DNA of 64,000 nucleotides from Leucobacter sp. 7(1). GTDB taxonomy: Bacteria > Actinomycetota > Actinomycetes > Actinomycetales > Microbacteriaceae. The notes under the pieces were generated by a model. That model saw only the letters and a list, made by a program, of their open reading frames with translations, did no database searches and was not told where the DNA came from. The position numbers and the translations under genes were made by a program. The stretch lies in contig NZ_FUID01000026.1 of NCBI RefSeq assembly GCF_900163635.1, forward strand, positions 124,001 to 188,000. The letters are read 5' to 3'. Numbering within the stretch: position 1 is the first letter of the stretch; every line of letters starts with the position of its first letter. Below, in pieces: positions 1 to 64,000 of the stretch.

Positions 1-153
1 CTCGAGCGAGAATCCAGGAATGGGCCAACCGGGCACACGGCCCGCGTTGAACGAGTTCATGACGATCACGAACAGAGGGATGTACATGAACCCGAGGGCG
101 ACCACAGTGATGAGGCCGAGCACGATCTTCGTGCCGCGAGTGAGGCGAAGCAT
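1..153 (-). CDS. ABC transporter permease, PotC type (cut by window edge)
   Basis: Only the first 51 residues are visible; the gene runs off the left edge. The start ATG lies 26 bases past the stop of the neighbouring permease, so it is the last visible gene of the same operon. The fragment has a basic N-terminus (MLRLTRGTK), one hydrophobic segment at about residues 10-31 and then NSFN, the layout of the second permease of spermidine/putrescine ABC importers (PotC/PotI). It should form the membrane channel together with the permease at 180-1064. The substrate cannot be read from the fragment. Confidence 0.85.
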   Translation of the reverse strand, partial: MLRLTRGTKIVLGLITVVALGFMYIPLFVIVMNSFNAGRVPGWPIPGFSLE

Positions 154-179
154 GGGGTCTCCTTTGCGAGCCGGCCGGG

Positions 180-1064
180 CTACAGGTTGTTGAGTGCGCC
201 GGTGCGGCGCACAGCGGTGAGGTACAACACCACGAGCACGATGGGCACCACGGAGAACGCGGCCGCCAGCGGTGGGTTCAGGTTGATGTTCTGCGCGATG
301 ATGCTGCCGATCATCTGCGTGGAGCCGCCGACGTACATTGCGGCGATGTAGTCACCGAGGCTCAGGGAAAACGTGAAGATTGATCCGGCAATCAGCGAGG
401 GGAGGAGGAGTGGGGCCACGACCGTGCGGATCGTGCGGCCGCCGCGCGCTCCCAGATCCGACGACGCATCGAAGAGATTCGCTGGGATCTGTGACACCGC
501 CGCGTACACAGGGATCGCCATATACGGGAACCACAGGTACACGAGGGTCAGGATCACCGTCAGAATGCCGAAGCCCGGCCCGTCGATCCCGAGGGGAGAG
601 AGCGCCCAATTAAAGAACCCGGTTTCGGTCCAGACGAGCCGCATGGCGATGATCTTCACGAGGTAGCCAGCCCACAGCGGGAGCGTCACCAGGACGGCGA
701 GCGCCGCGCGGAGCCTGGGGCCCGCGACCTTCGCCATAAACACGGCGAGCGGGATCGCCACGGCCGCGCAGATCGCGGTCACCGCGAGCGCGATTCCGAG
801 GGTGCGCAACGCGGTACTGAGGTATGCAGGCACCGTGAAGATCTGCTGGAAATTCTCGAGTGTGAAGCCTGGCTTGACGCGTGAAGTGAACGGATCTGTT
901 GTCCAGAACGCCGTGATCAGTAGGAGCGCGAGCGACAGGATATACACGCCCACGAGCCAGGTCATCGGCAAAGTCAACAATGATGCGAGCCGTGCCCGTG
1001 GGTGCCGGGCGAGCGCGGTGGAGAGGGGTTTGGGGCGGCGTTCGAGAACGGGCTGGTGACTCAC
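180..1064 (-). CDS. ABC transporter permease, PotB type
   Basis: A 294-residue inner-membrane permease with about six membrane segments, the first at residues 34-55 followed by a TDPFTSR-like periplasmic stretch. The cytoplasmic EAA-type loop that contacts the ATPase is recognisable around ASSDLGARGGRTIRTVVAPLLLP. Length and layout match PotB/PotH of polyamine importers. The start is GTG with a GAGGAAG ribosome site upstream. It lies downstream of the binding protein gene, separated by 159 bases that contain a strong hairpin, and just before the second permease. The polyamine assignment is by family; the real substrate could be another small cation. Confidence 0.9.
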   Translation of the reverse strand: MSHQPVLERRPKPLSTALARHPRARLASLLTLPMTWLVGVYILSLALLLITAFWTTDPFTSRVKPGFTLENFQQIFTVPAYLSTALRTLGIALAVTAICAAVAIPLAVFMAKVAGPRLRAALAVLVTLPLWAGYLVKIIAMRLVWTETGFFNWALSPLGIDGPGFGILTVILTLVYLWFPYMAIPVYAAVSQIPANLFDASSDLGARGGRTIRTVVAPLLLPSLIAGSIFTFSLSLGDYIAAMYVGGSTQMIGSIIAQNINLNPPLAAAFSVVPIVLVVLYLTAVRRTGALNNL

Positions 1065-1163
1065 GGTGCTTCCTCGCTGCGAGAGTGGTGACGGGGCGGG
1101 AATATCGGGCGGCGTCGCGCGTTATCTTCCCGTGGGGATGGGCGCTGTGCGCCCGGATGGGAA

Positions 1164-1207
1164 ACGATGGGTGCCCGCGGCGCGACCGCGAAGCGGGCAC
1201 CCATCGT
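1164..1207 (-). terminator. Hairpin between binding protein and permease genes
   Basis: A perfect 15-bp stem (1164-1178 with 1193-1207) closes a 14-base loop. It lies just after the binding lipoprotein gene and before the first permease of the same operon. In ABC operons such hairpins often stop part of the transcripts or protect the upstream mRNA, giving more binding protein than permease. There is no T-run, so partial attenuation or RNA stabilisation is likelier than full termination. Confidence 0.6.
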
Positions 1208-1223
1208 CATGTGTGGGCGAGGG

Positions 1224-2402
1224 TCAGCCCTTGACGGTGGCCCAGGCCTTGGTCCAGTCCTGGTAGTTCGTGCACTGCACGTCGGTGCGGCCGTCGAGGC
1301 ACTGATCAATCGGGGTAGTCCAGAACCACACCTGCTTGAAGTACTCCTCGTCGGTGGCATTGAAGTAGTCGCAGTGCGCCTTTGCCTCGTCGCTTGTCTC
1401 GCAGAAGGCGGCGTTCGCCGGGGCCATACCGAAGTTCATCGCGATCTGCCCGTTGACGTCCGGTGCGCTCGTGTAATCCATCCACGCATAGGCACAGTTC
1501 GGGTTTTTCGATTCGGAGGCAAGCATCCACGCGTCTGACCAGCCGGTCGACCCTTCCTCGGGCAGCACACTCTTGAACTTGTCGTCCTGGGTGGCCTTGC
1601 GCAGCACCTCCCAGGAGGTGCCGACAACCGAGTTGCCGCCGGTGAATGACGTGACGTTGGTCGCGGGCGACCAATACTCGGAAACCATGCCGTTTTGCTG
1701 CTTCATGAGGTCGGTCGCGGCCTGAAGCTGCGCCTCGTCCAGCGCATAGGGGTTCGTGATCCCGAGATCCGGCTCATGCTCCATCAGATAGATGGCGGCG
1801 TCCGCGAGGTAAATCGGGCTGTCGTACGCGGCGATCTTGCCCGCGTAGGGGCTGTCCTTCTCCCACACGATGTCCCAGCTCGTGGGCTCCTCGGTGACGA
1901 CCGTCGAGTCGTACTGCAGGATGTTCGCGCCGCGGCCGATCGGGATTCCGTAGACGTTCCCGTTCAGGGTGTCGTACATCTGCCCCTTCATGCCTGCAAC
2001 GATGTCGTCGCCGAAGTTCGGGATCAGCTCAGTATTGATGGGCTGCACGTTGCCGTCGACGATGAGGCGGAGACTTGCGTCGCCTGACGCGGAGACGAGA
2101 TCGTACTCGCCAGTGCGCATGAGCTGCACCATCTCATCGCTCGTTGCGGCGACCTTGCGGTTGACTGTGCATCCTGTGGCGTCTTCGAAGGGCTTGGCCC
2201 AGGCGTCCTCGACGAAGCCGGACCAGGCCACAATGTTGACCTCCTGTTCCGTGTCACCGAGTGTGTCCATCGTGGGGATCTCGGGGACATCGATTGCGAT
2301 CTCGCCGGGCGCAGCGTCGCCGCCGCTGGACGAGGCGCAGCCTGAGAGGGCAAGGCCCGCCGCGGCGATCAATGCCGCTGGAATGAGCAGTTGTTTCTTC
2401 AT
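1224..2402 (-). CDS. Polyamine-type ABC substrate-binding lipoprotein
   Basis: A 392-residue secreted lipoprotein: hydrophobic signal peptide (MKKQLLIPAALIAAAGLALS) and lipobox LSGC with Cys22 as the lipidated residue. The mature part resembles the PotD/PotF family (bacterial extracellular solute-binding family 1/8), for example WSGFVEDAWAKPFEDATGC and GTSWEVLRKATQ. It would capture substrate outside the membrane for the permeases at 180-1064 and 1-153. The ATPase gene lies 44 bases upstream on the same strand. The large number of acidic residues suits a cationic ligand, but the ligand itself is an inference. Confidence 0.9.
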   Translation of the reverse strand: MKKQLLIPAALIAAAGLALSGCASSSGGDAAPGEIAIDVPEIPTMDTLGDTEQEVNIVAWSGFVEDAWAKPFEDATGCTVNRKVAATSDEMVQLMRTGEYDLVSASGDASLRLIVDGNVQPINTELIPNFGDDIVAGMKGQMYDTLNGNVYGIPIGRGANILQYDSTVVTEEPTSWDIVWEKDSPYAGKIAAYDSPIYLADAAIYLMEHEPDLGITNPYALDEAQLQAATDLMKQQNGMVSEYWSPATNVTSFTGGNSVVGTSWEVLRKATQDDKFKSVLPEEGSTGWSDAWMLASESKNPNCAYAWMDYTSAPDVNGQIAMNFGMAPANAAFCETSDEAKAHCDYFNATDEEYFKQVWFWTTPIDQCLDGRTDVQCTNYQDWTKAWATVKG

Positions 2403-2446
2403 TGGAACTCCTTGGGTGGATAGGGCGGATCGGAGGGATAGAGGGA

Positions 2447-3526
2447 TTAGGCCGCAGTGCGGGTCGCTGCTCGCGCAGGATCGGGCACGGAGACCGCGTG
2501 GTCTCGGGCGAAGCGCACGCTCACGGCGTCGCCGCGCGAGATCGTGGGCGCGGCGTGAGGTGTTGTCGAATTCTGCTGCTCGGCGATAAACCGGAACCCG
2601 CCGGCCGTCTCGACGAGGGTGCGGGTGTGAGCGCCGGCGTACACGGTCTCGACAACGGTGCCGGGAAGCGCGATCTCGCCGTTCTCGGCGGGTGCGCTCG
2701 GATCTCGCAGTGTGACGCGTTCAGGGCGCACACTGTGGGGTGCTGCCGTGCCAAGCACCCGCTGTGCATCGGCCCCAGCGAGGAAATTCGTGACGCCGAG
2801 GAAACGGGCCACGAACTCGGTTTGCGGAAACTCGTATACCTCGCGCGGGCTCCCGACCTGCTCGATCTTGCCGCCGTTGAAGACCGCGACGCGATCGGAA
2901 AGCGTGAGAGCTTCCTCTTGATCGTGGGTCACGAACACGAAGGTGATGCCCACCTCGCGCTGGATCTGCTTGAGCTCAAACTGCATCTGCTCGCGCAGTT
3001 GCTTATCGAGGGCTCCCAGTGGCTCGTCGAGCAGGAGCACTTGGGGGCGCAGGATCAAAGCTCGGGCGAGGGCGATGCGCTGGCGCTGGCCTCCGGAGAG
3101 CTGTGATGGGCGACGTTCTGCGAGGTGGCTGAGCTGTACTTGCTCGAGGGACTCGCCAACGCGGGCGGCGCGTTCCGCTTTGCCCATTCCGCGCACCTTC
3201 AGACCGTAGGCGACATTCTCGGCGATGGTGAGGTGGGGGAAGAGCGCGTAGTCCTGGAACACGGTATTGACAGCGCGGTCAAACGGGGCCGACTTCGTGA
3301 CGTCGTGACCGTGGAGCAGGATCTTGCCCGCAGTGGGCTCTTCAAAGCCCGCGATCATACGAAGCACAGTGGTTTTTCCTGAACCGGAGGGGCCAAGCAT
3401 CGAGAAGAACTCGCCCGCGCGGATGTCGATGTCGAGCTCGTTGACTGCCACGAGATCGCCAAACTGCTTGCGCACGCCCTGGACCGAGACCGCGATCTCG
3501 GTGGCGTGGGGGGTGGGATGGGGCAT
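2447..3526 (-). CDS. Polyamine-type ABC transporter ATPase
   Basis: A 359-residue nucleotide-binding subunit. Walker A GPSGSGKT is at residues 45-52, the Q-loop FQDYALFP near 90, signature LSGGQ at 143-147 and Walker B LLLDEP at about 164-169, followed by a C-terminal TOBE domain from about residue 280. Length and layout match PotA. It is the first gene of the minus-strand ABC operon and probably drives both permeases. The start ATG has a GGAG ribosome site nine bases upstream. An AT-rich inverted repeat (3555-3584) lies in its promoter region. Confidence 0.92.
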   Translation of the reverse strand: MPHPTPHATEIAVSVQGVRKQFGDLVAVNELDIDIRAGEFFSMLGPSGSGKTTVLRMIAGFEEPTAGKILLHGHDVTKSAPFDRAVNTVFQDYALFPHLTIAENVAYGLKVRGMGKAERAARVGESLEQVQLSHLAERRPSQLSGGQRQRIALARALILRPQVLLLDEPLGALDKQLREQMQFELKQIQREVGITFVFVTHDQEEALTLSDRVAVFNGGKIEQVGSPREVYEFPQTEFVARFLGVTNFLAGADAQRVLGTAAPHSVRPERVTLRDPSAPAENGEIALPGTVVETVYAGAHTRTLVETAGGFRFIAEQQNSTTPHAAPTISRGDAVSVRFARDHAVSVPDPARAATRTAA

Positions 3527-3554
3527 GGTGCGCTGCTCCTCAACGTCGTTGTCG

Positions 3555-3584
3555 AACCAATGTTGTGAACTCTAACATATGGTT
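3555..3584. promoter_or_regulatory. Inverted repeat in the potA-type operon promoter
   Basis: Arms AACCAATGTT (3555-3564) and AACATATGGTT (3574-3584) are inverted copies apart from one extra base in the right arm, with nine bases between. On the minus strand a TATAAA box overlaps its upstream edge, so a bound repressor would block the ABC operon. The half-site AACCA/TGGTT resembles FadR-subfamily GntR operators (TGGTnnnACCA family). The FadR-type gene starting at 3737 is the obvious candidate regulator. This is inferred from position and symmetry only. Confidence 0.5.
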
Positions 3585-3736
3585 TTATAGGTTTTGTAGC
3601 GCGAGTGAATCTTCAGATCACGATTCGATGACGGAGCGGCACAGCGCATCTCCATGCAACGCGTGACAGACTCGACTGGGGTTCGGCACGCACCGGACAC
3701 CACTCGACGCACACCGGCCGCGAAGGGAGCACGCGC

Positions 3737-4543
3737 ATGGGCGAATCAGCGATACTCTCCCCGCCGAGTCGCCTTCGGGTTGCCGCGTTCGCGCCGATCG
3801 GTGAGGAGGGCCGCACCGAGCTCGTCGAGTCCAGGATCGTGCAAGCAATTTCGGTGGGTGCCTTCATCGAGGGGGAGCGGCTCCCGAGCGAAACTGAGCT
3901 CTCTGCGCTGCTCGGCGTCGCGGTGGTCACGGTGCGCGAAGCTCTCGGCACGCTGCGGCACCGGGGTCTCATCGAGACGCGTCGCGGACGAAATGGGGGC
4001 AGCTTCGTGCGCCCCAGTCACGGGGCCGTTGAAGAGGTGAATGCGCGTGCGCTGATGGATATGCCGCGCGTTGCGCTCGCGGATCTCGGCGTGCACTATG
4101 AGGTCGTTTCCGCGGCCTGTGCCGAGTACGCGTGCCAGCGCGCCACCCCAGAAGAACTCCAGGTCGTAGCTCAGATTCTCGACGAGTCTCGCGGACTCGA
4201 ACGCGCGCCGTGGCGGCGTCGGATCGCGGAGGTGCAGTTAGAACTCGCTGCGCTGAGCCAGTCGGTGCGGCTCACCAATGAGCATGTCCGCGTGCAGACA
4301 GAATTCACGCCGCTGCTGGCACTGCAGGATCTTGACCGTGAAGCCCGGCTCGGAACCCATGACACGCTCGTCGCCCAGCTCGACGCGACGCGTGCCGGAG
4401 ACGTGCCTAGCGCCCGCGCCGCGGTCCGTGAAGGGGTGCGTGCGTCGGTGCGCTGGCTCGTTGCGTTTCGCGCAGAACTCCTTGCCGATCCCCGCCCGGA
4501 GCATCTTCGTGCCACACTAGAGGCTCGAAGTCAGGGCGAGTGA
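3737..4543 (+). CDS. FadR-subfamily GntR transcriptional regulator
   Basis: A 268-residue regulator. Residues about 30-95 form a winged helix-turn-helix (LPSETELSALLGVAVVTVREALGTLRHRGLIETRRGRNGGSFV), typical of GntR proteins, and the all-helical rest (about 105-250) fits an FCD ligand domain. The start ATG has a well-placed AAGGGAG ribosome site. It is divergent from the ABC operon at 1-3526 and 33 bases upstream of a Cache-domain gene. It probably controls the importer and possibly its neighbour in response to the transported compound or a catabolite. The ligand is unknown. Confidence 0.9.
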   Translation: MGESAILSPPSRLRVAAFAPIGEEGRTELVESRIVQAISVGAFIEGERLPSETELSALLGVAVVTVREALGTLRHRGLIETRRGRNGGSFVRPSHGAVEEVNARALMDMPRVALADLGVHYEVVSAACAEYACQRATPEELQVVAQILDESRGLERAPWRRRIAEVQLELAALSQSVRLTNEHVRVQTEFTPLLALQDLDREARLGTHDTLVAQLDATRAGDVPSARAAVREGVRASVRWLVAFRAELLADPRPEHLRATLEARSQGE

Positions 4544-4576
4544 TCCTGACACAGCCTCAGTGGAGAGGGGGACGCC

Positions 4577-5293
4577 ATGCCACAGCAGACCGTACGTGAC
4601 CGGGAGTTGGGTGCCGCGCTTGCGCGGGTTGAGGAGTTCTTCGACGGCGTATTTGCCCCGCTCGAGGAGTGGCTTCCCCGGCTGCAGGCGCAACTCGCGA
4701 CAGTTCTTGCTGAAGGACGCGTGACGGGTCCGCATCTTGCCAGTCTTGTCGAGGCCGATGCGCACGCGATTCTCGACAGTAGTAACCGGCCGCTCTACGG
4801 GGCTGGGTACTGCGCGAGCGACGCCGTTGTCTCCGAGGGGAACCCGCTGGCCTGGTGGCAGGGAGTGCACCGGAGCCTGCTCGCAGCCTCCACCTTCGGC
4901 CCGGGTCAAGCCGCGATCGACCTGGTGCGACTCGAGTGGTATCGCGTCCCCGAAGCAACGGGCGCCCGCCACGTTGCAGGCCCGTTCGTGGACTACCTGT
5001 GCTCGAACGAGATCACCTTGACATCCACGATCCCCGTCTTTCTGGATGGCGAATTTGCGGGTGTTGTCTGCGCTGATGTCCTGGTGTCATCCCTTGAGGG
5101 TGCGCTGCAGGCAGAGCTCGCCGGGGGTGCGACGCTGATCAACGCCAGCGGGCGCGTGATCCTTTCAGCAGATCCCGATCGCGAGACCGGCGATCGCTGT
5201 ATGGGTGCCGAGCCGGAGCAGGAACTTGCCGCCCTGGTTGCCGCGGGGGGCGCTGTCCGCTCAGTCCGCTACCCCTTCGCGCTCGTCGCCTGA
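4577..5293 (+). CDS. Soluble Cache/PDC-type ligand-binding protein
   Basis: A 238-residue protein with no signal peptide or membrane segment. Its middle and C-terminal part read like a Cache (PDC) sensor domain: GPFVDYLCSNEITLTSTIPV, then EFAGVVCADVLVSSLE and INASGRVILSADP. Cache domains bind small ligands such as amino acids and amines, usually outside the cell as part of chemoreceptors or kinases. Here the domain stands alone in the cytoplasm, in an apparent operon with a GntR regulator (33-base gap) and beside a polyamine-type importer. It may be an intracellular sensor or co-regulator for the imported compound. No catalytic motif is visible; function is unproven. Confidence 0.75.
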   Translation: MPQQTVRDRELGAALARVEEFFDGVFAPLEEWLPRLQAQLATVLAEGRVTGPHLASLVEADAHAILDSSNRPLYGAGYCASDAVVSEGNPLAWWQGVHRSLLAASTFGPGQAAIDLVRLEWYRVPEATGARHVAGPFVDYLCSNEITLTSTIPVFLDGEFAGVVCADVLVSSLEGALQAELAGGATLINASGRVILSADPDRETGDRCMGAEPEQELAALVAAGGAVRSVRYPFALVA

Positions 5294-5629
5294 GATAAGC
5301 CAGGCATTGGGCATCGTGAGACGCCTGCGCGCTCACTGATTTCCATGGGCGGAACTTCCGCCCGCGGCTCTCCGCCTTGGGGTCGTGGCCGCACCCTGGA
5401 TGACCGGGTGACGTACGCAGTCAGCCTGCATGCGTTCGACGAGGGCGCAAATTCGCAGCTTCTCTGGCGCAATAGGGTGCGATGTTGCACTGCTTGTGGA
5501 GTGTCGTGCGGGAACTCGGGGGTATGCCGATCCGGCCTCTGGTTCGTGGTGACCGGGGTCTGCCGCTGCGCGCTGTGCGGGAGAACGGTGGGTTTCTCGG
5601 ATGGAATGAGGGTCCGCTGAACTTGTGGG
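5294..5629. other. Non-coding stretch before the pentose operon
   Basis: No convincing gene is seen here: short open frames exist on both strands but lack ribosome sites and family-like sequence. The stretch holds a palindrome at 5347-5363 and ends at the pentose operon promoter (5630-5659). Confidence 0.6.
5347..5363. terminator. Palindrome downstream of the Cache gene
   Basis: GGGCGGAA and TTCCGCCC are perfect inverted copies separated by a single C. It lies 54 bases after the Cache gene stop, so it could fold into a short GC-rich terminator hairpin with no T-run. A protein-binding site is equally possible. Confidence 0.4.
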
Positions 5630-5659
5630 TTGACGACCCCGGGCGCCGGCCCCTATATT
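5630..5659 (+). promoter_or_regulatory. Promoter of the pentose operon
   Basis: A -35 box TTGACG (5630-5635) and a -10 box TATATT (5654-5659) are separated by 18 bases, a good match to a housekeeping sigma-70 promoter. Transcription would start near 5666, about 42 bases before the kinase ATG at 5708. It is the only strong promoter-like pair in the gap upstream of the operon. Confidence 0.65.
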
Positions 5660-5674
5660 TCTTTATGTCCATGG

Positions 5675-5688
5675 TTGTCCACGTACAA
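5675..5688. promoter_or_regulatory. Putative GntR operator of the pentose operon
   Basis: TTGTCCACGTACAA has inverted ends TTGT/ACAA around six bases and so follows the general GT-N-AC form of GntR-family operators. It lies just downstream of the predicted transcription start, a position that would let a repressor block the operon. The HutC-type regulator encoded at the far end of the operon (11613-12356) is the natural candidate. Confidence 0.4.
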
Positions 5689-5707
5689 AGAAGTTCGGTG
5701 TGAATCA

Positions 5708-6637
5708 ATGAAGATTGCGGTGGTCGGAAGCTACGGCGTCGGTTTGACGATGCGCGTGCCGCGGTTTCCCGCGGCGGGTGAAACTGTGAGCGGAGGGACG
5801 TTTGCAAGTGAGCACGGTGGCAAAGGGTCGAATCAGGCCATTGGTGCTGCGCGGCTGGGTGCCAGTGTTTCTCTCCTGACAGCGATTGGTCACGACGCCA
5901 ACGGTGCGGCAGCTCGCAAATTGTGGAACGACGAGGGCGTGGCAGACGCGCACGTATCGGTCGTGGACCTCCCCACAATGGTGGGGTTCATTGAAGTGGA
6001 TCCCTCGGGTGAAAACCGGATCGTGATCGCTCCAGGAGCCCTGGACACGCTCGACGGCGACTCCATTGAAGGTTTTCGCAGCGAAATTGCATCCGCCGAC
6101 ATTCTCGTGGTCTCCATGGAGATCCCCAGGTCGGCCGTCGCTGCGGCGTTACGAATCGCCAGAGAGTCCGCGACTCGAACCCTCCTGAACCCCGCGCCCG
6201 CGAGGCAGCTTCCCGATGACATGTGGGGTGATATTGATGTCATCACTCCAAACCAAACCGAGGCACCTGTGCTTCTGGGGCTCAGCGTGGACCACGGCCT
6301 TGACGACGTCGCGCTTGCTGCGGCGCTTCAGGAGCGCACCGGCGGTGCAGTAATTCTGACGCGTGGGGGGCACGGAGCGCTCATCGCGGACGCGGACGGT
6401 ACGCGTCCGGTGCCTCCCAATGCAGTGGCAAACGTCGTGGATACGACCGGAGCTGGAGATGCGTTCACCGCGGCGCTCGCGGTGGGCCTTGCTCAGGGCG
6501 CGTCGCTCGATCGGGCGGCGGAGTACGCGGCCAAAGCTGGGGCACACGCGGTGACAATCGCGGGTGTGGTCCCCTCACTGCCCACCCCGGCAGACCTTCA
6601 GAACCCCGCAGATACCCAGACCGGAGCCACCCGATGA
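5708..6637 (+). CDS. rbsK: PfkB-family sugar kinase (ribokinase-like)
   Basis: A 309-residue cytoplasmic kinase. It has the family signature GGKGSNQA (residues 37-44) and the second signature DTTGAGDAF with catalytic base Asp251. In ribokinases and deoxyribokinases the N-terminal GSxNxD motif supplies an Asp that binds the sugar; here the stretch reads GSYGVGLTM and that Asp is missing. The ATG at 5708 is preferred because homology begins there; upstream in-frame codons lie in the promoter. The stop overlaps the permease start (ATGA), so the two are translationally coupled. It probably phosphorylates a pentose or related sugar, with ribose itself doubtful. The symbol marks the operon position, not proven specificity. 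Confidence 0.88.
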   Translation: MKIAVVGSYGVGLTMRVPRFPAAGETVSGGTFASEHGGKGSNQAIGAARLGASVSLLTAIGHDANGAAARKLWNDEGVADAHVSVVDLPTMVGFIEVDPSGENRIVIAPGALDTLDGDSIEGFRSEIASADILVVSMEIPRSAVAAALRIARESATRTLLNPAPARQLPDDMWGDIDVITPNQTEAPVLLGLSVDHGLDDVALAAALQERTGGAVILTRGGHGALIADADGTRPVPPNAVANVVDTTGAGDAFTAALAVGLAQGASLDRAAEYAAKAGAHAVTIAGVVPSLPTPADLQNPADTQTGATR

Positions 6638-7632
6638 GCGCCACAATCTCCGTACCCCAGCAGCGCTTCAACCTACGCGCGGCACTGCATGCCCGAGAAG
6701 CCGGTGTGCTGGCAGCGCTTGTATTGCTGTTCATTCTCGGAGCGGTACTCTCCCCGAGCTTTGTGCAAGCCGACAACCTGCTCTCTGTCGGGCAGCAGAT
6801 CGCTCAAATCGGGATCATGGCCGTTGGGGCAACCTTTGTGATCGTCAACGGTGAGATTGATCTCTCGGTCGGCTCCACCTATGCGCTCGCAGCAATTAGC
6901 ACGGGCATGGCAATCGCTGCTGGCGTCGCGTGGCCGGTTGCTATCTTGATCGGACTTGGTGTCGGAGTTCTTGCGGGGCTTCTCAATGGACTTGCCGTTG
7001 TCGTATTGGGCGTTCCCTCGTTTATCGTGACGCTCGGCACCCTGAGCGTGTTCCGCGGCGTCGCACTGCTCATCTCGGGAGGCGCACCCATCTCCCTCAG
7101 CTCGTCGCAACCAGGGGTTGCTGAATTCACGCTACTTGGACAGGGGCGCTTGTTTGGCGTGATCCCCATGCAGCTCATCATCTTTGCGGTGGTTGCTGCA
7201 GTGGGTGTGGTGCTGCTCTCCCGATCGCGGTTTGGCTTCAACACCTATGCGGTCGGCGGGAACCCCGAGGCCGCACGGCTCGTTGGAATCCAGGTGAAGC
7301 GCGTGAAAGTGGGGGCGTTTGTCCTGTCCGGGCTGACCGCGGCTCTCGCGGGTGTGCTGGGGCTCTCCTTCCTCTCGTATGTGCAGGGAGTCACAGGCTC
7401 TGGCCTTGAACTCACAGTTATCTCCGCCGTCATCATTGGCGGTGCTGCCCTCTTCGGCGGCAGCGGGACCATGCTCGGCACTGTCATCGGAGTCGCATTC
7501 ATCGGACTGCTGCAGAACATCCTCAACATCAACGGCATTTCTTCCTTCTGGCAGACAGTCGTGACCGGCCTCGTCATCATCGCTGCGGTCGCGGCTGATA
7601 CCTGGCAGCGGAAACGCAAAACACGGGCGTAG
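6634..7632 (+). CDS. rbsC: Ribose-type ABC transporter permease
   Basis: A 332-residue membrane protein with eight to ten hydrophobic segments. The conserved RbsC/AraH-family stretch VNGEIDLSVGS is at about residues 71-81, followed by GLLNGLAVVVLGVPSFIVTLGT. It forms the channel for a carbohydrate importer of the CUT2 class, in which one permease forms a homodimer. Its ATG overlaps the kinase stop by four bases. It works with the binding protein at 7693 and the double ATPase at 8762. Confidence 0.93.
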   Translation: MSATISVPQQRFNLRAALHAREAGVLAALVLLFILGAVLSPSFVQADNLLSVGQQIAQIGIMAVGATFVIVNGEIDLSVGSTYALAAISTGMAIAAGVAWPVAILIGLGVGVLAGLLNGLAVVVLGVPSFIVTLGTLSVFRGVALLISGGAPISLSSSQPGVAEFTLLGQGRLFGVIPMQLIIFAVVAAVGVVLLSRSRFGFNTYAVGGNPEAARLVGIQVKRVKVGAFVLSGLTAALAGVLGLSFLSYVQGVTGSGLELTVISAVIIGGAALFGGSGTMLGTVIGVAFIGLLQNILNINGISSFWQTVVTGLVIIAAVAADTWQRKRKTRA

Positions 7633-7692
7633 TGCAGAGGCGAAAAACAGCCTCACCAGTCTTACCCATCCGGACAGTACAAAGGAGTCAAC

Positions 7693-8718
7693 ATGTCCAT
7701 TGCGTCACTTACCCAGCGGATTGCGATCACGGGTGCCGCGATCGCCGCACTTGCAGTCGGCCTTTCTGGCTGCGGAGCCATCACCACGGGGTCAGCCCCA
7801 GCTGGGGACGGCGGCTTCCAGCTCGCGGATTACATCCAAGAGCGCGTAGACAATGGCGATGATCTCCGCGTCAAGCTCAGCTACCATGACCCGTCACTCG
7901 CATTTGCTACGCCAATTACGGCGGGCATGGAACGCGCGGGGGCTGAACTCGGCGTTGATGTGCAGCTCATCGGTCCGACCGGGGGTGATGCCGCGAAGCA
8001 GGTCGCCGAGCTGCAGACCGCGATTCAGCAGAAGTCAGTTGATGCGCTGGCAGTATCTTCCGCGTCAAGTGACGCCCTGAAGCCCGTCATCGAGCAGGCG
8101 TACAACGCGGGCATTCCCATCATCTCCTTCAACACGGACAACCCCGATTCCCAGCAGATGGGGTTCGTCGGTCAGGACCTCGAAGCATCCGGGAAAGCTG
8201 AGGCCGAGGAGTTGTTGTCGGAGCTGGGGGCGGACGCCACGGGCAAGGTCGTTGTGTTTTCCCTTGATACGGGGGCTGGATGGTCACACGATCGCTTCGG
8301 AGGCTTTGAAGCAGGGCTGGCCGGAAGCGCACTGGAAATCGTGGGGCCTGTAAACGTTGGCAACGAGCCGAGCGCTGCGTACAACACCGTGGAGTCCACG
8401 ATGGCCGGGCAGTCAGACGTGGTCGCGATCGCCGGACTCGATTGCTGCTCGACTACCGCGGCTGCGCAGTGGATCGCGCAGTCCGGGAACACAGGAAAGA
8501 TCACGATGGTGGGCTTCGACTTGCTGCCGCAGACGGCGGAATTCATTGAACAGGGTGTCGTCACCTTCACGATCAGCCAGAACCCCGAGGAGCAGGGATA
8601 TCAGGCGGTCTCCACGCTCGCCAACTACCTGAGCAACGGAACCGAGATCACAGGCGTCGATACGGGTGCCCAGTTCATTACGCGAGAGAACCTGGCAGAG
8701 GCGACGGTCGAAGGCTAG
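7693..8718 (+). CDS. rbsB: Ribose-type sugar-binding lipoprotein
   Basis: A 341-residue lipoprotein with a signal peptide and lipobox LSGC (Cys27). The mature part is a type I periplasmic-binding fold typical of RbsB: GPTGGDAAKQVAELQTAIQQ, DALAVSSASSDALKPVIEQA, GIPIISFNTDNPDS, then GFDLLPQTAEFIEQG. It would deliver a monosaccharide to the RbsC/RbsA-type importer. An AAAGGAG ribosome site precedes the ATG. It lies in the order kinase-permease-binding protein-ATPase, different from the E. coli rbsDACBK order. The sugar cannot be told from sequence alone. Confidence 0.92.
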   Translation: MSIASLTQRIAITGAAIAALAVGLSGCGAITTGSAPAGDGGFQLADYIQERVDNGDDLRVKLSYHDPSLAFATPITAGMERAGAELGVDVQLIGPTGGDAAKQVAELQTAIQQKSVDALAVSSASSDALKPVIEQAYNAGIPIISFNTDNPDSQQMGFVGQDLEASGKAEAEELLSELGADATGKVVVFSLDTGAGWSHDRFGGFEAGLAGSALEIVGPVNVGNEPSAAYNTVESTMAGQSDVVAIAGLDCCSTTAAAQWIAQSGNTGKITMVGFDLLPQTAEFIEQGVVTFTISQNPEEQGYQAVSTLANYLSNGTEITGVDTGAQFITRENLAEATVEG

Positions 8719-8761
8719 AGACCTGATCTGTACACAGCCGACAATGAAAGAGGGAGCTACA

Positions 8762-10291
8762 GTGGCAGTCGCTGATCCCGCGGTACGAGTTCGCGGATTG
8801 AGTCGGTCGTTCGGGCCAGTACGCGCGCTCGAAGACGTGAGTTTTGATATCCCCGCGGGGGAGATCACCGCGCTGCTTGGGGAAAACGGTGCGGGCAAAT
8901 CAACGCTGCTCAAGATCCTCGCGGGGCTTCAACCCCCGAGCGCTGGGACTGTCGAGGTGTTCGGTGAGACCGTTGAATCCTTCGACCCGAACACCGTACT
9001 CACCAGGCACAGTGTTGCAATCGTCCCGCAAGAGCTCTCGCTCTTGTTGGATCGAAGTGTCGCCGAGAACGTCCTGGCGGGGATCGAGCCCGGTCATCGC
9101 TGGTTCCCGTCCGCGGCGGCCATGCGGCAACGCACGGCCGAGTTGCTCTCTGAACTCGACCTCGATATCTCGCCCGACACGACGGTCCGAGATCTCGATA
9201 TGGCCATGCAGCAGCTCGTGGTCGTTGCACGATCGATCGCGCGCGGGTGTCGTGTGTTGATTCTCGACGAGCCAACGGCGATGCTGACACCGGCAGAGGC
9301 CCAGAGGCTCTTCGCACTGATGGGACGTTTGAAGGCATCCGGGACGACAATGATCTATGTCTCCCACCGGATGCCTGAGGTCTTCGAATTAAGCGACCAG
9401 ATTGAGGTCCTCAGAGACGGAGCGCACGTGGCGTCATGGCGGCGTGCGGAGACGACCCCAGAGCAAGCTGTAGCGGCCATGGTCGGCCGAGAGCTCGGGC
9501 AGTTTGCCTCGCGTGCTGAACAGGGAGGCACGGAGCGGCACGGAGACGCTCCAGTGCTGCGTGTGCGAGATCTTTCCGGACGGCGGCACAGCGAAGTCAC
9601 CCTCGAAGTTCGGCCGGGAGAGATCCTGGGCGTCGCGGGTTTGCCAGATTCCGGCCGGGTTGAGCTCCTGCAGAACATCTTCGGAGGTGAAGCTGGTGCG
9701 GGCGGCACTGTGGAAGTGCTCGGAACAGAGTATCTGCATCGGTCTCCCCTTGCGAGTGTGGAGCGAAAGCTCGCGTTTGTGCCAGGAGAGCGCCGTGCGC
9801 AGGGTCTGCTCACAACCATGAGTGTTGCGGAAAACATCGGCGTGCTCACTGCGCGCTCGATGACCAAGCTCGGCTTAGTGCAGCGCCGTGCCTTTGCTCA
9901 GCAAGCGCGAGAACAAGCCACCCGGTTGCGGGTGAAAACCGCGACGATGGGGCAGCCCATCACCGCACTGTCAGGCGGTAACCAACAAAAGGTCATGCTC
10001 GGGCGTTGGCTCGCAATCCATCCGGGAATTCTCATGCTTGACGAGCCGACGCGCGGCGTCGACGTCGGAGCGAAAGCGGAGATCTACGAGATCCTGTTCG
10101 ACCTCGCAGCGCAGGGAGTCGGAATCTTGTGCTCATCTTCTGACCTGCCAGAACTTCTGACGATTACCGACCGGATCGCGGTGATGCGAGAGGGAAAGCT
10201 CGTCTCAGTCGTTGAAAGCAACGTTGCGACTGAGGAAACCATCATGTCGCTCGCCACAGGTGCAACTGACCACGCCGGGCACCCCGGCTGA
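8762..10291 (+). CDS. rbsA: Ribose-type ABC transporter double ATPase
   Basis: A 509-residue protein with two nucleotide-binding domains. The first has Walker A GENGAGKST and Walker B LILDEPTA; the second has the degenerate Walker A (GLPDSGR) usual for RbsA/MglA proteins, then LSGGNQQK and MLDEPTRGVDVGAK. Length matches the family (about 500). The GTG at 8762 is chosen because AGGGAG ends five bases before it; an in-frame start at 8666 would overlap the binding protein gene and give a non-homologous tail. It powers import through the RbsC-type permease. Confidence 0.93.
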   Translation: MAVADPAVRVRGLSRSFGPVRALEDVSFDIPAGEITALLGENGAGKSTLLKILAGLQPPSAGTVEVFGETVESFDPNTVLTRHSVAIVPQELSLLLDRSVAENVLAGIEPGHRWFPSAAAMRQRTAELLSELDLDISPDTTVRDLDMAMQQLVVVARSIARGCRVLILDEPTAMLTPAEAQRLFALMGRLKASGTTMIYVSHRMPEVFELSDQIEVLRDGAHVASWRRAETTPEQAVAAMVGRELGQFASRAEQGGTERHGDAPVLRVRDLSGRRHSEVTLEVRPGEILGVAGLPDSGRVELLQNIFGGEAGAGGTVEVLGTEYLHRSPLASVERKLAFVPGERRAQGLLTTMSVAENIGVLTARSMTKLGLVQRRAFAQQAREQATRLRVKTATMGQPITALSGGNQQKVMLGRWLAIHPGILMLDEPTRGVDVGAKAEIYEILFDLAAQGVGILCSSSDLPELLTITDRIAVMREGKLVSVVESNVATEETIMSLATGATDHAGHPG

Positions 10292-10304
10292 AAGGAACAG
10301 AGAC

Positions 10305-10760
10305 GTGAAAAAGACAGGAATTCTTAACGACCGCTTGAGTGCCGCGATCGCAACCATGGGCCATACGGACCTGATCATGGTGGTGGACGCCGGGTTCCCG
10401 ATTCCGAGACATGCCGACCGGATCGACTTGGCGATCGCCGAAAACCTCCCGGACCTGCGCACCGTGCTGCAACTCATCGCGACGGAACTTGTTGTTGAAG
10501 GTGTGGTGCGCGCGGAGGACGTTGTCACACACAACCCTCGCCTTGATGAGTGGCTCCACGATACCTTTCCGACCGCGGAATTCTCGACGCGCAGCCACGC
10601 CGATGTTCTCGGTGACCTCGCACACCGGGCGAAGGTAATTGTGCGAACTGGGGCGTATGAACCCTGGGGGAACATCGGCCTGGTGTGCGGCGTCGACGTG
10701 CCCAAATGGTTCGGCGGAGACGGCGTCGTCGCGCCCGAATACTACGCCGACAAACTCTAA
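10305..10760 (+). CDS. rbsD: RbsD-family sugar mutarotase
   Basis: A 151-residue RbsD/FucU-family protein. RbsD interconverts pyranose and furanose forms so that the kinase gets its substrate. His20 (in GHTD) and Asp28 match E. coli RbsD numbering, and the C-terminal motif WGNIGLVCGV corresponds to YANIILCAGV. It carries an extra tail of about 19 residues after that motif. The GTG start at 10305 has AAGGAA seven bases upstream. Its presence supports an aldopentose-like substrate for the operon. Confidence 0.9.
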   Translation: MKKTGILNDRLSAAIATMGHTDLIMVVDAGFPIPRHADRIDLAIAENLPDLRTVLQLIATELVVEGVVRAEDVVTHNPRLDEWLHDTFPTAEFSTRSHADVLGDLAHRAKVIVRTGAYEPWGNIGLVCGVDVPKWFGGDGVVAPEYYADKL

Positions 10761-10813
10761 CGTCTCGCGAAGCAACGCGAGCCCAGCAAGGAAGAAAAAG
10801 AAGGAGACTTACA

Positions 10814-11515
10814 GTGTCTAGTGCAGAGCAACTCTCGCTCTCCCCAGCGGAGATGGCACCATACATCCAGCACACACGAATCGAGGCTGGTGCCACCCGC
10901 GAGGACATGATCGCGCACGCTCGCGAGGCTGTCGAACACGGGTTCAACGCGGCCATGGTGTCTGCGTCCTGGGTTCCGCTGGTCGCGTCGGAACTGGCTG
11001 GAACTGGAATTGAGATCGCCTCGGCACTCGATTTCCCCACGGTCGGAGTCATGACAAGCGCGGGCAAGGCGGCCGAGGCTGAACAGATCGCGAAGGCTGG
11101 TGCTACCCAGCTCGATATCGGAGTGCAGGTCGGATGGCTCAAGAGCGGAATGTACGCCGAATTCCGCGAAGATATTGCAGGGGTAGTGCGGGCGAGCGGG
11201 CTCCCCGTGAAAGTGATGCTTGAGCTTCCGCTGCTGACCCCGGCGGAGCGTGAAGCCGCGGTCGAGCTTGCGCAGGAGGCTGGCGTGGCATTCCTGAAGA
11301 ATGCGAGCAGCGGCCAAATTGAGACCGCAAATGCGGAGAGCGTTCGTTTCTTGGTTGAACGTGCCCAGGAAGGCGTGCAGGTGAAGGCGTCAGGATCGAT
11401 CAAGACCTATGAGCAAGGTCTGTCGCTACTCCGTGCAGGAGCCGTGCTCCTGGGAACCAGTGCCGGGCTTGAGATCATCACGGACACGGGCGACGAGAAC
11501 ACCGTCAGCTACTAG
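10814..11515 (+). CDS. deoC: DeoC/LacD-type class I aldolase, divergent
   Basis: A 233-residue TIM-barrel aldolase related to deoxyribose-5-phosphate aldolase. Key positions are kept: Asp101 (QLDIG), Lys133 (VKVMLE), the Schiff-base Lys162 and Lys191 (VKASGS). Two usually invariant loops differ: the TSTGF loop after the catalytic lysine reads NASSGQ, and KASGGI reads KASGSI. It may cleave 2-deoxyribose 5-phosphate to glyceraldehyde 3-phosphate and acetaldehyde, or a related phosphosugar. The GTG start has AAGGAG seven bases upstream. It is the last metabolic gene of the operon and is followed by a terminator hairpin. Confidence 0.82.
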   Translation: MSSAEQLSLSPAEMAPYIQHTRIEAGATREDMIAHAREAVEHGFNAAMVSASWVPLVASELAGTGIEIASALDFPTVGVMTSAGKAAEAEQIAKAGATQLDIGVQVGWLKSGMYAEFREDIAGVVRASGLPVKVMLELPLLTPAEREAAVELAQEAGVAFLKNASSGQIETANAESVRFLVERAQEGVQVKASGSIKTYEQGLSLLRAGAVLLGTSAGLEIITDTGDENTVSY

Positions 11516-11525
11516 TGCAGTGTGC

Positions 11526-11570
11526 AAGTGGTGCTGCCCCGCTTCGTGAGCGCACGGGGCGGCACCACTT
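11526..11570 (+). terminator. Terminator hairpin after the aldolase gene
   Basis: A 16-bp stem (11526-11541 with 11555-11570) with one G-U pair closes a 13-base loop, ten bases after the aldolase stop. There is no T-run, as is common in high-GC actinobacteria. It separates the catabolic genes from the regulator gene. Confidence 0.65.
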
Positions 11571-11612
11571 AGAGGGTGTGCGCGGAGCGTACACTGCAGG
11601 AGAAGAATAGAG

Positions 11613-12356
11613 GTGAGTGTGCCGACGATTGATCGTGAAGCACCAGTGGCGATTCACGTGCAGATATCAGACCTTTTCCGACGCAATATTTTGCAGGGTA
11701 TCTGGCCGCCGCACTACCGACTCAAAAGTGAACCGGATTTGGCCCTCGAATACGGGGTCAGCCGGGGGACGCTCCGCAGGGCACTTCATACCCTGATTGG
11801 CGAGGGACTGCTCAGGCAAGTCCGGGGCCGGGGAACTTTCGTCACCTCGACGGTCATCGAGCCCGCGATTGCGCAGAAGCTCTCCACGCTGAGCGAAGAC
11901 TTCGCCCGTGAGGGGGTCATCACCCAGACTGAGGTGTTGGCCTGCGAACTCATCGATCCTCCGGGGCCCGTTGCTGCGCTGCTCGACGTTGGCGTGGGTG
12001 GCCGCGTGCTGCGCCTCGTCCGAATGAGGCGGACCGAGCAAGGGCCTGTTGCCCTGCTGTACAACTATGTGCGCGGTGACATTGCTCCTGGAATCGAACA
12101 GCAGGATTTCTCCCAGCTCAGCCTCTTTGGGGTGCTTGAAGATACGTATCAGCTCCGCATAGGCTCAGCGAGGCGAACTTTTAGCGCAGAGGCAGCATCG
12201 GGCGAAGTTGCGACCGGGTTGGATCTTGCGGTTGGCTCGCCTGTCCAATACCTGCAGCAAGTCACGTATCTTGCGGACGATCGCCCCATCGAATACTCAG
12301 ACGTCTGGATTCATAGCGGGCGGTTGCAGGTCACCTCGCTACTTTCCCGTCGATAG
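11613..12356 (+). CDS. HutC-subfamily GntR transcriptional regulator
   Basis: A 247-residue regulator with a winged helix-turn-helix at about residues 12-78 (LKSEPDLALEYGVSRGTLRR, then GRGTFV) and a UTRA ligand domain from about 95 to the end (FSAEAASGEVATGLDLAVGSPVQYL, then RPIEYSDVWI). It probably senses the sugar phosphate made by the kinase and represses the operon. A -10-like TACACT (11590-11595) and a GGAG site precede the GTG start, so it can be transcribed independently after the hairpin. A second GTG two codons later is a possible alternative start. Confidence 0.9.
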   Translation: MSVPTIDREAPVAIHVQISDLFRRNILQGIWPPHYRLKSEPDLALEYGVSRGTLRRALHTLIGEGLLRQVRGRGTFVTSTVIEPAIAQKLSTLSEDFAREGVITQTEVLACELIDPPGPVAALLDVGVGGRVLRLVRMRRTEQGPVALLYNYVRGDIAPGIEQQDFSQLSLFGVLEDTYQLRIGSARRTFSAEAASGEVATGLDLAVGSPVQYLQQVTYLADDRPIEYSDVWIHSGRLQVTSLLSRR

Positions 12357-12386
12357 GTATGGCCTGCGGCGACACGGCAAGCGATC

Positions 12387-12410
12387 ACTGCAGGGGCAAC
12401 TCACTGCAGT
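12387..12410. terminator. Short inverted repeat between convergent genes
   Basis: ACTGCAG (12387-12393) and CTGCAGT (12404-12410) flank ten bases, between the ends of the GntR gene and manC. A weak two-way terminator is the simplest reading. Confidence 0.3.
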
Positions 12411-12422
12411 ACTCGTACCCTC

Positions 12423-13553
12423 CTAGAGCAGATGCCCGCCACCGGAGACCTTCATCCGGTTGACGAGGTTCTTCACGTCCTGCGCTCTGCGTTTTGAGGT
12501 GACGAGGAGGACGTCCGCGGTGTCCACCACGACGACGTCCTCGACGCCGACGAGCGCGACTAAGCGGTTGCTCTCCGAGACCACGATGCCGCTCGACGCA
12601 TCAGACAGGACCTGCGCGCCATCGCCCAGGACGGCAAGGTCGCTGCCCCGGCCACGTGTCAGGAGGTTTGCAACTGAGGCGAAGTCGCCCACGTCATCCC
12701 AGTCGAAGTGGGCTGCGACGCACACCATTTTTCCTGCGGCCGCGGCGGGCTCCGCGACGGTGTAGTCGATCGCGATCTTTGGGAGAGTGGGCCAGAGCCG
12801 GTCGCGGGTCGCGGCACCCTGCTCGGTGCCCCAGGTCGCTGCGATCTCGCGCAGCGCGCGCACCATTTCGGGTTCCGCGAGCGCCATCTGGTCGAGGAGG
12901 ACACTCGCCCGGGCGATGAACATTCCCGCGTTCCAGAGGTAGCCGCCGTCTGCCAAATACTGCTCGGCTTGGGCAGCATCAGGCTTCTCGACGAACTCGG
13001 TGACGTCGTAGACATCGAACGGGGCAAGGTCGCCGCGGGCCGTACCGCACGAGATGTACCCGAATCCGGTTGCCGGGTGGGAGGGATGGATGCCGATCGT
13101 CGCGATGTATCCCTGGTCGGCGGCCTGCACTGCCGTGGTCACGGCGCGCTGGAAGAGTACGTCGCCGCGGATCACATGGTCGGCGGCGAAAGAACCGAGG
13201 ATCGCGTCGGGATCACGCAGCTCGAGGATCGCGGCCGCAAGGCCAATCGCGGCCGAGGAGTCCTTGGGCTCGCTTTCAGTGACGAGGTTCTCCGCGAGCA
13301 ACTCCGGGAGTTGATCCGCCACCGAGTTGCGATGGGAGTTGCCCGTCACCACCATCACGCGCTCCGGGGGCGCGATCGGCGCGAGCCGCACCCAGGTGGC
13401 GCGGAGCAACGAGTCGCCAGATCCCGTGAGGTCGAGCAGGAACTTCGGTGCGTTGGCGCGAGAGAGCGGCCAGAGCCGGGATCCCACCCCGCCAGCGGGG
13501 ATCACACAGGTGAGCCGGTCGATGGCGGAGCGGGGCTCAGAAGCGTCGGTCAT
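12423..13553 (-). CDS. manC: Mannose-1-phosphate guanylyltransferase
   Basis: A 376-residue nucleotidyltransferase that makes GDP-mannose from mannose 1-phosphate and GTP for glycans and lipomannans. The N-terminus carries the nucleotide-binding signature VIPAGGVGSRLWPLSRANAP with the downstream Lys; FVEKPDAAQAEQYL and GYLWNAGMF are further family motifs. It lacks the C-terminal isomerase half of bifunctional ManC/AlgA, as is usual in actinobacteria. The ATG at 13553 is chosen because TAGTCT lies seven bases upstream, a leaderless pattern; a longer frame would run back through the promoter. It is divergent from sdhCDAB. Confidence 0.93.
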   Translation of the reverse strand: MTDASEPRSAIDRLTCVIPAGGVGSRLWPLSRANAPKFLLDLTGSGDSLLRATWVRLAPIAPPERVMVVTGNSHRNSVADQLPELLAENLVTESEPKDSSAAIGLAAAILELRDPDAILGSFAADHVIRGDVLFQRAVTTAVQAADQGYIATIGIHPSHPATGFGYISCGTARGDLAPFDVYDVTEFVEKPDAAQAEQYLADGGYLWNAGMFIARASVLLDQMALAEPEMVRALREIAATWGTEQGAATRDRLWPTLPKIAIDYTVAEPAAAAGKMVCVAAHFDWDDVGDFASVANLLTRGRGSDLAVLGDGAQVLSDASSGIVVSESNRLVALVGVEDVVVVDTADVLLVTSKRRAQDVKNLVNRMKVSGGGHLL

Positions 13554-13560
13554 GGACTCC

Positions 13561-13566
13561 AGACTA
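13561..13566 (-). promoter_or_regulatory. -10 box of leaderless manC
   Basis: TAGTCT on the minus strand ends seven bases before the manC ATG, so transcription should start at or next to the A of ATG and the mRNA would have no leader. Confidence 0.55.
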
Positions 13567-13663
13567 GCCGGGTGCGCTGAGGTTGCGCCGGGGATCGCGG
13601 GGGAGGGCTGCGACCGAAAATCAGGTGCCGCGGCGCGGGTTCGGGGCCACCTCAGAATGGTGT

Positions 13664-13669
13664 CATAAT
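13664..13669 (+). promoter_or_regulatory. Possible -10 box of the sdh operon
   Basis: CATAAT is one base off the -10 consensus and lies about 125 bases before sdhC. No clear -35 box is visible. The long leader that follows (about 115 bases) contains no obvious open frame or known riboswitch. Confidence 0.3.
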
Positions 13670-13793
13670 GGAAAGCGCAGTGGATTCTCAGCCTGGTGCG
13701 GTTTGGGGTGTGCAAAGCGCGCCTGGACTGCCATGAGAACACGATGTCAGCTGCCGGCTCCTGTCCGGCGAAGCAAGACCAAGGAGGAAGCTC

Positions 13794-14210
13794 GTGTCAG
13801 CCCAAACGGCAGAGGCCGCGCCCGCGGCGAAGCAAAAGAGTCGCCCGGGTGGCACGCTCTACCGCGGCTACGAGGGAATGTGGTCGTGGGTTCTGCACCG
13901 CATTACCGGTGTCGCGATTTTCTTCTTCCTGCTCGTGCACGTGCTGGATACAGCACTCATCCGTGTGAGCCCTGAGGCTTACAACGCGGTGATGAGCACG
14001 TACAAGACGCCCATCATGGGGCTTGGCGAAGCTGCGCTTGTCGCCGCCATCGTCTTCCACGCGTTCAACGGCATCCGGATCATCCTCGTTGACTACTGGA
14101 GCAAGGGCGCGAAGTACCAGCGCGTCATGTTCTGGGTTGTCATCGCCGCCTGGGTCATCACGATGGCCGGCTTCCTGCCGCGCCACCTGATGAACGTGTT
14201 CGGTCACTAA
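13794..14210 (+). CDS. sdhC: Succinate dehydrogenase cytochrome b subunit
   Basis: A 138-residue membrane anchor of succinate dehydrogenase (complex II) with three membrane segments. His in VLHRITGVAIFFFLLVHVLD and the second stretch FHAFNGIRIILVDYW carry the histidines expected for heme b and quinone contacts. With SdhD it anchors SdhA and SdhB to the cytoplasmic membrane and passes electrons to menaquinone. The GTG start has a full AAGGAGGA ribosome site. It is the first gene of sdhCDAB. Confidence 0.96.
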   Translation: MSAQTAEAAPAAKQKSRPGGTLYRGYEGMWSWVLHRITGVAIFFFLLVHVLDTALIRVSPEAYNAVMSTYKTPIMGLGEAALVAAIVFHAFNGIRIILVDYWSKGAKYQRVMFWVVIAAWVITMAGFLPRHLMNVFGH

Positions 14211-14225
14211 GGCGAGGAGAGAAAC

Positions 14226-14669
14226 ATGACGATGACGATTGACGCTCCGCGCTCACAGACCCCCGCGAAAAAACGCACAAACTGGGAAAAGTGGGGCTGG
14301 ATCTACATGCGTGTCTCGGGCGTTCTGCTCGTGGTGCTCGTGTTCGGCCACCTGGCCTCCAACCTGCTCCTCACCGAGGGTGGCGTCCACGCGATCAACT
14401 TCGGCTTTGTGGCCGGCAAGCTCGCGAGCCCGTTCTGGCAGATCTGGGACACCCTGCTCCTGATCCTCGCGCTCATTCACGGCGCGAACGGCATGCGCAC
14501 GATTGTGAACGACTACGTGTCGCGTCCCGCACTTGCTAAGGCCTTCAAGGTTGCTCTGTTCCTGTCGGCAGCACTGCTGATCCTCCTGGGCACCTTCGTG
14601 ATTTACACGCTGGATCCCTGCCCCGCCGGCGCAGACCCGTCGCTTGTTGCGTCGTTCTGCAAGGCATAA
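14226..14669 (+). CDS. sdhD: Succinate dehydrogenase membrane anchor subunit
   Basis: A 147-residue three-helix membrane protein, second anchor of complex II. Conserved HLASNLLLTEGGVHAINF and ALIHGANGMRTIVNDYV match actinobacterial SdhD. The gene starts 15 bases after sdhC with a GAGGAGAG ribosome site. It completes the heme- and quinone-binding membrane part with SdhC. Confidence 0.95.
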   Translation: MTMTIDAPRSQTPAKKRTNWEKWGWIYMRVSGVLLVVLVFGHLASNLLLTEGGVHAINFGFVAGKLASPFWQIWDTLLLILALIHGANGMRTIVNDYVSRPALAKAFKVALFLSAALLILLGTFVIYTLDPCPAGADPSLVASFCKA

Positions 14670-14713
14670 CCCGGTATCCGGCACAGAATTTCTGAAGCGA
14701 GAATAGGACCCAC

Positions 14714-16546
14714 GTGGCTACAGATACCCATCAGGGCGAAGAAGTTACCGTCAAGGACGGCGTTACGTACCATCAGTTCGACGTTGTGATCGTGGGTGCC
14801 GGCGGTGCCGGCATGCGCGCAGCAATCGAGGCTGGACCGAAGGCGAAGACCGCGGTCATCACAAAGCTGTACCCCACCCGTTCGCACACGGGCGCAGCGC
14901 AGGGCGGCATGGCCGCGGCGCTCGCCAACGTCGAGGACGACAACTGGGAATGGCACACCTTTGACACAGTCAAGGGCGGCGACTACCTCGTCGACCAGGA
15001 CGCGGCAGAGATCCTCGCGAAGGAAGCCATCGACGCGGTCATCGACCTCGAGAACATGGGCCTGCCCTTCAACCGCACGCCCGAGGGCAAGATCGATCAG
15101 CGCCGCTTCGGTGGTCACACCCGTGACCACGGCAAGGCTGCGGTGCGCCGTGCCTGCTACGCCGCGGACCGTACCGGTCACATGATCCTGCAGACGCTGT
15201 TCCAGAACTGCGTCAAGCTTGGCGTGAACTTCTTCAACGAGTACTACGTGCTCGATCTCGTCATGACCGAGGTTGACGGAGTGCAGAAGCCCTCCGGCGT
15301 CGTGGCATACGAGCTCTCGACCGGCGCACTCCACGTCTTCCAGGCGAAGTCCATCGTCTTCGCCACGGGTGGCTTCGGCAAGATCTTCAAGACGACCTCC
15401 AACGCGCACACCCTCACGGGTGACGGCGTCGGCATCATCTGGCGCAAGGGCCTGCCGCTCGAGGACATCGAGTTCTACCAGTTCCACCCGACCGGCCTGG
15501 CTGGCCTGGGAATCCTCCTGACGGAGGGCGCACGCGGCGAAGGTGCGATCCTGCGAAACGCCTCCGGTGAGCGCTTCATGGAGCGCTACGCACCGACAAT
15601 TAAGGACCTCGCACCGCGTGACATCGTGGCGCGCTCCATGGTGCAGGAAGTGCTTGACGGCCGCGGTGCCGGCCCGCACAAGGACTACGTCTACCTCGAC
15701 TGCACGCACCTCGGTGCGGAGGTTCTCGAGACGAAGCTTCCGGACATCACCGAGTTCGCGCGTACCTACCTGGGCGTTGACCCCGTGACCGAGCCTGTCC
15801 CGGTCTTCCCGACCGCTCACTACGCAATGGGTGGCATCCCGACGAACGTTGACGCCGAGGTGCTCTCGGACAACACCACCGTCGTGCCCGGCCTCTACGC
15901 TGCTGGCGAGTGCGCCTGCGTATCGGTGCACGGCTCAAACCGTCTCGGCACGAACTCGCTGCTCGACATCAACGTTTTCGGCAAGCGCTCGGGCAACAAT
16001 GCCGCGGACTACGCGCAGACTGTGGACTTCACCCCGCTGCCCGAGGATCCGGCCAAGTTCGTACGTGAGCTTGTGGACGGCTTCCGCAACGGATCCGGCA
16101 CCGAGCGTGTCGCCGATATCCGCAAGGAACTCCAGGAGTCGATGGACCGTGGGGCTCAGGTGTTCCGTACCGATGAGTCGCTCACCGAGGTCCTCGGGGT
16201 GATTCACGGCCTGCGTCTGCGTTACAACAACGTGGGTGTGCAGGATCGCGGCATGCGGTACAACACCGACCTCCTCGAGGCGATCGAGCTGGGCTTCCTG
16301 CTTGATCTCGCCGAGGTGCTCGTGTTCGCAGCTCGGAACCGAAAGGAAAGCCGTGGCGGTCACATGCGCGACGACTACCCTGAGCGTGACGACGTGAACT
16401 ACATGCAGCACACGATGGCATACCTGACGGGTGACCCCCACTCGGCGAACCCCGAGGATCACATCCGTCTGGACTGGAAGCCGGTCACCGTGACGAAGAA
16501 CGAGCAGGGCGAGTTGCGCTACCCGCCGCTGGAGAGGAAGTACTAG
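14714..16546 (+). CDS. sdhA: Succinate dehydrogenase flavoprotein subunit
   Basis: A 610-residue catalytic subunit that oxidises succinate to fumarate. The FAD-binding [13 protein letters not shown] is near residue 30, and His58 in [10 protein letters not shown] is the expected site of covalent FAD. The catalytic regions [20 protein letters not shown] and [18 protein letters not shown] are intact. The length is typical. The start is GTG. A very long antisense open frame covers this gene but is a codon-bias artefact. Confidence 0.97.
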
Positions 16547-16549
16547 GTC

Positions 16550-17314
16550 ATGAGCACCGTTACCACCGAGGCTCCCGCACAGGTTGAGGACGCCCCCAAG
16601 CCCTTCACCGTGACGCTGCTGGTTCGTCGCTACCTCCCCGAGTCGGGGCGCGAGGCGTACTGGGAAGACTTCGACGTCGAGATGTACCCGACGGATCGAA
16701 TCCTTGACGCCCTGCACCGCATCAAGTGGGATCAGGACGGCACGCTGTCCTTCCGTCGCTCCTGCGCGCACGGCATTTGTGGTTCTGACGCGATGCGGAT
16801 CAACGGCCGCAACCGTCTCGCCTGCAAGACGCTGATCAAGGACCTCGATATTTCGAAGCCGATCTACGTTGAGGCGATCAAGGGCCTGCCGCTCGAGAAG
16901 GACCTCATCGTTGACATGGAGCCGTTCTTCGCGTCGTTCCGCGAGGTGCAGCCGTTCCTCGTTGCGGGCTCCAAGCCCGAGGGTGGCAAGGAGCGTATCC
17001 AGTCCATCGAGGATCGCGAGCGCTTCGACGACACGACTAAGTGCATCCTGTGCGCGGCGTGCACAACCTCCTGCCCCGTGTTCTGGACTGACGGCCAGTA
17101 CTTCGGTCCCGCAGCGATCGTGAACGCGCACCGATTCATCTTCGATTCGCGTGACGAGAACGCCGAGGTCCGCCTCGACATCCTCAACGACACCGAGGGC
17201 GTGTGGCGCTGCCGCACAACTTTCAACTGCACGGACGCCTGCCCGCGCGGTATCCAGGTGACCAAGGCCATCGCCGAGGTCAAGGCTGCGATCCGCACCG
17301 GCAAGACCTCCTAA
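16550..17314 (+). CDS. sdhB: Succinate dehydrogenase iron-sulfur subunit
   Basis: A 254-residue electron-transfer subunit of complex II. The [2Fe-2S] centre is bound by Cys72, Cys77, Asp80 and Cys92 (SCAHGICGSD). The [4Fe-4S] and [3Fe-4S] ligands are in CILCAACTTSCPVFW (Cys165, 168, 171, 175) and CTDACPRGI. It passes electrons from FAD in SdhA to quinone at SdhC/D. It starts four bases after the sdhA stop and ends the operon before a hairpin. Confidence 0.97.
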   Translation: MSTVTTEAPAQVEDAPKPFTVTLLVRRYLPESGREAYWEDFDVEMYPTDRILDALHRIKWDQDGTLSFRRSCAHGICGSDAMRINGRNRLACKTLIKDLDISKPIYVEAIKGLPLEKDLIVDMEPFFASFREVQPFLVAGSKPEGGKERIQSIEDRERFDDTTKCILCAACTTSCPVFWTDGQYFGPAAIVNAHRFIFDSRDENAEVRLDILNDTEGVWRCRTTFNCTDACPRGIQVTKAIAEVKAAIRTGKTS

Positions 17315-17321
17315 GTCCCGG

Positions 17322-17342
17322 TAGCGGGCCCGCGGCCCGCTA
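17322..17342 (+). terminator. Hairpin after sdhB
   Basis: A nine-bp stem (17322-17330 with 17334-17342) with a three-base loop lies eight bases after the sdhB stop. The 3' arm overlaps the -10 box (TAGCAT) of the next gene, so termination and new initiation are packed together. Confidence 0.55.
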
Positions 17343-17346
17343 GCAT
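17341..17346 (+). promoter_or_regulatory. -10 box of the leaderless YihY-type gene
   Basis: TAGCAT ends six bases before the ATG at 17353, the TANNNT spacing expected for a leaderless mRNA. No ribosome site lies in front of this ATG. Confidence 0.5.
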
Positions 17347-17352
17347 GGCAGC

Positions 17353-18327
17353 ATGACGACGCCTCACGATTCTTCTCCGGCCAACACCGAAGAAGAACGT
17401 GGGGCGTCTCGTGTTTCTGAGGTTGTGCAGCGGGGCATGACTGTGTGGCAGCGTATTCAACGAACCCATCCGTGGCGCACCTTCTCGCACTTCACGAATG
17501 TGGGTGGCAGTGTTCTGTCTGGCGGGATGAGCTACCAGGCGCTGTTTGCGGTATTCGCGGGCCTGTACGTCGGCTTCGGGACGTTCGGTATCTTTCTCCG
17601 TGGGCGCCCCGAGTTGCTGCAAACGCTGATCGATCAGCTCAACCTCCTCGTGCCCGGCCTCCTGGGAGAGGGGAGCGGCAGCGCCGTGGACATCTCCACG
17701 CTACTGGCGGCGCGCGCCCTCGACTGGACGAGCATCCTTGCCGGTGCCTCGCTCGTGTGGGTGGCGATCAACTGGTTCACCGGCACACGGCGCTCGATCC
17801 GGATCATCTTTGGTCTCGAAGTGAAGGAGTATCGGAACGCGGTGCTCCTGAAGCTCCGCGACCTCCTGCTGGCCGTGGGGTTTTTCGCGGCAATCCTTGT
17901 ATCCGCGGCCCTGACCGTGTTCAGCTCTGGGATCGTGGACTGGTTTTTCTCTGTGATTGGGGTGAACTCCGACGGCTGGTTCTTTGGCTGGGTGGGCACC
18001 CTCGTGCGGTACGGAGCAATGTACGTGTTCGACGTGCTTGTGCTGATCGCCGTGCATCGTCTCTTGGCTGAGGTCTACGTGCCGCGCTGGCCGCTCATCA
18101 CCGGCTGTGCCCTCGGCGGAATCGCATTGCTGGGCCTCAAGATCCTCGGCAGCGCACTGCTCGGTGGGGCCTCAAGCAACCCGCTGCTGGCGACCTTCGC
18201 GGTATTCATCGGCCTGTTGCTCTGGTTCAACTTCATCTGCCGCACGCTGCTCCTCACCGCCTCCTGGATCGCGACCGGCCAGGACCGCGAACTCGGCCTG
18301 CCCGAGCCGGTGGCAGCCAGCGCATAG
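17353..18327 (+). CDS. YihY/BrkB-family membrane protein
   Basis: A 324-residue protein with about six membrane segments, related to YihY/YhjD/BrkB (once annotated as ribonuclease BN). Typical features are the first segment region VGGSVLSGGMSYQALFAVFAGLY and YVPRWPLITGCALGGIALLGLKI. YhjD-type members are suspected to export lipids or lipopolysaccharide precursors, but no function is proven in actinobacteria. It follows sdhB and appears to have its own leaderless promoter. Confidence 0.85.
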   Translation: MTTPHDSSPANTEEERGASRVSEVVQRGMTVWQRIQRTHPWRTFSHFTNVGGSVLSGGMSYQALFAVFAGLYVGFGTFGIFLRGRPELLQTLIDQLNLLVPGLLGEGSGSAVDISTLLAARALDWTSILAGASLVWVAINWFTGTRRSIRIIFGLEVKEYRNAVLLKLRDLLLAVGFFAAILVSAALTVFSSGIVDWFFSVIGVNSDGWFFGWVGTLVRYGAMYVFDVLVLIAVHRLLAEVYVPRWPLITGCALGGIALLGLKILGSALLGGASSNPLLATFAVFIGLLLWFNFICRTLLLTASWIATGQDRELGLPEPVAASA

Positions 18328-18381
18328 CGTCCGGATCGCGCGCTACGCGCTGTTCACTGGCCCTCGGTATCCGGTGACGCC

Positions 18382-18387
18382 TAGGCT
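18382..18387 (+). promoter_or_regulatory. -10 box of leaderless deoA
   Basis: TAGGCT ends six bases before the deoA ATG at 18394, and no ribosome site is visible. The same hexamer stands in front of the punA-type and MarR genes in this window. Confidence 0.6.
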
Positions 18388-18393
18388 GTCAGT

Positions 18394-19695
18394 ATGCAGG
18401 ATCGCCGCGCTCCGGAGCCCCACGACGTTGTCGATTTGATCGGGGCGAAGCGCCACGCCCGTGAATTGAGCACGGCGGAGATCGCGTGGGTCGTGGATGC
18501 CTTCACCCGCGGTGTGGTTGCGCCGGAACAGATGAGCGCCCTCTTGATGGCGATCGTGATTCAGGGCATGGAGCGGCGCGAGATCCGTGACCTGACGGCC
18601 GCGATGATCGCGAGCGGTGAACGGTTGAGTTTCTCCGGCCTCGGGCGTCCCGCGATCGATAAACACTCGACCGGGGGCGTCGGCGACAAGATCACGCTGC
18701 CGCTGGTGCCGCTCCTCGCATCGCTCGGGGTCGCCGTGCCACAACTCTCTGGACGGGGGCTCGGGCACACTGGGGGTACGCTCGACAAGCTCGAGTCGAT
18801 TCCAGGCTGGCGAGCGGCGCTCTCCACCGAGGAGATGACCGCAGTGCTGCGGGACACCGGCGGTGTGATCTGCGCGGCGGGCCCGGGGCTCGCTCCGGCG
18901 GACCGTGCCATGTACGCGCTCCGTGACGTGACGGGAACCGTCGCCGCGGTACCGCTCATCGCTTCTTCGATCATGAGCAAGAAGATCGCTGAGGGTGCGG
19001 ACGGTCTTGTGCTCGACGTGAAGTTCGGATCTGGTGCTTTTCTCCCCGCACTCGATGACGCTCAGGAACTCGCCACGACAATGGTGCAGCTTGGCGCAGA
19101 CTCAGGGCTTCGCACGGTCGCCCTGCTCACCGACATGGATGCACCGCTGGGGCGCGCTGTTGGAAACGCGAATGAGGTCCGCGAATCGATCGAGGTGCTG
19201 CAGGGTGAGGGGCCGACGGACGTCGTGGAGCTGACACTCGCGCTCGCGCGGGAGATGCTGGATCTTGCGGGGATGCCGGATGTGGATCCGGCACCCGCGC
19301 TCCGTGATGGCCGGGCTTGGGACGCGTGGCGGCGAATCATCGCGGCGCAGGGCGGGGATCCCGACGCCGCGTTGCCGGTTGCACGTGAAACGGAGCTTGT
19401 GCGCGCAGGGGCCGACGGGATTGTGCAGCGCGTCGACGCGAGAGCCGTCGGCATTGGTGCCTGGCGGCTCGGGGCCGGGCGAGCGCGTCCGGGCGACCCT
19501 GTGGACCATGCAGCGGGCGTCGAGGTGCTGGTGCGCCCCGGAGACACGGTGCGCGCGGGGGATCCGCTATTCGAGGCCCGGTGCGATGACGTGGGCCGTA
19601 TGGCGCGCGGCCTGGAATCTCTCAGCGGTGCCGTCGAACTCGGGGCTGAGGTGCCGAAGCCCCGCCCGCTCGTCGCAGGCCGCGTTACCGCGTAA
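18394..19695 (+). CDS. deoA: Thymidine phosphorylase
   Basis: A 433-residue enzyme that splits thymidine (and deoxyuridine) with phosphate to the base and 2-deoxyribose 1-phosphate. The family signature SGRGLGHTGGTLDKLESIPG is intact, as are KHSTGGVGDK (phosphate site) and the C-terminal glycine-rich barrel sandwich domain. Its product can be used by a phosphopentomutase-type enzyme and a DeoC aldolase. The last 11 bases overlap tail-to-tail with nnrD. Confidence 0.95.
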   Translation: MQDRRAPEPHDVVDLIGAKRHARELSTAEIAWVVDAFTRGVVAPEQMSALLMAIVIQGMERREIRDLTAAMIASGERLSFSGLGRPAIDKHSTGGVGDKITLPLVPLLASLGVAVPQLSGRGLGHTGGTLDKLESIPGWRAALSTEEMTAVLRDTGGVICAAGPGLAPADRAMYALRDVTGTVAAVPLIASSIMSKKIAEGADGLVLDVKFGSGAFLPALDDAQELATTMVQLGADSGLRTVALLTDMDAPLGRAVGNANEVRESIEVLQGEGPTDVVELTLALAREMLDLAGMPDVDPAPALRDGRAWDAWRRIIAAQGGDPDAALPVARETELVRAGADGIVQRVDARAVGIGAWRLGAGRARPGDPVDHAAGVEVLVRPGDTVRAGDPLFEARCDDVGRMARGLESLSGAVELGAEVPKPRPLVAGRVTA

Positions 19696-20638
19696 GCCGG
19701 GTCGTGGGCTCTGGCTCGCCCGGGGAAGCGAGCTGCGCAAACGCCGCAGGGATCGCCTCGGCCACGTCGAGCGCAGTGACGGGGCGGCCAAGCCTTCCCG
19801 CGTGTTGCGGCGACGATTCGGGAGGTTCTCCCGCCGCGATCCGGGCAGCCCGATCGTGCAGCAGCGCGCCCGCGATCCCCAACTCCGCGAGCACCGTCGA
19901 ATCCTCGCGAACCGTGTGGGCGTGTGTAGCGAGGAGGGCGCCGAGGATCCCGGCGAGTACGTCGCCGGTCCCGGCCGAGGCGAGCCACGGGGTCGCCGGT
20001 CCGGCGTACCGCGCCGGGGCGTCGGGGCTTGCGCACACGGTGATCGAACCCTTCAGGAGGACTGTGCTGCCGAGGGCTGAGGCCAGCCGCTCGGTTGCCG
20101 CCGCACGCTCGACCACTGCCGTTGGATCCCGCAGATCCGGCGGCACGGGTCCGAGGCCGGCCGCATCCCACAGCCGAGCAAACTCTCCGGCGTGCGGCGT
20201 CAGCAGGAGGGGTGCGCTTGTCGTGCCCACCAGATCCAGTGCCCCGGCATCCACCACCACCGGAGCGGAGCCGTCGATCAGTTCCCTGAGTTGTGCCGTC
20301 TCCTGGGGTGTCCGGGTGACGGGGTCCGTGCCCGATCCGATGAGCCAGGCATCGTTCGCCCGCTCAGAAGCCCCGAACACCGTTTCGGGTCGTGCCGCGA
20401 GCACCGCCGCCGCGGACGTGGGAAGGCCGAGGTCGCGGGGCGCGGTGGATGCCGGCGGGACATAGCGAAGCACACCCACTCCGGTGCGCCAGGCAGCGGT
20501 CACGCTGAGGACCGCGGCCCCCGGGTACTCTGGTGCGCCTGTTCGGACGCCGAGCACGCCCCGCCGGTACTTGTCGTCGTCCGCGCCGGGCTGCCGCAGC
20601 CAGCTGGCGACGGATGCGGGGGCGCGGTGGGTGGTCAT
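19685..20638 (-). CDS. nnrD: ADP-dependent NAD(P)H-hydrate dehydratase
   Basis: A 317-residue repair enzyme that uses ADP to dehydrate damaged NADHX/NADPHX back to NAD(P)H. Family motifs are TPHAGEFARLW, VLLKGSITVCA and the nucleotide-site ASAGTGDVLAGILGALLA. It is the stand-alone dehydratase, without the fused epimerase domain found in E. coli NnrD (YjeF). The ATG at 20638 shares one base with the stop of the upstream mutase gene (TGATG), so the two are co-translated; a longer frame is not supported. Confidence 0.93.
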   Translation of the reverse strand: MTTHRAPASVASWLRQPGADDDKYRRGVLGVRTGAPEYPGAAVLSVTAAWRTGVGVLRYVPPASTAPRDLGLPTSAAAVLAARPETVFGASERANDAWLIGSGTDPVTRTPQETAQLRELIDGSAPVVVDAGALDLVGTTSAPLLLTPHAGEFARLWDAAGLGPVPPDLRDPTAVVERAAATERLASALGSTVLLKGSITVCASPDAPARYAGPATPWLASAGTGDVLAGILGALLATHAHTVREDSTVLAELGIAGALLHDRAARIAAGEPPESSPQHAGRLGRPVTALDVAEAIPAAFAQLASPGEPEPTTRLTR

Positions 20639-22440
20639 CAGCCCTCGGATGGGTCCTGAAGCTGGGCGAGCACGGCTTGCACCGCGGCGGTGAGATCGAC
20701 GAGCGCGGATTCCGCGGCGCTCCGGCTGCTGGCCGCGTCCCCCTCGTTCGCATAGGTGTCGAGGTATAGCTTGAGCTTCGGTTCGGTTCCGCTCGGACGA
20801 ATCATGACCCGCGACCCGTCCGCGAGGTCGAAGCGCAGTACGTCGGCGGGGACCTCTGCTGCGCCAGGGAGCAGTAGATCCTGGAGTCGTTCCACTGCGA
20901 CCCCGCCAAAACTCTCGGGCGGCGCGTGTCGGATCCGGGCCGCGAGCGCCGAGGCCGCCGACATCGAGTCGAGTCGGAGCGTGATCTGACCGCTCGCGAA
21001 GTGGCCAAAGCGCTCGCTCGCCTCGTCGAGGAGATCCCAGACTGTGCGCCCCTCCGCGGCGAGCTCGCGGGCCATCGCGACGGCGTCGACGCTTGCGGAG
21101 ATCCCATCCTTGTCCCGGACAATCTCGGGGTGTGTCAGGTATCCGAGCGCTTCTTCGAACCCGAAAATGAGGCCCGGTGTCCGCGACACCCATTTGAATC
21201 CGGAGAGTGTCTCGGCGTAGTCGAGCTCATACTCGGCGGCGACCGCGCGTAGTGCCGGTGAGGACACGATTGTGCAGGCCAGCGTCCCCGTCGGGCAACC
21301 GTCGGTTTCTGCGGCACGCGCCCAGGCGCGCTCGGCCGCGCGCCAGCCCAGGAGCAGGCCGAGCTCGTTCCCCGTGAGTCGGCGATAGCACGTGGGATCT
21401 GCGGGATCCGGCGCGGCGAGGGCAAGTCGGTCCGCGTCCGGATCGTGCGCGACGATAAGTTCCGCGCCGTGGTGCTGCCCGACGCGGTACGCGAGATCGA
21501 GCGCGCCTGGCTCCTCCGGGTTCGGGAAGTCAACGGTCGGGAAGGCGCCGTCGGGCTGATCCTGCTCCGGGACCGGGATCACCGCGGGGAGCCCCGCGGC
21601 GGAGAAGACGCGCTTCGCGAGTTCGGATCCGACTCCGTGCATGGCCGTGTAGACGATCCGCAGGGACGCGTCTGAGCCCTTCGCGATGCCGGAGCCGTCC
21701 GGGCGTTGGGGGAGCCCCGCGAGCACCGCGGCCGCCGTCTCGGACACATAGGCGTTTGCCACTGACGTATCGAGCACTGTGTAGTCGCCGGAGCGAGGGA
21801 GGTCCGCGAGAGGCCGCGCCGCGACCTCGTTGATGTGCGCGGCAATCGTGGCATCGACCGGGGGGACGATCTGCGAGCCCGAGTCGGCGTCGCCGAGGTA
21901 CACCTTGTACCCGTTGTCGCGCGGCGGGTTGTGACTCGCAGTGATCATGACGCCTGCCGAGGCACTGAGGTGGCGTACCGCAAACGCGGTCAACGGGGTG
22001 GGCCCCGCCGCGGGGAAGAGCATGACGCGCACGCCGGCACCGGCCATGATCTCCGCGGCATCTCGAGCGAATACCTCGGAGTTCACGCGACCATCGAAGC
22101 CGATCACCACGGACGGTGGCTCGGATGTTTCGCCGCGCGCGGCCCGTTGGTGCAGGTACGCAGCGAAGCCCGCGCTCGTCTGAGCCACCACAACTCGGTT
22201 CATGCGAGCCGGGCCTGCGCCCAGGGGGCCGCGGAGCCCCGCCGTCCCAAACGCGAGCCGCCCGGAGAACGCGTCCCCCAAGGACGCCCGGGCTGCCTGA
22301 TCGCCGGAGGTGGCCTGTGCGATCCACTCCACGGCTTCTTGCCGGGTCTCGGGATCGGGATCTTGGGCCGCCCACGCGGTCGCTGCCGCAATCACACTGT
22401 CGTCAGCGACCACCGGTGCATCCCCCGTACGCAATCCCAT
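20638..22440 (-). CDS. pmmB: Phosphomannomutase/phosphoglucomutase-family enzyme
   Basis: A 600-residue alpha-D-phosphohexomutase. The phospho-serine is Ser169 in TASHNPP; the metal loop DPDADR is at residues 333-338; the sugar-binding GFEEALGYL and phosphate-binding RPSGTEPKLKLY follow. The length fits the PmmB/PgcA group, members of which act on mannose, glucose or pentose phosphates. Near deoA and a purine nucleoside phosphorylase it could act as the phosphopentomutase of nucleoside breakdown. The ATG at 22440 has GGGAGGGAG upstream; the longer frame is rejected. Confidence 0.9.
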   Translation of the reverse strand: MGLRTGDAPVVADDSVIAAATAWAAQDPDPETRQEAVEWIAQATSGDQAARASLGDAFSGRLAFGTAGLRGPLGAGPARMNRVVVAQTSAGFAAYLHQRAARGETSEPPSVVIGFDGRVNSEVFARDAAEIMAGAGVRVMLFPAAGPTPLTAFAVRHLSASAGVMITASHNPPRDNGYKVYLGDADSGSQIVPPVDATIAAHINEVAARPLADLPRSGDYTVLDTSVANAYVSETAAAVLAGLPQRPDGSGIAKGSDASLRIVYTAMHGVGSELAKRVFSAAGLPAVIPVPEQDQPDGAFPTVDFPNPEEPGALDLAYRVGQHHGAELIVAHDPDADRLALAAPDPADPTCYRRLTGNELGLLLGWRAAERAWARAAETDGCPTGTLACTIVSSPALRAVAAEYELDYAETLSGFKWVSRTPGLIFGFEEALGYLTHPEIVRDKDGISASVDAVAMARELAAEGRTVWDLLDEASERFGHFASGQITLRLDSMSAASALAARIRHAPPESFGGVAVERLQDLLLPGAAEVPADVLRFDLADGSRVMIRPSGTEPKLKLYLDTYANEGDAASSRSAAESALVDLTAAVQAVLAQLQDPSEG

Positions 22441-22575
22441 CGCGTGTTCTCCCTCCCACGGCACGCGCCGAAGTCTTTTCACGCTACCACCCACACATGC
22501 AACCCGCCCGGAGCGCGAGTAGGCTATCTGCGGGTGTCGGATCCGGCACCTCACCGACTGTTGAGAGGACCGCCC

Positions 22576-22695
22576 ATGTGCGCTTCCGTGCGCTGCGAAA
22601 ACTGCAGCAAGATGACCTGGGCTGGCTGTGGCGAGCACATCGAAGAGGCGCTCGCGGGTGTCCCCGCAGCCGAGCGCTGCAGCTGCGCCCGCTAA
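22576..22695 (+). CDS. 39-residue Cys-rich protein
   Basis: A very small protein with six cysteines: Cys2, Cys7, Cys10, Cys18, Cys35 and Cys37. The CENC pair and the WAGCGEHIEEAL and RCSC segments look like those of short conserved actinobacterial proteins of unknown function, and the Cys pattern suggests a metal (probably zinc) knuckle. An AGAGGA ribosome site lies six bases before the ATG, and TAGGCT at 22520-22525 could be the -10 box with a 44-base leader. It is divergent from pmmB. Confidence 0.75.
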   Translation: MCASVRCENCSKMTWAGCGEHIEEALAGVPAAERCSCAR

Positions 22696-22752
22696 TTCCC
22701 TGCCGAGCCGCAGATCCGGCCCCGCCCGAGTCGCACAGTTTCACCAGGGCAT

Positions 22753-22814
22753 CGGAGATTCACGAGCGTGCAGGAGATGTTCCTCAATTCACGCGCTGAA
22801 GTCGTGAATCTCCG
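22753..22814. terminator. Long nested hairpin between convergent genes
   Basis: A perfect 13-bp outer stem (22753-22765 with 22802-22814) encloses GCGTG/CACGC (22766-22770, 22790-22794) and AGGA/TCCT (22772-22775, 22781-22784). It lies between the ends of the Cys-rich gene and the ABM monooxygenase, so a two-way terminator is plausible. The motif ATTCACG also occurs as a direct copy inside, which a simple terminator would not need. Confidence 0.55.
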
Positions 22815-22850
22815 TGTCTTTGGTGCAAGCGGGCGGGTGCGGGACGAGGG

Positions 22851-23141
22851 TTAGTCGAATTCCACAGCCCGGAGCCGCTGCGCGTTCGCCGCGGTCTCCA
22901 GTGGCTCCAGTGCGGCCATCGCCTCCCGGAAATGCGGAGTGCGCGTGTGCGCCTCGAGGTCGGCCTCTGAACGCCAACACTCGGCGAGCACAAATGCCGC
23001 CGGGTCCTCCACATCCGCGAGGAGTTCGTAACTGAGGCAGCCCGCTTCTTCGCGCGTGGCCCGGATCAGTTCGGCGTAGACGGCGAGCGCCTCGGCGCGG
23101 TGTTCAGTCTCGATCCGGCAGGGGACAAGAATACGCAGCAC
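22851..23141 (-). CDS. Antibiotic biosynthesis monooxygenase (ABM) domain protein
   Basis: A 96-residue single-domain ABM/YgiN-type protein with a dimeric ferredoxin-like fold. Typical features are CLSYELLADVEDPAAFVLAECWRSEADLEAHTRTPHF. Members act as cofactor-free monooxygenases on quinol-like compounds or have no known activity. The GTG start follows a GAGG ribosome site. No neighbour on the same strand gives a clear pathway. Confidence 0.85.
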   Translation of the reverse strand: MLRILVPCRIETEHRAEALAVYAELIRATREEAGCLSYELLADVEDPAAFVLAECWRSEADLEAHTRTPHFREAMAALEPLETAANAQRLRAVEFD

Positions 23142-23190
23142 GGGGCCTCCTCGGGATCAGTGTCCCAGCCTATCGGCGGAAACTCCGGCG

Positions 23191-24630
23191 TTACTCTGCC
23201 TCGGGTGGTGGATCGTTGGGGGCGAGGTCACCGCAGCCGATCGCTGCCTGCACCGCAAGCCAGCACTCCGCGGTGTCCTCCATCGAGGAGAGATCGCGCC
23301 CAATGATTTTCTCGATGCGCGAGATCCGTGCGATCAGAGTCTGCCGATGCACAAACAGGCGTTCGGACGCGCGCACCCAACTGCGGTTCTCCTCCAGGAA
23401 AATCCGCAGCGTGTGGGTGAGCGACGTCCCGCGCTGCTCGTCGTAGATACGGAGCGGGCCGAGCACTTGCCGGGCGATGCCGCGCAGCTGTTCGGGATCA
23501 TTGGGCAGGAAAAGGGAGGTTGCTTCCTGCTCATCGAACCGCATCACCTGACCGGATTGGTGTGCGCGGATCAGGGCGCTCCGCGCCTGCCGCAGCGCGT
23601 TCGGAATTGTCGCGAGATCGGTGAACGTCGCGCTCACCCCGATGCCGGAACGGGTATCGGCGAGTGCTCCCAGCAGTGGCTCGATCGGGTCGCCCGACCC
23701 CATGAGGACGAGCACCTGGCCATCTTTGAGGGTGGCAAGGGCGGGAACCCGACTGGTGCCGAAGGCCGCATGCACCTGATCGAGCGTTGCTCTGGCGTCC
23801 GGGTGGTGAGAAACGGCGAGCAGGTATGGCGGGTGCACCCCGTAGGCCTCGACCAAGTGCTCAGAGGGGGCGGATGCCACCGACTCGTCGCACAGATCAC
23901 CGAGCAGGAGAGAGCCGTGCAGCCAATCGCTGCGACGCGCGGCAACCTTCACCGCGAGCGCGTTGTCAACGATGCCAGCGGCGTGCTGCAGAATCGCACG
24001 GTCAATCGGCCCCGCGTGAGAGATTTGGAGCTCAGGTTCGCCGGGAGACAGTAGCGGGACCGCCCACAGTCCCGCATCCAACTGGCGGAACGCCCCGGGC
24101 CCGGCACCGCGCTCGTGCGGGTGCAGGCTCAGGTCAGCGCTGAGGATCCGCCCCAGCTCGTCGAGGAGTGCGTCGATCGCGTCGTCGACATCGTGTTCGC
24201 CGAGCGCCGCGTAGAGCTGCTCGGTCTGCTGCACCCGGGCGGCACGTTCCTGCTGCCCCGCTTCAGCAACGGCCATCGCGAGCGCCACGAACCGAACCTG
24301 ATACTCGGTTTGCAGCACCGGGAACCCGAGCTGCGTGGCGTGGGCCAGCGCCTCGGGAGTGAACGGGTGCGCCGGCATCTCGGCATCGATGGTGATCGCC
24401 GCGATTCCGGCGTCGTGCATGCCCGTCAGGTAGGCGCACTGCGCGGCTGTTCCCTCGGGAACGCCGATTCCCGTCGTCATGACAAGCGCATGCTTCCCGA
24501 GCCACTGCCAGGGCGCCGGCTGCTCGCAGACATGCGCCCACTCAATTTGTCGGTCCTCCCCGATCCCGGGTGTCAGCGACGTGGTGCCGGCACCGGCCAG
24601 ATCGAGCAGCGACCTCACCGTGAAGGTCAT
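23191..24630 (-). CDS. PucR-family transcriptional regulator
   Basis: A 479-residue regulator: PucR-type N-terminal domain (residues 1-120, SLLDLAGAGTTSL then HALVMTTGIGVP), a GGDEF-like middle part and a C-terminal helix-turn-helix (about 415-470, RIFLEENRSWVRASERLFVHRQTLIARISRI). Proteins of this family activate purine, amino acid and polyamine catabolism. It lies 27 bases after an amine oxidase on the same strand, and a leaderless -10 box in that gap suggests it can also be transcribed alone. Its likely targets are the oxidase and the divergent ABC operon at 26191. Confidence 0.88.
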   Translation of the reverse strand: MTFTVRSLLDLAGAGTTSLTPGIGEDRQIEWAHVCEQPAPWQWLGKHALVMTTGIGVPEGTAAQCAYLTGMHDAGIAAITIDAEMPAHPFTPEALAHATQLGFPVLQTEYQVRFVALAMAVAEAGQQERAARVQQTEQLYAALGEHDVDDAIDALLDELGRILSADLSLHPHERGAGPGAFRQLDAGLWAVPLLSPGEPELQISHAGPIDRAILQHAAGIVDNALAVKVAARRSDWLHGSLLLGDLCDESVASAPSEHLVEAYGVHPPYLLAVSHHPDARATLDQVHAAFGTSRVPALATLKDGQVLVLMGSGDPIEPLLGALADTRSGIGVSATFTDLATIPNALRQARSALIRAHQSGQVMRFDEQEATSLFLPNDPEQLRGIARQVLGPLRIYDEQRGTSLTHTLRIFLEENRSWVRASERLFVHRQTLIARISRIEKIIGRDLSSMEDTAECWLAVQAAIGCGDLAPNDPPPEAE

Positions 24631-24636
24631 GGCTTC

Positions 24637-24642
24637 AGCATA
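24637..24642 (-). promoter_or_regulatory. -10 box of the leaderless PucR gene
   Basis: TATGCT on the minus strand ends six bases before the ATG at 24630, inside the 27-base gap after the amine oxidase gene. No ribosome site is visible. Confidence 0.45.
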
Positions 24643-24657
24643 CGCGGGCCGGGCGTA

Positions 24658-25887
24658 TCAACCCGCCACCGCCCGTTCGAGGGCGGCGGCCGCGCGGTAC
24701 CCGGAGTCCACGGCCCCGGATAGCGACTGTGCGAGGCCCGTGTGCTCGCCGGCGATTGCCACACGGCCTGCAGCCTGGGTGAAAGCCGCAGCGTCTGCGG
24801 CTTCCCAGCCGAGAGAGGGCGCAGAGTAGGCGCCGCGCGCCCAAGGGTCGTCTTCCCAGGTAGTGAGCAGCACGTCCCCGTCGATTTCGAGTTCGGGGCG
24901 CATCGCCTGCAGTGCCTGTACCCATCCCTCGGGTCCCTGGCTCACCCCGAGCGCGTCGAGCGCGAACGGTCCGCCCGCGAATGAGGAGAGGGCATCGATG
25001 CGGTGTTCCCCGTCAACGCTGAGTGAGCGCCAAGACCACCAGGTATGGTCCGGATTTTGCAGGGCGATATCGCCGTCGACTCGGGAGAGCGGCACCCCGA
25101 GCTTCGCCGCAACACCCATGAATCGATTGTCGAGGGCCCGCTGCTGCGCCTCGGGCAGCACGAACCCCAGTGACAGTTCCCGCAAGAGCGGAAGCGGCAC
25201 CGCGATCACCGCTGCGTCTGCATCGAGCCGGGTGCCGTCGCGCAGCGTGACCTGCACGCCAGTCTCGGACTGCTCGACAGCGGCAACGGGGGACTCCAGC
25301 CGCACCCGATCGTCCAGACGCCGCGCGAGTTCGATCGAGAGCGCCTGGTTGCCGCCGACGAAGCGGCCGCCGTCTTCAACGTAGCCGTTCACAGTCGAGG
25401 ACTCGTGCAGCAGCACGGCCTCGGCACTGACCAGTGCGGGATCGGCCGCGGCGGAGGTCGTGGTGCGCCGGTAGACGGGATCGAGGCGATAGGCCGCCCC
25501 GAGCGACGTGGCGAAAGCCTGCTCAAGTGATACGTTGCGCTCGCCGTCCGCAAGCATCTGGGCGAGCGTCTGACGCACGCGCTCGCTCGTCTGTCCGAGT
25601 TCCGCGAAGGAGATCACCCTGCCGTTCACGGTACGCCGGCCGTAACGCACATTGTGCGACATGATCGGCACCCCGACCTCAGCGGAGAGCCGTCGGATGG
25701 GGAACTCAGTCGGAAACACGTACTCGCCGCCGCGCTCGGTGATCTCGCCGTTGCCGAGCTGTTCTGACCAGGTGCGGCCACCCACGCGGTCCCGCGCTTC
25801 GAGCACAGTGCAGTGGTGCCCGGCCTTGCCGAGTTCCCAAGCCGCGGTGAGTCCCGCGAGTCCGGCTCCGATGACAACAACGTCCAT
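24658..25887 (-). CDS. FAD-dependent amine oxidase
   Basis: A 409-residue flavin monoamine oxidase. The N-terminal dinucleotide fold VVVIGAGLAGLTAAWELGKA is followed by LEARDRVGGRTW, the classic amine oxidase start; the C-terminal VAIAGEHTGLAQSLSGAVDSG contacts FAD. It would oxidise a primary or secondary amine to the aldehyde with release of ammonia or amine and hydrogen peroxide. The ATG at 25887 has a perfect AAGGAGGA ribosome site; a longer frame is rejected. Being next to a PucR regulator and divergent from a polyamine-type importer suggests putrescine or a similar amine. Confidence 0.9.
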   Translation of the reverse strand: MDVVVIGAGLAGLTAAWELGKAGHHCTVLEARDRVGGRTWSEQLGNGEITERGGEYVFPTEFPIRRLSAEVGVPIMSHNVRYGRRTVNGRVISFAELGQTSERVRQTLAQMLADGERNVSLEQAFATSLGAAYRLDPVYRRTTTSAAADPALVSAEAVLLHESSTVNGYVEDGGRFVGGNQALSIELARRLDDRVRLESPVAAVEQSETGVQVTLRDGTRLDADAAVIAVPLPLLRELSLGFVLPEAQQRALDNRFMGVAAKLGVPLSRVDGDIALQNPDHTWWSWRSLSVDGEHRIDALSSFAGGPFALDALGVSQGPEGWVQALQAMRPELEIDGDVLLTTWEDDPWARGAYSAPSLGWEAADAAAFTQAAGRVAIAGEHTGLAQSLSGAVDSGYRAAAALERAVAG

Positions 25888-25986
25888 GCGTGTTCCTCCT
25901 TGAACAGCCCGCTCCAACGCTCCCATCGTAGGGCCGCCCTCGGAAACCCTGCGCCGAAACTGGGGCTGAGCACGCGAAACCTTATG

Positions 25987-26019
25987 TTTGTACACCCCAC
26001 GCAGGGTCAGCCGTACAAA
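25987..26019. promoter_or_regulatory. Inverted repeat TTTGTAC-N19-GTACAAA
   Basis: Perfect seven-base arms lie 19 bases apart in the shared promoter region of the amine oxidase and ABC operon 2. Spacing and position fit an operator for a dimeric regulator such as the PucR protein at 23191. Confidence 0.4.
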
Positions 26020-26073
26020 GCTATGAAACTTGGCCGGGGCGGTAACGAAGAGGTAACACGGCGGGGTCAGCCG
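26001..26073. repeat. Direct repeat pair, 60-base period
   Basis: GCAGGGTCAGCCG at 26001-26013 and GCGGGGTCAGCCG at 26061-26073 differ at one base and lie exactly 60 bases apart, close to six DNA turns. They lie in a promoter region, so they may be tandem activator sites. Confidence 0.4.
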
Positions 26074-26190
26074 AGGGTGTTCGCTGCTACCTTCAGGTCG
26101 TGCCGGGGTCCGAGACACCGCCAGATGCGGGATCGCGCCGGCACCGATCATGACCACAGCGGACCACGATCACAACGAAGTGAGGAACAC

Positions 26191-27336
26191 ATGTCCAGTC
26201 TGAGAACCCTCCCGTCACGCCGCGGCGTGACCGCGCGGCGCGGGCTTACGCTCGCCGCGGGCACCGCAGCGCTCGCCCTCGCGCTTGTCGGCTGCAGCGG
26301 CGGCGGTCCCGCCGAACCCGCGCCCGAGCGCGACCTCGGTACCCCCGTCGCCGGTGAAATCAAGGCTGGCGCACTCGACGGTGTCACGCTGACGTTTGCC
26401 GGATCCGGTGGTGTATTCCAGGACGGCCAAAAGGCCGCGCTCTGGGATCCCTTCGCTGAAGCATCCGGAGCGACGTTCAACCAGGACGCCTTCGACGCAG
26501 GCAAACTCAAGGCGATGGTCGACAGCGGCAACGTCAGCTGGGATGTCGTCAACACGACCCAGTTCGACACTGCCCGCGGTTGCGGCACACTCTTCGAGAA
26601 GTACGACTACTCGCAGATCGACATCTCGAAAATCCCCGAGGGCACGATCACCGATGACTGCATGGTGCCCCAGATTATGTACGGCCTTGTCGTGGCCTAC
26701 AACACCGAAGCGTTTGGCGACAACCCGCCGACAAGCGCCGCAGACTTCTTCGACACCGAGAAGTTCCCCGGCAAGCGCACGGTGAGCCAGTCCACCTACG
26801 TCGACCCGCAGACCGTCGAGTTCGCGCTCACCGCGCAGGGCAAGGACCTGAAGAATCTGAAGCCCGAGGACATCGAGGGCGCCTTCGACATGTACAAGGA
26901 CCTCGGCGACGACGTCATCGGCTGGACCACAGGTGCCGCAGCACAGCAGCAGCTCGAGTCGGGTGAGGCCGTCATGGGGCTCGTCTGGTCGGGTCGCGGT
27001 TACGGTGCCGCGCAGGCCGGTGCCCCCATCGCTCCAATGTGGGACGAGTGGATGATCATGGTCGACTCGAATGGCATCCCGAAGGGCGTGAAGGACAAGC
27101 AGGCGGCATTCGCTGCGGTGAACTTCTCGCTCGGCGCGGAGCAGCAGGCGAAGATGACCGAGGAGACATCCTACGGCGGGGTCAACGTCGACGCGAAGCC
27201 GAACATGGACGAGCAGCTCACCACGTGGATGACCACGGAGCACCTCGATACGGGCATCGCCCCGAACGTCGACTTCTGGGTCGACAACTACGACGCTCTC
27301 GCTGCGGCGTGGGCTGGCTGGGCGACCGGTAACTGA
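26191..27336 (+). CDS. Polyamine-type ABC substrate-binding lipoprotein (system 2)
   Basis: A 381-residue lipoprotein with an Arg-rich signal peptide and lipobox LVGC (Cys35). The mature protein follows the PotD/PotF pattern: WDVVNTTQF, DYSQIDISKIPEG, TSAADFFDTEKFPGKR and LVWSGRGYGAAQ. It resembles the binding protein at 35811 along its length, so the two are likely paralogues. The ATG at 26191 has a GAGG ribosome site; an upstream frame that runs into the oxidase promoter is rejected. It opens a four-gene importer operon. Confidence 0.92.
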   Translation: MSSLRTLPSRRGVTARRGLTLAAGTAALALALVGCSGGGPAEPAPERDLGTPVAGEIKAGALDGVTLTFAGSGGVFQDGQKAALWDPFAEASGATFNQDAFDAGKLKAMVDSGNVSWDVVNTTQFDTARGCGTLFEKYDYSQIDISKIPEGTITDDCMVPQIMYGLVVAYNTEAFGDNPPTSAADFFDTEKFPGKRTVSQSTYVDPQTVEFALTAQGKDLKNLKPEDIEGAFDMYKDLGDDVIGWTTGAAAQQQLESGEAVMGLVWSGRGYGAAQAGAPIAPMWDEWMIMVDSNGIPKGVKDKQAAFAAVNFSLGAEQQAKMTEETSYGGVNVDAKPNMDEQLTTWMTTEHLDTGIAPNVDFWVDNYDALAAAWAGWATGN

Positions 27337-27341
27337 TCGCC

Positions 27342-28259
27342 ATGACTGAGTTCACCGTCACCGAGGGCGACGCGTCGACGCGCGCGATCGCCCTCGGTGC
27401 GGACCCCGGGGCCGCGAAGAAGCGAGGGCCGAAGAACTGGCGCCCGCTCCTGCTCCTGATCCCGGCGTTCGTCATCGTCTCCCTGTTTTTCCTGGCACCG
27501 CTCATCGACGTGTTTATCCGTTCGGTGACGGACCCGCAGCCCGGCATGCAGAACTATGTGTGGCTGTTTACGACCGAGGCGAATCTCACGGTGGTGCTGC
27601 GGACCTTCGGGACCGCGATCATTGTCACGATTGTGTGCCTCCTGCTCGCCTACCCGTATGCGTACCTCATGACAATCGTGTCGGATCGCACGCGGAACAT
27701 GATGCAGCTGTTCATTATGATGCCGCTGTGGACCTCGATTCTGGTTCGCACCCTCGCCTGGATGGTGCTGCTGCAGGACACTGGCCCGATCAACGGCATC
27801 CTCGCTGCATGGTTCGGGATCGGACCGATTCCGCTGATCCGCACGACGTTTGGTGTCGCGCTTGGCATGAGTCAGGTGCTGTTGCCGTTCATGGTGCTGC
27901 CGCTGTACTCGTCAATGTCGAAGATCGATAAGCGGCTCCTGCCGGCAGCCTCGAACCTGGGGGCAAACCCGATCACCGCGTTCTTCACGGTCTACCTGCC
28001 GCTGTCGAAGCCCGGCATCTTCTCGGGTGGCGTCACGGTCTTCATCCTCGGTCTCGGTTTCTACATCATTCCCGCGCTGCTCGGATCGTCGAAGGAGATC
28101 ATGATCTCGGCAATGATCCAGCAGCAGATCAGTGTGTTCCTCATGTGGGGCCAGGGCACCGCGCTCGGCATATTCCTCCTTGTGTGCACGATCCTGATTC
28201 TGGTTGTCGTGTCTCGCATGAATAAGGGCGGCAGTCTGTTCCCGGGGGTGAACCGCTAA
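27342..28259 (+). CDS. ABC transporter permease, PotB type (system 2)
   Basis: A 305-residue permease with about six membrane segments, starting with LLLLIPAFVIVSLFFLAPLIDVFIRS. The EAA-type loop reads LLPAASNLGANPITAFFTVYLPLSKPGI. It begins five bases after the binding protein stop and overlaps the next permease start (TAATG). It forms a heterodimeric channel with the permease at 28259. Confidence 0.93.
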   Translation: MTEFTVTEGDASTRAIALGADPGAAKKRGPKNWRPLLLLIPAFVIVSLFFLAPLIDVFIRSVTDPQPGMQNYVWLFTTEANLTVVLRTFGTAIIVTIVCLLLAYPYAYLMTIVSDRTRNMMQLFIMMPLWTSILVRTLAWMVLLQDTGPINGILAAWFGIGPIPLIRTTFGVALGMSQVLLPFMVLPLYSSMSKIDKRLLPAASNLGANPITAFFTVYLPLSKPGIFSGGVTVFILGLGFYIIPALLGSSKEIMISAMIQQQISVFLMWGQGTALGIFLLVCTILILVVVSRMNKGGSLFPGVNR

Positions 28260-29044
28260 TGACGTTCAAACGAGTGCTCGGCGCCTTTGCCGTGCTGATC
28301 GTGCTGTGGCTGATCCTGCCCACGCTCGTGATCATCCCCATGTCTTTCAACGAGGCACCGTCCTTCAACTTCCCGCCGAAGGGCTTCTCGCTGCGCTGGT
28401 ACGAGAACTTCTTCACGGACGTGACATGGATGAAGTCGCTGTTTTCCTCGCTGCAGGTCGCGGTGCTCACAATGATCGTGGCAACCGCCGTGGGCGTGCT
28501 CGCTGCGCTGGGGCTGTCGAAAGTGAAGTTCCGGGGCAAGGGGCTGCTGGAGGGATACTTCCTGCTCCCGCTGATTGTTCCGGGCATCGTGCTCGCGGTG
28601 GGTCTGTACTCACTGTTCCTCCGGATGAACCTGCTGGGCACGCTTCCCGGCTTCATTCTGGCGCACACGATTGTGGCGATGCCGCTCGTGATCACGAACG
28701 TGATGGCGTCGCTGCAGGGCCTGGACCCGCGGCTCGAACAGGCCTCGGCCTCACTCGGTGCTGGCCGGGTCCGCACCTTCTTCAGCATCACCCTGCCGCT
28801 CATTGCGCCGGGTGTGACCGCGGGTGCCCTGTTCGCGTTCGTCACTTCGTTTGACGAGGTGATCCTGTCGCTGTTCATTCAGAGTCCTTCACTGCAGACC
28901 CTGCCCGTGAAGATCTTCAACAGCGTCACCCAAACCAATGACCCCACGGTGGCAGCGGTGGCGGTGATCACGATGTTCACCTCAGTCGTCGTGATGCTGG
29001 TTGCCCAGTTTGCCACGCGGAAGAGAAAGCGACCGGTAGCGTGA
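28259..29044 (+). CDS. ABC transporter permease, PotC type (system 2)
   Basis: A 261-residue permease with the PotC hallmark IPMSFNEAPSFNFPPKGFSLRWYENFF after the first membrane segment and EAA-like loop LEQASASLGAGRVRTFFSITLPLIAPG. Its start overlaps the preceding gene by one base and its stop overlaps the ATPase start (GTGA), showing tight translational coupling. Confidence 0.93.
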   Translation: MTFKRVLGAFAVLIVLWLILPTLVIIPMSFNEAPSFNFPPKGFSLRWYENFFTDVTWMKSLFSSLQVAVLTMIVATAVGVLAALGLSKVKFRGKGLLEGYFLLPLIVPGIVLAVGLYSLFLRMNLLGTLPGFILAHTIVAMPLVITNVMASLQGLDPRLEQASASLGAGRVRTFFSITLPLIAPGVTAGALFAFVTSFDEVILSLFIQSPSLQTLPVKIFNSVTQTNDPTVAAVAVITMFTSVVVMLVAQFATRKRKRPVA

Positions 29045-30231
29045 ACGCTATGACTCACAACGACATCCCCGTGCCCGCCGGGCACGAGCAGGAGCTGCGC
29101 TCTGAGGGCCTGAACACGCAGGCGATCCACGCGATCGGCGATGCGGGCATCAGCCTGAACCAGGTCACCAAGCGCTACGGTGACAAGGCCGTGGTCGACG
29201 AGATCGACCTGGTGATCGAGCCGGGCGAGTTCATGACCTTCCTGGGCCCGTCGGGCTCGGGAAAAACCACAACGCTCAACATGATCGCGGGCTTCACCTC
29301 GGTGACCGAGGGAATGCTGCACATCTACGGCAAACCGGTGGCGAAGCTACCGCCGCACAAGCGCGACATCGGCATGGTGTTCCAGAACTACGCACTGTTC
29401 CCACACAAGACCGTTGCGGAGAACATCGCCTACCCGCTGCAGCGCCGCAAGATGAGCAAGGCGGAGCAGCAGCAAAAGGTTGCGACCGCCCTCGATATGG
29501 TGCGGATGGGGGAGTTTGGTGATCGCTTCCCGTCGGAACTCTCCGGCGGCCAGCAACAGCGCGTCGCCCTCGCCCGGGCGCTCGTCTACGAACCCCGCGT
29601 GCTGCTCATGGACGAGCCGCTGGGTGCACTCGACAAGAAGCTGCGCGAGTGGCTGCAGACCGAGATCAAGCGCATCCACCGCGAGGTCGGCTCGACGTTT
29701 GTCTACGTCACGCACGATCAGGAAGAGGCGCTGTCGATGTCTGACCGCATTGCGGTCTTCAATAACGGACGCATCGAGCAGGTCGGCACCTCGGAGGATC
29801 TCTACGAGGCACCGCAGACGCTGTTCGTGGGGCGCTTCCTTGGGGAGTCCACGGTGTTGCTCGGGAAGGGCGCAGCCGACGGAGATCGCCGCACCGCGAT
29901 CGATGTTGCCGGGCACCGCGTGGTGGCCGACGGCTTGAGTAGCCACGAAGATCTCGCGATCTTGATCCGGCCCGAGAATCTGCGGCTCGAGCCCGCCGGC
30001 ACCGCGCCGTCGGAGTCGCAGAACGCGATCCCGGTGACGATCCTGGACGTCACCTACCTCGGTGCGTCGCGCCGTTACACTGTGCGACTGCCCGATGGTA
30101 GTGAGGGCGCAGTGCGCCTGGGCCAGGACGCGCGGATCCACAACCGCGGCGACGAGGTCGCGATGATGTGGGACATCGCATCCGGCGTGCTGCTTGTGGA
30201 TACCGGTGAAGCCGGGGAATCCGCCACGTAG
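29041..30231 (+). CDS. Polyamine-type ABC transporter ATPase (system 2)
   Basis: A 396-residue ATPase. Walker A GPSGSGKT is at residues 69-76, followed by FQNYALFPHKTV, LSGGQQQR and LLMDEPLGALDKK; the C-terminal TOBE domain includes ILIRPENLRLEP. About 34 extra residues precede the usual PotA start, so the ATG nine bases downstream of the GTG or another internal start is possible. It completes ABC system 2 and is followed by a perfect 23-bp hairpin. Confidence 0.92.
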   Translation: MNAMTHNDIPVPAGHEQELRSEGLNTQAIHAIGDAGISLNQVTKRYGDKAVVDEIDLVIEPGEFMTFLGPSGSGKTTTLNMIAGFTSVTEGMLHIYGKPVAKLPPHKRDIGMVFQNYALFPHKTVAENIAYPLQRRKMSKAEQQQKVATALDMVRMGEFGDRFPSELSGGQQQRVALARALVYEPRVLLMDEPLGALDKKLREWLQTEIKRIHREVGSTFVYVTHDQEEALSMSDRIAVFNNGRIEQVGTSEDLYEAPQTLFVGRFLGESTVLLGKGAADGDRRTAIDVAGHRVVADGLSSHEDLAILIRPENLRLEPAGTAPSESQNAIPVTILDVTYLGASRRYTVRLPDGSEGAVRLGQDARIHNRGDEVAMMWDIASGVLLVDTGEAGESAT

Positions 30232-30243
30232 GAGGGGCGCCCT

Positions 30244-30293
30244 CACGCCAGGGGCGGTGCCGGATCGTGTGATCCGGCACCGCCCCTGGCGTG
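30244..30293. terminator. Two-way terminator between ABC system 2 and the MFS gene
   Basis: A perfect 23-bp stem (30244-30266 with 30271-30293) with a four-base GTGT loop lies between two convergent genes, 12 bases from each stop. Such a stem is symmetric and should end transcription from both sides. Confidence 0.85.
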
Positions 30294-30304
30294 TCACGGC
30301 AAGG

Positions 30305-31711
30305 CTATGCGTCCATGTCCACGTGCTTGGTTTCGGGGGTCAGGATCAGCGCGACGAGCGTCAGCACTGCGGCGCCGGTGAGGTACAGTCCGACATAGAC
30401 CGGGATGCCCTCCGCGAGCCCCCACAGCCACACCGCGATGATCGGTGCGAGCGCGGCACCGAGGATGGAGGACACGTTGTACGCGATCGCCGATCCCGTG
30501 TAGCGCACGTTGGTGGGGAACATCTCGGGCAGGAACGCGCCCATCGGACCGAAAGTGAGACCCATCAGGGTAAAGCCGAGCGCGAGGAAGAACATCACGA
30601 GCGCGGTGCCGCCCCCCAGCAGCGGAACGAAGGTGAAGCCGAAAGCCGCGATGGCAATGGTCACCCAGATCAGGGTGCGGCGGCGGCCGAAGCGATCCGC
30701 GAGCGGGCCGGAGACGAGCGTAAAGATGCCAAAGAACACGACGCCGAACACAAGCATCAGGATGAAGTCGTTGTATGCGTACCCGAGACCGGGCACGTAC
30801 GCATCCGCATTGAAGCCCGTGCCCGCCGCGGCCGCGGCCTGCTCTGCGGCTTCGAGGCCGGGGCGCGTGCCGAACGTCAGCGTGTACGAGGTCATCAGGT
30901 AGAACAGCACATAGGTGGCGAGCATGGCAAAGGTGCCAAGGATCAGCGCCTTCCAGTGATCGCGGAAGGCAACGGCCACGGGGAGGCGCTTGACCTGGCC
31001 AGCCTCCTTGGTGCGCTCGAACGCGTTCGACTCCACAAGCTTCAGGCGTACCCAGAGGCCCACGATGACCATCACCGCGGAGAACAGGAACGGGATCCGC
31101 CAGCCCCACTCGAGGAACGCCTCGGAGGCGATGCCGGGCTTCGTCGGATCGGCAAGCGCGTTGTTGATCACGAAGAACAGCATGTTCGCGATGATGAACC
31201 CGAGCGGTGCTCCGAGCTGCGGGAACGTGCCGTACCAGGCGCGTTTGCCCGCCGGCGCGTTTTCGGTGGCCACGAGCGCGGCACCCGACCATTCCCCGCC
31301 AATCGCGAAGCCTTGCACGAGCCGCATGAGGAGCAAGAGCACCGCGGCCCATGCACCGATTTGCGCGTGCGTCGGAAGCACGCCGATCAGGAATGTCGCG
31401 ATGCCCATGGTGAGGAGGGACGCGACCAGTGTTGTCTTCCGGCCAAGACGGTCACCAAGGTGGCCGAAGAAGACGGCACCGACCGGGCGTGCGAGCATCG
31501 CGGCACCGAACGTCGCGAAGGACGCGAGGAGCGCAGTGGTCTCATTGCCCGTGGGGAAGAACAAATGGGGGAAGACGAGCACGGCGGCGGTCGCGTAGAC
31601 ATAGAAGTCGTAGAACTCGATCGTGGTCCCAATGAGGCTCGCAAGAATAACCCTTGATCGGGAATTTCTAGGCGCGGATGGTGCTGTTTCTGGTGCTGCT
31701 GAGGTGCTCAA
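30305..31711 (-). CDS. MFS transporter, metabolite:H+ symporter (MHS) family
   Basis: A 468-residue transporter with 12 membrane segments. The family signs are ASLIGTTIEFYDFYVYATAAVLVFPHLFFP in the first helix, GHLGDRLGRKTTL between helices 2 and 3, and GEWSGAALVATENAP in helix 5 region. MHS proteins such as ShiA, ProP and KgtP bring in organic acids, betaines or shikimate with protons. The start is uncertain: the TTG at 31711 gives a normal short N-terminus, while an upstream TTG at 31750 adds 13 unusual residues; neither has a good ribosome site. The substrate is unknown. Confidence 0.88.
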   Translation of the reverse strand: MSTSAAPETAPSAPRNSRSRVILASLIGTTIEFYDFYVYATAAVLVFPHLFFPTGNETTALLASFATFGAAMLARPVGAVFFGHLGDRLGRKTTLVASLLTMGIATFLIGVLPTHAQIGAWAAVLLLLMRLVQGFAIGGEWSGAALVATENAPAGKRAWYGTFPQLGAPLGFIIANMLFFVINNALADPTKPGIASEAFLEWGWRIPFLFSAVMVIVGLWVRLKLVESNAFERTKEAGQVKRLPVAVAFRDHWKALILGTFAMLATYVLFYLMTSYTLTFGTRPGLEAAEQAAAAAGTGFNADAYVPGLGYAYNDFILMLVFGVVFFGIFTLVSGPLADRFGRRRTLIWVTIAIAAFGFTFVPLLGGGTALVMFFLALGFTLMGLTFGPMGAFLPEMFPTNVRYTGSAIAYNVSSILGAALAPIIAVWLWGLAEGIPVYVGLYLTGAAVLTLVALILTPETKHVDMDA

Positions 31712-31897
31712 GATCGGCTTTCGTGTGGGGATGAAACGCGGACCCCGCAACGCCGATGTGGTGAGATGGCTCGCGCCAGTGAACTCGGGCTCTTCGTGGG
31801 AGCCTCCGCTCTAGGGTACGCCCGTCGCCGGGGTCCGCCTCGCGCGGCCGACATATTGCGTCACCGAGGTGTGGCCGGGCAGTGGCAAACGCTAGCT

Positions 31898-33388
31898 TTA
31901 GCGTGTGCTCCGACGGCGACGCAGTGTGAGTGCCAGTCCGCCGAGCGCGGCCGCACCACCGAGCATGCCGAGCGCCGTCGCCGGGGAGGCACCGGTCTGC
32001 GCGAGCCCACCAGCCGGCGGCTTCACCGGGGTGACGCCGGGCTTCACTGGCGGATCGACTGGTGGGTCGACTGGCGGGTCAACTGGCGGTTGCACGGGTG
32101 GATCGACGGGTGGGTCGACGGGTGGGTCGACCGGTGGGCTCACCGCCTTCGTGATGGTGATGGTCAGGGTGCCGGTGATTGTGTTTCCGAGGCGGTCGGC
32201 GACGCTGAATGTCACGGGGAACGTCCCGGCTGTCGGCGGTGTTCCGGAGAGCTCACCCGTTGTGGGGTCGAGGATCAGCCACTCGGGGGCGTCTTCGCCG
32301 AGTGCATACGATGTGGCGGGGAAACCCTCGGTGACGGTGATCACGTGGGCGAGAGGGGCCTTCGCCCGGCCTGTGGCGGTGTCCTCGCTCGTCACGTCGG
32401 CGCGCACGATGGGCATGGATACCCCGCCGCTGAACGTGTTGAACCGGCTGAATTCCTCGCGGAAGGTGTACTGCAGCTGCGTCGTCGAATCGATCAGGTT
32501 CAGGCTTACGATGGGGGCTTCGGGGGCACCCGGTGGAACGATCGCGCCACCCAGAGACGCGGTTGTTGTTCCGTCGTGGAGGGCGGTATGCCCGGTGACA
32601 TCGAACACGATCCGGGTCGCGCCGACTGGCACGTACAGGGTCGGTCCCTGCACTGACTGGAAGTTGATGACGTGGCTTGCGCTTGGATTGGCGACGAGCC
32701 CCTCCAAGCTGCGGATCCTGTTGGTGTTCGCTTGGAACGTGGTGAGATGTGTTGAATCCGCGAGTGGGGTGAGATCGCTCGTGCCAGTGTTTGTGATCCG
32801 GAGGGAGACCAGGGCGGGTTTCCCTGCCAGTGCTCCGATCTGGCCCTCCAGGGTGGGATTCTCGTCAACGGTGACCTCGGACAACTGTGAGAGGTTCTCG
32901 AGCCCGTCGAGCGAGGTGAGCTTGTTCGTAGTGGCGCTGAGCACGCTGAGCTGAGCCATGTCTTTCAGCGGCACGAGGCTTGATATCTGGTTCCCTGTGA
33001 GGCCCAGGTGCGTCATGGTGGTGAGTCCGGCGATCGGCGTCAGATCGGTGATCGCGTTGTGCTGCACAAAGATGCGCTTCACCTGGGTCGCGTGCTGCAA
33101 TCCGGCGAGCGAGACGATGCCACGGCCGTTGCAGTTGATTTCCGGGGAGATTGTGCCAAGCTCTGGGGCCGTGATTGCCTGGTCCGCGGGCCGCCCGCCC
33201 CCAAGCTGCTCGTTGAGGCAGGCCGCGAGCCCGGCATCCTCGATTTCGCCAAACGCGGCGGCTGAAGCGGGGGTTGCGATACCGAGGAGCCCGGTCGATC
33301 CGAGGAGCAGGGCCAGTGCGCCACCGGTGGCGAGAACGCCCCGCCGATTCCGGCGCCGTGTGCGTCGCTCAGAACGTATTTCCCCCAT
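31898..33388 (-). CDS. LRR surface protein with LAXTG sortase signal
   Basis: A 496-residue secreted, wall-anchored protein. Order of parts: Arg-rich signal peptide with likely cleavage after ASA (residue 43); leucine-rich repeats at about 95-235 (LTPIAGLTTMTHLGLTGNQI and similar); an Ig-like module at about 345-405 (LDPTTGELSGTPPTAGTFPV); a PPVD repeat spacer (about 417-448); LAQTG at 462-466; a membrane helix; and RRRR at the end. LAXTG is the motif used by class E sortases of high-GC actinobacteria. It probably displays the LRR head for binding to a partner surface or polymer. A GAGAGGAA ribosome site precedes the ATG. Confidence 0.9.
   Translation of the reverse strand: MGEIRSERRTRRRNRRGVLATGGALALLLGSTGLLGIATPASAAAFGEIEDAGLAACLNEQLGGGRPADQAITAPELGTISPEINCNGRGIVSLAGLQHATQVKRIFVQHNAITDLTPIAGLTTMTHLGLTGNQISSLVPLKDMAQLSVLSATTNKLTSLDGLENLSQLSEVTVDENPTLEGQIGALAGKPALVSLRITNTGTSDLTPLADSTHLTTFQANTNRIRSLEGLVANPSASHVINFQSVQGPTLYVPVGATRIVFDVTGHTALHDGTTTASLGGAIVPPGAPEAPIVSLNLIDSTTQLQYTFREEFSRFNTFSGGVSMPIVRADVTSEDTATGRAKAPLAHVITVTEGFPATSYALGEDAPEWLILDPTTGELSGTPPTAGTFPVTFSVADRLGNTITGTLTITITKAVSPPVDPPVDPPVDPPVQPPVDPPVDPPVDPPVKPGVTPVKPPAGGLAQTGASPATALGMLGGAAALGGLALTLRRRRSTR
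32046..32141 (-). repeat. Eight 12-base repeats coding for PPVx units
   Basis: Eight tandem 12-base units such as ACGGGTGGGTCG encode the proline-rich spacer PPVD (units 4 and 8 end in Q and K). Units differ at few positions; the two neighbouring units 6 and 7 are identical, so the array can change length by slippage or recombination and alter spacer length. Confidence 0.85.
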
Positions 33389-33436
33389 GTGCGTTCCTCT
33401 CGGTCAGTGCGTCGTCGCACTCCCTGTGGGCGCATC

Positions 33437-33501
33437 CCCGCCCCATCCCTAAGGCTGAACCTATGTGGGCCCCGTGTGTCTGTCAAGAGGGATGGGGCGG
33501 G
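33437..33501. terminator. Inverted repeat between LRR and M24 genes
   Basis: A perfect 14-bp stem (33437-33450 with 33488-33501) spans a 37-base loop and ends seven bases from the M24 stop. It probably ends transcription of the M24 gene before the LRR gene. Confidence 0.5.
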
Positions 33502-33507
33502 ATGGGG

Positions 33508-34758
33508 TTACTGGCCGACGACCATGATCTCGTGGGGCAGCTGCGAGAGGAGGCTCGTCTTGTCATCTTCAATGATGAACGTGTCGAGCACCCCGATGCC
33601 ACACATGCTCTCGAAGTTCGCGACCATGCCTGACTCGAAGACACGATCGTCGTCCTCGCCGCCCACCACCGTGAATTTCCACTCGCCGACCCAATCGGGT
33701 GGGAAGGCGATCCCCATTTCGTATCCCCCGATCCACACGCTCGAGTTGAGCTCAAAGACCCCAGCGTCCCGGTAGTAGGCGTAGAGCTCGGCGTTGACGT
33801 CGCCGATGCGCACCCCGGGGCGGGCGCGTTCGAGCAGGATGTCGAAGCCTCCTGCGAGGAGTTTGAGCAAATCCACGGCTGCCTGGGGCGGTTCGCGGAA
33901 TGTGTACATCTGCGATCGGTTTGAGTGGTAGCGCTTGAATACTCCGCACGGATCGACATCGAGAAAGTCGCTTTCCGTGATCACGCGACGGCCGGAGATC
34001 TCGTGGTACACGCCCAGGGCGGCGAGTCCGACGAACGCGACCTGGTGCAGTCCGGCGGGTTCACCGCCCGCCGCAGAGAGACCGCGGATGAGCTCACCGT
34101 GTGCATCCAGCTCGGTCATGCCGGGGCGGAGCACGTCGGCCAGGTGGAGGAGGCCGGAGTCGCAGATCGCGGCCGCCTGCTTGACGGCGACGATCTCGTC
34201 CGCGGACTTGATCATGCGGACACGGCGTGCGGTGAGGGTCGCGTCAACGACGCGCGCGCCGGCATCGAGGAGCGCACCCTCCATCATCTTTGACACTGCC
34301 GGGTTGGGGATCGCCGAGAAGAGTTCGATCCCCACGCGGGAGCCCGACACCCAGCCCTCCTGGACGAGTTCCCGCACGATGAATCGGAGCATCCCGTCGC
34401 GCTCGTAGCGGGGGAGGAGCCGTACGTCCTGCGCCACCGAAGTGCGGCGGATCATTTCTGTGTGTTCGATGCCTTCGAAGAGTACATACCCAGCGTCTAC
34501 TCTGACGACCGTGCACGTGAGCGGGCGCCAGTCGCGTGGCCCGTTCGCCTTGTACCAGCGAAGCGTCAGGCCGTGGAGCCAGTTCTGCGCCTCGGGCGAC
34601 GACAGTACGAGTGTGTCCACGCCGTCCTCGGCCATCGCCTGCTGTAGTCGCGTGAGTCGACGTGCGTACTCCTCTGGAGAGAAGGCAATGTGCGGTTCAG
34701 TGCCGGAAATCTGCTCTTGCTGTTCGGCAAGGAAACGGGTAATTGCGGGATCGAGCAT
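33508..34758 (-). CDS. Creatinase/ectoine-hydrolase-like M24 protein
   Basis: A 416-residue pita-bread fold protein of peptidase family M24: a creatinase-type N-terminal domain (about 25-180) and the M24 domain after it. Of the five usual metal ligands, Asp269, Glu383 and Glu397 remain, but the second Asp is Asn280 (YHSNRSQ) and the His is Tyr346 (GGYEMGI). His252 (VYHEISG) aligns with the catalytic-His region of creatinase. GYEMGIAFPPDW recalls the ectoine hydrolase (DoeA/EutD) group. It may open an amidine or cyclic amide rather than cut peptides. The ATG at 34758 has AGAGG five bases upstream. A TetR-type operator precedes it. Confidence 0.82.
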   Translation of the reverse strand: MLDPAITRFLAEQQEQISGTEPHIAFSPEEYARRLTRLQQAMAEDGVDTLVLSSPEAQNWLHGLTLRWYKANGPRDWRPLTCTVVRVDAGYVLFEGIEHTEMIRRTSVAQDVRLLPRYERDGMLRFIVRELVQEGWVSGSRVGIELFSAIPNPAVSKMMEGALLDAGARVVDATLTARRVRMIKSADEIVAVKQAAAICDSGLLHLADVLRPGMTELDAHGELIRGLSAAGGEPAGLHQVAFVGLAALGVYHEISGRRVITESDFLDVDPCGVFKRYHSNRSQMYTFREPPQAAVDLLKLLAGGFDILLERARPGVRIGDVNAELYAYYRDAGVFELNSSVWIGGYEMGIAFPPDWVGEWKFTVVGGEDDDRVFESGMVANFESMCGIGVLDTFIIEDDKTSLLSQLPHEIMVVGQ

Positions 34759-34818
34759 GCTCACCTCTGAGTGTCTCTGGGTCGTTGGAGCAGGTCGACA
34801 AGGCGACGCTGCATTCTC

Positions 34819-34834
34819 ATAATAACATATTATT
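34819..34834. promoter_or_regulatory. TetR-type operator copy 1 (M24 promoter)
   Basis: On the minus strand this reads AATAATATGTTATTAT, part of a 16-base palindrome with 14 matching positions (34820-34835). It differs only at the two central bases from the site at 35760-35775. In a GC-rich genome such an AT-rich palindrome stands out. It lies 61 bases before the M24 start. Confidence 0.75.
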
Positions 34835-34881
34835 ACAAGATCGCAGGTGGGTTCTCGGGGCTGCGGAGCGCCGACTCCGGG

Positions 34882-35646
34882 CTACGTTGCAGTCTGGAAT
34901 GACGTGGTGGAGTGAGGGGTCCGGAGCGCCTCGGCGACGACGTCGGGGGTGAGGGGGCGTGGCGCGGTTGGGTGGGTGGTGTGCGAGAGCGCCGCAACGT
35001 GTCGTGCGGCCACCTCGGGAGGAACGCCGAGCTGTGTGGATACCCAGTCATTGAGCACCTGCAGCATGAACTCCGCACTGATGCCCTCGGGGTCCGCGAG
35101 TGTGCGGATTGAGAGACCATCCATGAGCGCGAGGACGCCAGTTGCGATGCGATGAGGGTCGGCCCCGGAAGGGAGGCGGTCCGTTGTTGACAGGACCTCG
35201 AGGGCTTCCTCGAGCGGGTGAGCCCAGAGTTGATACACCTGCGTTGACACGCCGCGGAGGTGTTCGGAGCGGCCGGCTGCGGCCCAGAGCTCGCTCCAGA
35301 AGCCCCAGCGCTCGGGGAAGCCAATCGTCCCGTGCACGTGGAGGGCGTTCATGGCGTAAATGAGCTCCAGTGGATCTTCGATGCCCTGCAGGCGTCGCTG
35401 CGCCTCCTGGGAGATTGCGCGCATCATTACCGTGAAGGTCTCGTCCACAAGCTTGTCGCGGGTATCGAAATAATGCTGCACGAGGCCGAGACTCACCCCC
35501 GACTCGCGAGCGATATCTTTCAGCTTCGCGGCAACCACGCCGTCACGGGCGATGACTCGAATTGATCCCGTGAGGATCTCAGCGCGGCGCCGAGTGGCGA
35601 GATCTGGCTCTGTCCGGGGGATTGAAAGTTCTGAGGAATTCGCCAC
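34882..35646 (-). CDS. TetR-family transcriptional regulator
   Basis: A 254-residue regulator with the TetR helix-turn-helix at about residues 20-66 (ILTGSIRVIARDGVVAAKLKDIARESGVSLGLVQHYFDTRDKLVDE) and an all-helical ligand domain. It is followed by the M24 gene on the same strand and is divergent from ABC system 3. Matching palindromes in both flanking promoters make it the likely repressor of both. The start is GTG with only a weak ribosome site. The ligand is probably the transported compound or a breakdown product. Confidence 0.9.
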   Translation of the reverse strand: MANSSELSIPRTEPDLATRRRAEILTGSIRVIARDGVVAAKLKDIARESGVSLGLVQHYFDTRDKLVDETFTVMMRAISQEAQRRLQGIEDPLELIYAMNALHVHGTIGFPERWGFWSELWAAAGRSEHLRGVSTQVYQLWAHPLEEALEVLSTTDRLPSGADPHRIATGVLALMDGLSIRTLADPEGISAEFMLQVLNDWVSTQLGVPPEVAARHVAALSHTTHPTAPRPLTPDVVAEALRTPHSTTSFQTAT

Positions 35647-35759
35647 GCGAGGTCCATTCTGTTCGATGTGCGGAAGCCGCCATGCACTCGCCGCTGGTGT
35701 AGATCACTCTATGGGGCGGGGTCTGGGGTGCACAGCGACGGGCGGTCTTGCGAAATTGC

Positions 35760-35775
35760 AATAATGCGTTATTAT
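35760..35775. promoter_or_regulatory. TetR-type operator copy 2 (ABC system 3 promoter)
   Basis: AATAATGCGTTATTAT matches the site at 34819-34834 (read on the minus strand) at 14 of 16 positions, differing only in the two central bases. It overlaps the -10 box TATAAT (35773-35778) of the binding protein gene, so a bound repressor would block RNA polymerase directly. Confidence 0.78.
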
Positions 35776-35778
35776 AAT
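35773..35778 (+). promoter_or_regulatory. -10 box of ABC system 3
   Basis: A perfect TATAAT lies 32 bases before the ATG of the binding protein gene. The -35 region is weak (TTGCGA at 35748-35753, 19-base spacing). Confidence 0.65.
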
Positions 35779-35810
35779 ACTTCACACCCGCTGACGAAGG
35801 AGTCACGAAC

Positions 35811-36869
35811 ATGAGCCATCTCTCCCGCACGCTGCTTCCCGTAGCTGCCCTGGCTGCCCTCTCGCTCGCTGCCTGCTCCGCGGGAGGTTCCCCAGGCGAC
35901 TCGAACGCCGACGGCGGCACGCTTGTCTTCGCGAGTTACGGAAGCGCGTATCAGGACGCACAGAACGAAGCCTTTTTGACCCCCTGGGCCGCCGAAGCAG
36001 GGGTCACCGTGCAGAACGATGGACCGACCTCGTACCCAAAGATCCAGCAGATGGTGGAGTCGGGGAACGCGATTTGGGACGTCGTCGACACTGAGCCGTA
36101 TTTCCCCGTCGCGAATTGCGACACTCTTGTCGAAAAGATCGACTTCGCGAACATCGACACCTCGCAGTACCCCGAGGGCACGTGGTCCGACTGCTCAATC
36201 CCGATCGCCCAGTACTCCACGATGATGATCTATAGCACCGACACCTTTACCGGGTCCGCGGTACCCACGACACCCGCTGACTTCTTCGATCTTGAGAAGT
36301 TCCCCGGGACGCGGATGGTGCCGGGGTGGGCTGGAGCCGGGGCGCTTGAGTTCGCGTTGCTCGCGGATGGAGTTCCCGCAGAGAAGCTCTACCCACTCGA
36401 TACTGAGCGCGCGTACGCGAAGCTCGACACAATCCGTGACTCCCTGACGTTCTGGAATACGAGTTCGGAATCCCAGCAGGCGATGGAGGACGGCTCCGCC
36501 GACCTCTGGCTCGCTTGGTCGGGCCGCGGCTACGAGGCGGAGAACAACGGCGCGAAGATCGCGCCGGTGTGGGAGGACAATCTTCTCTCCTGGGCGAGCC
36601 TGAGCATCGTCAAGGGAAGCCCAAATCTCGAGCAGGCGCAGAGCTTTGTCGAGTACGCCGCGCAGGCGGCGCCGCAAGCGCGCTTCGCGGAGCTCCAGCC
36701 CTACTCGCCCGCGGACCTATCCGCTAAGCCGGAGCTGAATGATCTCCAGGAGAAGTGGAACGTCGCGAAGCCAGAGGTGCAGGATCAGTCGATCGTGACC
36801 AACGTGCAGTGGTGGGCGGACAACTCTGCCGAGGCGGAAACCGAGTGGACCGCTTGGTCGACGAGCTAA
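35811..36869 (+). CDS. Polyamine-type ABC substrate-binding lipoprotein (system 3)
   Basis: A 352-residue lipoprotein with signal peptide and lipobox LAAC (Cys22). The sequence parallels the binding protein at 26191: IWDVVDTEPYF, IDTSQYPEGTWSDCSIP, TPADFFDLEKFPGTR and LAWSGRGYEAENNG. An AAGGAG ribosome site precedes the ATG. It opens ABC system 3, whose promoter carries a TetR-type operator shared with the M24 hydrolase. The ligand is therefore probably the M24 substrate or a related amine compound. Confidence 0.92.
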   Translation: MSHLSRTLLPVAALAALSLAACSAGGSPGDSNADGGTLVFASYGSAYQDAQNEAFLTPWAAEAGVTVQNDGPTSYPKIQQMVESGNAIWDVVDTEPYFPVANCDTLVEKIDFANIDTSQYPEGTWSDCSIPIAQYSTMMIYSTDTFTGSAVPTTPADFFDLEKFPGTRMVPGWAGAGALEFALLADGVPAEKLYPLDTERAYAKLDTIRDSLTFWNTSSESQQAMEDGSADLWLAWSGRGYEAENNGAKIAPVWEDNLLSWASLSIVKGSPNLEQAQSFVEYAAQAAPQARFAELQPYSPADLSAKPELNDLQEKWNVAKPEVQDQSIVTNVQWWADNSAEAETEWTAWSTS

Positions 36870-36948
36870 GCCGTTGATCGACGTACCGGCCGGCAACACC
36901 ACGACCCGGCCGGTACTCTCCTTGCCCGCTCATCTCACCGGAGTTCCC

Positions 36949-37797
36949 ATGCGTCAATCGCGCCTCTTCAGTAGCGTCGCCGTCATCCCGGCGCTCGTCG
37001 TGATCCTCATCTTTTTCCTCCTCCCGATCGCCGTCATCCTCGTGCGTTCGTTCACCGATCCCGAGCCGGGGCTCGGACAGTACGCCGCCGCTCTCGCGGA
37101 TCCCACGACCCTCCGTGTCCTCGGTCGCACTTTTGCCACCGCGCTCATCGCGGTCCTCGCCTGCATCGCGCTCGGCTACCCGTTCGCGTATCTGATGACC
37201 CTTGTAGGCCCCACGGCCCGCGCCCTACTCATGGTGTTGGTGCTCGTCCCGTTCTGGACGTCTTTGATGGCCCGAACTTTTGCTTGGATCTCGCTCTTGC
37301 AGCGTGACGGCCCCGTCTCGGCGATCCTCGCCTTCTTTGGTGCGGAAAACGTCACGTTGCGCGGCACCCTCGCGGGTGTCGTGATCGCGATCGTCCAGAT
37401 CCTGCTGCCGTACATGATCCTCACGCTGTACACAGCGCTTGCCGCGATCGACCGGCGCCAGCTCGCCGCGGCCCAGAGCCTCGGAGCGAATCGGTTCCGT
37501 GCCTTCTGGCAGGTGTATTTGCCGCAGTCGCTCCCTGGGCTTTTCGCCGCGAGTTCCCTCGTGTTTATCTTGGCGCTCGGCTTCTACATCACCCCGCAGC
37601 TCATCGGAAGTCCGAAAGAAGCGATGATCGCGCAGGTGATCGGCCAGCGTGTCGAGAAGATCGTCGATTTCGCAGGCGCTGGTGCGCTCTCCGGAATCCT
37701 CCTCATTGCCACGATCGGGCTCTTCTGTATTGCCATTCTCGCGGTGGGCCCGCTCCGCCGCGGGATCGCCCAAATCGTCCCGGGAGGATCCCGATGA
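36949..37797 (+). CDS. ABC transporter permease, PotB type (system 3)
   Basis: A 282-residue permease: first membrane segment VIPALVVILIFFLLPIAVILVRS, then TDPEPGLGQY, and the EAA-type loop LAAAQSLGANRFRAFWQVYLPQSLPG. The ATG at 36949 is preferred because GGAG lies five bases upstream and homology starts here; a TTG at 36874 would add 25 unusual residues. Its stop overlaps the next permease start (ATGA). Confidence 0.9.
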   Translation: MRQSRLFSSVAVIPALVVILIFFLLPIAVILVRSFTDPEPGLGQYAAALADPTTLRVLGRTFATALIAVLACIALGYPFAYLMTLVGPTARALLMVLVLVPFWTSLMARTFAWISLLQRDGPVSAILAFFGAENVTLRGTLAGVVIAIVQILLPYMILTLYTALAAIDRRQLAAAQSLGANRFRAFWQVYLPQSLPGLFAASSLVFILALGFYITPQLIGSPKEAMIAQVIGQRVEKIVDFAGAGALSGILLIATIGLFCIAILAVGPLRRGIAQIVPGGSR

Positions 37798-38612
37798 ACG
37801 AACGCACTCGGATCCGACTTCCGCTCCGGCTCTGGGCCGGTGTCGCGGCGCTGCTGCTTGTTGCCCCGACCCTCGTGGTGATTCCGCTCTCGCTGACGGA
37901 CAAGCGAAGTTTCGCGTTTCCGATCGAGGGCTGGTCGCTCCAGTGGTACGAGAACTTTTTCACCGACCCGCGGTGGTTGAACTCGCTGGGCACCAGTCTT
38001 GCGTTGGCGTGTGTCGTCGGCGTTGTGGCGACAGTCATGGGAACCCTGGCCGCGCTCGGGCTGCGCGGGCTGCGGGCCAGACTCGCCTCGGCCGCCCAGA
38101 TCACGATGATGCTCCCCATACTGATCCCGGGGATCGTGGCTGCGATCGCGATCTTCGGGATGTATCTTCGGTGGGGGCTGAACGGTTCGCCGCTCGGTAT
38201 TGCGCTCGCGCACATCGCTTTGGCGATCCCCTTTGTATTGATACCGGTGACCACGGCGCTGCGCGGGCTCGACGAGACACAGATCCGAGCGGCCGCCGTT
38301 CTGGGAGCGGGACCCGTCGCGCGCTTCACTCAGGTTCAGCTCCCGGTACTCCTGCCGGGCATCATGACGGGGTTCATCTTCGCGTTCGTGACCAGCCTCG
38401 ACGAGGTCGTTGTGGCGTACTTCCTGCAGTCACCGACTGTGCGCACGCTCCCCGTGCAGATGTATAGCTCAGTCACTGTCGAAACAGACCCCAGCATCGC
38501 GGCGGCTTCGACGTTGCTGCTCGTGCTGTCCACCCTCATCATCTTGATTCCCCGCCTCGTGCAAGTTGTGCACGAGCGCCGTAGCGCACAACGACTTGGA
38601 GACGCGGTATGA
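37794..38612 (+). CDS. ABC transporter permease, PotC type (system 3)
   Basis: A 272-residue permease with the PotC pattern VIPLSLTDKRSFAFPIEGWSLQWYENFF and loop IRAAAVLGAGPVARFTQVQLPVLLPG. Start and stop both overlap neighbours by four bases (ATGA), so the four importer genes are made as one coupled unit. Confidence 0.92.
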   Translation: MNERTRIRLPLRLWAGVAALLLVAPTLVVIPLSLTDKRSFAFPIEGWSLQWYENFFTDPRWLNSLGTSLALACVVGVVATVMGTLAALGLRGLRARLASAAQITMMLPILIPGIVAAIAIFGMYLRWGLNGSPLGIALAHIALAIPFVLIPVTTALRGLDETQIRAAAVLGAGPVARFTQVQLPVLLPGIMTGFIFAFVTSLDEVVVAYFLQSPTVRTLPVQMYSSVTVETDPSIAAASTLLLVLSTLIILIPRLVQVVHERRSAQRLGDAV

Positions 38613-39742
38613 CTCTCACTCCCTCCACTGGATCCGAGCTGCTCCTGCGCGGGCTCGTCAAACGGTACGCTGGCACGGCTGCTGTTGCGAACGTCGACTT
38701 GGACGTTGCGTCTGGCGAATTCCTCACCCTCTTGGGGCCGAGTGGCTCCGGGAAAACAACAACCCTCTCGATGGTGGCCGGGTTCACCGAACCGACAAGC
38801 GGCAGCGTGATCTGCGACGGGTCTGAAATTACGGCAATCCCGCCCCACAAACGCGGGCTCGGCATGGTGTTTCAAAACTACTCACTCTTTCCGCACCTGA
38901 CAGTCCGGGAAAACGTGGAGTTCCCCCTGCGCCAGCGAGGCGTCCCCAAGGGGGAGCGTGCGCGGCGCGCGCTGGAGGCGCTCGATCTTGTCGAACTGGG
39001 CGGACGGGCCAACGCCAAGCCGAGCCAGCTCAGCGGAGGGCAGCAGCAGCGGGTGGCGATCGCGCGGGCGCTCGTGTTTGAGCCCCGCTTGCTCCTCATG
39101 GACGAACCGTTCGGTGCGCTGGATCGCGCGCTGCGCGAACGGCTGCAGTTGGAGCTGCGCTCGCTTCACAAGGAACTCGGGATTACCGTCATTTTCGTGA
39201 CGCACGATCAGGAAGAAGCACTGACGCTCTCCGACCGGATCGCGGTGTTCAACGAGGGTCGTATCGAGCAGGTCGGCACGCCGCAGGACCTCTACGAGCG
39301 GCCGGAAACGCTGTTTGTGGCCCGCTTCATCGGCGAATCGAACGCGTTCCCCGGCGACGTCGTGGGCGGCACCTTCACCACGCCGCAGGGACTGCGCCTT
39401 CCCGCGGCGGACGTGCCCGCCGGGCCGGCGGTCGCGATCGTGCGCCCCGAGCGCTTCCGCTTCGCGTCCGAACGCGACACGACGTCTGAGCGCGAGGTTT
39501 CCGGCGTGGTGCGCGACGTCACGTATCTCGGGGCGCAGCGCCGCGTCGAGATCTCGTCCGCGAGCGGCCCGCTGATCGTCCGTGCGGGCGTTGACGCCGC
39601 CGTCCCGGAACCCGGTGCCGACGTGCGGCTCACCTGGGCTGCCGAGCACTCTCGAATCTTTGCCACCCCACACACCACGATCGAAACGAGAACACCATGG
39701 ACCGAAACCCTCGCCCCGTCCACGTCAAGCTCGCTGAGCTGA
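38609..39742 (+). CDS. Polyamine-type ABC transporter ATPase (system 3)
   Basis: A 377-residue ATPase with Walker A GPSGSGKT at residues 43-50, FQNYSLFPHLTV, LSGGQQQR and LLMDEPFGALDRA, and a C-terminal TOBE domain (AIVRPERFRFAS). Its 3' end overlaps the following cupin gene by 46 bases, an unusually long overlap that suggests recent fusion of reading ends or a start-site shift of the cupin. Confidence 0.92.
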   Translation: MTLTPSTGSELLLRGLVKRYAGTAAVANVDLDVASGEFLTLLGPSGSGKTTTLSMVAGFTEPTSGSVICDGSEITAIPPHKRGLGMVFQNYSLFPHLTVRENVEFPLRQRGVPKGERARRALEALDLVELGGRANAKPSQLSGGQQQRVAIARALVFEPRLLLMDEPFGALDRALRERLQLELRSLHKELGITVIFVTHDQEEALTLSDRIAVFNEGRIEQVGTPQDLYERPETLFVARFIGESNAFPGDVVGGTFTTPQGLRLPAADVPAGPAVAIVRPERFRFASERDTTSEREVSGVVRDVTYLGAQRRVEISSASGPLIVRAGVDAAVPEPGADVRLTWAAEHSRIFATPHTTIETRTPWTETLAPSTSSSLS

Positions 39743-40098
39743 CCCCCGTCGATGCCGCGAACGCCCCGACGCGCGTGCGCATCAACCGGGTGATCACCCG
39801 CGAGGAACACCAGAGCGAGCTGACCCAGGGCGTGTGCTGGATGGAGCCGGGGGAGCAAACGAACCGGTGGTCGAGCCGCGAGGTGTTCGACCCGGCCGAG
39901 GCCGACCACTGGTACGGGTCGGTCGACGAGACCTACTACATCATCCGCGGTCAGCTGCGGCTGACCTGGGACGAGGGCGTGTTCGAGCTGGGGCCCGACG
40001 ACACTGTCTACCTCGCCCCGGGGTGGACCTACCACCTGGAAAACGTCGGGTCGGAACCCGCGTTTTTCGTCTACAACATGACGCCGGCGCAGGAGTGA
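39697..40098 (+). CDS. Single-domain cupin protein
   Basis: A 133-residue small beta-barrel. The cupin core runs from about residue 60: HWYGSVDETYYIIRGQLRLTWDEG (first motif), then ELGPDDTVYLAPGWTYHLENVG (second motif) with His ligands. It has no helix-turn-helix. It is placed between the ABC ATPase and the deacetylase and may bind a metal and act on, or sense, the imported compound. The start ATG lies inside the ATPase gene; a later start would remove conserved N-terminal residues. Confidence 0.82.
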   Translation: MDRNPRPVHVKLAELTPVDAANAPTRVRINRVITREEHQSELTQGVCWMEPGEQTNRWSSREVFDPAEADHWYGSVDETYYIIRGQLRLTWDEGVFELGPDDTVYLAPGWTYHLENVGSEPAFFVYNMTPAQE

Positions 40099-40135
40099 AG
40101 CTGCAAGCCACGGCGTGAGCGCAGAAGGGCACACG

Positions 40136-41233
40136 ATGACACCGCACGAACCGATCGCGTTTCACTTTGATGCGCGAGTACTCGAACACGACACCGGCCT
40201 GGCGTTGCACGAAGCAGCGGAGAGCCCCTGGTTTGTCGCGAACGAGCCGCACACCGAGGGGCGGCTTCGGATCGAACGCATGCACGACATCTTGGAACGG
40301 GGCCCGCTTGCGGATCGTATCCGGTTTGCACCCGGACGTCTTGCCGCAGAGGACGAGCTGGCGCGGGTCCACGATGAGGACTATATCGCCGCGATTCGGC
40401 GGGCTACTGAACGTGGCGGCGGCTGGGTGACAGGCACCACGAGACTCGGATCGACCTCCTACGAGCCGCTGCTCGCCGGGGCCGGCACGGCGCTCGCAGC
40501 AGCGGAAACAGTGATGAGCGGGGCAGCTCCGATGGCGTACGCGTTGACGCGCCCCCCGGGTCACCATGCCCAGCGAGCCCAGGCCGACGGCTACTGCTTC
40601 TTCAACGGGGCGGCACTCGCGGCGGATGCCGCGCGGCGCGCCGGTGCGGAGCGTGTCCTGGTGATCGACTGGGACGTACATCACGGCAACGGGACACAAG
40701 ACATTTTCTATGAGCGCGACGATGTGCTGACGGTCAGCGTGCACATGAACCACGGTGCCTGGGGGGCCAGCCACCCGCAGACCGGGCAACTTGACGAGGT
40801 TGGGGCAGGGGCGGGGATCGGCTACAACCAGAACATCCCGCTGCCTTTGGGGGCCGGGAACGCCGGGTATCTCCGGTCATTTGACGAGGTGATCGCGCCG
40901 CTTGCCGAGCGCTTCGCTCCGGACATGATTGTGTGTGCGAGCGGGCAGGATGCAAGCGCGTACGACCCGAATGGGCGGCACAACGTTTCGATGCCTGGCT
41001 TCTTCGGTATCGGCCAGCGGGTGCGTGCGCTTGCAGATCGCTATAGCGAAGGCCGCGCGGTGCTCGTGCAGGAGGGAGGGTACAACCCTTCATATGCGCC
41101 CTATTGCCTGTTGGCGACGGTTGAAGGGCTTCTCGGTGCGACCCCGACACCGGATCCACTCGCGTACGTTCCTGACCAAACCCTCGGGCTCGACACGCTC
41201 TTTGCGGCAATACGGTCACCGCGAGACGAATAG
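40136..41233 (+). CDS. HDAC-family deacetylase (acetylpolyamine amidohydrolase-like)
   Basis: A 365-residue zinc amidohydrolase of the arginase/deacetylase superfamily. The charge-relay pair His143-His144 is in RPPGHHA; zinc ligands Asp180 and His182 are in IDWDVHHGNG, the third is Asp272 (ASGQDAS); Tyr316 is in QEGGY. Bacterial members remove acetyl groups from acetylpolyamines or related amides. The ATG at 40136 has AGAAGG upstream and is preferred to the GTG at 40115. Its place after a polyamine-type importer supports N-acetyl-amine deacetylation as the first catabolic step. N-acetyl-diaminobutyrate is a possible alternative substrate. Confidence 0.9.
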   Translation: MTPHEPIAFHFDARVLEHDTGLALHEAAESPWFVANEPHTEGRLRIERMHDILERGPLADRIRFAPGRLAAEDELARVHDEDYIAAIRRATERGGGWVTGTTRLGSTSYEPLLAGAGTALAAAETVMSGAAPMAYALTRPPGHHAQRAQADGYCFFNGAALAADAARRAGAERVLVIDWDVHHGNGTQDIFYERDDVLTVSVHMNHGAWGASHPQTGQLDEVGAGAGIGYNQNIPLPLGAGNAGYLRSFDEVIAPLAERFAPDMIVCASGQDASAYDPNGRHNVSMPGFFGIGQRVRALADRYSEGRAVLVQEGGYNPSYAPYCLLATVEGLLGATPTPDPLAYVPDQTLGLDTLFAAIRSPRDE

Positions 41234-41294
41234 ATGGGCGTGCGAGAGAACTGCTTGCGGCGAGCCCGTGTCGAATGTACGGTGGGGGAAACGA

Positions 41295-41315
41295 TACTGA
41301 ACGCTTTGTTCAGTA
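41295..41315. promoter_or_regulatory. Palindrome upstream of the XRE-cupin regulator
   Basis: TACTGAAC and GTTCAGTA are perfect eight-base arms around five bases. The site lies 40 bases before the regulator start, so it is probably the regulator's own operator. No second clear copy was found in the neighbouring promoters. Confidence 0.55.
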
Positions 41316-41355
41316 CAGATGTCGCCCCGGCGACCGCCCCATTCGAGGAGGAATG

Positions 41356-41964
41356 GTGACTGGAGAGGACTTGGTGCCCGAGCGGGAGCTGGGACATCGC
41401 GTCGCTGCGTTCCGGGAGCTACGGGGCATGAGCCTCCGCGCGCTCGCCGCAGCCGCTGGCGTGAGCTCGAGTTTCCTCAGCCAGCTTGAGAACGGCCACA
41501 CCAACGCCAGCGTCGCGTCACTCAGGAAAGTTGCGGCCGCACTTGGCGTCTCTCCCGCGCAACTGCTGGATGACAGCGCAGTGCACACCAGAGGAGTGCT
41601 CCGTGCAGTAGACAGGCCAACGCTCCCGCTTGACGGAGCCGAGAAATACGTTGTGGCTCTGCCGCCGCTCCGAAACCTCGAGGTCTATGCCGGGCGCTTC
41701 GCTCCGGGGGGTTCGACCGGAGCAGAAACGTACGCGCACGGAAACGCGCAGGAGATCCTCGTTGTCACAGCGGGCACGGTGACCCTGGAGCTCGGGACGG
41801 AACGATTTTCGCTTCGCGAGGACGACTCCATCGAGTTTGTGAGCTCGATCCCGCATCGCGTGATCAACGAGTCGGCAGAGCCAGCAGCGGTGCTCTGGAT
41901 CAATAGTCCACCCACCCCCGATGAGGTCCCTCATCGGCCCGAGGAATCTCCCCTCACACCCTGA
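41356..41964 (+). CDS. XRE-cupin transcriptional regulator
   Basis: A 202-residue regulator with an XRE helix-turn-helix at about residues 12-66 (SLRALAAAAGVSSSFLSQLENGHTNASVASLRKVAAALGV) and a C-terminal cupin at about 100-190 (EILVVTAGTVTLELGTERF). This is the PuuR-type design used for polyamine and amino acid catabolism. The GTG at 41356 follows AGGAGG by four bases; an ATG one codon earlier is too close to the ribosome site. It probably controls the deacetylase or the oxidase that flank it. Confidence 0.88.
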   Translation: MTGEDLVPERELGHRVAAFRELRGMSLRALAAAAGVSSSFLSQLENGHTNASVASLRKVAAALGVSPAQLLDDSAVHTRGVLRAVDRPTLPLDGAEKYVVALPPLRNLEVYAGRFAPGGSTGAETYAHGNAQEILVVTAGTVTLELGTERFSLREDDSIEFVSSIPHRVINESAEPAAVLWINSPPTPDEVPHRPEESPLTP

Positions 41965-42014
41965 CCCGCAACGTCGTCGGTCACTACCCAAGAGAAAGAA
42001 AAGGACCCCTTCTG

Positions 42015-43385
42015 ATGATCAATGGCAATGTGTCGCACTGGTGGGAGCAGATTGGTGCACCCCAGCCGCGACCGGAGCTCCCGGGCGACCTCACTGCCGA
42101 CGTGGCGATCGTGGGCGGCGGCTACACCGGGCTGTGGACTGCCTACTACCTGAAGCAGGCGAAGCCGGAGCTGCGCGTCGTGATCATCGAGGAGCGGCAC
42201 GTCGGCTACGGGGCTTCCGGCCGCAACGGTGGCTGGCTCACCGCGGCGATTACGGGCGGACGCGAGCAGTACGTGAAGAGCCACGGGCGCGACGCTGCGG
42301 AGCGGTTCCAACGGGCGATGAACGAGACCGTCGACGAGGTGATCAGAGTCGCCGCGGCGGAGGGGATCGACGCCGATATCAAGAAGGGTGGCGAGTTCAA
42401 CGTCGCCTACACGCCCGCTCAGGAGGCGCGGATCCGAGCCTTCGCTGCCGCCGAGCAGCAGTGGAAGTATGCGGACCTCAGCCTGCTTGAGGCCCCCGAA
42501 GCGATAGCGAAGATCAACGTCGCACACACCCGGGCTGCCGTGTGGCACCCGCACGCTGCTCGGATCCAGCCTGCGAAGCTCGCAGCCGGCCTCGCCGCCG
42601 CGGTTGAGCGTATGGGTGTCGAGATCTACGAGCGCACCCGCGCCGTCGAGATATCTCCGCGGAGCGTCCGCACCACCCACGGCACCGTCTCCGCCCAGTA
42701 TGTGGTGCGTGCCACGGAGGGCTTCACCGCAAACCTCAAGGGGCTGCACCGGCTCTGGCTCCCGATGAACTCCTCACTGATCGCCACCGAGCCGTTGTCG
42801 GCCGCCGTGTGGGACGAGCTGAACTGGAACCAGGGCGAGGTGCTTGGCGACTTCGCGCACGTCTATATGTACGCGCAGCGCACGGCCGACAACCGCATTG
42901 CGATCGGCGGGCGTGGCGTCCCCTACAAGTATGGCTCGAAGACCGATACCGACGGTGAGACTGCGCCGTCCACGGTGGACACGCTCAGCGAGATCCTGCA
43001 CCGCTTCTTCCCGGCCACGCAGGGGGCGGCGGTCGATCATGTCTGGTCGGGCGTGCTGGGCGTACCGCGTGACTGGGCCGCGACCGTCGGCCTGGACCGC
43101 GAGACCGGCATCGCCTGGGGTGGCGGCTATGTTGGCACGGGCGTCACCTCCACAAACCTGGCGGGACGTACAATCACCGACCTGATTCTCGGCAACGACT
43201 CCGAGATCGCGGGCCTGCCCTGGGTCAACCACCGGGTCCGCAAGTGGGAGCCGGAGCCGCTGCGCTGGGTCGCCACGAAGGGGCTCTACGCGGCGTACGG
43301 AATGGCCGACCGCACGGAGCTCGCTGGCCGTCAGAAGACCTCCCCGATCGCTCACATCGCCGATGTGATTACCGGCCGCGGCTAG
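42015..43385 (+). CDS. PuuB-like FAD-dependent amine oxidoreductase
   Basis: A 456-residue D-amino-acid-oxidase-type flavoprotein. The FAD fold is VAIVGGGYTGLWTAYYLKQ (about residues 30-48), then GYGASGRNGGWLTAAITGGRE, characteristic of gamma-glutamylputrescine oxidase (PuuB/OrdL). The C-terminal WGGGYVGTGVTSTNLAGRTITDLI contacts FAD. It would oxidise an amine such as gamma-glutamylputrescine to an aldehyde with release of ammonia and peroxide. No PuuA-type ligase is present in the window, so a different N-substituted amine is possible. Confidence 0.88.
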   Translation: MINGNVSHWWEQIGAPQPRPELPGDLTADVAIVGGGYTGLWTAYYLKQAKPELRVVIIEERHVGYGASGRNGGWLTAAITGGREQYVKSHGRDAAERFQRAMNETVDEVIRVAAAEGIDADIKKGGEFNVAYTPAQEARIRAFAAAEQQWKYADLSLLEAPEAIAKINVAHTRAAVWHPHAARIQPAKLAAGLAAAVERMGVEIYERTRAVEISPRSVRTTHGTVSAQYVVRATEGFTANLKGLHRLWLPMNSSLIATEPLSAAVWDELNWNQGEVLGDFAHVYMYAQRTADNRIAIGGRGVPYKYGSKTDTDGETAPSTVDTLSEILHRFFPATQGAAVDHVWSGVLGVPRDWAATVGLDRETGIAWGGGYVGTGVTSTNLAGRTITDLILGNDSEIAGLPWVNHRVRKWEPEPLRWVATKGLYAAYGMADRTELAGRQKTSPIAHIADVITGRG

Positions 43386-43433
43386 GCCGAGCCGAACTGA
43401 ACCCACACACCACGCACAACACAGGAGAACCCG

Positions 43434-43796
43434 ATGACGACTATCCCCACGCACGGTGCGCACCAGACCGGTGCAGCCGATCTCGGTGAGCACGCAGCAA
43501 AGCCGACGGCGACCACCCCCGGCATGACCGAGGTCGGAGTATCGATCTGGTCCGGCGGTTCGAGCGACCGCATCGATACCGGCCTGTGGGAATGCACGCC
43601 CGGAACATTCACCGCGGAACGCAACGGCTACACGGAAATTTGCACAATCCTGTCGGGCCGCGTCACGCTCGAGGTGGCGGGTGCGGAACCCGAGGAGTTC
43701 GGCCCCGGCGACGTCATGGTGATGCCGTCAGGCTGGGCCGGGACGTGGCACGTGCACGAGCCGCTCCGCAAGCACTACACGACAATCCAGGACTAA
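43434..43796 (+). CDS. DUF861-type cupin
   Basis: A 120-residue cupin with the Cupin_3/DUF861 pattern: GLWECTPGTFTAERNGYTEICTILSGRVTLEV then GPGDVMVMPSGWAGTWHVHEPLRKHY. The group includes (S)-ureidoglycine aminohydrolase relatives, but many members are found beside PuuB-like oxidases with unknown roles. It lies 48 bases after the oxidase and ten bases before the amidohydrolase, all on one strand. Confidence 0.85.
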   Translation: MTTIPTHGAHQTGAADLGEHAAKPTATTPGMTEVGVSIWSGGSSDRIDTGLWECTPGTFTAERNGYTEICTILSGRVTLEVAGAEPEEFGPGDVMVMPSGWAGTWHVHEPLRKHYTTIQD

Positions 43797-43805
43797 GGAG
43801 CACCA

Positions 43806-45416
43806 ATGACGCAGCTCGGGGGCGATCTCGCCCTGATCGGGGCGCGACTGCGCACGAACACCGAGTCGGACGGGGACGCAACCGCGCTCCTCATCCGAGA
43901 CGGCAGGATCACGCAGCTGGGCACGGACGCTGACATCAGCGCTGCCGCCAGGGAAGCGGAAATCCCTGTCCGCGACCTCGGCGGAGCCACGGTCACCCCG
44001 GGCTTCTTCGACTCGCACACCCACCCACACTGGGCCGCCGACGTGACCGCCGGGGTAGATCTCGGCGGGCTCGGCACCCTCGAAGAGATCCGGGCAGCGC
44101 TCGCCGCGGAACATGCGCGACTCCCCCAGAACGCGTGGCTGCGCGGCTGGAACCTCGAGTACGAACCGTTCGAGGAGACCGGCCTGCGCGGTGACGTGCT
44201 CGCCGACGCGGCCCCGGGTCGTCCGGTGGCGCTGATCTGTTACGACTTGCACACCGGGCTTGGGACCCCCGCGGCCCTCGCTGCCGCCGGCATCACGGGT
44301 GCCCGCGAGTTCGAGGACGCGAGCGAGATCGTGGTGGATCCGGACGGCGCCCCCACGGGAGAGCTGCGCGAACCCACCGCCTACCAGATCCTCTTTGACG
44401 CGGCGCCGGCACCCTCGCACGAGGCCGAGCGCGACGCACTGCGCGACATGTTCCGGCGGCTCGCCGCGGTGGGGCTCACGGGCGGCGCGATCATGGATGG
44501 CAAAGATCGAACTGTCGATCTGCTTGGCGAACTGGAATCCCGCGGGGAACTGGATCATCGGGTGACGGTGCACCACTGGCATGCCGTCGCGGACACTGAC
44601 GAGGACGTCGCGCGAGTGATCGATGCACAGGATCGGGCTGGCCGCCTGTGGCAGACCGGCGCGATCAAACTCTTTAGCGACGGGGTGATCGATACGGGTA
44701 CCGCGTGGCTGCACACTGCCGACGCGTGTGGCGACGGACGGGTTCCCTTCTGGCCGTCCTGGGAGCGTTACGGCGAGGTTGTCCGCGCCTACCACGATGC
44801 CGGGATGCTGATCGCGACGCACGCCGTCGGCGATTACGCCGTGAGCCGTGTGCTCGACGTCTACGCGACGCTCCCTAAACGCCCAGGACTGCCATTCCAC
44901 TCGATCGAGCACCTCGAAGTGCTCTCCGACGCGGACGTCGCGCAGCTGCGCGGATCCGGCATCACCGCGTCGATGCAGCCACTTCACATGCAGTGGCGCG
45001 CGGCAGACCACAGCGATAACTGGGCCGTGCGCCTCGGGGAGCGTGACGCGACCGGGTACCGGGTGCGCGACGTGCTCGACGCCGGGGTGCGCGTGACGCT
45101 CGGTTCGGACTGGCCGGTGGCGCAGTATGACCCACGGCTCGGCATGGCGTGGGCGCGGGGTCGGCACACACCGGGCGACGCCTCGGCGCACGTGTTCGAG
45201 CCTGCGCAACAGCTCACGGGTGAGGAAGCGGTGCTCGCGTACACGCTCTGGCCCGCGCAGGCCCGCGGTCACGCGGATCGTGGCATGCTCTCAGTGGGTG
45301 CCGTCGGCGACCTGACAGTGTGGGGCAGCGACCCTGTGGCCGCGACCCCGGACGAGCTGCCGGAGTTGCCGATTCGGCTCACTGTAGTTGACGGGCGCGT
45401 GATCCACGAGGCGTAG
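43806..45416 (+). CDS. YtcJ-like amidohydrolase
   Basis: A 536-residue metal-dependent amidohydrolase of the TIM-barrel superfamily (amidohydrolase_3, YtcJ group). The first metal motif is His71-x-His73 in FFDSHTHPH; later HVGD-like ATHAVGDYAVS and TLGSDWPVAQYDPR carry further histidine and aspartate ligands. It probably hydrolyses an amide or formyl bond of a catabolic intermediate. It is the last gene of the oxidase-cupin-amidohydrolase set and ends 25 bases from the convergent amine oxidase. Confidence 0.85.
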   Translation: MTQLGGDLALIGARLRTNTESDGDATALLIRDGRITQLGTDADISAAAREAEIPVRDLGGATVTPGFFDSHTHPHWAADVTAGVDLGGLGTLEEIRAALAAEHARLPQNAWLRGWNLEYEPFEETGLRGDVLADAAPGRPVALICYDLHTGLGTPAALAAAGITGAREFEDASEIVVDPDGAPTGELREPTAYQILFDAAPAPSHEAERDALRDMFRRLAAVGLTGGAIMDGKDRTVDLLGELESRGELDHRVTVHHWHAVADTDEDVARVIDAQDRAGRLWQTGAIKLFSDGVIDTGTAWLHTADACGDGRVPFWPSWERYGEVVRAYHDAGMLIATHAVGDYAVSRVLDVYATLPKRPGLPFHSIEHLEVLSDADVAQLRGSGITASMQPLHMQWRAADHSDNWAVRLGERDATGYRVRDVLDAGVRVTLGSDWPVAQYDPRLGMAWARGRHTPGDASAHVFEPAQQLTGEEAVLAYTLWPAQARGHADRGMLSVGAVGDLTVWGSDPVAATPDELPELPIRLTVVDGRVIHEA

Positions 45417-45441
45417 CCGGGGCCGCCGGATCGTGGACGCG

Positions 45442-46749
45442 CTACGCGAGCGCGTCCAGGATCCGGCGCGCCTCGCGCAGCCCGCTCTCGATGGCCCCGT
45501 CGATGAAGCCGCCCCAGAGATTGGCGTTGTCGGTCGTGGCGAAGTGGATCGCGCCGGCTGGCTCGCGCAGCTCTGCGAGGTCACGAGTGAGCTGGCCGGG
45601 GCGGTGCGTCATCCAGGTGTTGCGGGCGAGGGGGTCCGTCATCCAATCGTGCGCGGTGGCATCGGTGATCTCGAGCCCGGGCCGCACCGCGTCCACGGCA
45701 GCCTGCAGACCCGGGAGATCCTCGGGATCAATCCGCGCGTGCTCCGGGCCGAAGCCGACAAGCAGCGTGTAGTCGCCCTGCTCATCGGAGAGATAAAACT
45801 CCGCTTTCAGCACCGAGAGCGCGTCATGCTGACTCCCGTATGCGAAAAACCGCGGCACATGCCCCTGGGCGCGCAGCCACACCTTGGTGCCCTGTGAAGC
45901 GACGGTTTCGGTGCTCTGTCGCTGCCAGACCGCGGGGAGGGTGGGTTCGAAACGGATCCCGGCAATCGCGTTCACGGGCAGCGTGCTGACAACGCGGCGA
46001 GCCCTGATCTGGGTCCCATCCGAGGTTTCGACGATCGCGCCGTCGCCGTCGCCGTCTGCCGTAACGGCGGTAACGGTTGTGTTGAACCGGATCTCCCCGG
46101 GTACATCTGCGGCCATCAGATCCGTGAAACCGCGCATGCCGTCAACAACGCGGTAGGTCGATGACGCCTCGTGCATCAACTGCCAGTGCCCGCCAGTCGC
46201 CGCCACCCAGCGCAGGGCGCTCGAGAGCCCGACCTGATCCAGCGGGGCGTTGACGTGTCCCACCCACACCGACTCGTTCGCGGCGCGCGCCTCGGGATCG
46301 AGGCCGAGTGCGTCGAAGCGGTCCTGGATGCTGAGGCGATCAAGGTCCTGGATCGCCCCAACCGTGGGATCGGAGCCGCGCGGGATCGCCGTGCGCACGT
46401 CGTCGATGACAAGCTGCTGCCCCGCGTCGATGAGCGCCATGAATTCGTCCAGAGTACCCGCTCGTGCTGAGCCGTCAGCGCCGCGCCAGTACGCCTCGTC
46501 GGCGCGGGGGCTGCGGATCATCTCGCGGCCGTACCGGGTCATCTCGGCCCACACGTGCGGCTGCACCCAGTGGATCCAGTTGGCACCAAGCTCGAGATCA
46601 TGTCCGAGCCGATGCTCGGTCCAGGTCCGCCCGCCCACGCGATCCCGCGCTTCGAGCGTGAGTACATCCAGGCCCGCATGGCCGAGCTCGCGCGCGGCGG
46701 TGAGCCCCGCGAATCCGGCTCCGATGACGACGACGTCGACCGACTGCAT
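45442..46749 (-). CDS. FAD-dependent amine oxidase (second copy)
   Basis: A 435-residue flavin monoamine oxidase beginning with VDVVVIGAGFAGLTAARELG and LEARDRVGGRTWTE, plus NWIHWVQPHVW and the C-terminal IHFATTDNANLWGGFIDGAIESG contacting FAD. It is a relative of the enzyme at 24658, but the two differ widely after the FAD fold, so they likely act on different amines. The ATG at 46749 has AAGGAG six bases upstream; the longer frame is rejected. Confidence 0.9.
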   Translation of the reverse strand: MQSVDVVVIGAGFAGLTAARELGHAGLDVLTLEARDRVGGRTWTEHRLGHDLELGANWIHWVQPHVWAEMTRYGREMIRSPRADEAYWRGADGSARAGTLDEFMALIDAGQQLVIDDVRTAIPRGSDPTVGAIQDLDRLSIQDRFDALGLDPEARAANESVWVGHVNAPLDQVGLSSALRWVAATGGHWQLMHEASSTYRVVDGMRGFTDLMAADVPGEIRFNTTVTAVTADGDGDGAIVETSDGTQIRARRVVSTLPVNAIAGIRFEPTLPAVWQRQSTETVASQGTKVWLRAQGHVPRFFAYGSQHDALSVLKAEFYLSDEQGDYTLLVGFGPEHARIDPEDLPGLQAAVDAVRPGLEITDATAHDWMTDPLARNTWMTHRPGQLTRDLAELREPAGAIHFATTDNANLWGGFIDGAIESGLREARRILDALA

Positions 46750-46846
46750 ATCTACTCCTTCGTTGGGCTCCTTTGCCCCCATGCACTCAGCCTATTGCGC
46801 GGAACGAGGGCCCGGCAGCAGACGATCTGAGTGCATTGCCGATTCG

Positions 46847-46866
46847 GCTCGTACGAACATACGAGC
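46847..46866. promoter_or_regulatory. Inverted repeat upstream of the second amine oxidase
   Basis: GCTCGTA and TACGAGC are perfect arms around six bases, between the punA-type gene end and the amine oxidase start. It could be an operator of the oxidase or a short terminator of the upstream gene. Confidence 0.35.
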
Positions 46867-46882
46867 TGCCGACGCCGGATCT

Positions 46883-47704
46883 CTACAGCGCCGCGACGAT
46901 GTCGGCCAACAGCCGGGCCAGGCGTGGCGCGGCGGCGCGGCCAGCCTCAAGCACCTCGGTGTGGTTGAGCGGCTCGTCGCCCATGCCCGCGGCGGGATTC
47001 GTGATGAGGGAGAGTCCCAAAACCTCCATGCCGGCCTCGCGGGCGGCGATGGCCTCAAGTGCGGTGGACATACCGACGATCTGCCCGCCGATTGTGCGGA
47101 GATAGCGGATCTCTGCGGGGGTTTCGTAGTGCGGGCCGGGGAGCTGGACGTAGACGCCCTCCTGCAGCTCCGGCGCGATGCCGCGGGCGATCTCGCGCAG
47201 TCGTGGAGCATACAGATCGGTGAGGTCTACGAAGTGGGCCCCCTCGATGGGGGACTGTGCGGTGAGGTTGAGGTGGTCGCTGAGCAGCACGGCCTCGCCA
47301 GCGGCGAACGCAGGATCGACCCCGCCGGCTCCGTTGGTGAGGACCATGATCCGCGCTCCCGCGGCGGCGGCCGTCCGGACGCCGTGCACCACCGTGCGTA
47401 CGCCGCGGCCCTCGTAGAGGTGCGTGCGCGCACCGATCACCAGTGCGTGTGACCCGTTCGGGAGCCGAATCGAGCGGAGCGTTCCAGAGTGTCCCGCGAC
47501 ACCGGAGGCATGGAAGCCGGGGACCTGATCCGCCGGCACCTCCGCGATGGTCTCGCCGAGCGTCGTAATCGCTTCTCCCCAGCCGCTCCCGAGCGTGAGC
47601 GCAATATCGTGCTGAGCGATGCCTGTCAGGCGGGCCAGCGTGTCGGCAGCCTCAGCGGCAAGGTGTGCGGGATCCGGGGTGGCGGGGCTGGCTTCCGTGC
47701 TCAT
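46883..47704 (-). CDS. punA: Purine nucleoside phosphorylase
   Basis: A 273-residue trimeric-type phosphorylase that splits inosine and guanosine (and deoxy forms) with phosphate. Motifs: LTLGSGWGEA, GHSGTLRSI, LYEGRG, LTNGAGGVDPAF, PGPHYETPAEIRYL and the purine-site LITNPAAGM. The ATG at 47704 is chosen over a GTG two codons upstream because TAGGCT lies exactly six bases before it. In Mycobacterium tuberculosis the orthologue lies next to pmmB; here about 24 kb of amine genes separate them. Confidence 0.94.
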   Translation of the reverse strand: MSTEASPATPDPAHLAAEAADTLARLTGIAQHDIALTLGSGWGEAITTLGETIAEVPADQVPGFHASGVAGHSGTLRSIRLPNGSHALVIGARTHLYEGRGVRTVVHGVRTAAAAGARIMVLTNGAGGVDPAFAAGEAVLLSDHLNLTAQSPIEGAHFVDLTDLYAPRLREIARGIAPELQEGVYVQLPGPHYETPAEIRYLRTIGGQIVGMSTALEAIAAREAGMEVLGLSLITNPAAGMGDEPLNHTEVLEAGRAAAPRLARLLADIVAAL

Positions 47705-47710
47705 AGTCAC

Positions 47711-47716
47711 AGCCTA
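47711..47716 (-). promoter_or_regulatory. -10 box of the leaderless punA-type gene
   Basis: TAGGCT on the minus strand ends six bases before the ATG, with no ribosome site. It is identical to the hexamer in front of deoA and the MarR gene. Confidence 0.6.
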
Positions 47717-47740
47717 CGGGGCGCGGTCTCCCGGGGCGTT

Positions 47741-49129
47741 TCACCCGCGCTTCATTTGGTACGCGATGAGCAGGATCGTCACCCAGATCGGCCCCACGAT
47801 CACCGCCGTCCTGTAGCCCGGGTGGAATGCCATGAGTACCACGAGCACTGCGAAGAATCCGAGCACGATCCAGGGGGAGACCCGCGCCCACGGCAGTCGG
47901 TATTTCAGATTTGCAACTCCCTCTGGGCCGATGCGCTTTCGGAACTTGAGTTGCGTGATCATGATCATCGACCAGTTGATGATCGCCGCGATCGTGGCAA
48001 CTGACATTAGGTATTGGAATGCGAACGCGGGCCACAGGAACACGACGAGCACGGCGAGTACTGTCACCGCGGAGGACGTGAGGATCCCTGCGACGGGGAC
48101 GCCGTTGCGGGATACCGTCCGGAGGTAACGGGGTGCGTTGCCCTGCTCCGCAAGGGAACGCAGCATACGCCCGTTCGCGTAGAGTCCCGAGTTGTACACC
48201 GAGATTACCGCGGTCAGTACCACCAGGTTGAGGATGTGTGCGGCCCCGGGGATCCCGATCCGGTCAAAAATCTGTACAAACGGGCTTGTTTCGCCGTCGA
48301 GGCTATCCCAAGGCACCACGGCCATGATGACCGCGAGCGCGCCAATGTAGAAGATCAGGATCCGCAGCACGATCTGGTTGATCGCCCGGGGGATCGTGCG
48401 TTCCGGGTTCTCTGCCTCGCCCGCGGTGATGCCGACGAGCTCTGCCCCGCCGAATGAAAACATGACGACGACAAGCGCGAACAGCATGCCACTGACGCCG
48501 AGTGGGAAGAAACCGCCCTGGTCCCAGAGATGCGCGAAACTCGGATCCGGCAGATCCGCGCTGTTGTTGATTCCGGCGACAACGACGATGGCTCCGAGCA
48601 CGATCATTCCGATCACCGCGGCGACCTTGATGAGGGCGAGCCAGAACTCAAACTCACCAAACACCCGGACCCCGACGAGATTCATGAGCGTGATCAGCAC
48701 CAGGAAAAACGCCGCGGACACCCACGTCGGGATGCCCGGCAGCCAGTAGTTGACAAACGACCCGACAACTGCGAGTTCGACCATAGAAACGGCGATGTAA
48801 TTGAACCAGTAGTTCCATCCGGACACGAAGCCGGCGCGGGCGCTCCAGTTCTGATTTGCATAGTGACTGAAGGCACCGGACACCGGCTCGTCCACTGACA
48901 TCTCACCCAGCGCTCGGACCACGAGAAAGATCATGAGCCCGCCGATGGCGTAGGTGAGGAGCACCGAGGGCCCTGCGAGCCCGATCGACTCCGACGAACC
49001 GTAGAACAGTCCAGTGCCGATCGCGCCGCCGAGCGCGATCATTTGGATGTGTCGGGCCTTGAGGCTCCGTCGCAGCGTGTGCGTGGGTTGCGTGACGGCC
49101 TTGCCGGCGGTCGGCGACGTATTGGGCAT
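47741..49129 (-). CDS. Amino acid permease, AAT family
   Basis: A 462-residue proton-coupled importer with 12 membrane segments. The family signature is RHIQMIALGGAIGTGLFYGSSESI in helix 1, and GEMSVDEPVSGAFSHYA and SFGGAELVGITAGEAENPERTIP follow. AAT members carry lysine, GABA, aromatic or other amino acids. Its closeness to the decarboxylase upstream suggests a basic amino acid or GABA, but this is inference. A GGAG ribosome site precedes the ATG. Confidence 0.9.
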   Translation of the reverse strand: MPNTSPTAGKAVTQPTHTLRRSLKARHIQMIALGGAIGTGLFYGSSESIGLAGPSVLLTYAIGGLMIFLVVRALGEMSVDEPVSGAFSHYANQNWSARAGFVSGWNYWFNYIAVSMVELAVVGSFVNYWLPGIPTWVSAAFFLVLITLMNLVGVRVFGEFEFWLALIKVAAVIGMIVLGAIVVVAGINNSADLPDPSFAHLWDQGGFFPLGVSGMLFALVVVMFSFGGAELVGITAGEAENPERTIPRAINQIVLRILIFYIGALAVIMAVVPWDSLDGETSPFVQIFDRIGIPGAAHILNLVVLTAVISVYNSGLYANGRMLRSLAEQGNAPRYLRTVSRNGVPVAGILTSSAVTVLAVLVVFLWPAFAFQYLMSVATIAAIINWSMIMITQLKFRKRIGPEGVANLKYRLPWARVSPWIVLGFFAVLVVLMAFHPGYRTAVIVGPIWVTILLIAYQMKRG

Positions 49130-49220
49130 GAGAACTCCAGTGTTCAGCCCCCACCTGGAGTATGGCAGCTTTCATGCTGAGGAGCCATACCGTGAGCGGT
49201 GCGGGACTGAGTGACAAAAC

Positions 49221-49261
49221 GGGCGGGGAAGTACGGAGAGTATTCTCCCACTTCCCCGCCC
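49221..49261 (-). terminator. Terminator after the decarboxylase gene
   Basis: On the minus strand a 12-bp outer stem (49221-49232 with 49250-49261) and a five-bp inner stem (49235-49239 with 49244-49248) with a four-base loop are followed by GTTTTGT, a short T-run. It lies 36 bases past the decarboxylase stop. Confidence 0.8.
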
Positions 49262-49297
49262 TGTCGGCGGCACCGGGCCGCGGGCGCTCGCTCGGAC

Positions 49298-52135
49298 CTA
49301 CTCCGTGGCGTCGCGCAGGATCCGGTAGCCGCGGAGTGCGTCATAGCCGTGGATCTCGCGGGTGTCGAGCACCGCCATGAAATCGAGCACCTCGGCGGTA
49401 ATCACCTGGCCCGGCACGAGTACCGGGAACCCGGGCGGGTACGGAGTGACAAAGCCCGCGGACACGGGGGCCGCACCCGAGGCGACGCGCGTTCGGAGCT
49501 CGTCGTGTCGCACGTGCTCGACGGCTCCGCGCTGCTGGCCGCGGAAGAACGCCGCGCGCAGATCGCCGTCGGGACGCACAGAATCGGTCGCGTAGCCCGG
49601 GGCGAACGCACTGAAGTTGGGCAGCGGCGGCATCGGGATCTCCGCGGGGAGGGGGATCTCCGGATCCCGCTGGGCCTGCACCTCTTCGAAGCGCTCCGCA
49701 AGCTTGACGAGGACCTCGATGAGATAGGCGATCGCGCTGCGAGAGGTTCCGATATTTGTCATGAACAGCACGGTATTCCGGCTTGTCTTGTTGACCTGGA
49801 TGCCGTAGCGGTCCATGAGGTGTTCGTGCTTAAACGTGTCCCCGTCGACACCCGTGCGACTGATCTCGATAGTGATCCGACTGGGGTCAATGACAAACTC
49901 GTCGGTCGCCCACGTCTGCCACATCGTCGCGAGTCCATCGCGGAGCGGCATGGGCCGCCCGGTTTCGCGGTGCTCGGCCGGAATGAGGTCGTGCGCCGTG
50001 AGCACGCGGAAGGTGCGGCGCAGCAGGGGATGCCGAGCGATGGCCTGCGACAGGCTCGTTGCGAGGTCGAGCTGGCGCTGCACGAGCTCGAAGCCCTCGA
50101 GTTCGACCTGCCGGCGTCCAATGTCGAGCGACGTGAGGATCTGGTAGTTCGGGGAGGTCGAGGTGTGCGTCATGTACGCCTCGGTGAAGGGTTCTTCGGC
50201 GTCGCGCACCCAGTCCTGGTCGTACACGTGAATCATGGACCCCTGGCGCAGCGCGGTCAGGGTCTTGTGAGTGGACTGGCTCGCGTAGACCCGGATCCGT
50301 GCCTCGGGTGAGGGGAGGAGACGTTCGGTGAGCCAGACTTCGTCGGCAGCGGGCGTACCCTCCGCGTCGAAAAGCCGCGCCTGCTGTTCGCGGTAGGCCG
50401 CGGCGTGCGCCGCGGAGCCGAGCCGCTGCTCAAGGCGCTTCGCGGCCGCCATCGCCGTGCGGCGACGGGTGACCGGGTGGAACGCGGCGAATGCGAACCA
50501 CGCCTCATCCCACAGGAATACAAGGTCCGGCTTGATCGCCAGGCACTCGGCCATCACACGCTCGGGATCGTAGACGATGCCGTCGAAAGTGCAGTTGGTG
50601 AGCGTCACCATCCGCACCTCTTCGAGCCGGCCGGCAGCGCGATAGTCGAGCAGTAGCTGCTTAATCTGGTCGATGGGGACGGCACCGTAGAACGCGAAAT
50701 CGTTCAGCGGGTATGCCTCGAGATAGGCCGGGCGCGCGCCGGTCAGCATCACCGCGTGGTGGTGCGACTTGTGGCAGTTGCGATCCACCATCACGACGTC
50801 GTTCGGGGCCACGAGAGCCTGGTGCACGATCTTGTTTGCCGTCGACGTGCCGTTCGTGACGAAGAAGGTGTGCTTTGCGCCGTAAGCGCGGGCGGCGAGC
50901 TCCTGCGCCTTCTTGAGGGTGCGGACCGGGGCAAGGAGCGAATCAAGGCCGCCGGAAGTCGCGCTCGTTTCGGCGAGCAGCAGGTTGAGCCCGTAGAAGT
51001 CGGCGAGGTCCCGGATCCACTTCGACGAGACCACCGAGCCGCCGCGCGCCACAGGCAACGCGTGGAAGACTCCGACTGGACGGCGTGCGTGGTGCTGGAT
51101 CGCAGAGAAGAAGGGCGTGTCATACAGATGGGAGACACGGCGGAGCAGGCTGAGGTGCAGTTCAAGCTGATCTTCGCGGCGGAAGACGCGGCGGAAGCGA
51201 CGCGTCAAGGCACCGGCGAGGTCCTCAATGTGTGCGCCAGCCATGAGGTACAGATCCAGCTCCGGGCGGATCGCGGCGAGCGTGTCAGCAAGGCCCAGCA
51301 CACGCTGCACCGACGCAAGCGAGCTGCGAGAGGGGGCCTGGCCCGGGGCGACCTCGGCACGCGCCAGGTCGATGGTTTCACGCAGATCGCGGCTGAGACG
51401 CTGGCGGGTGCGTTCGCTGAAGCCGGGGCGCACCACACATGCGAGGATGTTGGGGTTCGTGAGGATCGCCGCCACAGCGTCGTCGGCGGACGGTACAAAC
51501 ACGAACTCGTAGATGAAGTCATCGGCGCTCGCGCGCAGGCGCAGACCTTCCGCGCGCGTCGCGTCGCGCTCGGACGGGGTCGTCTCATCAACGATGAGGA
51601 CCTCGAATCGGGGTCGCGGGTCGGCGTCAGTGGCGAGCTCGGCGCGTTCCTGCTCCTCGATGAACTCGTCGCGGGGCTCCTCCGGGACTGTATCGCCGCG
51701 CAGGCGGTTCACTACTCGACCGATGCGGTCGAGTGCCGTGCGGTAGTCGCCTGCAGCCAACAGATCGCCGATCGATGCGACATAGCGCTGTCCGAATCCT
51801 GCCCAGTACATTTCCACGGTTTCCAGGGACCGCAGTGAACGCTGGATCTCGCCGTCCGCGGCAAGTGTCTCGATATCGTCGCTGCCGTACGCCAAGCGCT
51901 TGACCGCGAAGCGGAGGTACTCCCAGGCGTCGCTGCGCATCCGCCAGGTACTCGATGGCATGCCAGGATCGCGTTCCAGGGTGGGCCCTGAGCTCGGGCT
52001 CAGAGTGGCCTGCGGGCCACGCGTCTCGGCGTGGCCGGGGAGCGGAATCGAGCCGGTGGTGGCCATGTCGATCGTGCCAAGCCCGCGCCGGAACGCGTCG
52101 GCAGACATGTCGTAGTCGGATTCGATCCTCGTCAT
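49298..52135 (-). CDS. Large Orn/Lys/Arg decarboxylase
   Basis: A 945-residue PLP enzyme of fold type I (prokaryotic ornithine/lysine/arginine decarboxylase group). The N-terminal 320 residues are a wing-like extension; the catalytic core has FFVTNGTSTANKIVHQALV, DRNCHKSHHHA, WDEAWFAFAAFHPV and the Schiff-base Lys624 in YASQSTHKTLTALRQGS. It would release CO2 from arginine, ornithine or lysine to give agmatine, putrescine or cadaverine in the cytoplasm. The long form is larger than the 700-750 residues of E. coli SpeC, CadA or AdiA. The N-terminal extension may be regulatory. Confidence 0.92.
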   Translation of the reverse strand: MTRIESDYDMSADAFRRGLGTIDMATTGSIPLPGHAETRGPQATLSPSSGPTLERDPGMPSSTWRMRSDAWEYLRFAVKRLAYGSDDIETLAADGEIQRSLRSLETVEMYWAGFGQRYVASIGDLLAAGDYRTALDRIGRVVNRLRGDTVPEEPRDEFIEEQERAELATDADPRPRFEVLIVDETTPSERDATRAEGLRLRASADDFIYEFVFVPSADDAVAAILTNPNILACVVRPGFSERTRQRLSRDLRETIDLARAEVAPGQAPSRSSLASVQRVLGLADTLAAIRPELDLYLMAGAHIEDLAGALTRRFRRVFRREDQLELHLSLLRRVSHLYDTPFFSAIQHHARRPVGVFHALPVARGGSVVSSKWIRDLADFYGLNLLLAETSATSGGLDSLLAPVRTLKKAQELAARAYGAKHTFFVTNGTSTANKIVHQALVAPNDVVMVDRNCHKSHHHAVMLTGARPAYLEAYPLNDFAFYGAVPIDQIKQLLLDYRAAGRLEEVRMVTLTNCTFDGIVYDPERVMAECLAIKPDLVFLWDEAWFAFAAFHPVTRRRTAMAAAKRLEQRLGSAAHAAAYREQQARLFDAEGTPAADEVWLTERLLPSPEARIRVYASQSTHKTLTALRQGSMIHVYDQDWVRDAEEPFTEAYMTHTSTSPNYQILTSLDIGRRQVELEGFELVQRQLDLATSLSQAIARHPLLRRTFRVLTAHDLIPAEHRETGRPMPLRDGLATMWQTWATDEFVIDPSRITIEISRTGVDGDTFKHEHLMDRYGIQVNKTSRNTVLFMTNIGTSRSAIAYLIEVLVKLAERFEEVQAQRDPEIPLPAEIPMPPLPNFSAFAPGYATDSVRPDGDLRAAFFRGQQRGAVEHVRHDELRTRVASGAAPVSAGFVTPYPPGFPVLVPGQVITAEVLDFMAVLDTREIHGYDALRGYRILRDATE

Positions 52136-52309
52136 TGGCAGGGTGTCCTTCCGACATCTTCGTTCGCAATTTCAGGTGCCGCGACCCCGGGCACCCTTGC
52201 TCGTCGATCATAGGCGTTGCACGATGCCGGCTCAGGTACGTGCTCGCAGGGTGAGAATTTTCGCCCAATATCGGATCGATGCTGATCGTTTCCAGAGAAA
52301 TCACCCGAT

Positions 52310-52328
52310 GTTGGTAAGGATGCCCTAA
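52310..52328. promoter_or_regulatory. IdeR/DtxR-like iron box
   Basis: Read on the minus strand the 19 bases are TTAGGGCATCCTTACCAAC, matching the IdeR/DtxR consensus TWAGGTWAGSCTWACCTWA at 14 of 19 positions. It overlaps the -10 box of the SIP-domain gene, where an iron-bound repressor would block transcription. Confidence 0.5.
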
Positions 52329-52331
52329 GCT
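52326..52331 (+). promoter_or_regulatory. -10 box of the leaderless SIP-domain gene
   Basis: TAAGCT ends six bases before the GTG at 52338. No ribosome site is visible, so a leaderless GTG mRNA is expected. Confidence 0.5.
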
Positions 52332-52337
52332 GGGCGC

Positions 52338-52835
52338 GTGAATACTTTCGAACCTGGTGAGCAGCCTGAAGCCGTGACGGTCGTTGACCCCGCTGGCATC
52401 GCGTGTGTCCTCGCGGCGGGAGACGCCGCGGATCTGCCGGCCCTGCGCGACTGGCTGCGCACGCTCCCCGAATCCTCGTATGGACAGGTCTTCATTGAGG
52501 TATTCGCGCCCATCCAGATCGTCCCGCTTCCGCTCCCCGAGCACATGAGTGTCACCTGGCTCTGCCGGGAGCAGCGCGAAGCAAGCCCGCGTCCCGGGAT
52601 CGGTCGCGCGCGCGGCGAGGCACTCGCCGCTGCCGTCGACGCCTGGTTCGATGAGTGGCTCTGGGCCGACAGCGATAGCGTCCGCAGTATCGAGCTGTGG
52701 ACGGGTGCGCGCACGAGCCCCATCATGCAGAACTACTGGTCGGGGCTCGATCGTCGGCTGGAAAAGCGCTGGCCCGGCGGGGTCGAGCAGCGTGAGCACG
52801 CAAGCCCGGAACGCAACGCGCGCTCTGCACGCTGA
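52338..52835 (+). CDS. SIP-domain protein (siderophore-interacting-like)
   Basis: A 165-residue protein whose sequence (ALRDWLRTLPESSYGQVFIEV, PLPEHMSVTWLCRE, GARTSPIMQNYWSGLDRRL) resembles the C-terminal NAD(P)H-binding half of siderophore-interacting ferric reductases. The N-terminal FAD-binding half is absent, so it is a stand-alone SIP domain of unknown activity. An iron-type operator in its promoter supports a link to iron. Assignment rests on recalled family resemblance, not a search. Confidence 0.65.
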   Translation: MNTFEPGEQPEAVTVVDPAGIACVLAAGDAADLPALRDWLRTLPESSYGQVFIEVFAPIQIVPLPLPEHMSVTWLCREQREASPRPGIGRARGEALAAAVDAWFDEWLWADSDSVRSIELWTGARTSPIMQNYWSGLDRRLEKRWPGGVEQREHASPERNARSAR

Positions 52836-52878
52836 ACCGCACACCGCACTGGCGATCCGGCACTCCACCTGAGAGCCG

Positions 52879-52884
52879 TAGACT
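52879..52884 (+). promoter_or_regulatory. -10 box of the leaderless lpdA-like gene
   Basis: TAGACT ends six bases before the ATG at 52891 and there is no ribosome site. Confidence 0.55.
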
Positions 52885-52890
52885 ATCCGT

Positions 52891-54330
52891 ATGGCGAAAG
52901 CGTATGAACGAAAGCATCGCATCGCGGTGCTCGGTGGCGGTCCCGGCGGCTATGAGGCGGCGCTCGCGGGCGCGCAGCTCGGAGCTGAGGTAACGCTGAT
53001 TGAAAGTGCCGGCGTCGGCGGAGCAGCGGTGCTCACCGATGTGGTGCCCTCGAAGAGTCTGATTGGCACCGCGGGCGCGGTGCAGGCGGTCCGTGACTCC
53101 GGCAAGCTCGGCGTGCAGGCGTTCGTGCCGGGCGGGGACGGCAAGCCCGTGCGCCCCGAAATTGCGGTCAACCTCGCTGCGGTGAACAAGCGACTGCTCG
53201 CCATGGCGGGCGCGCAGTCCGTTGACATGCTGCGCACACTCGAAGACGCAGGCGTCCGAGTCGTGCAGGGGGAAGGACGCCTCGACGGCCCGAACGCGGT
53301 GCTCGTGTCGACCGCGGCCGCGGGCGAGGGCACCGATTTTGATCGCATTGAGGCCGACACCATTGTCGTGGCGGTCGGGGCGAGCCCGCGAGAGCTTGAC
53401 TCCGCAAAGCCTGACGGCGAGCGCATCCTCACCTGGAAGCAGCTGTATGACCTCTCGGCGATTCCGGAACACCTTGTTGTTGTCGGATCCGGCGTCACCG
53501 GAGCTGAGTTTGCGAACGCATACCGTACGCTCGGTGCCGAGGTCACGCTCGTGTCAAGTCGGGAGCAGGTCCTCCCCGGCGAGGACCCCGACGCGGCAGC
53601 CGTGATCGAGCGCGAGTTCACCCGCCTCGGGATGAACGTGATGTCGCAATCGCGTGCCTCCACAGTGACGCGCACTGCTGACGGCGTCCTCGTGGAGCTC
53701 GAGGACGGCCGCACGATCGAGGCGTCTCACTGCCTCATGGCTGTGGGATCGATCCCGAACACGGCAGACCTCGGGCTTGAAGCGGCCGGCGTGAGCCTCA
53801 CCGACAGTGGCCACATCCGGGTGAATAAGGTTGCGCGCACCGGGGTTCCCTCGATTTACGCCGCGGGTGATTGCACGGACTTTTACCCGCTCGCTTCCGT
53901 CGCCTCCATGCAGGGACGCACGGCGATCATGCACGCACTCGGCGACTTCGTGCGTCCGATTGACCTGCGCAACGTCGCCGCGAACGTGTTCACTTACCCG
54001 GAGATCGCGACCGTCGGGTGGAACGAGCGCAGTCTTGCGGATCACACGGACGTCGCAACGGCGATTTCTCACACGATCCCCCTGAGCGTGAATCCCCGAG
54101 CCAAGATGATCGGTTTTACCGACGGCTTCGTGAAGCTTTTTGCGTGGGAAGCCTCGGGGACCGTGATCGGCGGTGTCATCGTTGCGCATCGAGCAAGCGA
54201 ACTGATCTTCCCGCTCGCCCTCGCGGTTGAGCACCGGCTCACCGTTGACCAGGTTGCCTCAGCATTCGCGGTGTACCCGTCTTTGACGGGCGCGATCACC
54301 GACGCCGCCCGCGCGCTGCACCGGCACTGA
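52891..54330 (+). CDS. lpdA: LpdA-like NAD(P)H-quinone oxidoreductase
   Basis: A 479-residue flavoprotein of the disulfide reductase superfamily. FAD fold IAVLGGGPGGYEAALAGAQLG, NAD fold VVVGSGVTGAEFA, and the FAD-contacting IYAAGDCTDFYPLASVA are intact. The redox disulfide CxxxxC is missing: the stretch at residues 43-55 is GGAAVLTDVVPSK. It therefore cannot be a lipoamide dehydrogenase and matches Mycobacterium tuberculosis LpdA (Rv3303c), which reduces quinones with NAD(P)H. Probably an antioxidant or redox-balance enzyme. Confidence 0.9.
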   Translation: MAKAYERKHRIAVLGGGPGGYEAALAGAQLGAEVTLIESAGVGGAAVLTDVVPSKSLIGTAGAVQAVRDSGKLGVQAFVPGGDGKPVRPEIAVNLAAVNKRLLAMAGAQSVDMLRTLEDAGVRVVQGEGRLDGPNAVLVSTAAAGEGTDFDRIEADTIVVAVGASPRELDSAKPDGERILTWKQLYDLSAIPEHLVVVGSGVTGAEFANAYRTLGAEVTLVSSREQVLPGEDPDAAAVIEREFTRLGMNVMSQSRASTVTRTADGVLVELEDGRTIEASHCLMAVGSIPNTADLGLEAAGVSLTDSGHIRVNKVARTGVPSIYAAGDCTDFYPLASVASMQGRTAIMHALGDFVRPIDLRNVAANVFTYPEIATVGWNERSLADHTDVATAISHTIPLSVNPRAKMIGFTDGFVKLFAWEASGTVIGGVIVAHRASELIFPLALAVEHRLTVDQVASAFAVYPSLTGAITDAARALHRH

Positions 54331-54366
54331 GCCCGATCCGAACGAACACCGAGCGAGGGAGTGGAC

Positions 54367-54777
54367 ATGATTCCGGAGGCCGTGCGCACACGCAGCCTGT
54401 CCAGGCGGCGGCTGATCAGCGGTTTCGCGGGGATCGTTGGGCTTGGCGCGACAGTTTCGCTGGCCGGGTGCGCCCCCGCCGGGAAACCCGAGCTCGTGCC
54501 CTCGGATGACGAAGCGCAGGCCGCGGCGACGGTGCGGGCGTTCGACAACGCCTACGATCCGCCTGAGGTCGAGATCACTGCGAACCAGGCGGTGCGGTGG
54601 GACTTCTCAGGCCCCGCAGAGCACGATGTGGTCGCGGACGACGGGAGCTTTGTCAGCGCCCTGCAGACCGAGGGCAGTTACACCCACGTCTTCACCGAGC
54701 CGGGGGAGTACCCCTACGATTGCTCGGTTCACCCCGAGATGACCGGCGTGGTCCGGGTGCGAGCGGCAACACCGTAA
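54367..54777 (+). CDS. Cupredoxin-domain lipoprotein
   Basis: A 136-residue exported blue-copper-type protein. A twin-arginine-like signal (SRRRLISGFAGIVGLG) ends in lipobox LAGC (Cys35), so it may be exported folded by Tat and lipidated. The type 1 copper ligands are His86 (EHDVV), Cys119, His122 and Met125 (DCSVHPEM). It is likely an electron carrier on the outer face of the membrane. The ATG at 54367 has AGGGAG five bases upstream; the GTG at 54361 overlaps that site. Confidence 0.88.
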   Translation: MIPEAVRTRSLSRRRLISGFAGIVGLGATVSLAGCAPAGKPELVPSDDEAQAAATVRAFDNAYDPPEVEITANQAVRWDFSGPAEHDVVADDGSFVSALQTEGSYTHVFTEPGEYPYDCSVHPEMTGVVRVRAATP

Positions 54778-54802
54778 GTGCGAACCCCCACAGCAAAACA
54801 AA

Positions 54803-54842
54803 AACGGGGCGGGACCGCGATTGCTTGCGGTCCCGCCCCGTT
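54803..54842. terminator. Two-way terminator after the cupredoxin gene
   Basis: A 16-bp stem (54803-54818 with 54827-54842) with an eight-base loop is flanked by an A-run on the left and TTCTTG on the right, so it can end transcription of both convergent genes. Confidence 0.88.
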
Positions 54843-54861
54843 CTTGTGCTGAGCCTGTGGC

Positions 54862-56190
54862 CTATGCGCGCTCGAACACTGCGAGAGTCTCGAAGTGGTG
54901 TGTGTGCGGGAAGATGTCGAAGCCGCGCAGGCTCGTGAGCTCGTAGCCCGCGTCACGCAACGTCTTCGTATCGCGCGCCAGCGCCACGGGGTCGCACGCC
55001 ACGTACACAATGTTTGCCGGGGCGAGCTGGATGAGCTGCGCGGTGACCTCCCCGCCCGCACCCGAGCGGGGCGGATCGAGCACCACAGTGCCGCGGCTGA
55101 GTCGGTCTCGAACCGGTGCCGCTGCTTGCAGCAGCTCCGCGAGGTGGCGATCCACGCGCGCGGTGAGGGCGCGCGCGCCCACGAGCTCGGCGAGATTCTC
55201 AGCCGCGTCGTCGGTTGCGGCACCGTCCGACTCGATTGACGTGATCTTCAGGCCGGGACCGGCAGCTTCAGCAACGGCTGCTGCGAGGAGTCCCGCGCCG
55301 CCGTAGAGGTCAAGGTTGCCAGCCGCCGGATCAAAGCGACCATCCTCGATGAGGTCGCTCACCGCATCGCGCACCGCTGTGAACAGCAGGGCGGGGGCTT
55401 CGCGGTGTACCTGCCAGAAGCCGCCGGCACGCACAAGGAAACCCCGATCCTCAACGAGCTCCTTGACCGCGTCGTTCGCGCCCGCGCGAGTGCGCTCGCC
55501 GGCCATGCCGAGCAGCATACGGGGGTCGTCCGCAGAGGGAGCGACAAGGTCGACCGTTGCGACGCCCGGCATCAGATCCCCCAGTGGAGCGATCTGCGCA
55601 ATGCCATCGTTCGCAAGCGGGAGCGAATCGACCGAGATGATCCGGCGGCTGCGGGCAGCGTACGGGCCGACTGCGCCGGTCTCCGGGTCGACGTGCAGGC
55701 GGACCCGGCTGCGGTAGCCGAGCCCGTTGGTCTCGTCGTCGCCCGGTGCCGCCTCGATGAGATCAGCGAGGGCCTCGCTGAGGTCCTCACCCTCGTCCGC
55801 AGCGAGCTCAACGCCGCCGAAGCGGCGCATCGCGTCGGTCAGCACCTCGGCCTTCAGCAGTCGCTGCCGTTCGAGCGCAATGTGGCCAAACTCGGCACCA
55901 CCCGCCCGGTCTTCGGGATCGAGCGCCACACTTGCAGCGTCCCAGATGTGATCGCGACGGTCCGCGGAGGCGTCGATGACCTCGGTGGTGGTAGCGCGGG
56001 CGAAGGATTTCTTCTTCGCGTCCGTCACGCGGGCGCGCACACGCTCGCCCGGAATTGCGTCGGAGACGAAGACGACGCGGCCCTCGTGGCGGGCGACACT
56101 GATGCCGCCGTGCGCGATGCCGGTGACGTCGAGTTCGATTTCTGCGCCGACCTCGAGGGGGGTGCCGGCAGGGGTGTCAGGGAAAGCCAT
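54862..56190 (-). CDS. TRAM-domain RNA 5-methyluridine-type methyltransferase
   Basis: A 442-residue SAM-dependent RNA methyltransferase of the TrmA/RlmD (RumA) family. An N-terminal TRAM RNA-binding domain (about 1-65, ELDVTGIAHGGISVARHEGRVVFV) precedes the Rossmann domain with NLDLYGGAGLLAAAVAE, VLDPPRSGAG and the catalytic-cysteine motif VYVACDPVALARD. It probably methylates a uridine in rRNA or tRNA. The ATG at 56190 has GGGAGA upstream and fits the family N-terminus. Confidence 0.92.
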   Translation of the reverse strand: MAFPDTPAGTPLEVGAEIELDVTGIAHGGISVARHEGRVVFVSDAIPGERVRARVTDAKKKSFARATTTEVIDASADRRDHIWDAASVALDPEDRAGGAEFGHIALERQRLLKAEVLTDAMRRFGGVELAADEGEDLSEALADLIEAAPGDDETNGLGYRSRVRLHVDPETGAVGPYAARSRRIISVDSLPLANDGIAQIAPLGDLMPGVATVDLVAPSADDPRMLLGMAGERTRAGANDAVKELVEDRGFLVRAGGFWQVHREAPALLFTAVRDAVSDLIEDGRFDPAAGNLDLYGGAGLLAAAVAEAAGPGLKITSIESDGAATDDAAENLAELVGARALTARVDRHLAELLQAAAPVRDRLSRGTVVLDPPRSGAGGEVTAQLIQLAPANIVYVACDPVALARDTKTLRDAGYELTSLRGFDIFPHTHHFETLAVFERA

Positions 56191-56293
56191 ACTTCTATTC
56201 TCCCATCCCTTGAGGAGCAAGCGGTGCATCATGGCATGGACAGCGGGCGAACGGCCGTCACTGCATGAGACCTCACGGTGCGCGGACGCTGCG

Positions 56294-56299
56294 TAGGAT
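56294..56299 (+). promoter_or_regulatory. -10 box of leaderless maf
   Basis: TAGGAT ends six bases before the maf ATG at 56306. No ribosome site is present. Confidence 0.55.
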
Positions 56300-56305
56300 C
56301 GATAT

Positions 56306-56953
56306 ATGCGCCTCTACCTCGCCTCCACGTCACCCGCCCGCCTCTCAGTGCTGCGGGGCGCGGGCATTGAGCCGATCTGCTTCTCGCCAGACGTCGATGA
56401 GGATGCGGCGGTGGCGGCCCGGGAGGCCGAACTGGGTCGTGCGCTCAGCGCTCCCGAGCTGACCGAGTACTTGGGGCGGCTGAAAGCGGAGGACGTTGTG
56501 GCCAGGCACGGGCACGAAATCGACGGACTTGTGCTCGGCGGCGACTCGATGTTCCTGCTCGACGGCGAAATCCTGGGCAAGCCGCACCTGCCGGAAGTAG
56601 CACTCGCGCGGTCGCGACAGCATCGTGGGCGCACCGGGGTGCTCCATTCGGGGCACTGGGTGATTGACCACACGGGCGGCACCGTGCAGGGGGCTGCGGG
56701 AGGCGTCGACACGGCGACTGTGACGCTCGCCGCCGATGTGAGCGACGCCGAGCTCGATGCCTATGTGGCGTCGGGGGAGCCGCTCGAACTGGCCGGGGGC
56801 TTTGCGATTGATGGCCTGGCTGGGGCCTTCATTGAGCGCATTGAGGGGGCACCGAGCTGCGTGATCGGCCTGTCCCTGCCGGAGCTGCGGCGCCTTGTTG
56901 TGCGCCTGGGCCATTCCTACCCTGAGCTGTGGAACGCGCCGACGGGCCTGTAG
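56306..56953 (+). CDS. maf: Maf-family nucleotide pyrophosphatase
   Basis: A 215-residue cytoplasmic house-cleaning enzyme that hydrolyses non-canonical nucleoside triphosphates (dTTP/UTP-type or m7GTP-type substrates). The N-terminal LASTSPARLSVLRGAGIEP, the catalytic-region GGDSMFLLDGEILGKP and the GGFAIDGLAGAFIERIEG loop follow the family order. The usual aspartate-threonine pair at the active site reads DS here. Maf often lies near lpdA in actinobacteria. Confidence 0.92.
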   Translation: MRLYLASTSPARLSVLRGAGIEPICFSPDVDEDAAVAAREAELGRALSAPELTEYLGRLKAEDVVARHGHEIDGLVLGGDSMFLLDGEILGKPHLPEVALARSRQHRGRTGVLHSGHWVIDHTGGTVQGAAGGVDTATVTLAADVSDAELDAYVASGEPLELAGGFAIDGLAGAFIERIEGAPSCVIGLSLPELRRLVVRLGHSYPELWNAPTGL

Positions 56954-56954
56954 T

Positions 56955-57007
56955 CTGCCCTGCCCCCTGCCCCCTGCCCTGCTCTGCCCTCTGCCCTGCT
57001 CTGCCCC
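56955..57007. repeat. Degenerate CTGCCC repeat
   Basis: About nine tandem copies and variants of CTGCCC/CTGCCCC/CTGCTCTGCCC lie directly after the maf stop. It looks like a slippage-prone microsatellite; no coding or regulatory role is visible. Confidence 0.75.
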
Positions 57008-57132
57008 AACCGGGCACGCGCCCGCCCAAACTGTGTCAGATTCGCGAGACTGAGGGTTTTTCCCGGGGATTTTCATCGTGTAGGAGAAAACGCCTACCTG
57101 TGGGCGGGCGTCGGGCAGCGGTGACGGGCGCG

Positions 57133-58794
57133 TTACGCGTCGGCGCGAGCGAGGAGGGCGACGGCGAGCGTCGCAATCGTCGTGCCGTCGGCGAGGTCGA
57201 TGTCGAGCAATTCCTCGATGAGCGCGAGGCGCTGGTAAAACACCGAGCGGGAGAGCCGGGCGCGCTGGGCTGCGAGCGAGCGATTGGTCGGGTGGTCCAG
57301 GTAGGCACGCAGCACGTCCAGGAGGTCTCCGCTATGCCCGGGCCCCGCCGCCGCGTCGTGCGCGATCAGCGGTCCGAGCGTGGCTGTCGCATACTCCTGG
57401 ACTTCGGGGGTCGCCGACAGTCCGCGCACGAGATACGCGAGCGCCTGCCGCTCCGCGATCTGCACGGTCACGCGTCCGGTCCCAGCGGCGGGTCGCAGCC
57501 GTCCCGCCGCGCGCACCCGCTCGAGCGAGGTGATGAGCGAGCGGACCCCGCGCCCCGCAGCGCCGAGCCCCAGATGCGCCCGCCACGCTCCCGGAGTCGT
57601 TGACGGCAGGAGCATGTCGAGCTCGCGGGCGAGGCGTACCGCGAGTGGCGGCGGCACCTCTCCCCCCGAGGGTGCGACCCGAGGGTCGGCAGTGGGGAAC
57701 GAGAGGAGGGCAAGCAGCGTGGTGCGGGATCCCGCATCGGTATCACCCTCATCGGGCACGAGAATGACTCGGCCCTCGGGAGCCACGGCGCGGCGTAGAG
57801 CCGTCTCAAGTACCGCGCGCTCGAGGGAGTCATGGGCACCGAAATCGGAGGTGCCGCGCAGCGTCGCACCGAGCACGACGCGGTCAGCGATGGGGAGTCC
57901 GGCCGCTGTGAGCTGCGTTGCGAGTTCCGTGTCTCGTCGATACCTTCCGCTGAGCAGCGTGTCGAACAGCTGTTTTGAGCTCAGCCTGAGCCAGGTCTCG
58001 CCACTGGTGTCGGCGAGCGTACCGAGGGCGAGTGCGAACGCCCCGAGTTCGAGCACCGTGCGCCGACCCGCGGGGTGTTCTGGGCCGCGGAGTGCAACAA
58101 GGCGACCAAATCTGCGGCCCTGGGCCTCGACGAACACATGCTCGGCCTCTGCGGGAAGCGTGGCATCTCCGGGGTGCGCCCAGGCGGCGAGAATGCCCTC
58201 AGGGTCGCGATCCCGCGCCGCCCACGCCACGACCCGCCCGGTTGAGTCCTCAAGCACAACTGGCGCATCAAGCGTCGCCGAGAGCCGCTCCACCACGTAG
58301 TCGACCGGGCTGCGATTGAGCCCCAACTCCGTGAGCATTGTGTGGACCTCGGCCCGCGCGGTGAGCGCCTCGTGCTGGGTCGCGAGCACACGCTGGTGAA
58401 TCCGCTGAGTCAGCTGCACGAATCGCACTTCTCGATGCAGCGCAATCAGGGGAATCCCGCGCTCGCCGCAGGCGTGCACTAACGGGTCCGGGGCCGCGGT
58501 GAAATGGGTTCCGAGTTCAAGGATCACCGCGGCGGGCCCGGCCGCCGCGAGTGCGTTCGACAGCTCCGTGAGGCCCTTCGGGTCCGTCGGCCACCCCGCA
58601 CCGGTTGTCAGCACAAGCTCGCCGCCATCGAGAAGCGCGATCGCGCCGGTGCCCGCCACGACGTGCGCCCAGCGAAGATGCCGACCGAGCCCGGACTGAC
58701 CAGTGACGAGTTCCGGTTCGCCGGCGACAAGTTCGGGAAGCGCGAGCGCGTCCGCCACCGTGATGGGAGTGAGATCCGGCACTGAAGTTTCCAT
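57133..58794 (-). CDS. PucR-family transcriptional regulator (second copy)
   Basis: A 553-residue regulator with a PucR N-terminal domain (ITVADALALPELVAGEPELV, HVVAGTGAIALLDGGELVLTTG), a GGDEF-like middle part and a C-terminal helix-turn-helix (VLRAYLDHPTNRSLAAQRARLSRSVFYQRLALIEELL). It is divergent from the dehydrogenase-aminotransferase pair and probably activates it in the presence of an omega-amino acid. The ATG at 58794 is preferred to a GTG three codons upstream; neither has a ribosome site, and TACACT lies nine bases before the ATG. Confidence 0.88.
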   Translation of the reverse strand: METSVPDLTPITVADALALPELVAGEPELVTGQSGLGRHLRWAHVVAGTGAIALLDGGELVLTTGAGWPTDPKGLTELSNALAAAGPAAVILELGTHFTAAPDPLVHACGERGIPLIALHREVRFVQLTQRIHQRVLATQHEALTARAEVHTMLTELGLNRSPVDYVVERLSATLDAPVVLEDSTGRVVAWAARDRDPEGILAAWAHPGDATLPAEAEHVFVEAQGRRFGRLVALRGPEHPAGRRTVLELGAFALALGTLADTSGETWLRLSSKQLFDTLLSGRYRRDTELATQLTAAGLPIADRVVLGATLRGTSDFGAHDSLERAVLETALRRAVAPEGRVILVPDEGDTDAGSRTTLLALLSFPTADPRVAPSGGEVPPPLAVRLARELDMLLPSTTPGAWRAHLGLGAAGRGVRSLITSLERVRAAGRLRPAAGTGRVTVQIAERQALAYLVRGLSATPEVQEYATATLGPLIAHDAAAGPGHSGDLLDVLRAYLDHPTNRSLAAQRARLSRSVFYQRLALIEELLDIDLADGTTIATLAVALLARADA

Positions 58795-58809
58795 GTCATA
58801 CACAGTGTA

Positions 58810-58828
58810 CGGAAGTTCGGGAATTCCG
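58810..58828. promoter_or_regulatory. Inverted repeat in the PucR/mmsA promoter region
   Basis: CGGAA and TTCCG arms lie nine bases apart, in the divergent promoter region. A second short palindrome, CCGGAATGATCCGG, is at 58908-58921. Either may be the regulator's binding site. Confidence 0.3.
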
Positions 58829-58955
58829 CGATAGTTTGCCGGTCGTCTTCGTCGAGTGGCCCTGTCAGACTGGAATCACTGGGGCTCGGTGCCTCAAACA
58901 CATTGCCCGGAATGATCCGGTCGATTCACGATGAGAACAGAAAGCGGGCAAGCGA

Positions 58956-60440
58956 ATGGCACGCATCCCCCACGTAATCGGTGGCGAAAAGGTCGAGGCT
59001 GGCGAGCGGTACCAGGCCGTCTTCAACCCGGCAACCGGCGAGGCCCAGCACGAGCTGGGTATCGCGTCGGTGGAGACCGTTGAGCAGGCCATCGCCGCAG
59101 CACAGGCAGCGCTCCCGATGTGGCGCAAGACGAGCCTCACCAAGCGTGCGGACGTGTTCTTCAACCTGCGTCAGCTGCTCAAGCAGCGCACCCCCGAGCT
59201 CGCAGCGATCGTCACGAGCGAGCACGGCAAGGTGCTCTCGGACGCTGCCGGTGAGATCGCCCGCGGCCTCGAGAACGTGGAGTTCGCCTCCGGCCTGCTG
59301 CACCTCCTCAAGGGTGAGCGCGACGAGCAGGTCTCGACCGGCGTCGACGTGCACTCGATCAAGCAGCCCGTGGGTGTTGTTGCAGCGATCACGCCCTTCA
59401 ACTTCCCCGTCATGGTTCCGCTGTGGATGATCGCCTCGGCAATTGCCTGCGGCAACACCGTGGTCCTGAAGCCCTCCGAGCGTGACCCCTCCGCCTCGGT
59501 GTTCATCGCCGACCTCTTCCGTGAGGCCGGCCTGCCCGATGGTGTGCTCAACGTGGTCCACGGCGACAAAGTTGCTGTGGACACGCTGCTCGACAGCCGC
59601 GACGTCAAGGCCATCAGCTTCGTGGGATCCACACCCATCGCCAAGTACATCTACGAGCGCGCAGCTGCGAACGGCAAGCGCGTCCAGGCGCTCGGTGGCG
59701 CAAAGAACCACATGATCGTGATGCCCGACGCGGATCTCAACATGTCGGCTGACGCGGCGGTCTCCGCGGCGTACGGCTCGGCCGGCGAGCGCTGCATGGC
59801 CGTTTCCGTCGTCGTGGCTGTGGGCGACATCGCTGACGAGCTCGTGGGCAAGATCGCCGACCGGATCAAGGACCTCAAGATCGGCGACGGCACTGATCCC
59901 GCATCCGAGATGGGCCCGCTCATCACCAAGGAAGCCAAGGAGCGCGTCGAGTCTTACGTCGCGGGTGCCGCGGCAGAGGGTGCCACAGTTGTCGTGGACG
60001 GCCGCGAGACCGAGTTCGCTGGCAACGGCTTCTTCACCGGTGTCTCGCTCGTCGACCACGTCAAGACCGACAGCAAGATGTACCTCGACGAGATCTTCGG
60101 CCCGGTCCTCGCAGTGGTCCGCGTCGATACCTACGAAGAGGGCGTCCGCATCATCAACGAACACCAGTTCGGCAACGGCACCGCCATCTTCACCCGCGAC
60201 GGTGGCGTCGCGCGCCAGTTCGAGTTCGAGGTCGAGGCTGGCATGGTCGGCATCAACGTGCCGATCCCCGTGCCCGTCGGATCCTTCTCCTTCGGTGGCT
60301 GGAAGGATTCACTGTTCGGCGACGCGCACATCTACGGTCCGGAGTCGATCAACTTCTACACCCGCTCCAAGGTCGTCACCACCCGCTGGCCGAACCCGGA
60401 CCAGTCCAAGGTCGATCTCGGCTTCCCGAGCAACAGCTAA
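58956..60440 (+). CDS. mmsA: CoA-acylating (methyl)malonate-semialdehyde dehydrogenase
   Basis: A 494-residue aldehyde dehydrogenase of the MmsA/IolA group, which turns malonate or methylmalonate semialdehyde with NAD and CoA into acetyl-CoA or propionyl-CoA plus CO2. Catalytic Cys280 is in AAYGSAGERCMA; PFNFPVMVPLWM and VGINVPIPVPVGSFSFGGWK are group hallmarks. The gene starts the operon with the aminotransferase (14-base gap), opposite a PucR regulator. Together they suit the breakdown of beta-alanine. Confidence 0.93.
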   Translation: MARIPHVIGGEKVEAGERYQAVFNPATGEAQHELGIASVETVEQAIAAAQAALPMWRKTSLTKRADVFFNLRQLLKQRTPELAAIVTSEHGKVLSDAAGEIARGLENVEFASGLLHLLKGERDEQVSTGVDVHSIKQPVGVVAAITPFNFPVMVPLWMIASAIACGNTVVLKPSERDPSASVFIADLFREAGLPDGVLNVVHGDKVAVDTLLDSRDVKAISFVGSTPIAKYIYERAAANGKRVQALGGAKNHMIVMPDADLNMSADAAVSAAYGSAGERCMAVSVVVAVGDIADELVGKIADRIKDLKIGDGTDPASEMGPLITKEAKERVESYVAGAAAEGATVVVDGRETEFAGNGFFTGVSLVDHVKTDSKMYLDEIFGPVLAVVRVDTYEEGVRIINEHQFGNGTAIFTRDGGVARQFEFEVEAGMVGINVPIPVPVGSFSFGGWKDSLFGDAHIYGPESINFYTRSKVVTTRWPNPDQSKVDLGFPSNS

Positions 60441-60454
60441 GCGAGGATCCGGTC

Positions 60455-61843
60455 ATGGCTGATTACATCGATCTGAACGGCGCCGAGCAGGCTTTCGGTG
60501 ACACCGACGCGCAGCGCGAGGTCCGGGCGAACGACCGCCAGTACGTCTTCCACTCGTGGTCGGCGCAGGGTGCGATCAACCCGCTGCCCATCGCCAAGGG
60601 CGAGGGCGTCCGGTTCTGGGACTACGACGGGACCGAGTACCTCGATTTCTCCTCGCAGCTTGTGAACTTGAACCTGGGGCACCAGCACCCGGGCCTCATC
60701 AAGGCGATTCAGGAGCAGGCCGGTCGTCTTGCGACAATCCAGCCCGCGATGGCGAATGATGTGCGCGGGGAGCTCGCGAAGCGCATTGTGGAGCACTCCT
60801 TTGAGGGTGCGCGCTCGGTGTTCTTCACGAACGGCGGAGCTGACGCGGTCGAGTATGCGGTGCGCATGGCGCGCCACCACACCGGTCGGCAGAAGGTCTT
60901 GGCCCGCTACCGCTCGTACCACGGCTCGACCGGCACGGCCATCACCCTCACGGGTGAGCCGCGCCGTTGGGCCAATGGCACGCTCGATGCGGGAGTAGTT
61001 CACTTCACTGGCCCCTACCCCTACCGCTCGGCGTTCTACGCCGAGACCCCGGAGCAGGAGACGGAGCGCGCACTTGCGCACCTGCGCCAGACAATCGAGC
61101 TCGAGGGCCCCGGCACCATCGCCGCGATCATCCTCGAGTCGGTCACTGGCACGAACGGCATCCTGGTGCCGCCGCCAGGCTATCTCGCGGGCGTACGCGC
61201 GCTGTGTGACGAGTTCGGGATCATGCTGATCTGCGACGAGGTCATGGCCGGCTTCGGCCGGACCGGCCACTGGTTCGCCTACCAGGCGTTTGATGTGGCA
61301 CCCGATCTGGTGACTTTCGCCAAGGGCGTCAACTCGGGCTACGTGCCGCTCGGCGGCGTCGTGATCAGCGAGGCGATCCACGCCACCTTCGAAAACCGTT
61401 CGTTCCCCGGCGGCCTGACCTACTCGGGCCACCCGCTGGCGTGCGCCGCTGGCGTCGCGACGTTCGACATCTTCGAGGAGGAGCAGATCCTGGAGCGCGT
61501 GCGCGATCTGGGCGAGCGGGTTGTGCGCCCGCGTCTCGAAGCGATCGCCGCGAAGCACGCCTCGGTCGGTGAGGTGCGCGGCACTGGTCTCTTCTGGGCG
61601 ATTGAGCTTGTGAAGAACCAGGAAACGCGCGAGCCGCTGATCCCGTTCAACGCATCGGGCGAGGCCGCGGCCCCGTTCAACGCCGTTGTCGCAGCGTGCA
61701 AGGCCGCGGGTCTGTGGCCGTTTGCCGCGGGCAACCGCCTGCAGGTGGCGCCCCCGCTGATTATCTCCGAAGCGGACCTGATCGCCGGGCTCGACATCAT
61801 CGACGCTGCGCTCGACGTGGCTGACGGGTACGTCACCGCGTAG
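60455..61843 (+). CDS. Class III omega-aminotransferase
   Basis: A 462-residue PLP aminotransferase. FFTNGGADAVEYAVRMAR binds PLP phosphate, Asp261 is in LICDEVMAGFGRTG and Lys290 in TFAKGVNSGYVPLGG forms the Schiff base. Its relatives include beta-alanine:pyruvate (BauA) and polyamine (SpuC) aminotransferases. With the downstream-acting MmsA it would convert beta-alanine to malonate semialdehyde and then acetyl-CoA. Spermidine breakdown gives a C3 amine that could feed this route. Confidence 0.9.
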   Translation: MADYIDLNGAEQAFGDTDAQREVRANDRQYVFHSWSAQGAINPLPIAKGEGVRFWDYDGTEYLDFSSQLVNLNLGHQHPGLIKAIQEQAGRLATIQPAMANDVRGELAKRIVEHSFEGARSVFFTNGGADAVEYAVRMARHHTGRQKVLARYRSYHGSTGTAITLTGEPRRWANGTLDAGVVHFTGPYPYRSAFYAETPEQETERALAHLRQTIELEGPGTIAAIILESVTGTNGILVPPPGYLAGVRALCDEFGIMLICDEVMAGFGRTGHWFAYQAFDVAPDLVTFAKGVNSGYVPLGGVVISEAIHATFENRSFPGGLTYSGHPLACAAGVATFDIFEEEQILERVRDLGERVVRPRLEAIAAKHASVGEVRGTGLFWAIELVKNQETREPLIPFNASGEAAAPFNAVVAACKAAGLWPFAAGNRLQVAPPLIISEADLIAGLDIIDAALDVADGYVTA

Positions 61844-61872
61844 TCAGTGGCAGGGTGCTCAGCGCCCCAAAT

Positions 61873-61909
61873 CGCAGGGCCGGATCTCCGCTGGGGATCC
61901 GGCCCTGCG
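61873..61909 (+). terminator. Terminator after the aminotransferase gene
   Basis: A perfect 14-bp stem (61873-61886 with 61896-61909) with a nine-base loop starts 29 bases after the stop. No T-run follows. Confidence 0.75.
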
Positions 61910-61923
61910 TGCTTGGAACTCAT

Positions 61924-61946
61924 TTTACATAGGGTAGCTATGCAAA
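61924..61946. promoter_or_regulatory. MarR-type operator
   Basis: TTTACATAG and CTATGCAAA are inverted copies at eight of nine positions around five bases. The AT-rich palindrome lies just upstream of the -10 box of the MarR gene, the usual place for self-repression. Confidence 0.65.
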
Positions 61947-61952
61947 TTGTGC

Positions 61953-61958
61953 TAGGCT
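61953..61958 (+). promoter_or_regulatory. -10 box of the leaderless MarR gene
   Basis: TAGGCT ends seven bases before the ATG at 61966, with no ribosome site. Confidence 0.55.
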
Positions 61959-61965
61959 CATCAAT

Positions 61966-62424
61966 ATGGCCCGTCAGGACAGCGATATTCCCGCTCAGGT
62001 GGATCGCTTGGCTTTGGATATCCTGGTCGCATCCGCTCGGTTCACGCGGACCCTGGGTCGTATTCCTGGGGTTCAGCACTCCACTGTTGCCTGGCGCGTT
62101 CTCGCGGAGCTGGCACGTGGCCCCGCATGGATCAGCGAGCTCGCGCTGCAGCAACGCGTCGCGCAGCCCACGATGACGGCGCTCGTGCAGCGCCTTGAAG
62201 CGGAGGGCTGGCTCGGGCGAACGCCGGATCCGGCGGACGGGCGAGCGACCCTGGTTTCCGTCACCGCAGCGGGAACCGCCGCGCTCGAGGACTATCGCCA
62301 CACCGCCGCAGCCGCAGTTGACCCGCACCTCGCAGCGCTCAGCGACTGTGATCGGGCAACGCTCTCACGGGCCGCGGAGCTCCTGCAACAGCTCACCGAA
62401 CGAATCGAGGATCCCTCCGGATAG
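61966..62424 (+). CDS. MarR-family transcriptional regulator
   Basis: A 152-residue winged helix-turn-helix regulator. The DNA-binding part is WISELALQQRVAQPTMTALVQRLEAEGWLGRTPDPADGRATLVSVT at about residues 45-95, with dimerisation helices on both ends. It lies 44 bases before an MFS exporter gene on the same strand and probably represses it until a drug-like ligand appears. A palindrome covers its own promoter. Confidence 0.92.
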   Translation: MARQDSDIPAQVDRLALDILVASARFTRTLGRIPGVQHSTVAWRVLAELARGPAWISELALQQRVAQPTMTALVQRLEAEGWLGRTPDPADGRATLVSVTAAGTAALEDYRHTAAAAVDPHLAALSDCDRATLSRAAELLQQLTERIEDPSG

Positions 62425-62468
62425 GGGGTGGTATTCCGCCATCCCTTCGAATTCAGGAGACCTGTTCC

Positions 62469-63761
62469 GTGAACACCGCCGCGCCAGCCACTAGCCGTTC
62501 CTCGATCCTCCGCCAGCCGACTGCCGTCTGGGCGATCGCGTTCGCGTGCGCCGTGTCCTTTATGGGCATCGGCCTCGTCGACCCGATCCTGCCCGCAATC
62601 AGTCGTGAGCTGGGTGCCACCCCGAGTGAGACCATGCTGCTCTTCACGAGTTACCTGTTCATCACCGGGATCGCCATGTTCTTCACGAGCTGGGTATCCA
62701 GTCGTATTGGTGTGAAGCGCACACTCCTCGCTGGGCTCGTGCTCGTCGTCGTGTTTGCGGCGCTGGCCGGAACGTCCGGTTCAGTGGACGCGATCATTGG
62801 GTTCCGCGCCGGTTGGGGCTTGGGGAACGCGCTGTTCATCTCCACGGCTCTCGCCGCGATTGTCGGAGCTGCTTCCGGCGGCGCGCGGCAGGCCATCGTG
62901 CTCTATGAAGCGGCGCTCGGGATCGGGCTCGCGGCTGGGCCGCTCATTGGCGGGGCGCTCGGCGAAGTTTCCTGGCGTGGACCGTTCTTCGGGACCGCCG
63001 CGTTGATGGGGATCGCCCTGATCGCGATCCTCGTCCTGCTGCGCCGTCCGGTGCCTGCCGCTGGGACCGAAGCTGGCGGATCACCGGTGACCGAGCAAGT
63101 CTCCTTTCTCGCGAGTTTCCACGCTCTCCGAAACCCGGCGCTGCGCTCGCTCGCGCTCGTCGCGCTGTTTTACAACTTCGGTTTCTTCGTGCTGCTCGCT
63201 TACAGCCCCTACCCGATGGAGGCGGCTGCGCACGCAGCGGGAGCGGAATTTGGGGCGCATGAACTCGGCCTTGTGTTCTTCGGCTGGGGGTTGGCGCTCG
63301 CCATCACCTCGGTCCTTGTCGCGCCCGTGCTGACACGCCGGCTCGGTCTCCGACCGGTGCTGTTTAGCATGTTGGGTGGCTTGACTGTTTGCCTCGCGCT
63401 CCTTGGCGTGTTCGTGCACTCGCTGCCCGGCCTTGTGGCTGTCGTGATCGTCAGTGGCCTCCTTCTGGGCGTCATGAACACTGCGCTGACGGAGGCGGTC
63501 ATGGAGGCAACGGATCTGCCGCGCAACGTCGCTTCCTCCACCTATTCGGGGGTCCGTTTCATGGGCGGTGCCGTGGCTCCGGCCGTTGCTGGACCGCTCG
63601 CTGAGGCACTCGGATCCGGTGCTCCATACTGGCTCGGGGCCGGATCCGTGTTCATTGCGATCGCGGTGCTCGCGCTCTCCGGGCGATATCTCATGCACGT
63701 GGGCCGCCCGCACGAGTCGGCGCAGCAAGAGGCCGCCGCTATCTCAGCGGGCGACGCCTAG
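62469..63761 (+). CDS. MFS drug-exporter-type transporter
   Basis: A 430-residue transporter with 12 membrane segments. Helix 1 has SFMGIGLVDPILPAISRELGATPS, the helix 2-3 loop has SSRIGVKRTLLAG (motif A region), and helix 5 has YEAALGIGLAAGPLIGGALGEVSWRGPF, the antiporter motif C found in drug exporters. It probably expels a toxic small molecule using the proton gradient. The GTG start and the partner MarR gene fit a regulated efflux pair. Confidence 0.9.
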   Translation: MNTAAPATSRSSILRQPTAVWAIAFACAVSFMGIGLVDPILPAISRELGATPSETMLLFTSYLFITGIAMFFTSWVSSRIGVKRTLLAGLVLVVVFAALAGTSGSVDAIIGFRAGWGLGNALFISTALAAIVGAASGGARQAIVLYEAALGIGLAAGPLIGGALGEVSWRGPFFGTAALMGIALIAILVLLRRPVPAAGTEAGGSPVTEQVSFLASFHALRNPALRSLALVALFYNFGFFVLLAYSPYPMEAAAHAAGAEFGAHELGLVFFGWGLALAITSVLVAPVLTRRLGLRPVLFSMLGGLTVCLALLGVFVHSLPGLVAVVIVSGLLLGVMNTALTEAVMEATDLPRNVASSTYSGVRFMGGAVAPAVAGPLAEALGSGAPYWLGAGSVFIAIAVLALSGRYLMHVGRPHESAQQEAAAISAGDA

Positions 63762-63764
63762 GCA

Positions 63765-64000
63765 CTACCCTGCCCGGGAAGGGTCACTGCCGTTGTGATG
63801 TCGCAGATGCTCGGCAATCTGCTGATGGAGACGATCGAACTGCGCCTCCCCGCGGGCGAAGCGCTTAGAGGACGTGACGTCCATGTGATCGACCCGCTCG
63901 CGGAGCCCGACGATCTGCTCCTTGAGGCCGCTGAATTCGCCGGTCATCCGAGCATCGAGACTCGCAATACTGTTCGTGTGCTTCAGATCTACCGCGCTGA
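63765..64000 (-). CDS. C-terminal part of an unknown coiled-coil protein
   Basis: The frame is open to the right window edge, giving about 78 visible residues up to a TAG stop; an internal ATG at 63947 is not necessarily the start. The sequence (SIASLDARMTGEFSGLKEQIVGLRERVDHMDV) has heptad-like spacing of hydrophobic residues, so it is probably a coiled coil with a short polar tail. No family is recognised. It converges on the MFS gene with a three-base gap. Confidence 0.5.
   Translation of the reverse strand, partial: SAVDLKHTNSIASLDARMTGEFSGLKEQIVGLRERVDHMDVTSSKRFARGEAQFDRLHQQIAEHLRHHNGSDPSRAG

Follow-up and report, generated by a model that had tools for sequence, protein, structure and literature searches.

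The window, a stretch of 64,000 nucleotides from contig NZ_FUID01000026.1 of Leucobacter sp. 7(1), raises the question of whether two near-identical palindromes on either side of a TetR-type regulator gene tie an ABC importer and an M24-fold hydrolase to one repressor, and of what the central two bases, by which the palindromes differ, stand for. The features of the locus are the following:

33508..34764, minus strand: M24-fold hydrolase, predicted to be controlled from operator 1; closest solved relatives ectoine hydrolase DoeA
34819..34834, minus strand: predicted operator 1, AATAATATGTTATTAT, preceding the M24 gene; equivalent in 10/10 genomes with an M24 orthologue of at least 84% identity, own genome included
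34819..34827, minus strand: putative extended -10 element TGTTATTAT of the M24 promoter, site positions 8-16; TG in 9/10 genomes
34882..35646, minus strand: putative TetR-family repressor gene (tetR), 254 aa, BetI-type C-terminal domain; Pfam TetR_N and TetR_C_6
35706..35711, minus strand: candidate tetR -10 box TAGAGT, 48 bp from operator 2; TAnnGT in 10/11 genomes
35748..35753, plus strand: putative -35 box TTGCGA of the importer promoter, from the promoter scan; TTG in 10/11 genomes at this spacing
35760..35775, plus strand: predicted operator 2, AATAATGCGTTATTAT, preceding the importer operon; equivalent in 11/11 genomes, own genome included
35770..35775, plus strand: putative -10 box TATTAT of the importer promoter, inside operator 2; identical in 11/11 genomes, 16-bp spacer
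35811..36869, plus strand: solute-binding protein (SBP) of the importer, first gene behind operator 2
36874..37797, plus strand: ABC permease 1 (domain search)
37794..38612, plus strand: ABC permease 2 (domain search)
38609..39742, plus strand: PotA-like ABC ATPase (domain and NCBIfam search)
39697..40098, plus strand: small cupin, frame overlapping the ATPase end; predicted operon member, 10/10 relatives
40115..41233, plus strand: HDAC-like amidohydrolase, predicted last common gene of the operon; 10/10 relatives

A scan of all contigs of the genome (3.92 Mb in 106 contigs, 99.5% complete, 65% G+C) retrieved the exact motif AATAATNNGTTATTAT twice, and both copies flank tetR, one before the M24 gene on the minus strand and one before the importer, just as the original prediction had placed them. 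They are unlike at the central two bases only, which also agrees with that prediction for this genome. Operator 1 lies 54 bp before the listed M24 start codon (34764) and operator 2 lies 35 bp before the listed SBP start (35811). Within the 14-bp core AATAATnnGTTATT sits the inverted repeat AATAA-N4-TTATT, and a trailing AT lengthens one arm only, at both sites the arm on the side of the predicted regulated gene. The independent-base estimate is 0.0003 exact copies per genome, and with up to three mismatches the window holds four matches (two of them shifted plus-strand readings of operator 1) versus a shuffle mean of 0.10; none of 100 shuffles reached four. A chance repeat is ruled out by this shuffle control together with the genome-wide scan and the survey of Leucobacter genomes.

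The genome-wide 16-mer scan, which had been suggested along with the prediction, added to the two exact copies a single place with two mismatches (C76:40178-40193; L003 1501-1516), and the motif is accordingly not common elsewhere in the genome. This third place is an imperfect inverted repeat with one mismatch in AATAA-N4-TTATT, located 34 bp before the frame of an amino-acid permease; it adjoins a second palindrome, GGACAACTTGTCC. Related permeases are present in 10/10 relatives, but a close one only in G434 (71%), the others reaching 39% at most. Seven of the 20 permease loci (L094-L100) were scanned for the motif, and the 4.4-kb locus of G434 contains no match better than six mismatches. 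We have rejected a conserved third operator, as nothing alike stands at the close orthologue of G434. The place is taken as chance because it is not conserved; at most it is a weak target in this genome alone.

The affiliation of the regulator with the TetR family agrees with its N-terminal helix-turn-helix (TetR_N, PF00440: 31.1 bits, cut-off 24) and with a predicted palindromic operator before the neighbouring genes that is co-inherited with the regulator. BetI, the choline-sensing repressor of the family, provides the best-scoring NCBIfam model and the Pfam C-terminal domain, but the model score remains far below its cut-off (74.3 vs 201.3 bits), and no bet gene was the best hit of any neighbouring protein scanned. 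In the ten orthologues the helix-turn-helix is 81-91% identical to that of the window TetR and the remainder of the protein 43-60%, unaligned residues being scored as mismatches. The sequence of the recognition helix is SLGL(V/I)QHYF in the orthologues and SIGMIQHHF in three distant homologues (28-34% identity), which have ATAATAA-like palindromes upstream, and it reads SPGIVHYYF in the distant homologue of G323, which has no palindrome. This distribution fits, without proving it, a reading of the ATAAT arm by QH(Y/H)F. The gene is divergent to that of the SBP at a distance of 164 bp and stands in tandem with the M24 gene, 117 bp apart. According to a published study, TetR proteins located less than 200 bp from a divergent neighbour are the likeliest to regulate that neighbour (PMC3511530).

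Motif and TetR are inherited together at the level of orthologues. A TetR homologue was found at E<=1e-15 in 15 of 54 Leucobacter genomes, comprising 11 orthologues (55-100% identity, own genome included) and four distant proteins (28-33%). The motif pattern was defined from the genome of Leucobacter sp. 7(1) alone and then searched elsewhere; the exact form occurs in 11/11 genomes with a TetR orthologue and in 0/43 others, a ratio that does not represent eleven independent events because the genomes belong to one genus and share ancestry. Two of the distant homologues (G408, G411) have a site with one mismatch upstream of their own tetR gene and a third (G419) has a two-mismatch form upstream, while the 3.6-kb locus of the fourth (G323, 29%) holds no such site, its best match having four mismatches. 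In G408 (L068, 3548-11338) the distant homologue and its ATAATAA-type palindrome lie amid other genes in a similar layout, with a family-3 solute-binding ABC system and a TPP enzyme to one side; the other side carries an M20 hydrolase and an aminotransferase.

Beyond the genus, the exact motif was detected in two of the 398 genomes of the family sample (ten of them Leucobacter), and TetR at E<=1e-25 in the same two. The class sample yielded TetR at E<=1e-20 in 2/394 genomes; in both samples at most six candidates per genome were scored. The second class match (G739, 30%) carries VSVGMLQHYF, and an imperfect palindrome, ATAATAGTGTCGTATTAT, lies upstream of it, chosen as the best of one 3.5-kb locus without a control. 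The symmetrical form ATAATAANNNNTTATTAT, searched without mismatches, is missing from all 286 class genomes; it is missing even in the own genome, which is among them, so that the class search neither widens nor narrows the wider family.

These distributions bear on the reading that the motif is just a promoter sequence which the two genes have in common, or is bound by a different regulator, with TetR as a bystander. The motif does hold a -10-like TATTAT, and TetR binding of the site is a prediction; but a general promoter would be expected in many places and genomes, whereas the motif with up to one mismatch is confined to 13/54 genomes, each of which belongs to the 15 with a TetR homologue. 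Moreover, it is an inverted repeat whose orthologous sites flank tetR. We regard this reading as very improbable, and a general promoter motif has been rejected given the rarity of the sequence in the family sample and in the Leucobacter genomes.

The structural conservation of the locus was investigated in 15 stretches, 11 for the ten relatives with an orthologue (L059-L067, plus L072 and L073, both from G436) and four for the distant ones (L068-L071). The gene order M24 - TetR - [SBP, two permeases, ATPase, cupin, HDAC-like deacylase] is kept. A tetR gene divergent to the series from SBP to the HDAC-like gene, with the importer site between, is present in 10/10 relatives, the HDAC-like protein of G426 being seen as a 60-residue match only. 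In 9/10 the second site stands before an M24 gene, which lies behind tetR in eight of them and on the end of another contig in G436. The tenth relative, G434, has neither an M24 orthologue behind tetR (2.2 kb examined) nor an M24 site; its assembly consists of 540 contigs (90% complete, 8% contamination). Ten of the 54 genomes encode an M24 protein of at least 84% identity, namely those with both sites, and the eight remoter M24 proteins listed (36-46%) are located away from every motif site found. In the class sample, M24 at E<=1e-40 was detected in 2/296 genomes, with no further close relative. The link between importer and hydrolase that the original prediction had drawn is thus upheld by synteny and site conservation in the nine relatives that possess the hydrolase orthologue.

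All 21 sites at the orthologous loci (11 importer, 10 M24) match the 14 fixed bases exactly. Mean pairwise identity, ungapped and anchored on the site, is 0.99 for the importer site and 0.97 for the M24 site, and the 70-bp flanks before and after reach 0.35/0.40 and 0.30/0.32, respectively, values that are lowered by indels. The median identity at fourfold-degenerate positions is 0.51 for both M24 (45 pairs, maximum 0.67) and SBP (55 pairs, maximum 0.69), which exceeds the roughly 0.36 expected from the third-position composition of M24. The divergence at fourfold positions makes it unlikely that plain inertia of common ancestry has kept the sites. When the tetR-SBP region was aligned with gaps, the columns that never vary from one start codon to the other comprised the site, the ribosome-binding region of SBP and one pair of columns each in the TTGC box, in the candidate tetR -10 box and immediately ahead of the tetR start; the other invariant columns belong to the coding ends.

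The same comparison weighs on the idea that TetR controls mainly the divergent importer and that M24 is read mainly from the tetR transcript, its own site being minor or auxiliary. The tandem arrangement across 117 bp would allow this, and 34740-35830 yielded no terminator-like site. On the other hand, conservation of the M24 site comes close to that of the importer site, and the M24 site is missing in G434, where the M24 orthologue is missing as well, and we therefore consider the idea improbable.

The putative promoter element kept in all genomes compared is TATTAT, which forms the final six bases of the site. The original prediction had let the site overlap a TATAAT box; here the site indeed shares three of six bases with a TATAAT at 35773-35778, but this place reads TATAAT in just 3/11 genomes, TATGAT in 7/11 and neither in 1/11. 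At operator 2 the promoter scan retrieved TTGCGA-16-TATTAT. For operator 1 it gave no promoter in the minus-strand direction of M24, and none was to be expected because the scan requires a -35; a promoter-like pair on the plus strand (34795-34823) points away from M24. Sixteen bp before TATTAT, a TTG hexamer stands in 10/11 importer promoters (TGGACA in G434) and in 0/10 M24 promoters. Conversely, TGnTATTAT, formed by a T at site position 8 and the invariant G, occurs in 9/10 M24 and 0/11 importer promoters. The M24 site of G407 reads GG and breaks the TG rule, and it is the sole one of the ten with a TTG hexamer at 15-19 bp (best hexamer computed per site, the rest read by eye from the alignment). 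Extended -10 promoters, which carry such a TG, are a familiar concept; the literature we searched yielded nothing on them in actinobacteria. Since the M24 promoters lack a recognisable -35, their assignment to this class hangs on the TG alone. The 16-bp site thus reads as a putative operator and promoter element in one.

The original prediction had named the two central bases as the only difference between the copies. They do differ between the two sites, but they are not free, as each site class keeps its own centre: GC in 10/11 importer sites (AC in 1/11), with C at position 8 in 11/11, and AT in 8/10 M24 sites (TT and AG in 1/10 each), with T at position 8 in 9/10. Preservation of the centre per site (GC 10/11, AT 8/10) in otherwise diverged DNA indicates that the centre matters. 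It could do so by tuning the affinity of TetR, one promoter being derepressed before the other and contacts of RNA polymerase being irrelevant, and spacer bases of palindromic operators can shift affinity through DNA shape. Against this interpretation stands the coupling of C at position 8 with TTG at 16 bp, which are jointly present or absent in 20/21 sites (the exception, G434, combines C with TGGACA), an association that is statistically weak because there are just two site classes. We judge affinity tuning unlikely, though clearly less so than the two alternatives discussed above. Instead, we take promoter class to determine position 8, a view that is an argument and falls short of proof given two site classes and related genomes.

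The best overall explanation, in which we place high confidence, is that TetR, until a ligand releases it, acts on two promoters embedded in its operators, and that RNA polymerase reads the centre of the site. TetR-family proteins are usually dimers, and a TetR dimer would bind both 14-bp inverted repeats AATAA-N4-TTATT (AT-extended towards the gene), thereby blocking two promoters whose -10 boxes sit inside the sites. Blocking of the first would silence the M24 hydrolase and blocking of the second the ABC importer operon with cupin and HDAC-like deacylase. The repressor would be freed by a ligand, which is probably either the compound taken up or the first product of its breakdown, and uptake and breakdown would then be induced together. 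The central two bases would be read by RNA polymerase and not by TetR, with C at position 8 going with a -35-dependent promoter (importer) and T with an extended -10 promoter without a -35 (hydrolase). Judged from the DNA, one repressor very probably switches importer and hydrolase on together in an ordinary mode of control, site and promoter sharing bases, and the regulon probably takes in cupin and deacylase, too.

The arrangement resembles the TetR/tetA paradigm in that the putative repressor gene is divergent to a transport operon and its predicted palindromic operator overlaps the putative target promoter. It differs by the second, near-identical site downstream of tetR in front of a separate enzyme gene and by the position of operator 2 relative to the candidate tetR -10 box. 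Between them lie 25-48 bp, variable across genomes and without overlap: TAnnGT is located at 28-48 bp in 10/11 genomes and GAGAAT at 25 bp in the eleventh.

The nature of the proteins points to a common pathway. The best solved relatives of the SBP are annotated as polyamine-binding, GABA-sensor and agropine proteins. Those of the M24 protein are DoeA (E 1.6e-18), followed by proline dipeptidases and, lower, creatinase (E 5.5e-7), and its stretch GYemGIafPPDW resembles GYpiGIsyPPDW of DoeA. Aligned with the dipeptidase 3q6d, the protein has SN where the second aspartate (SD) would stand. We take this aspartate to be a metal ligand; its replacement and the solved relatives make a ring or amidine hydrolase seem likelier than a peptidase. 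The HDAC-like protein belongs to its family by PF00850 (266 bits), matches HDAC6-type and bacterial amidohydrolases, and has the intact-looking active-site motifs PGHHA, DWDVHHGNG and EGGY.

A parallel is offered by the ectoine system EutD/EutE (DoeA/DoeB), in which ectoine is opened by the hydrolase and then loses its acetyl group to the deacetylase, the product of the hydrolase acts as inducer in the EnuR system, and importer, hydrolase and deacetylase belong to one regulon as they probably do here (PMC8739950). By analogy, the inducer may be the hydrolase product in Leucobacter as well. Unlike the ectoine system, the M24 protein is far under the cut-offs of the DoeA and EutD models (84.8 vs 575 and 79.8 vs 613 bits), the deacylase is of the HDAC family, the ABC importer is of the polyamine/GABA/opine class, and TetR stands in place of a MocR/GabR regulator. 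At the end of its importer operon (L067, 8653-9798), G434 encodes a different M24 protein, 24% identical, which scores 229 bits with the DoeA model (cut-off 575); the hydrolase has apparently been swapped for another M24 protein within the regulon.

Further genes surround the locus. Behind the HDAC-like gene, 41275-43385 of the plus strand encode an HTH-cupin regulator (PuuR among the NCBIfam hits) and a DAO-family oxidoreductase, one or both of which are present in 5/10 relatives in the stretches compared. A second PotABCD-like ABC system, which lacks the operator (25813-30231, plus strand), lies near the regulon in 6/10 relatives in the same stretches. A PPVDPPVD-repeat protein, which we read as a leucine-rich-repeat surface protein (31898-33388, minus strand), is located between an MFS transporter gene and M24 and has no match in the 15 stretches; the MFS transporter gene adjoins M24 in six relatives.

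A more far-reaching version, which we put forward tentatively and hold to be rather less probable than its opposite, assigns the arms to the repressor and the centre plus right arm to RNA polymerase, with two promoter classes kept by selection genus-wide, and combines the DoeA-like M24 protein and the HDAC-family deacylase in an undescribed route of uptake and breakdown that would be parallel to, and separate from, EutD/EutE. The analysis equips an uncharacterised TetR with a sharply defined predicted operator and a list of targets, and it makes the recognition helix testable. Importer (polyamine/GABA/opine class), M24 hydrolase and HDAC-like deacylase are joined in one likely pathway, so that the substrate can be sought within a narrower range. 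The regulon itself would be of an ordinary kind; its conserved centre is a clean natural case of operator and promoter on common bases, and the instructive twist lies in how the two share them.
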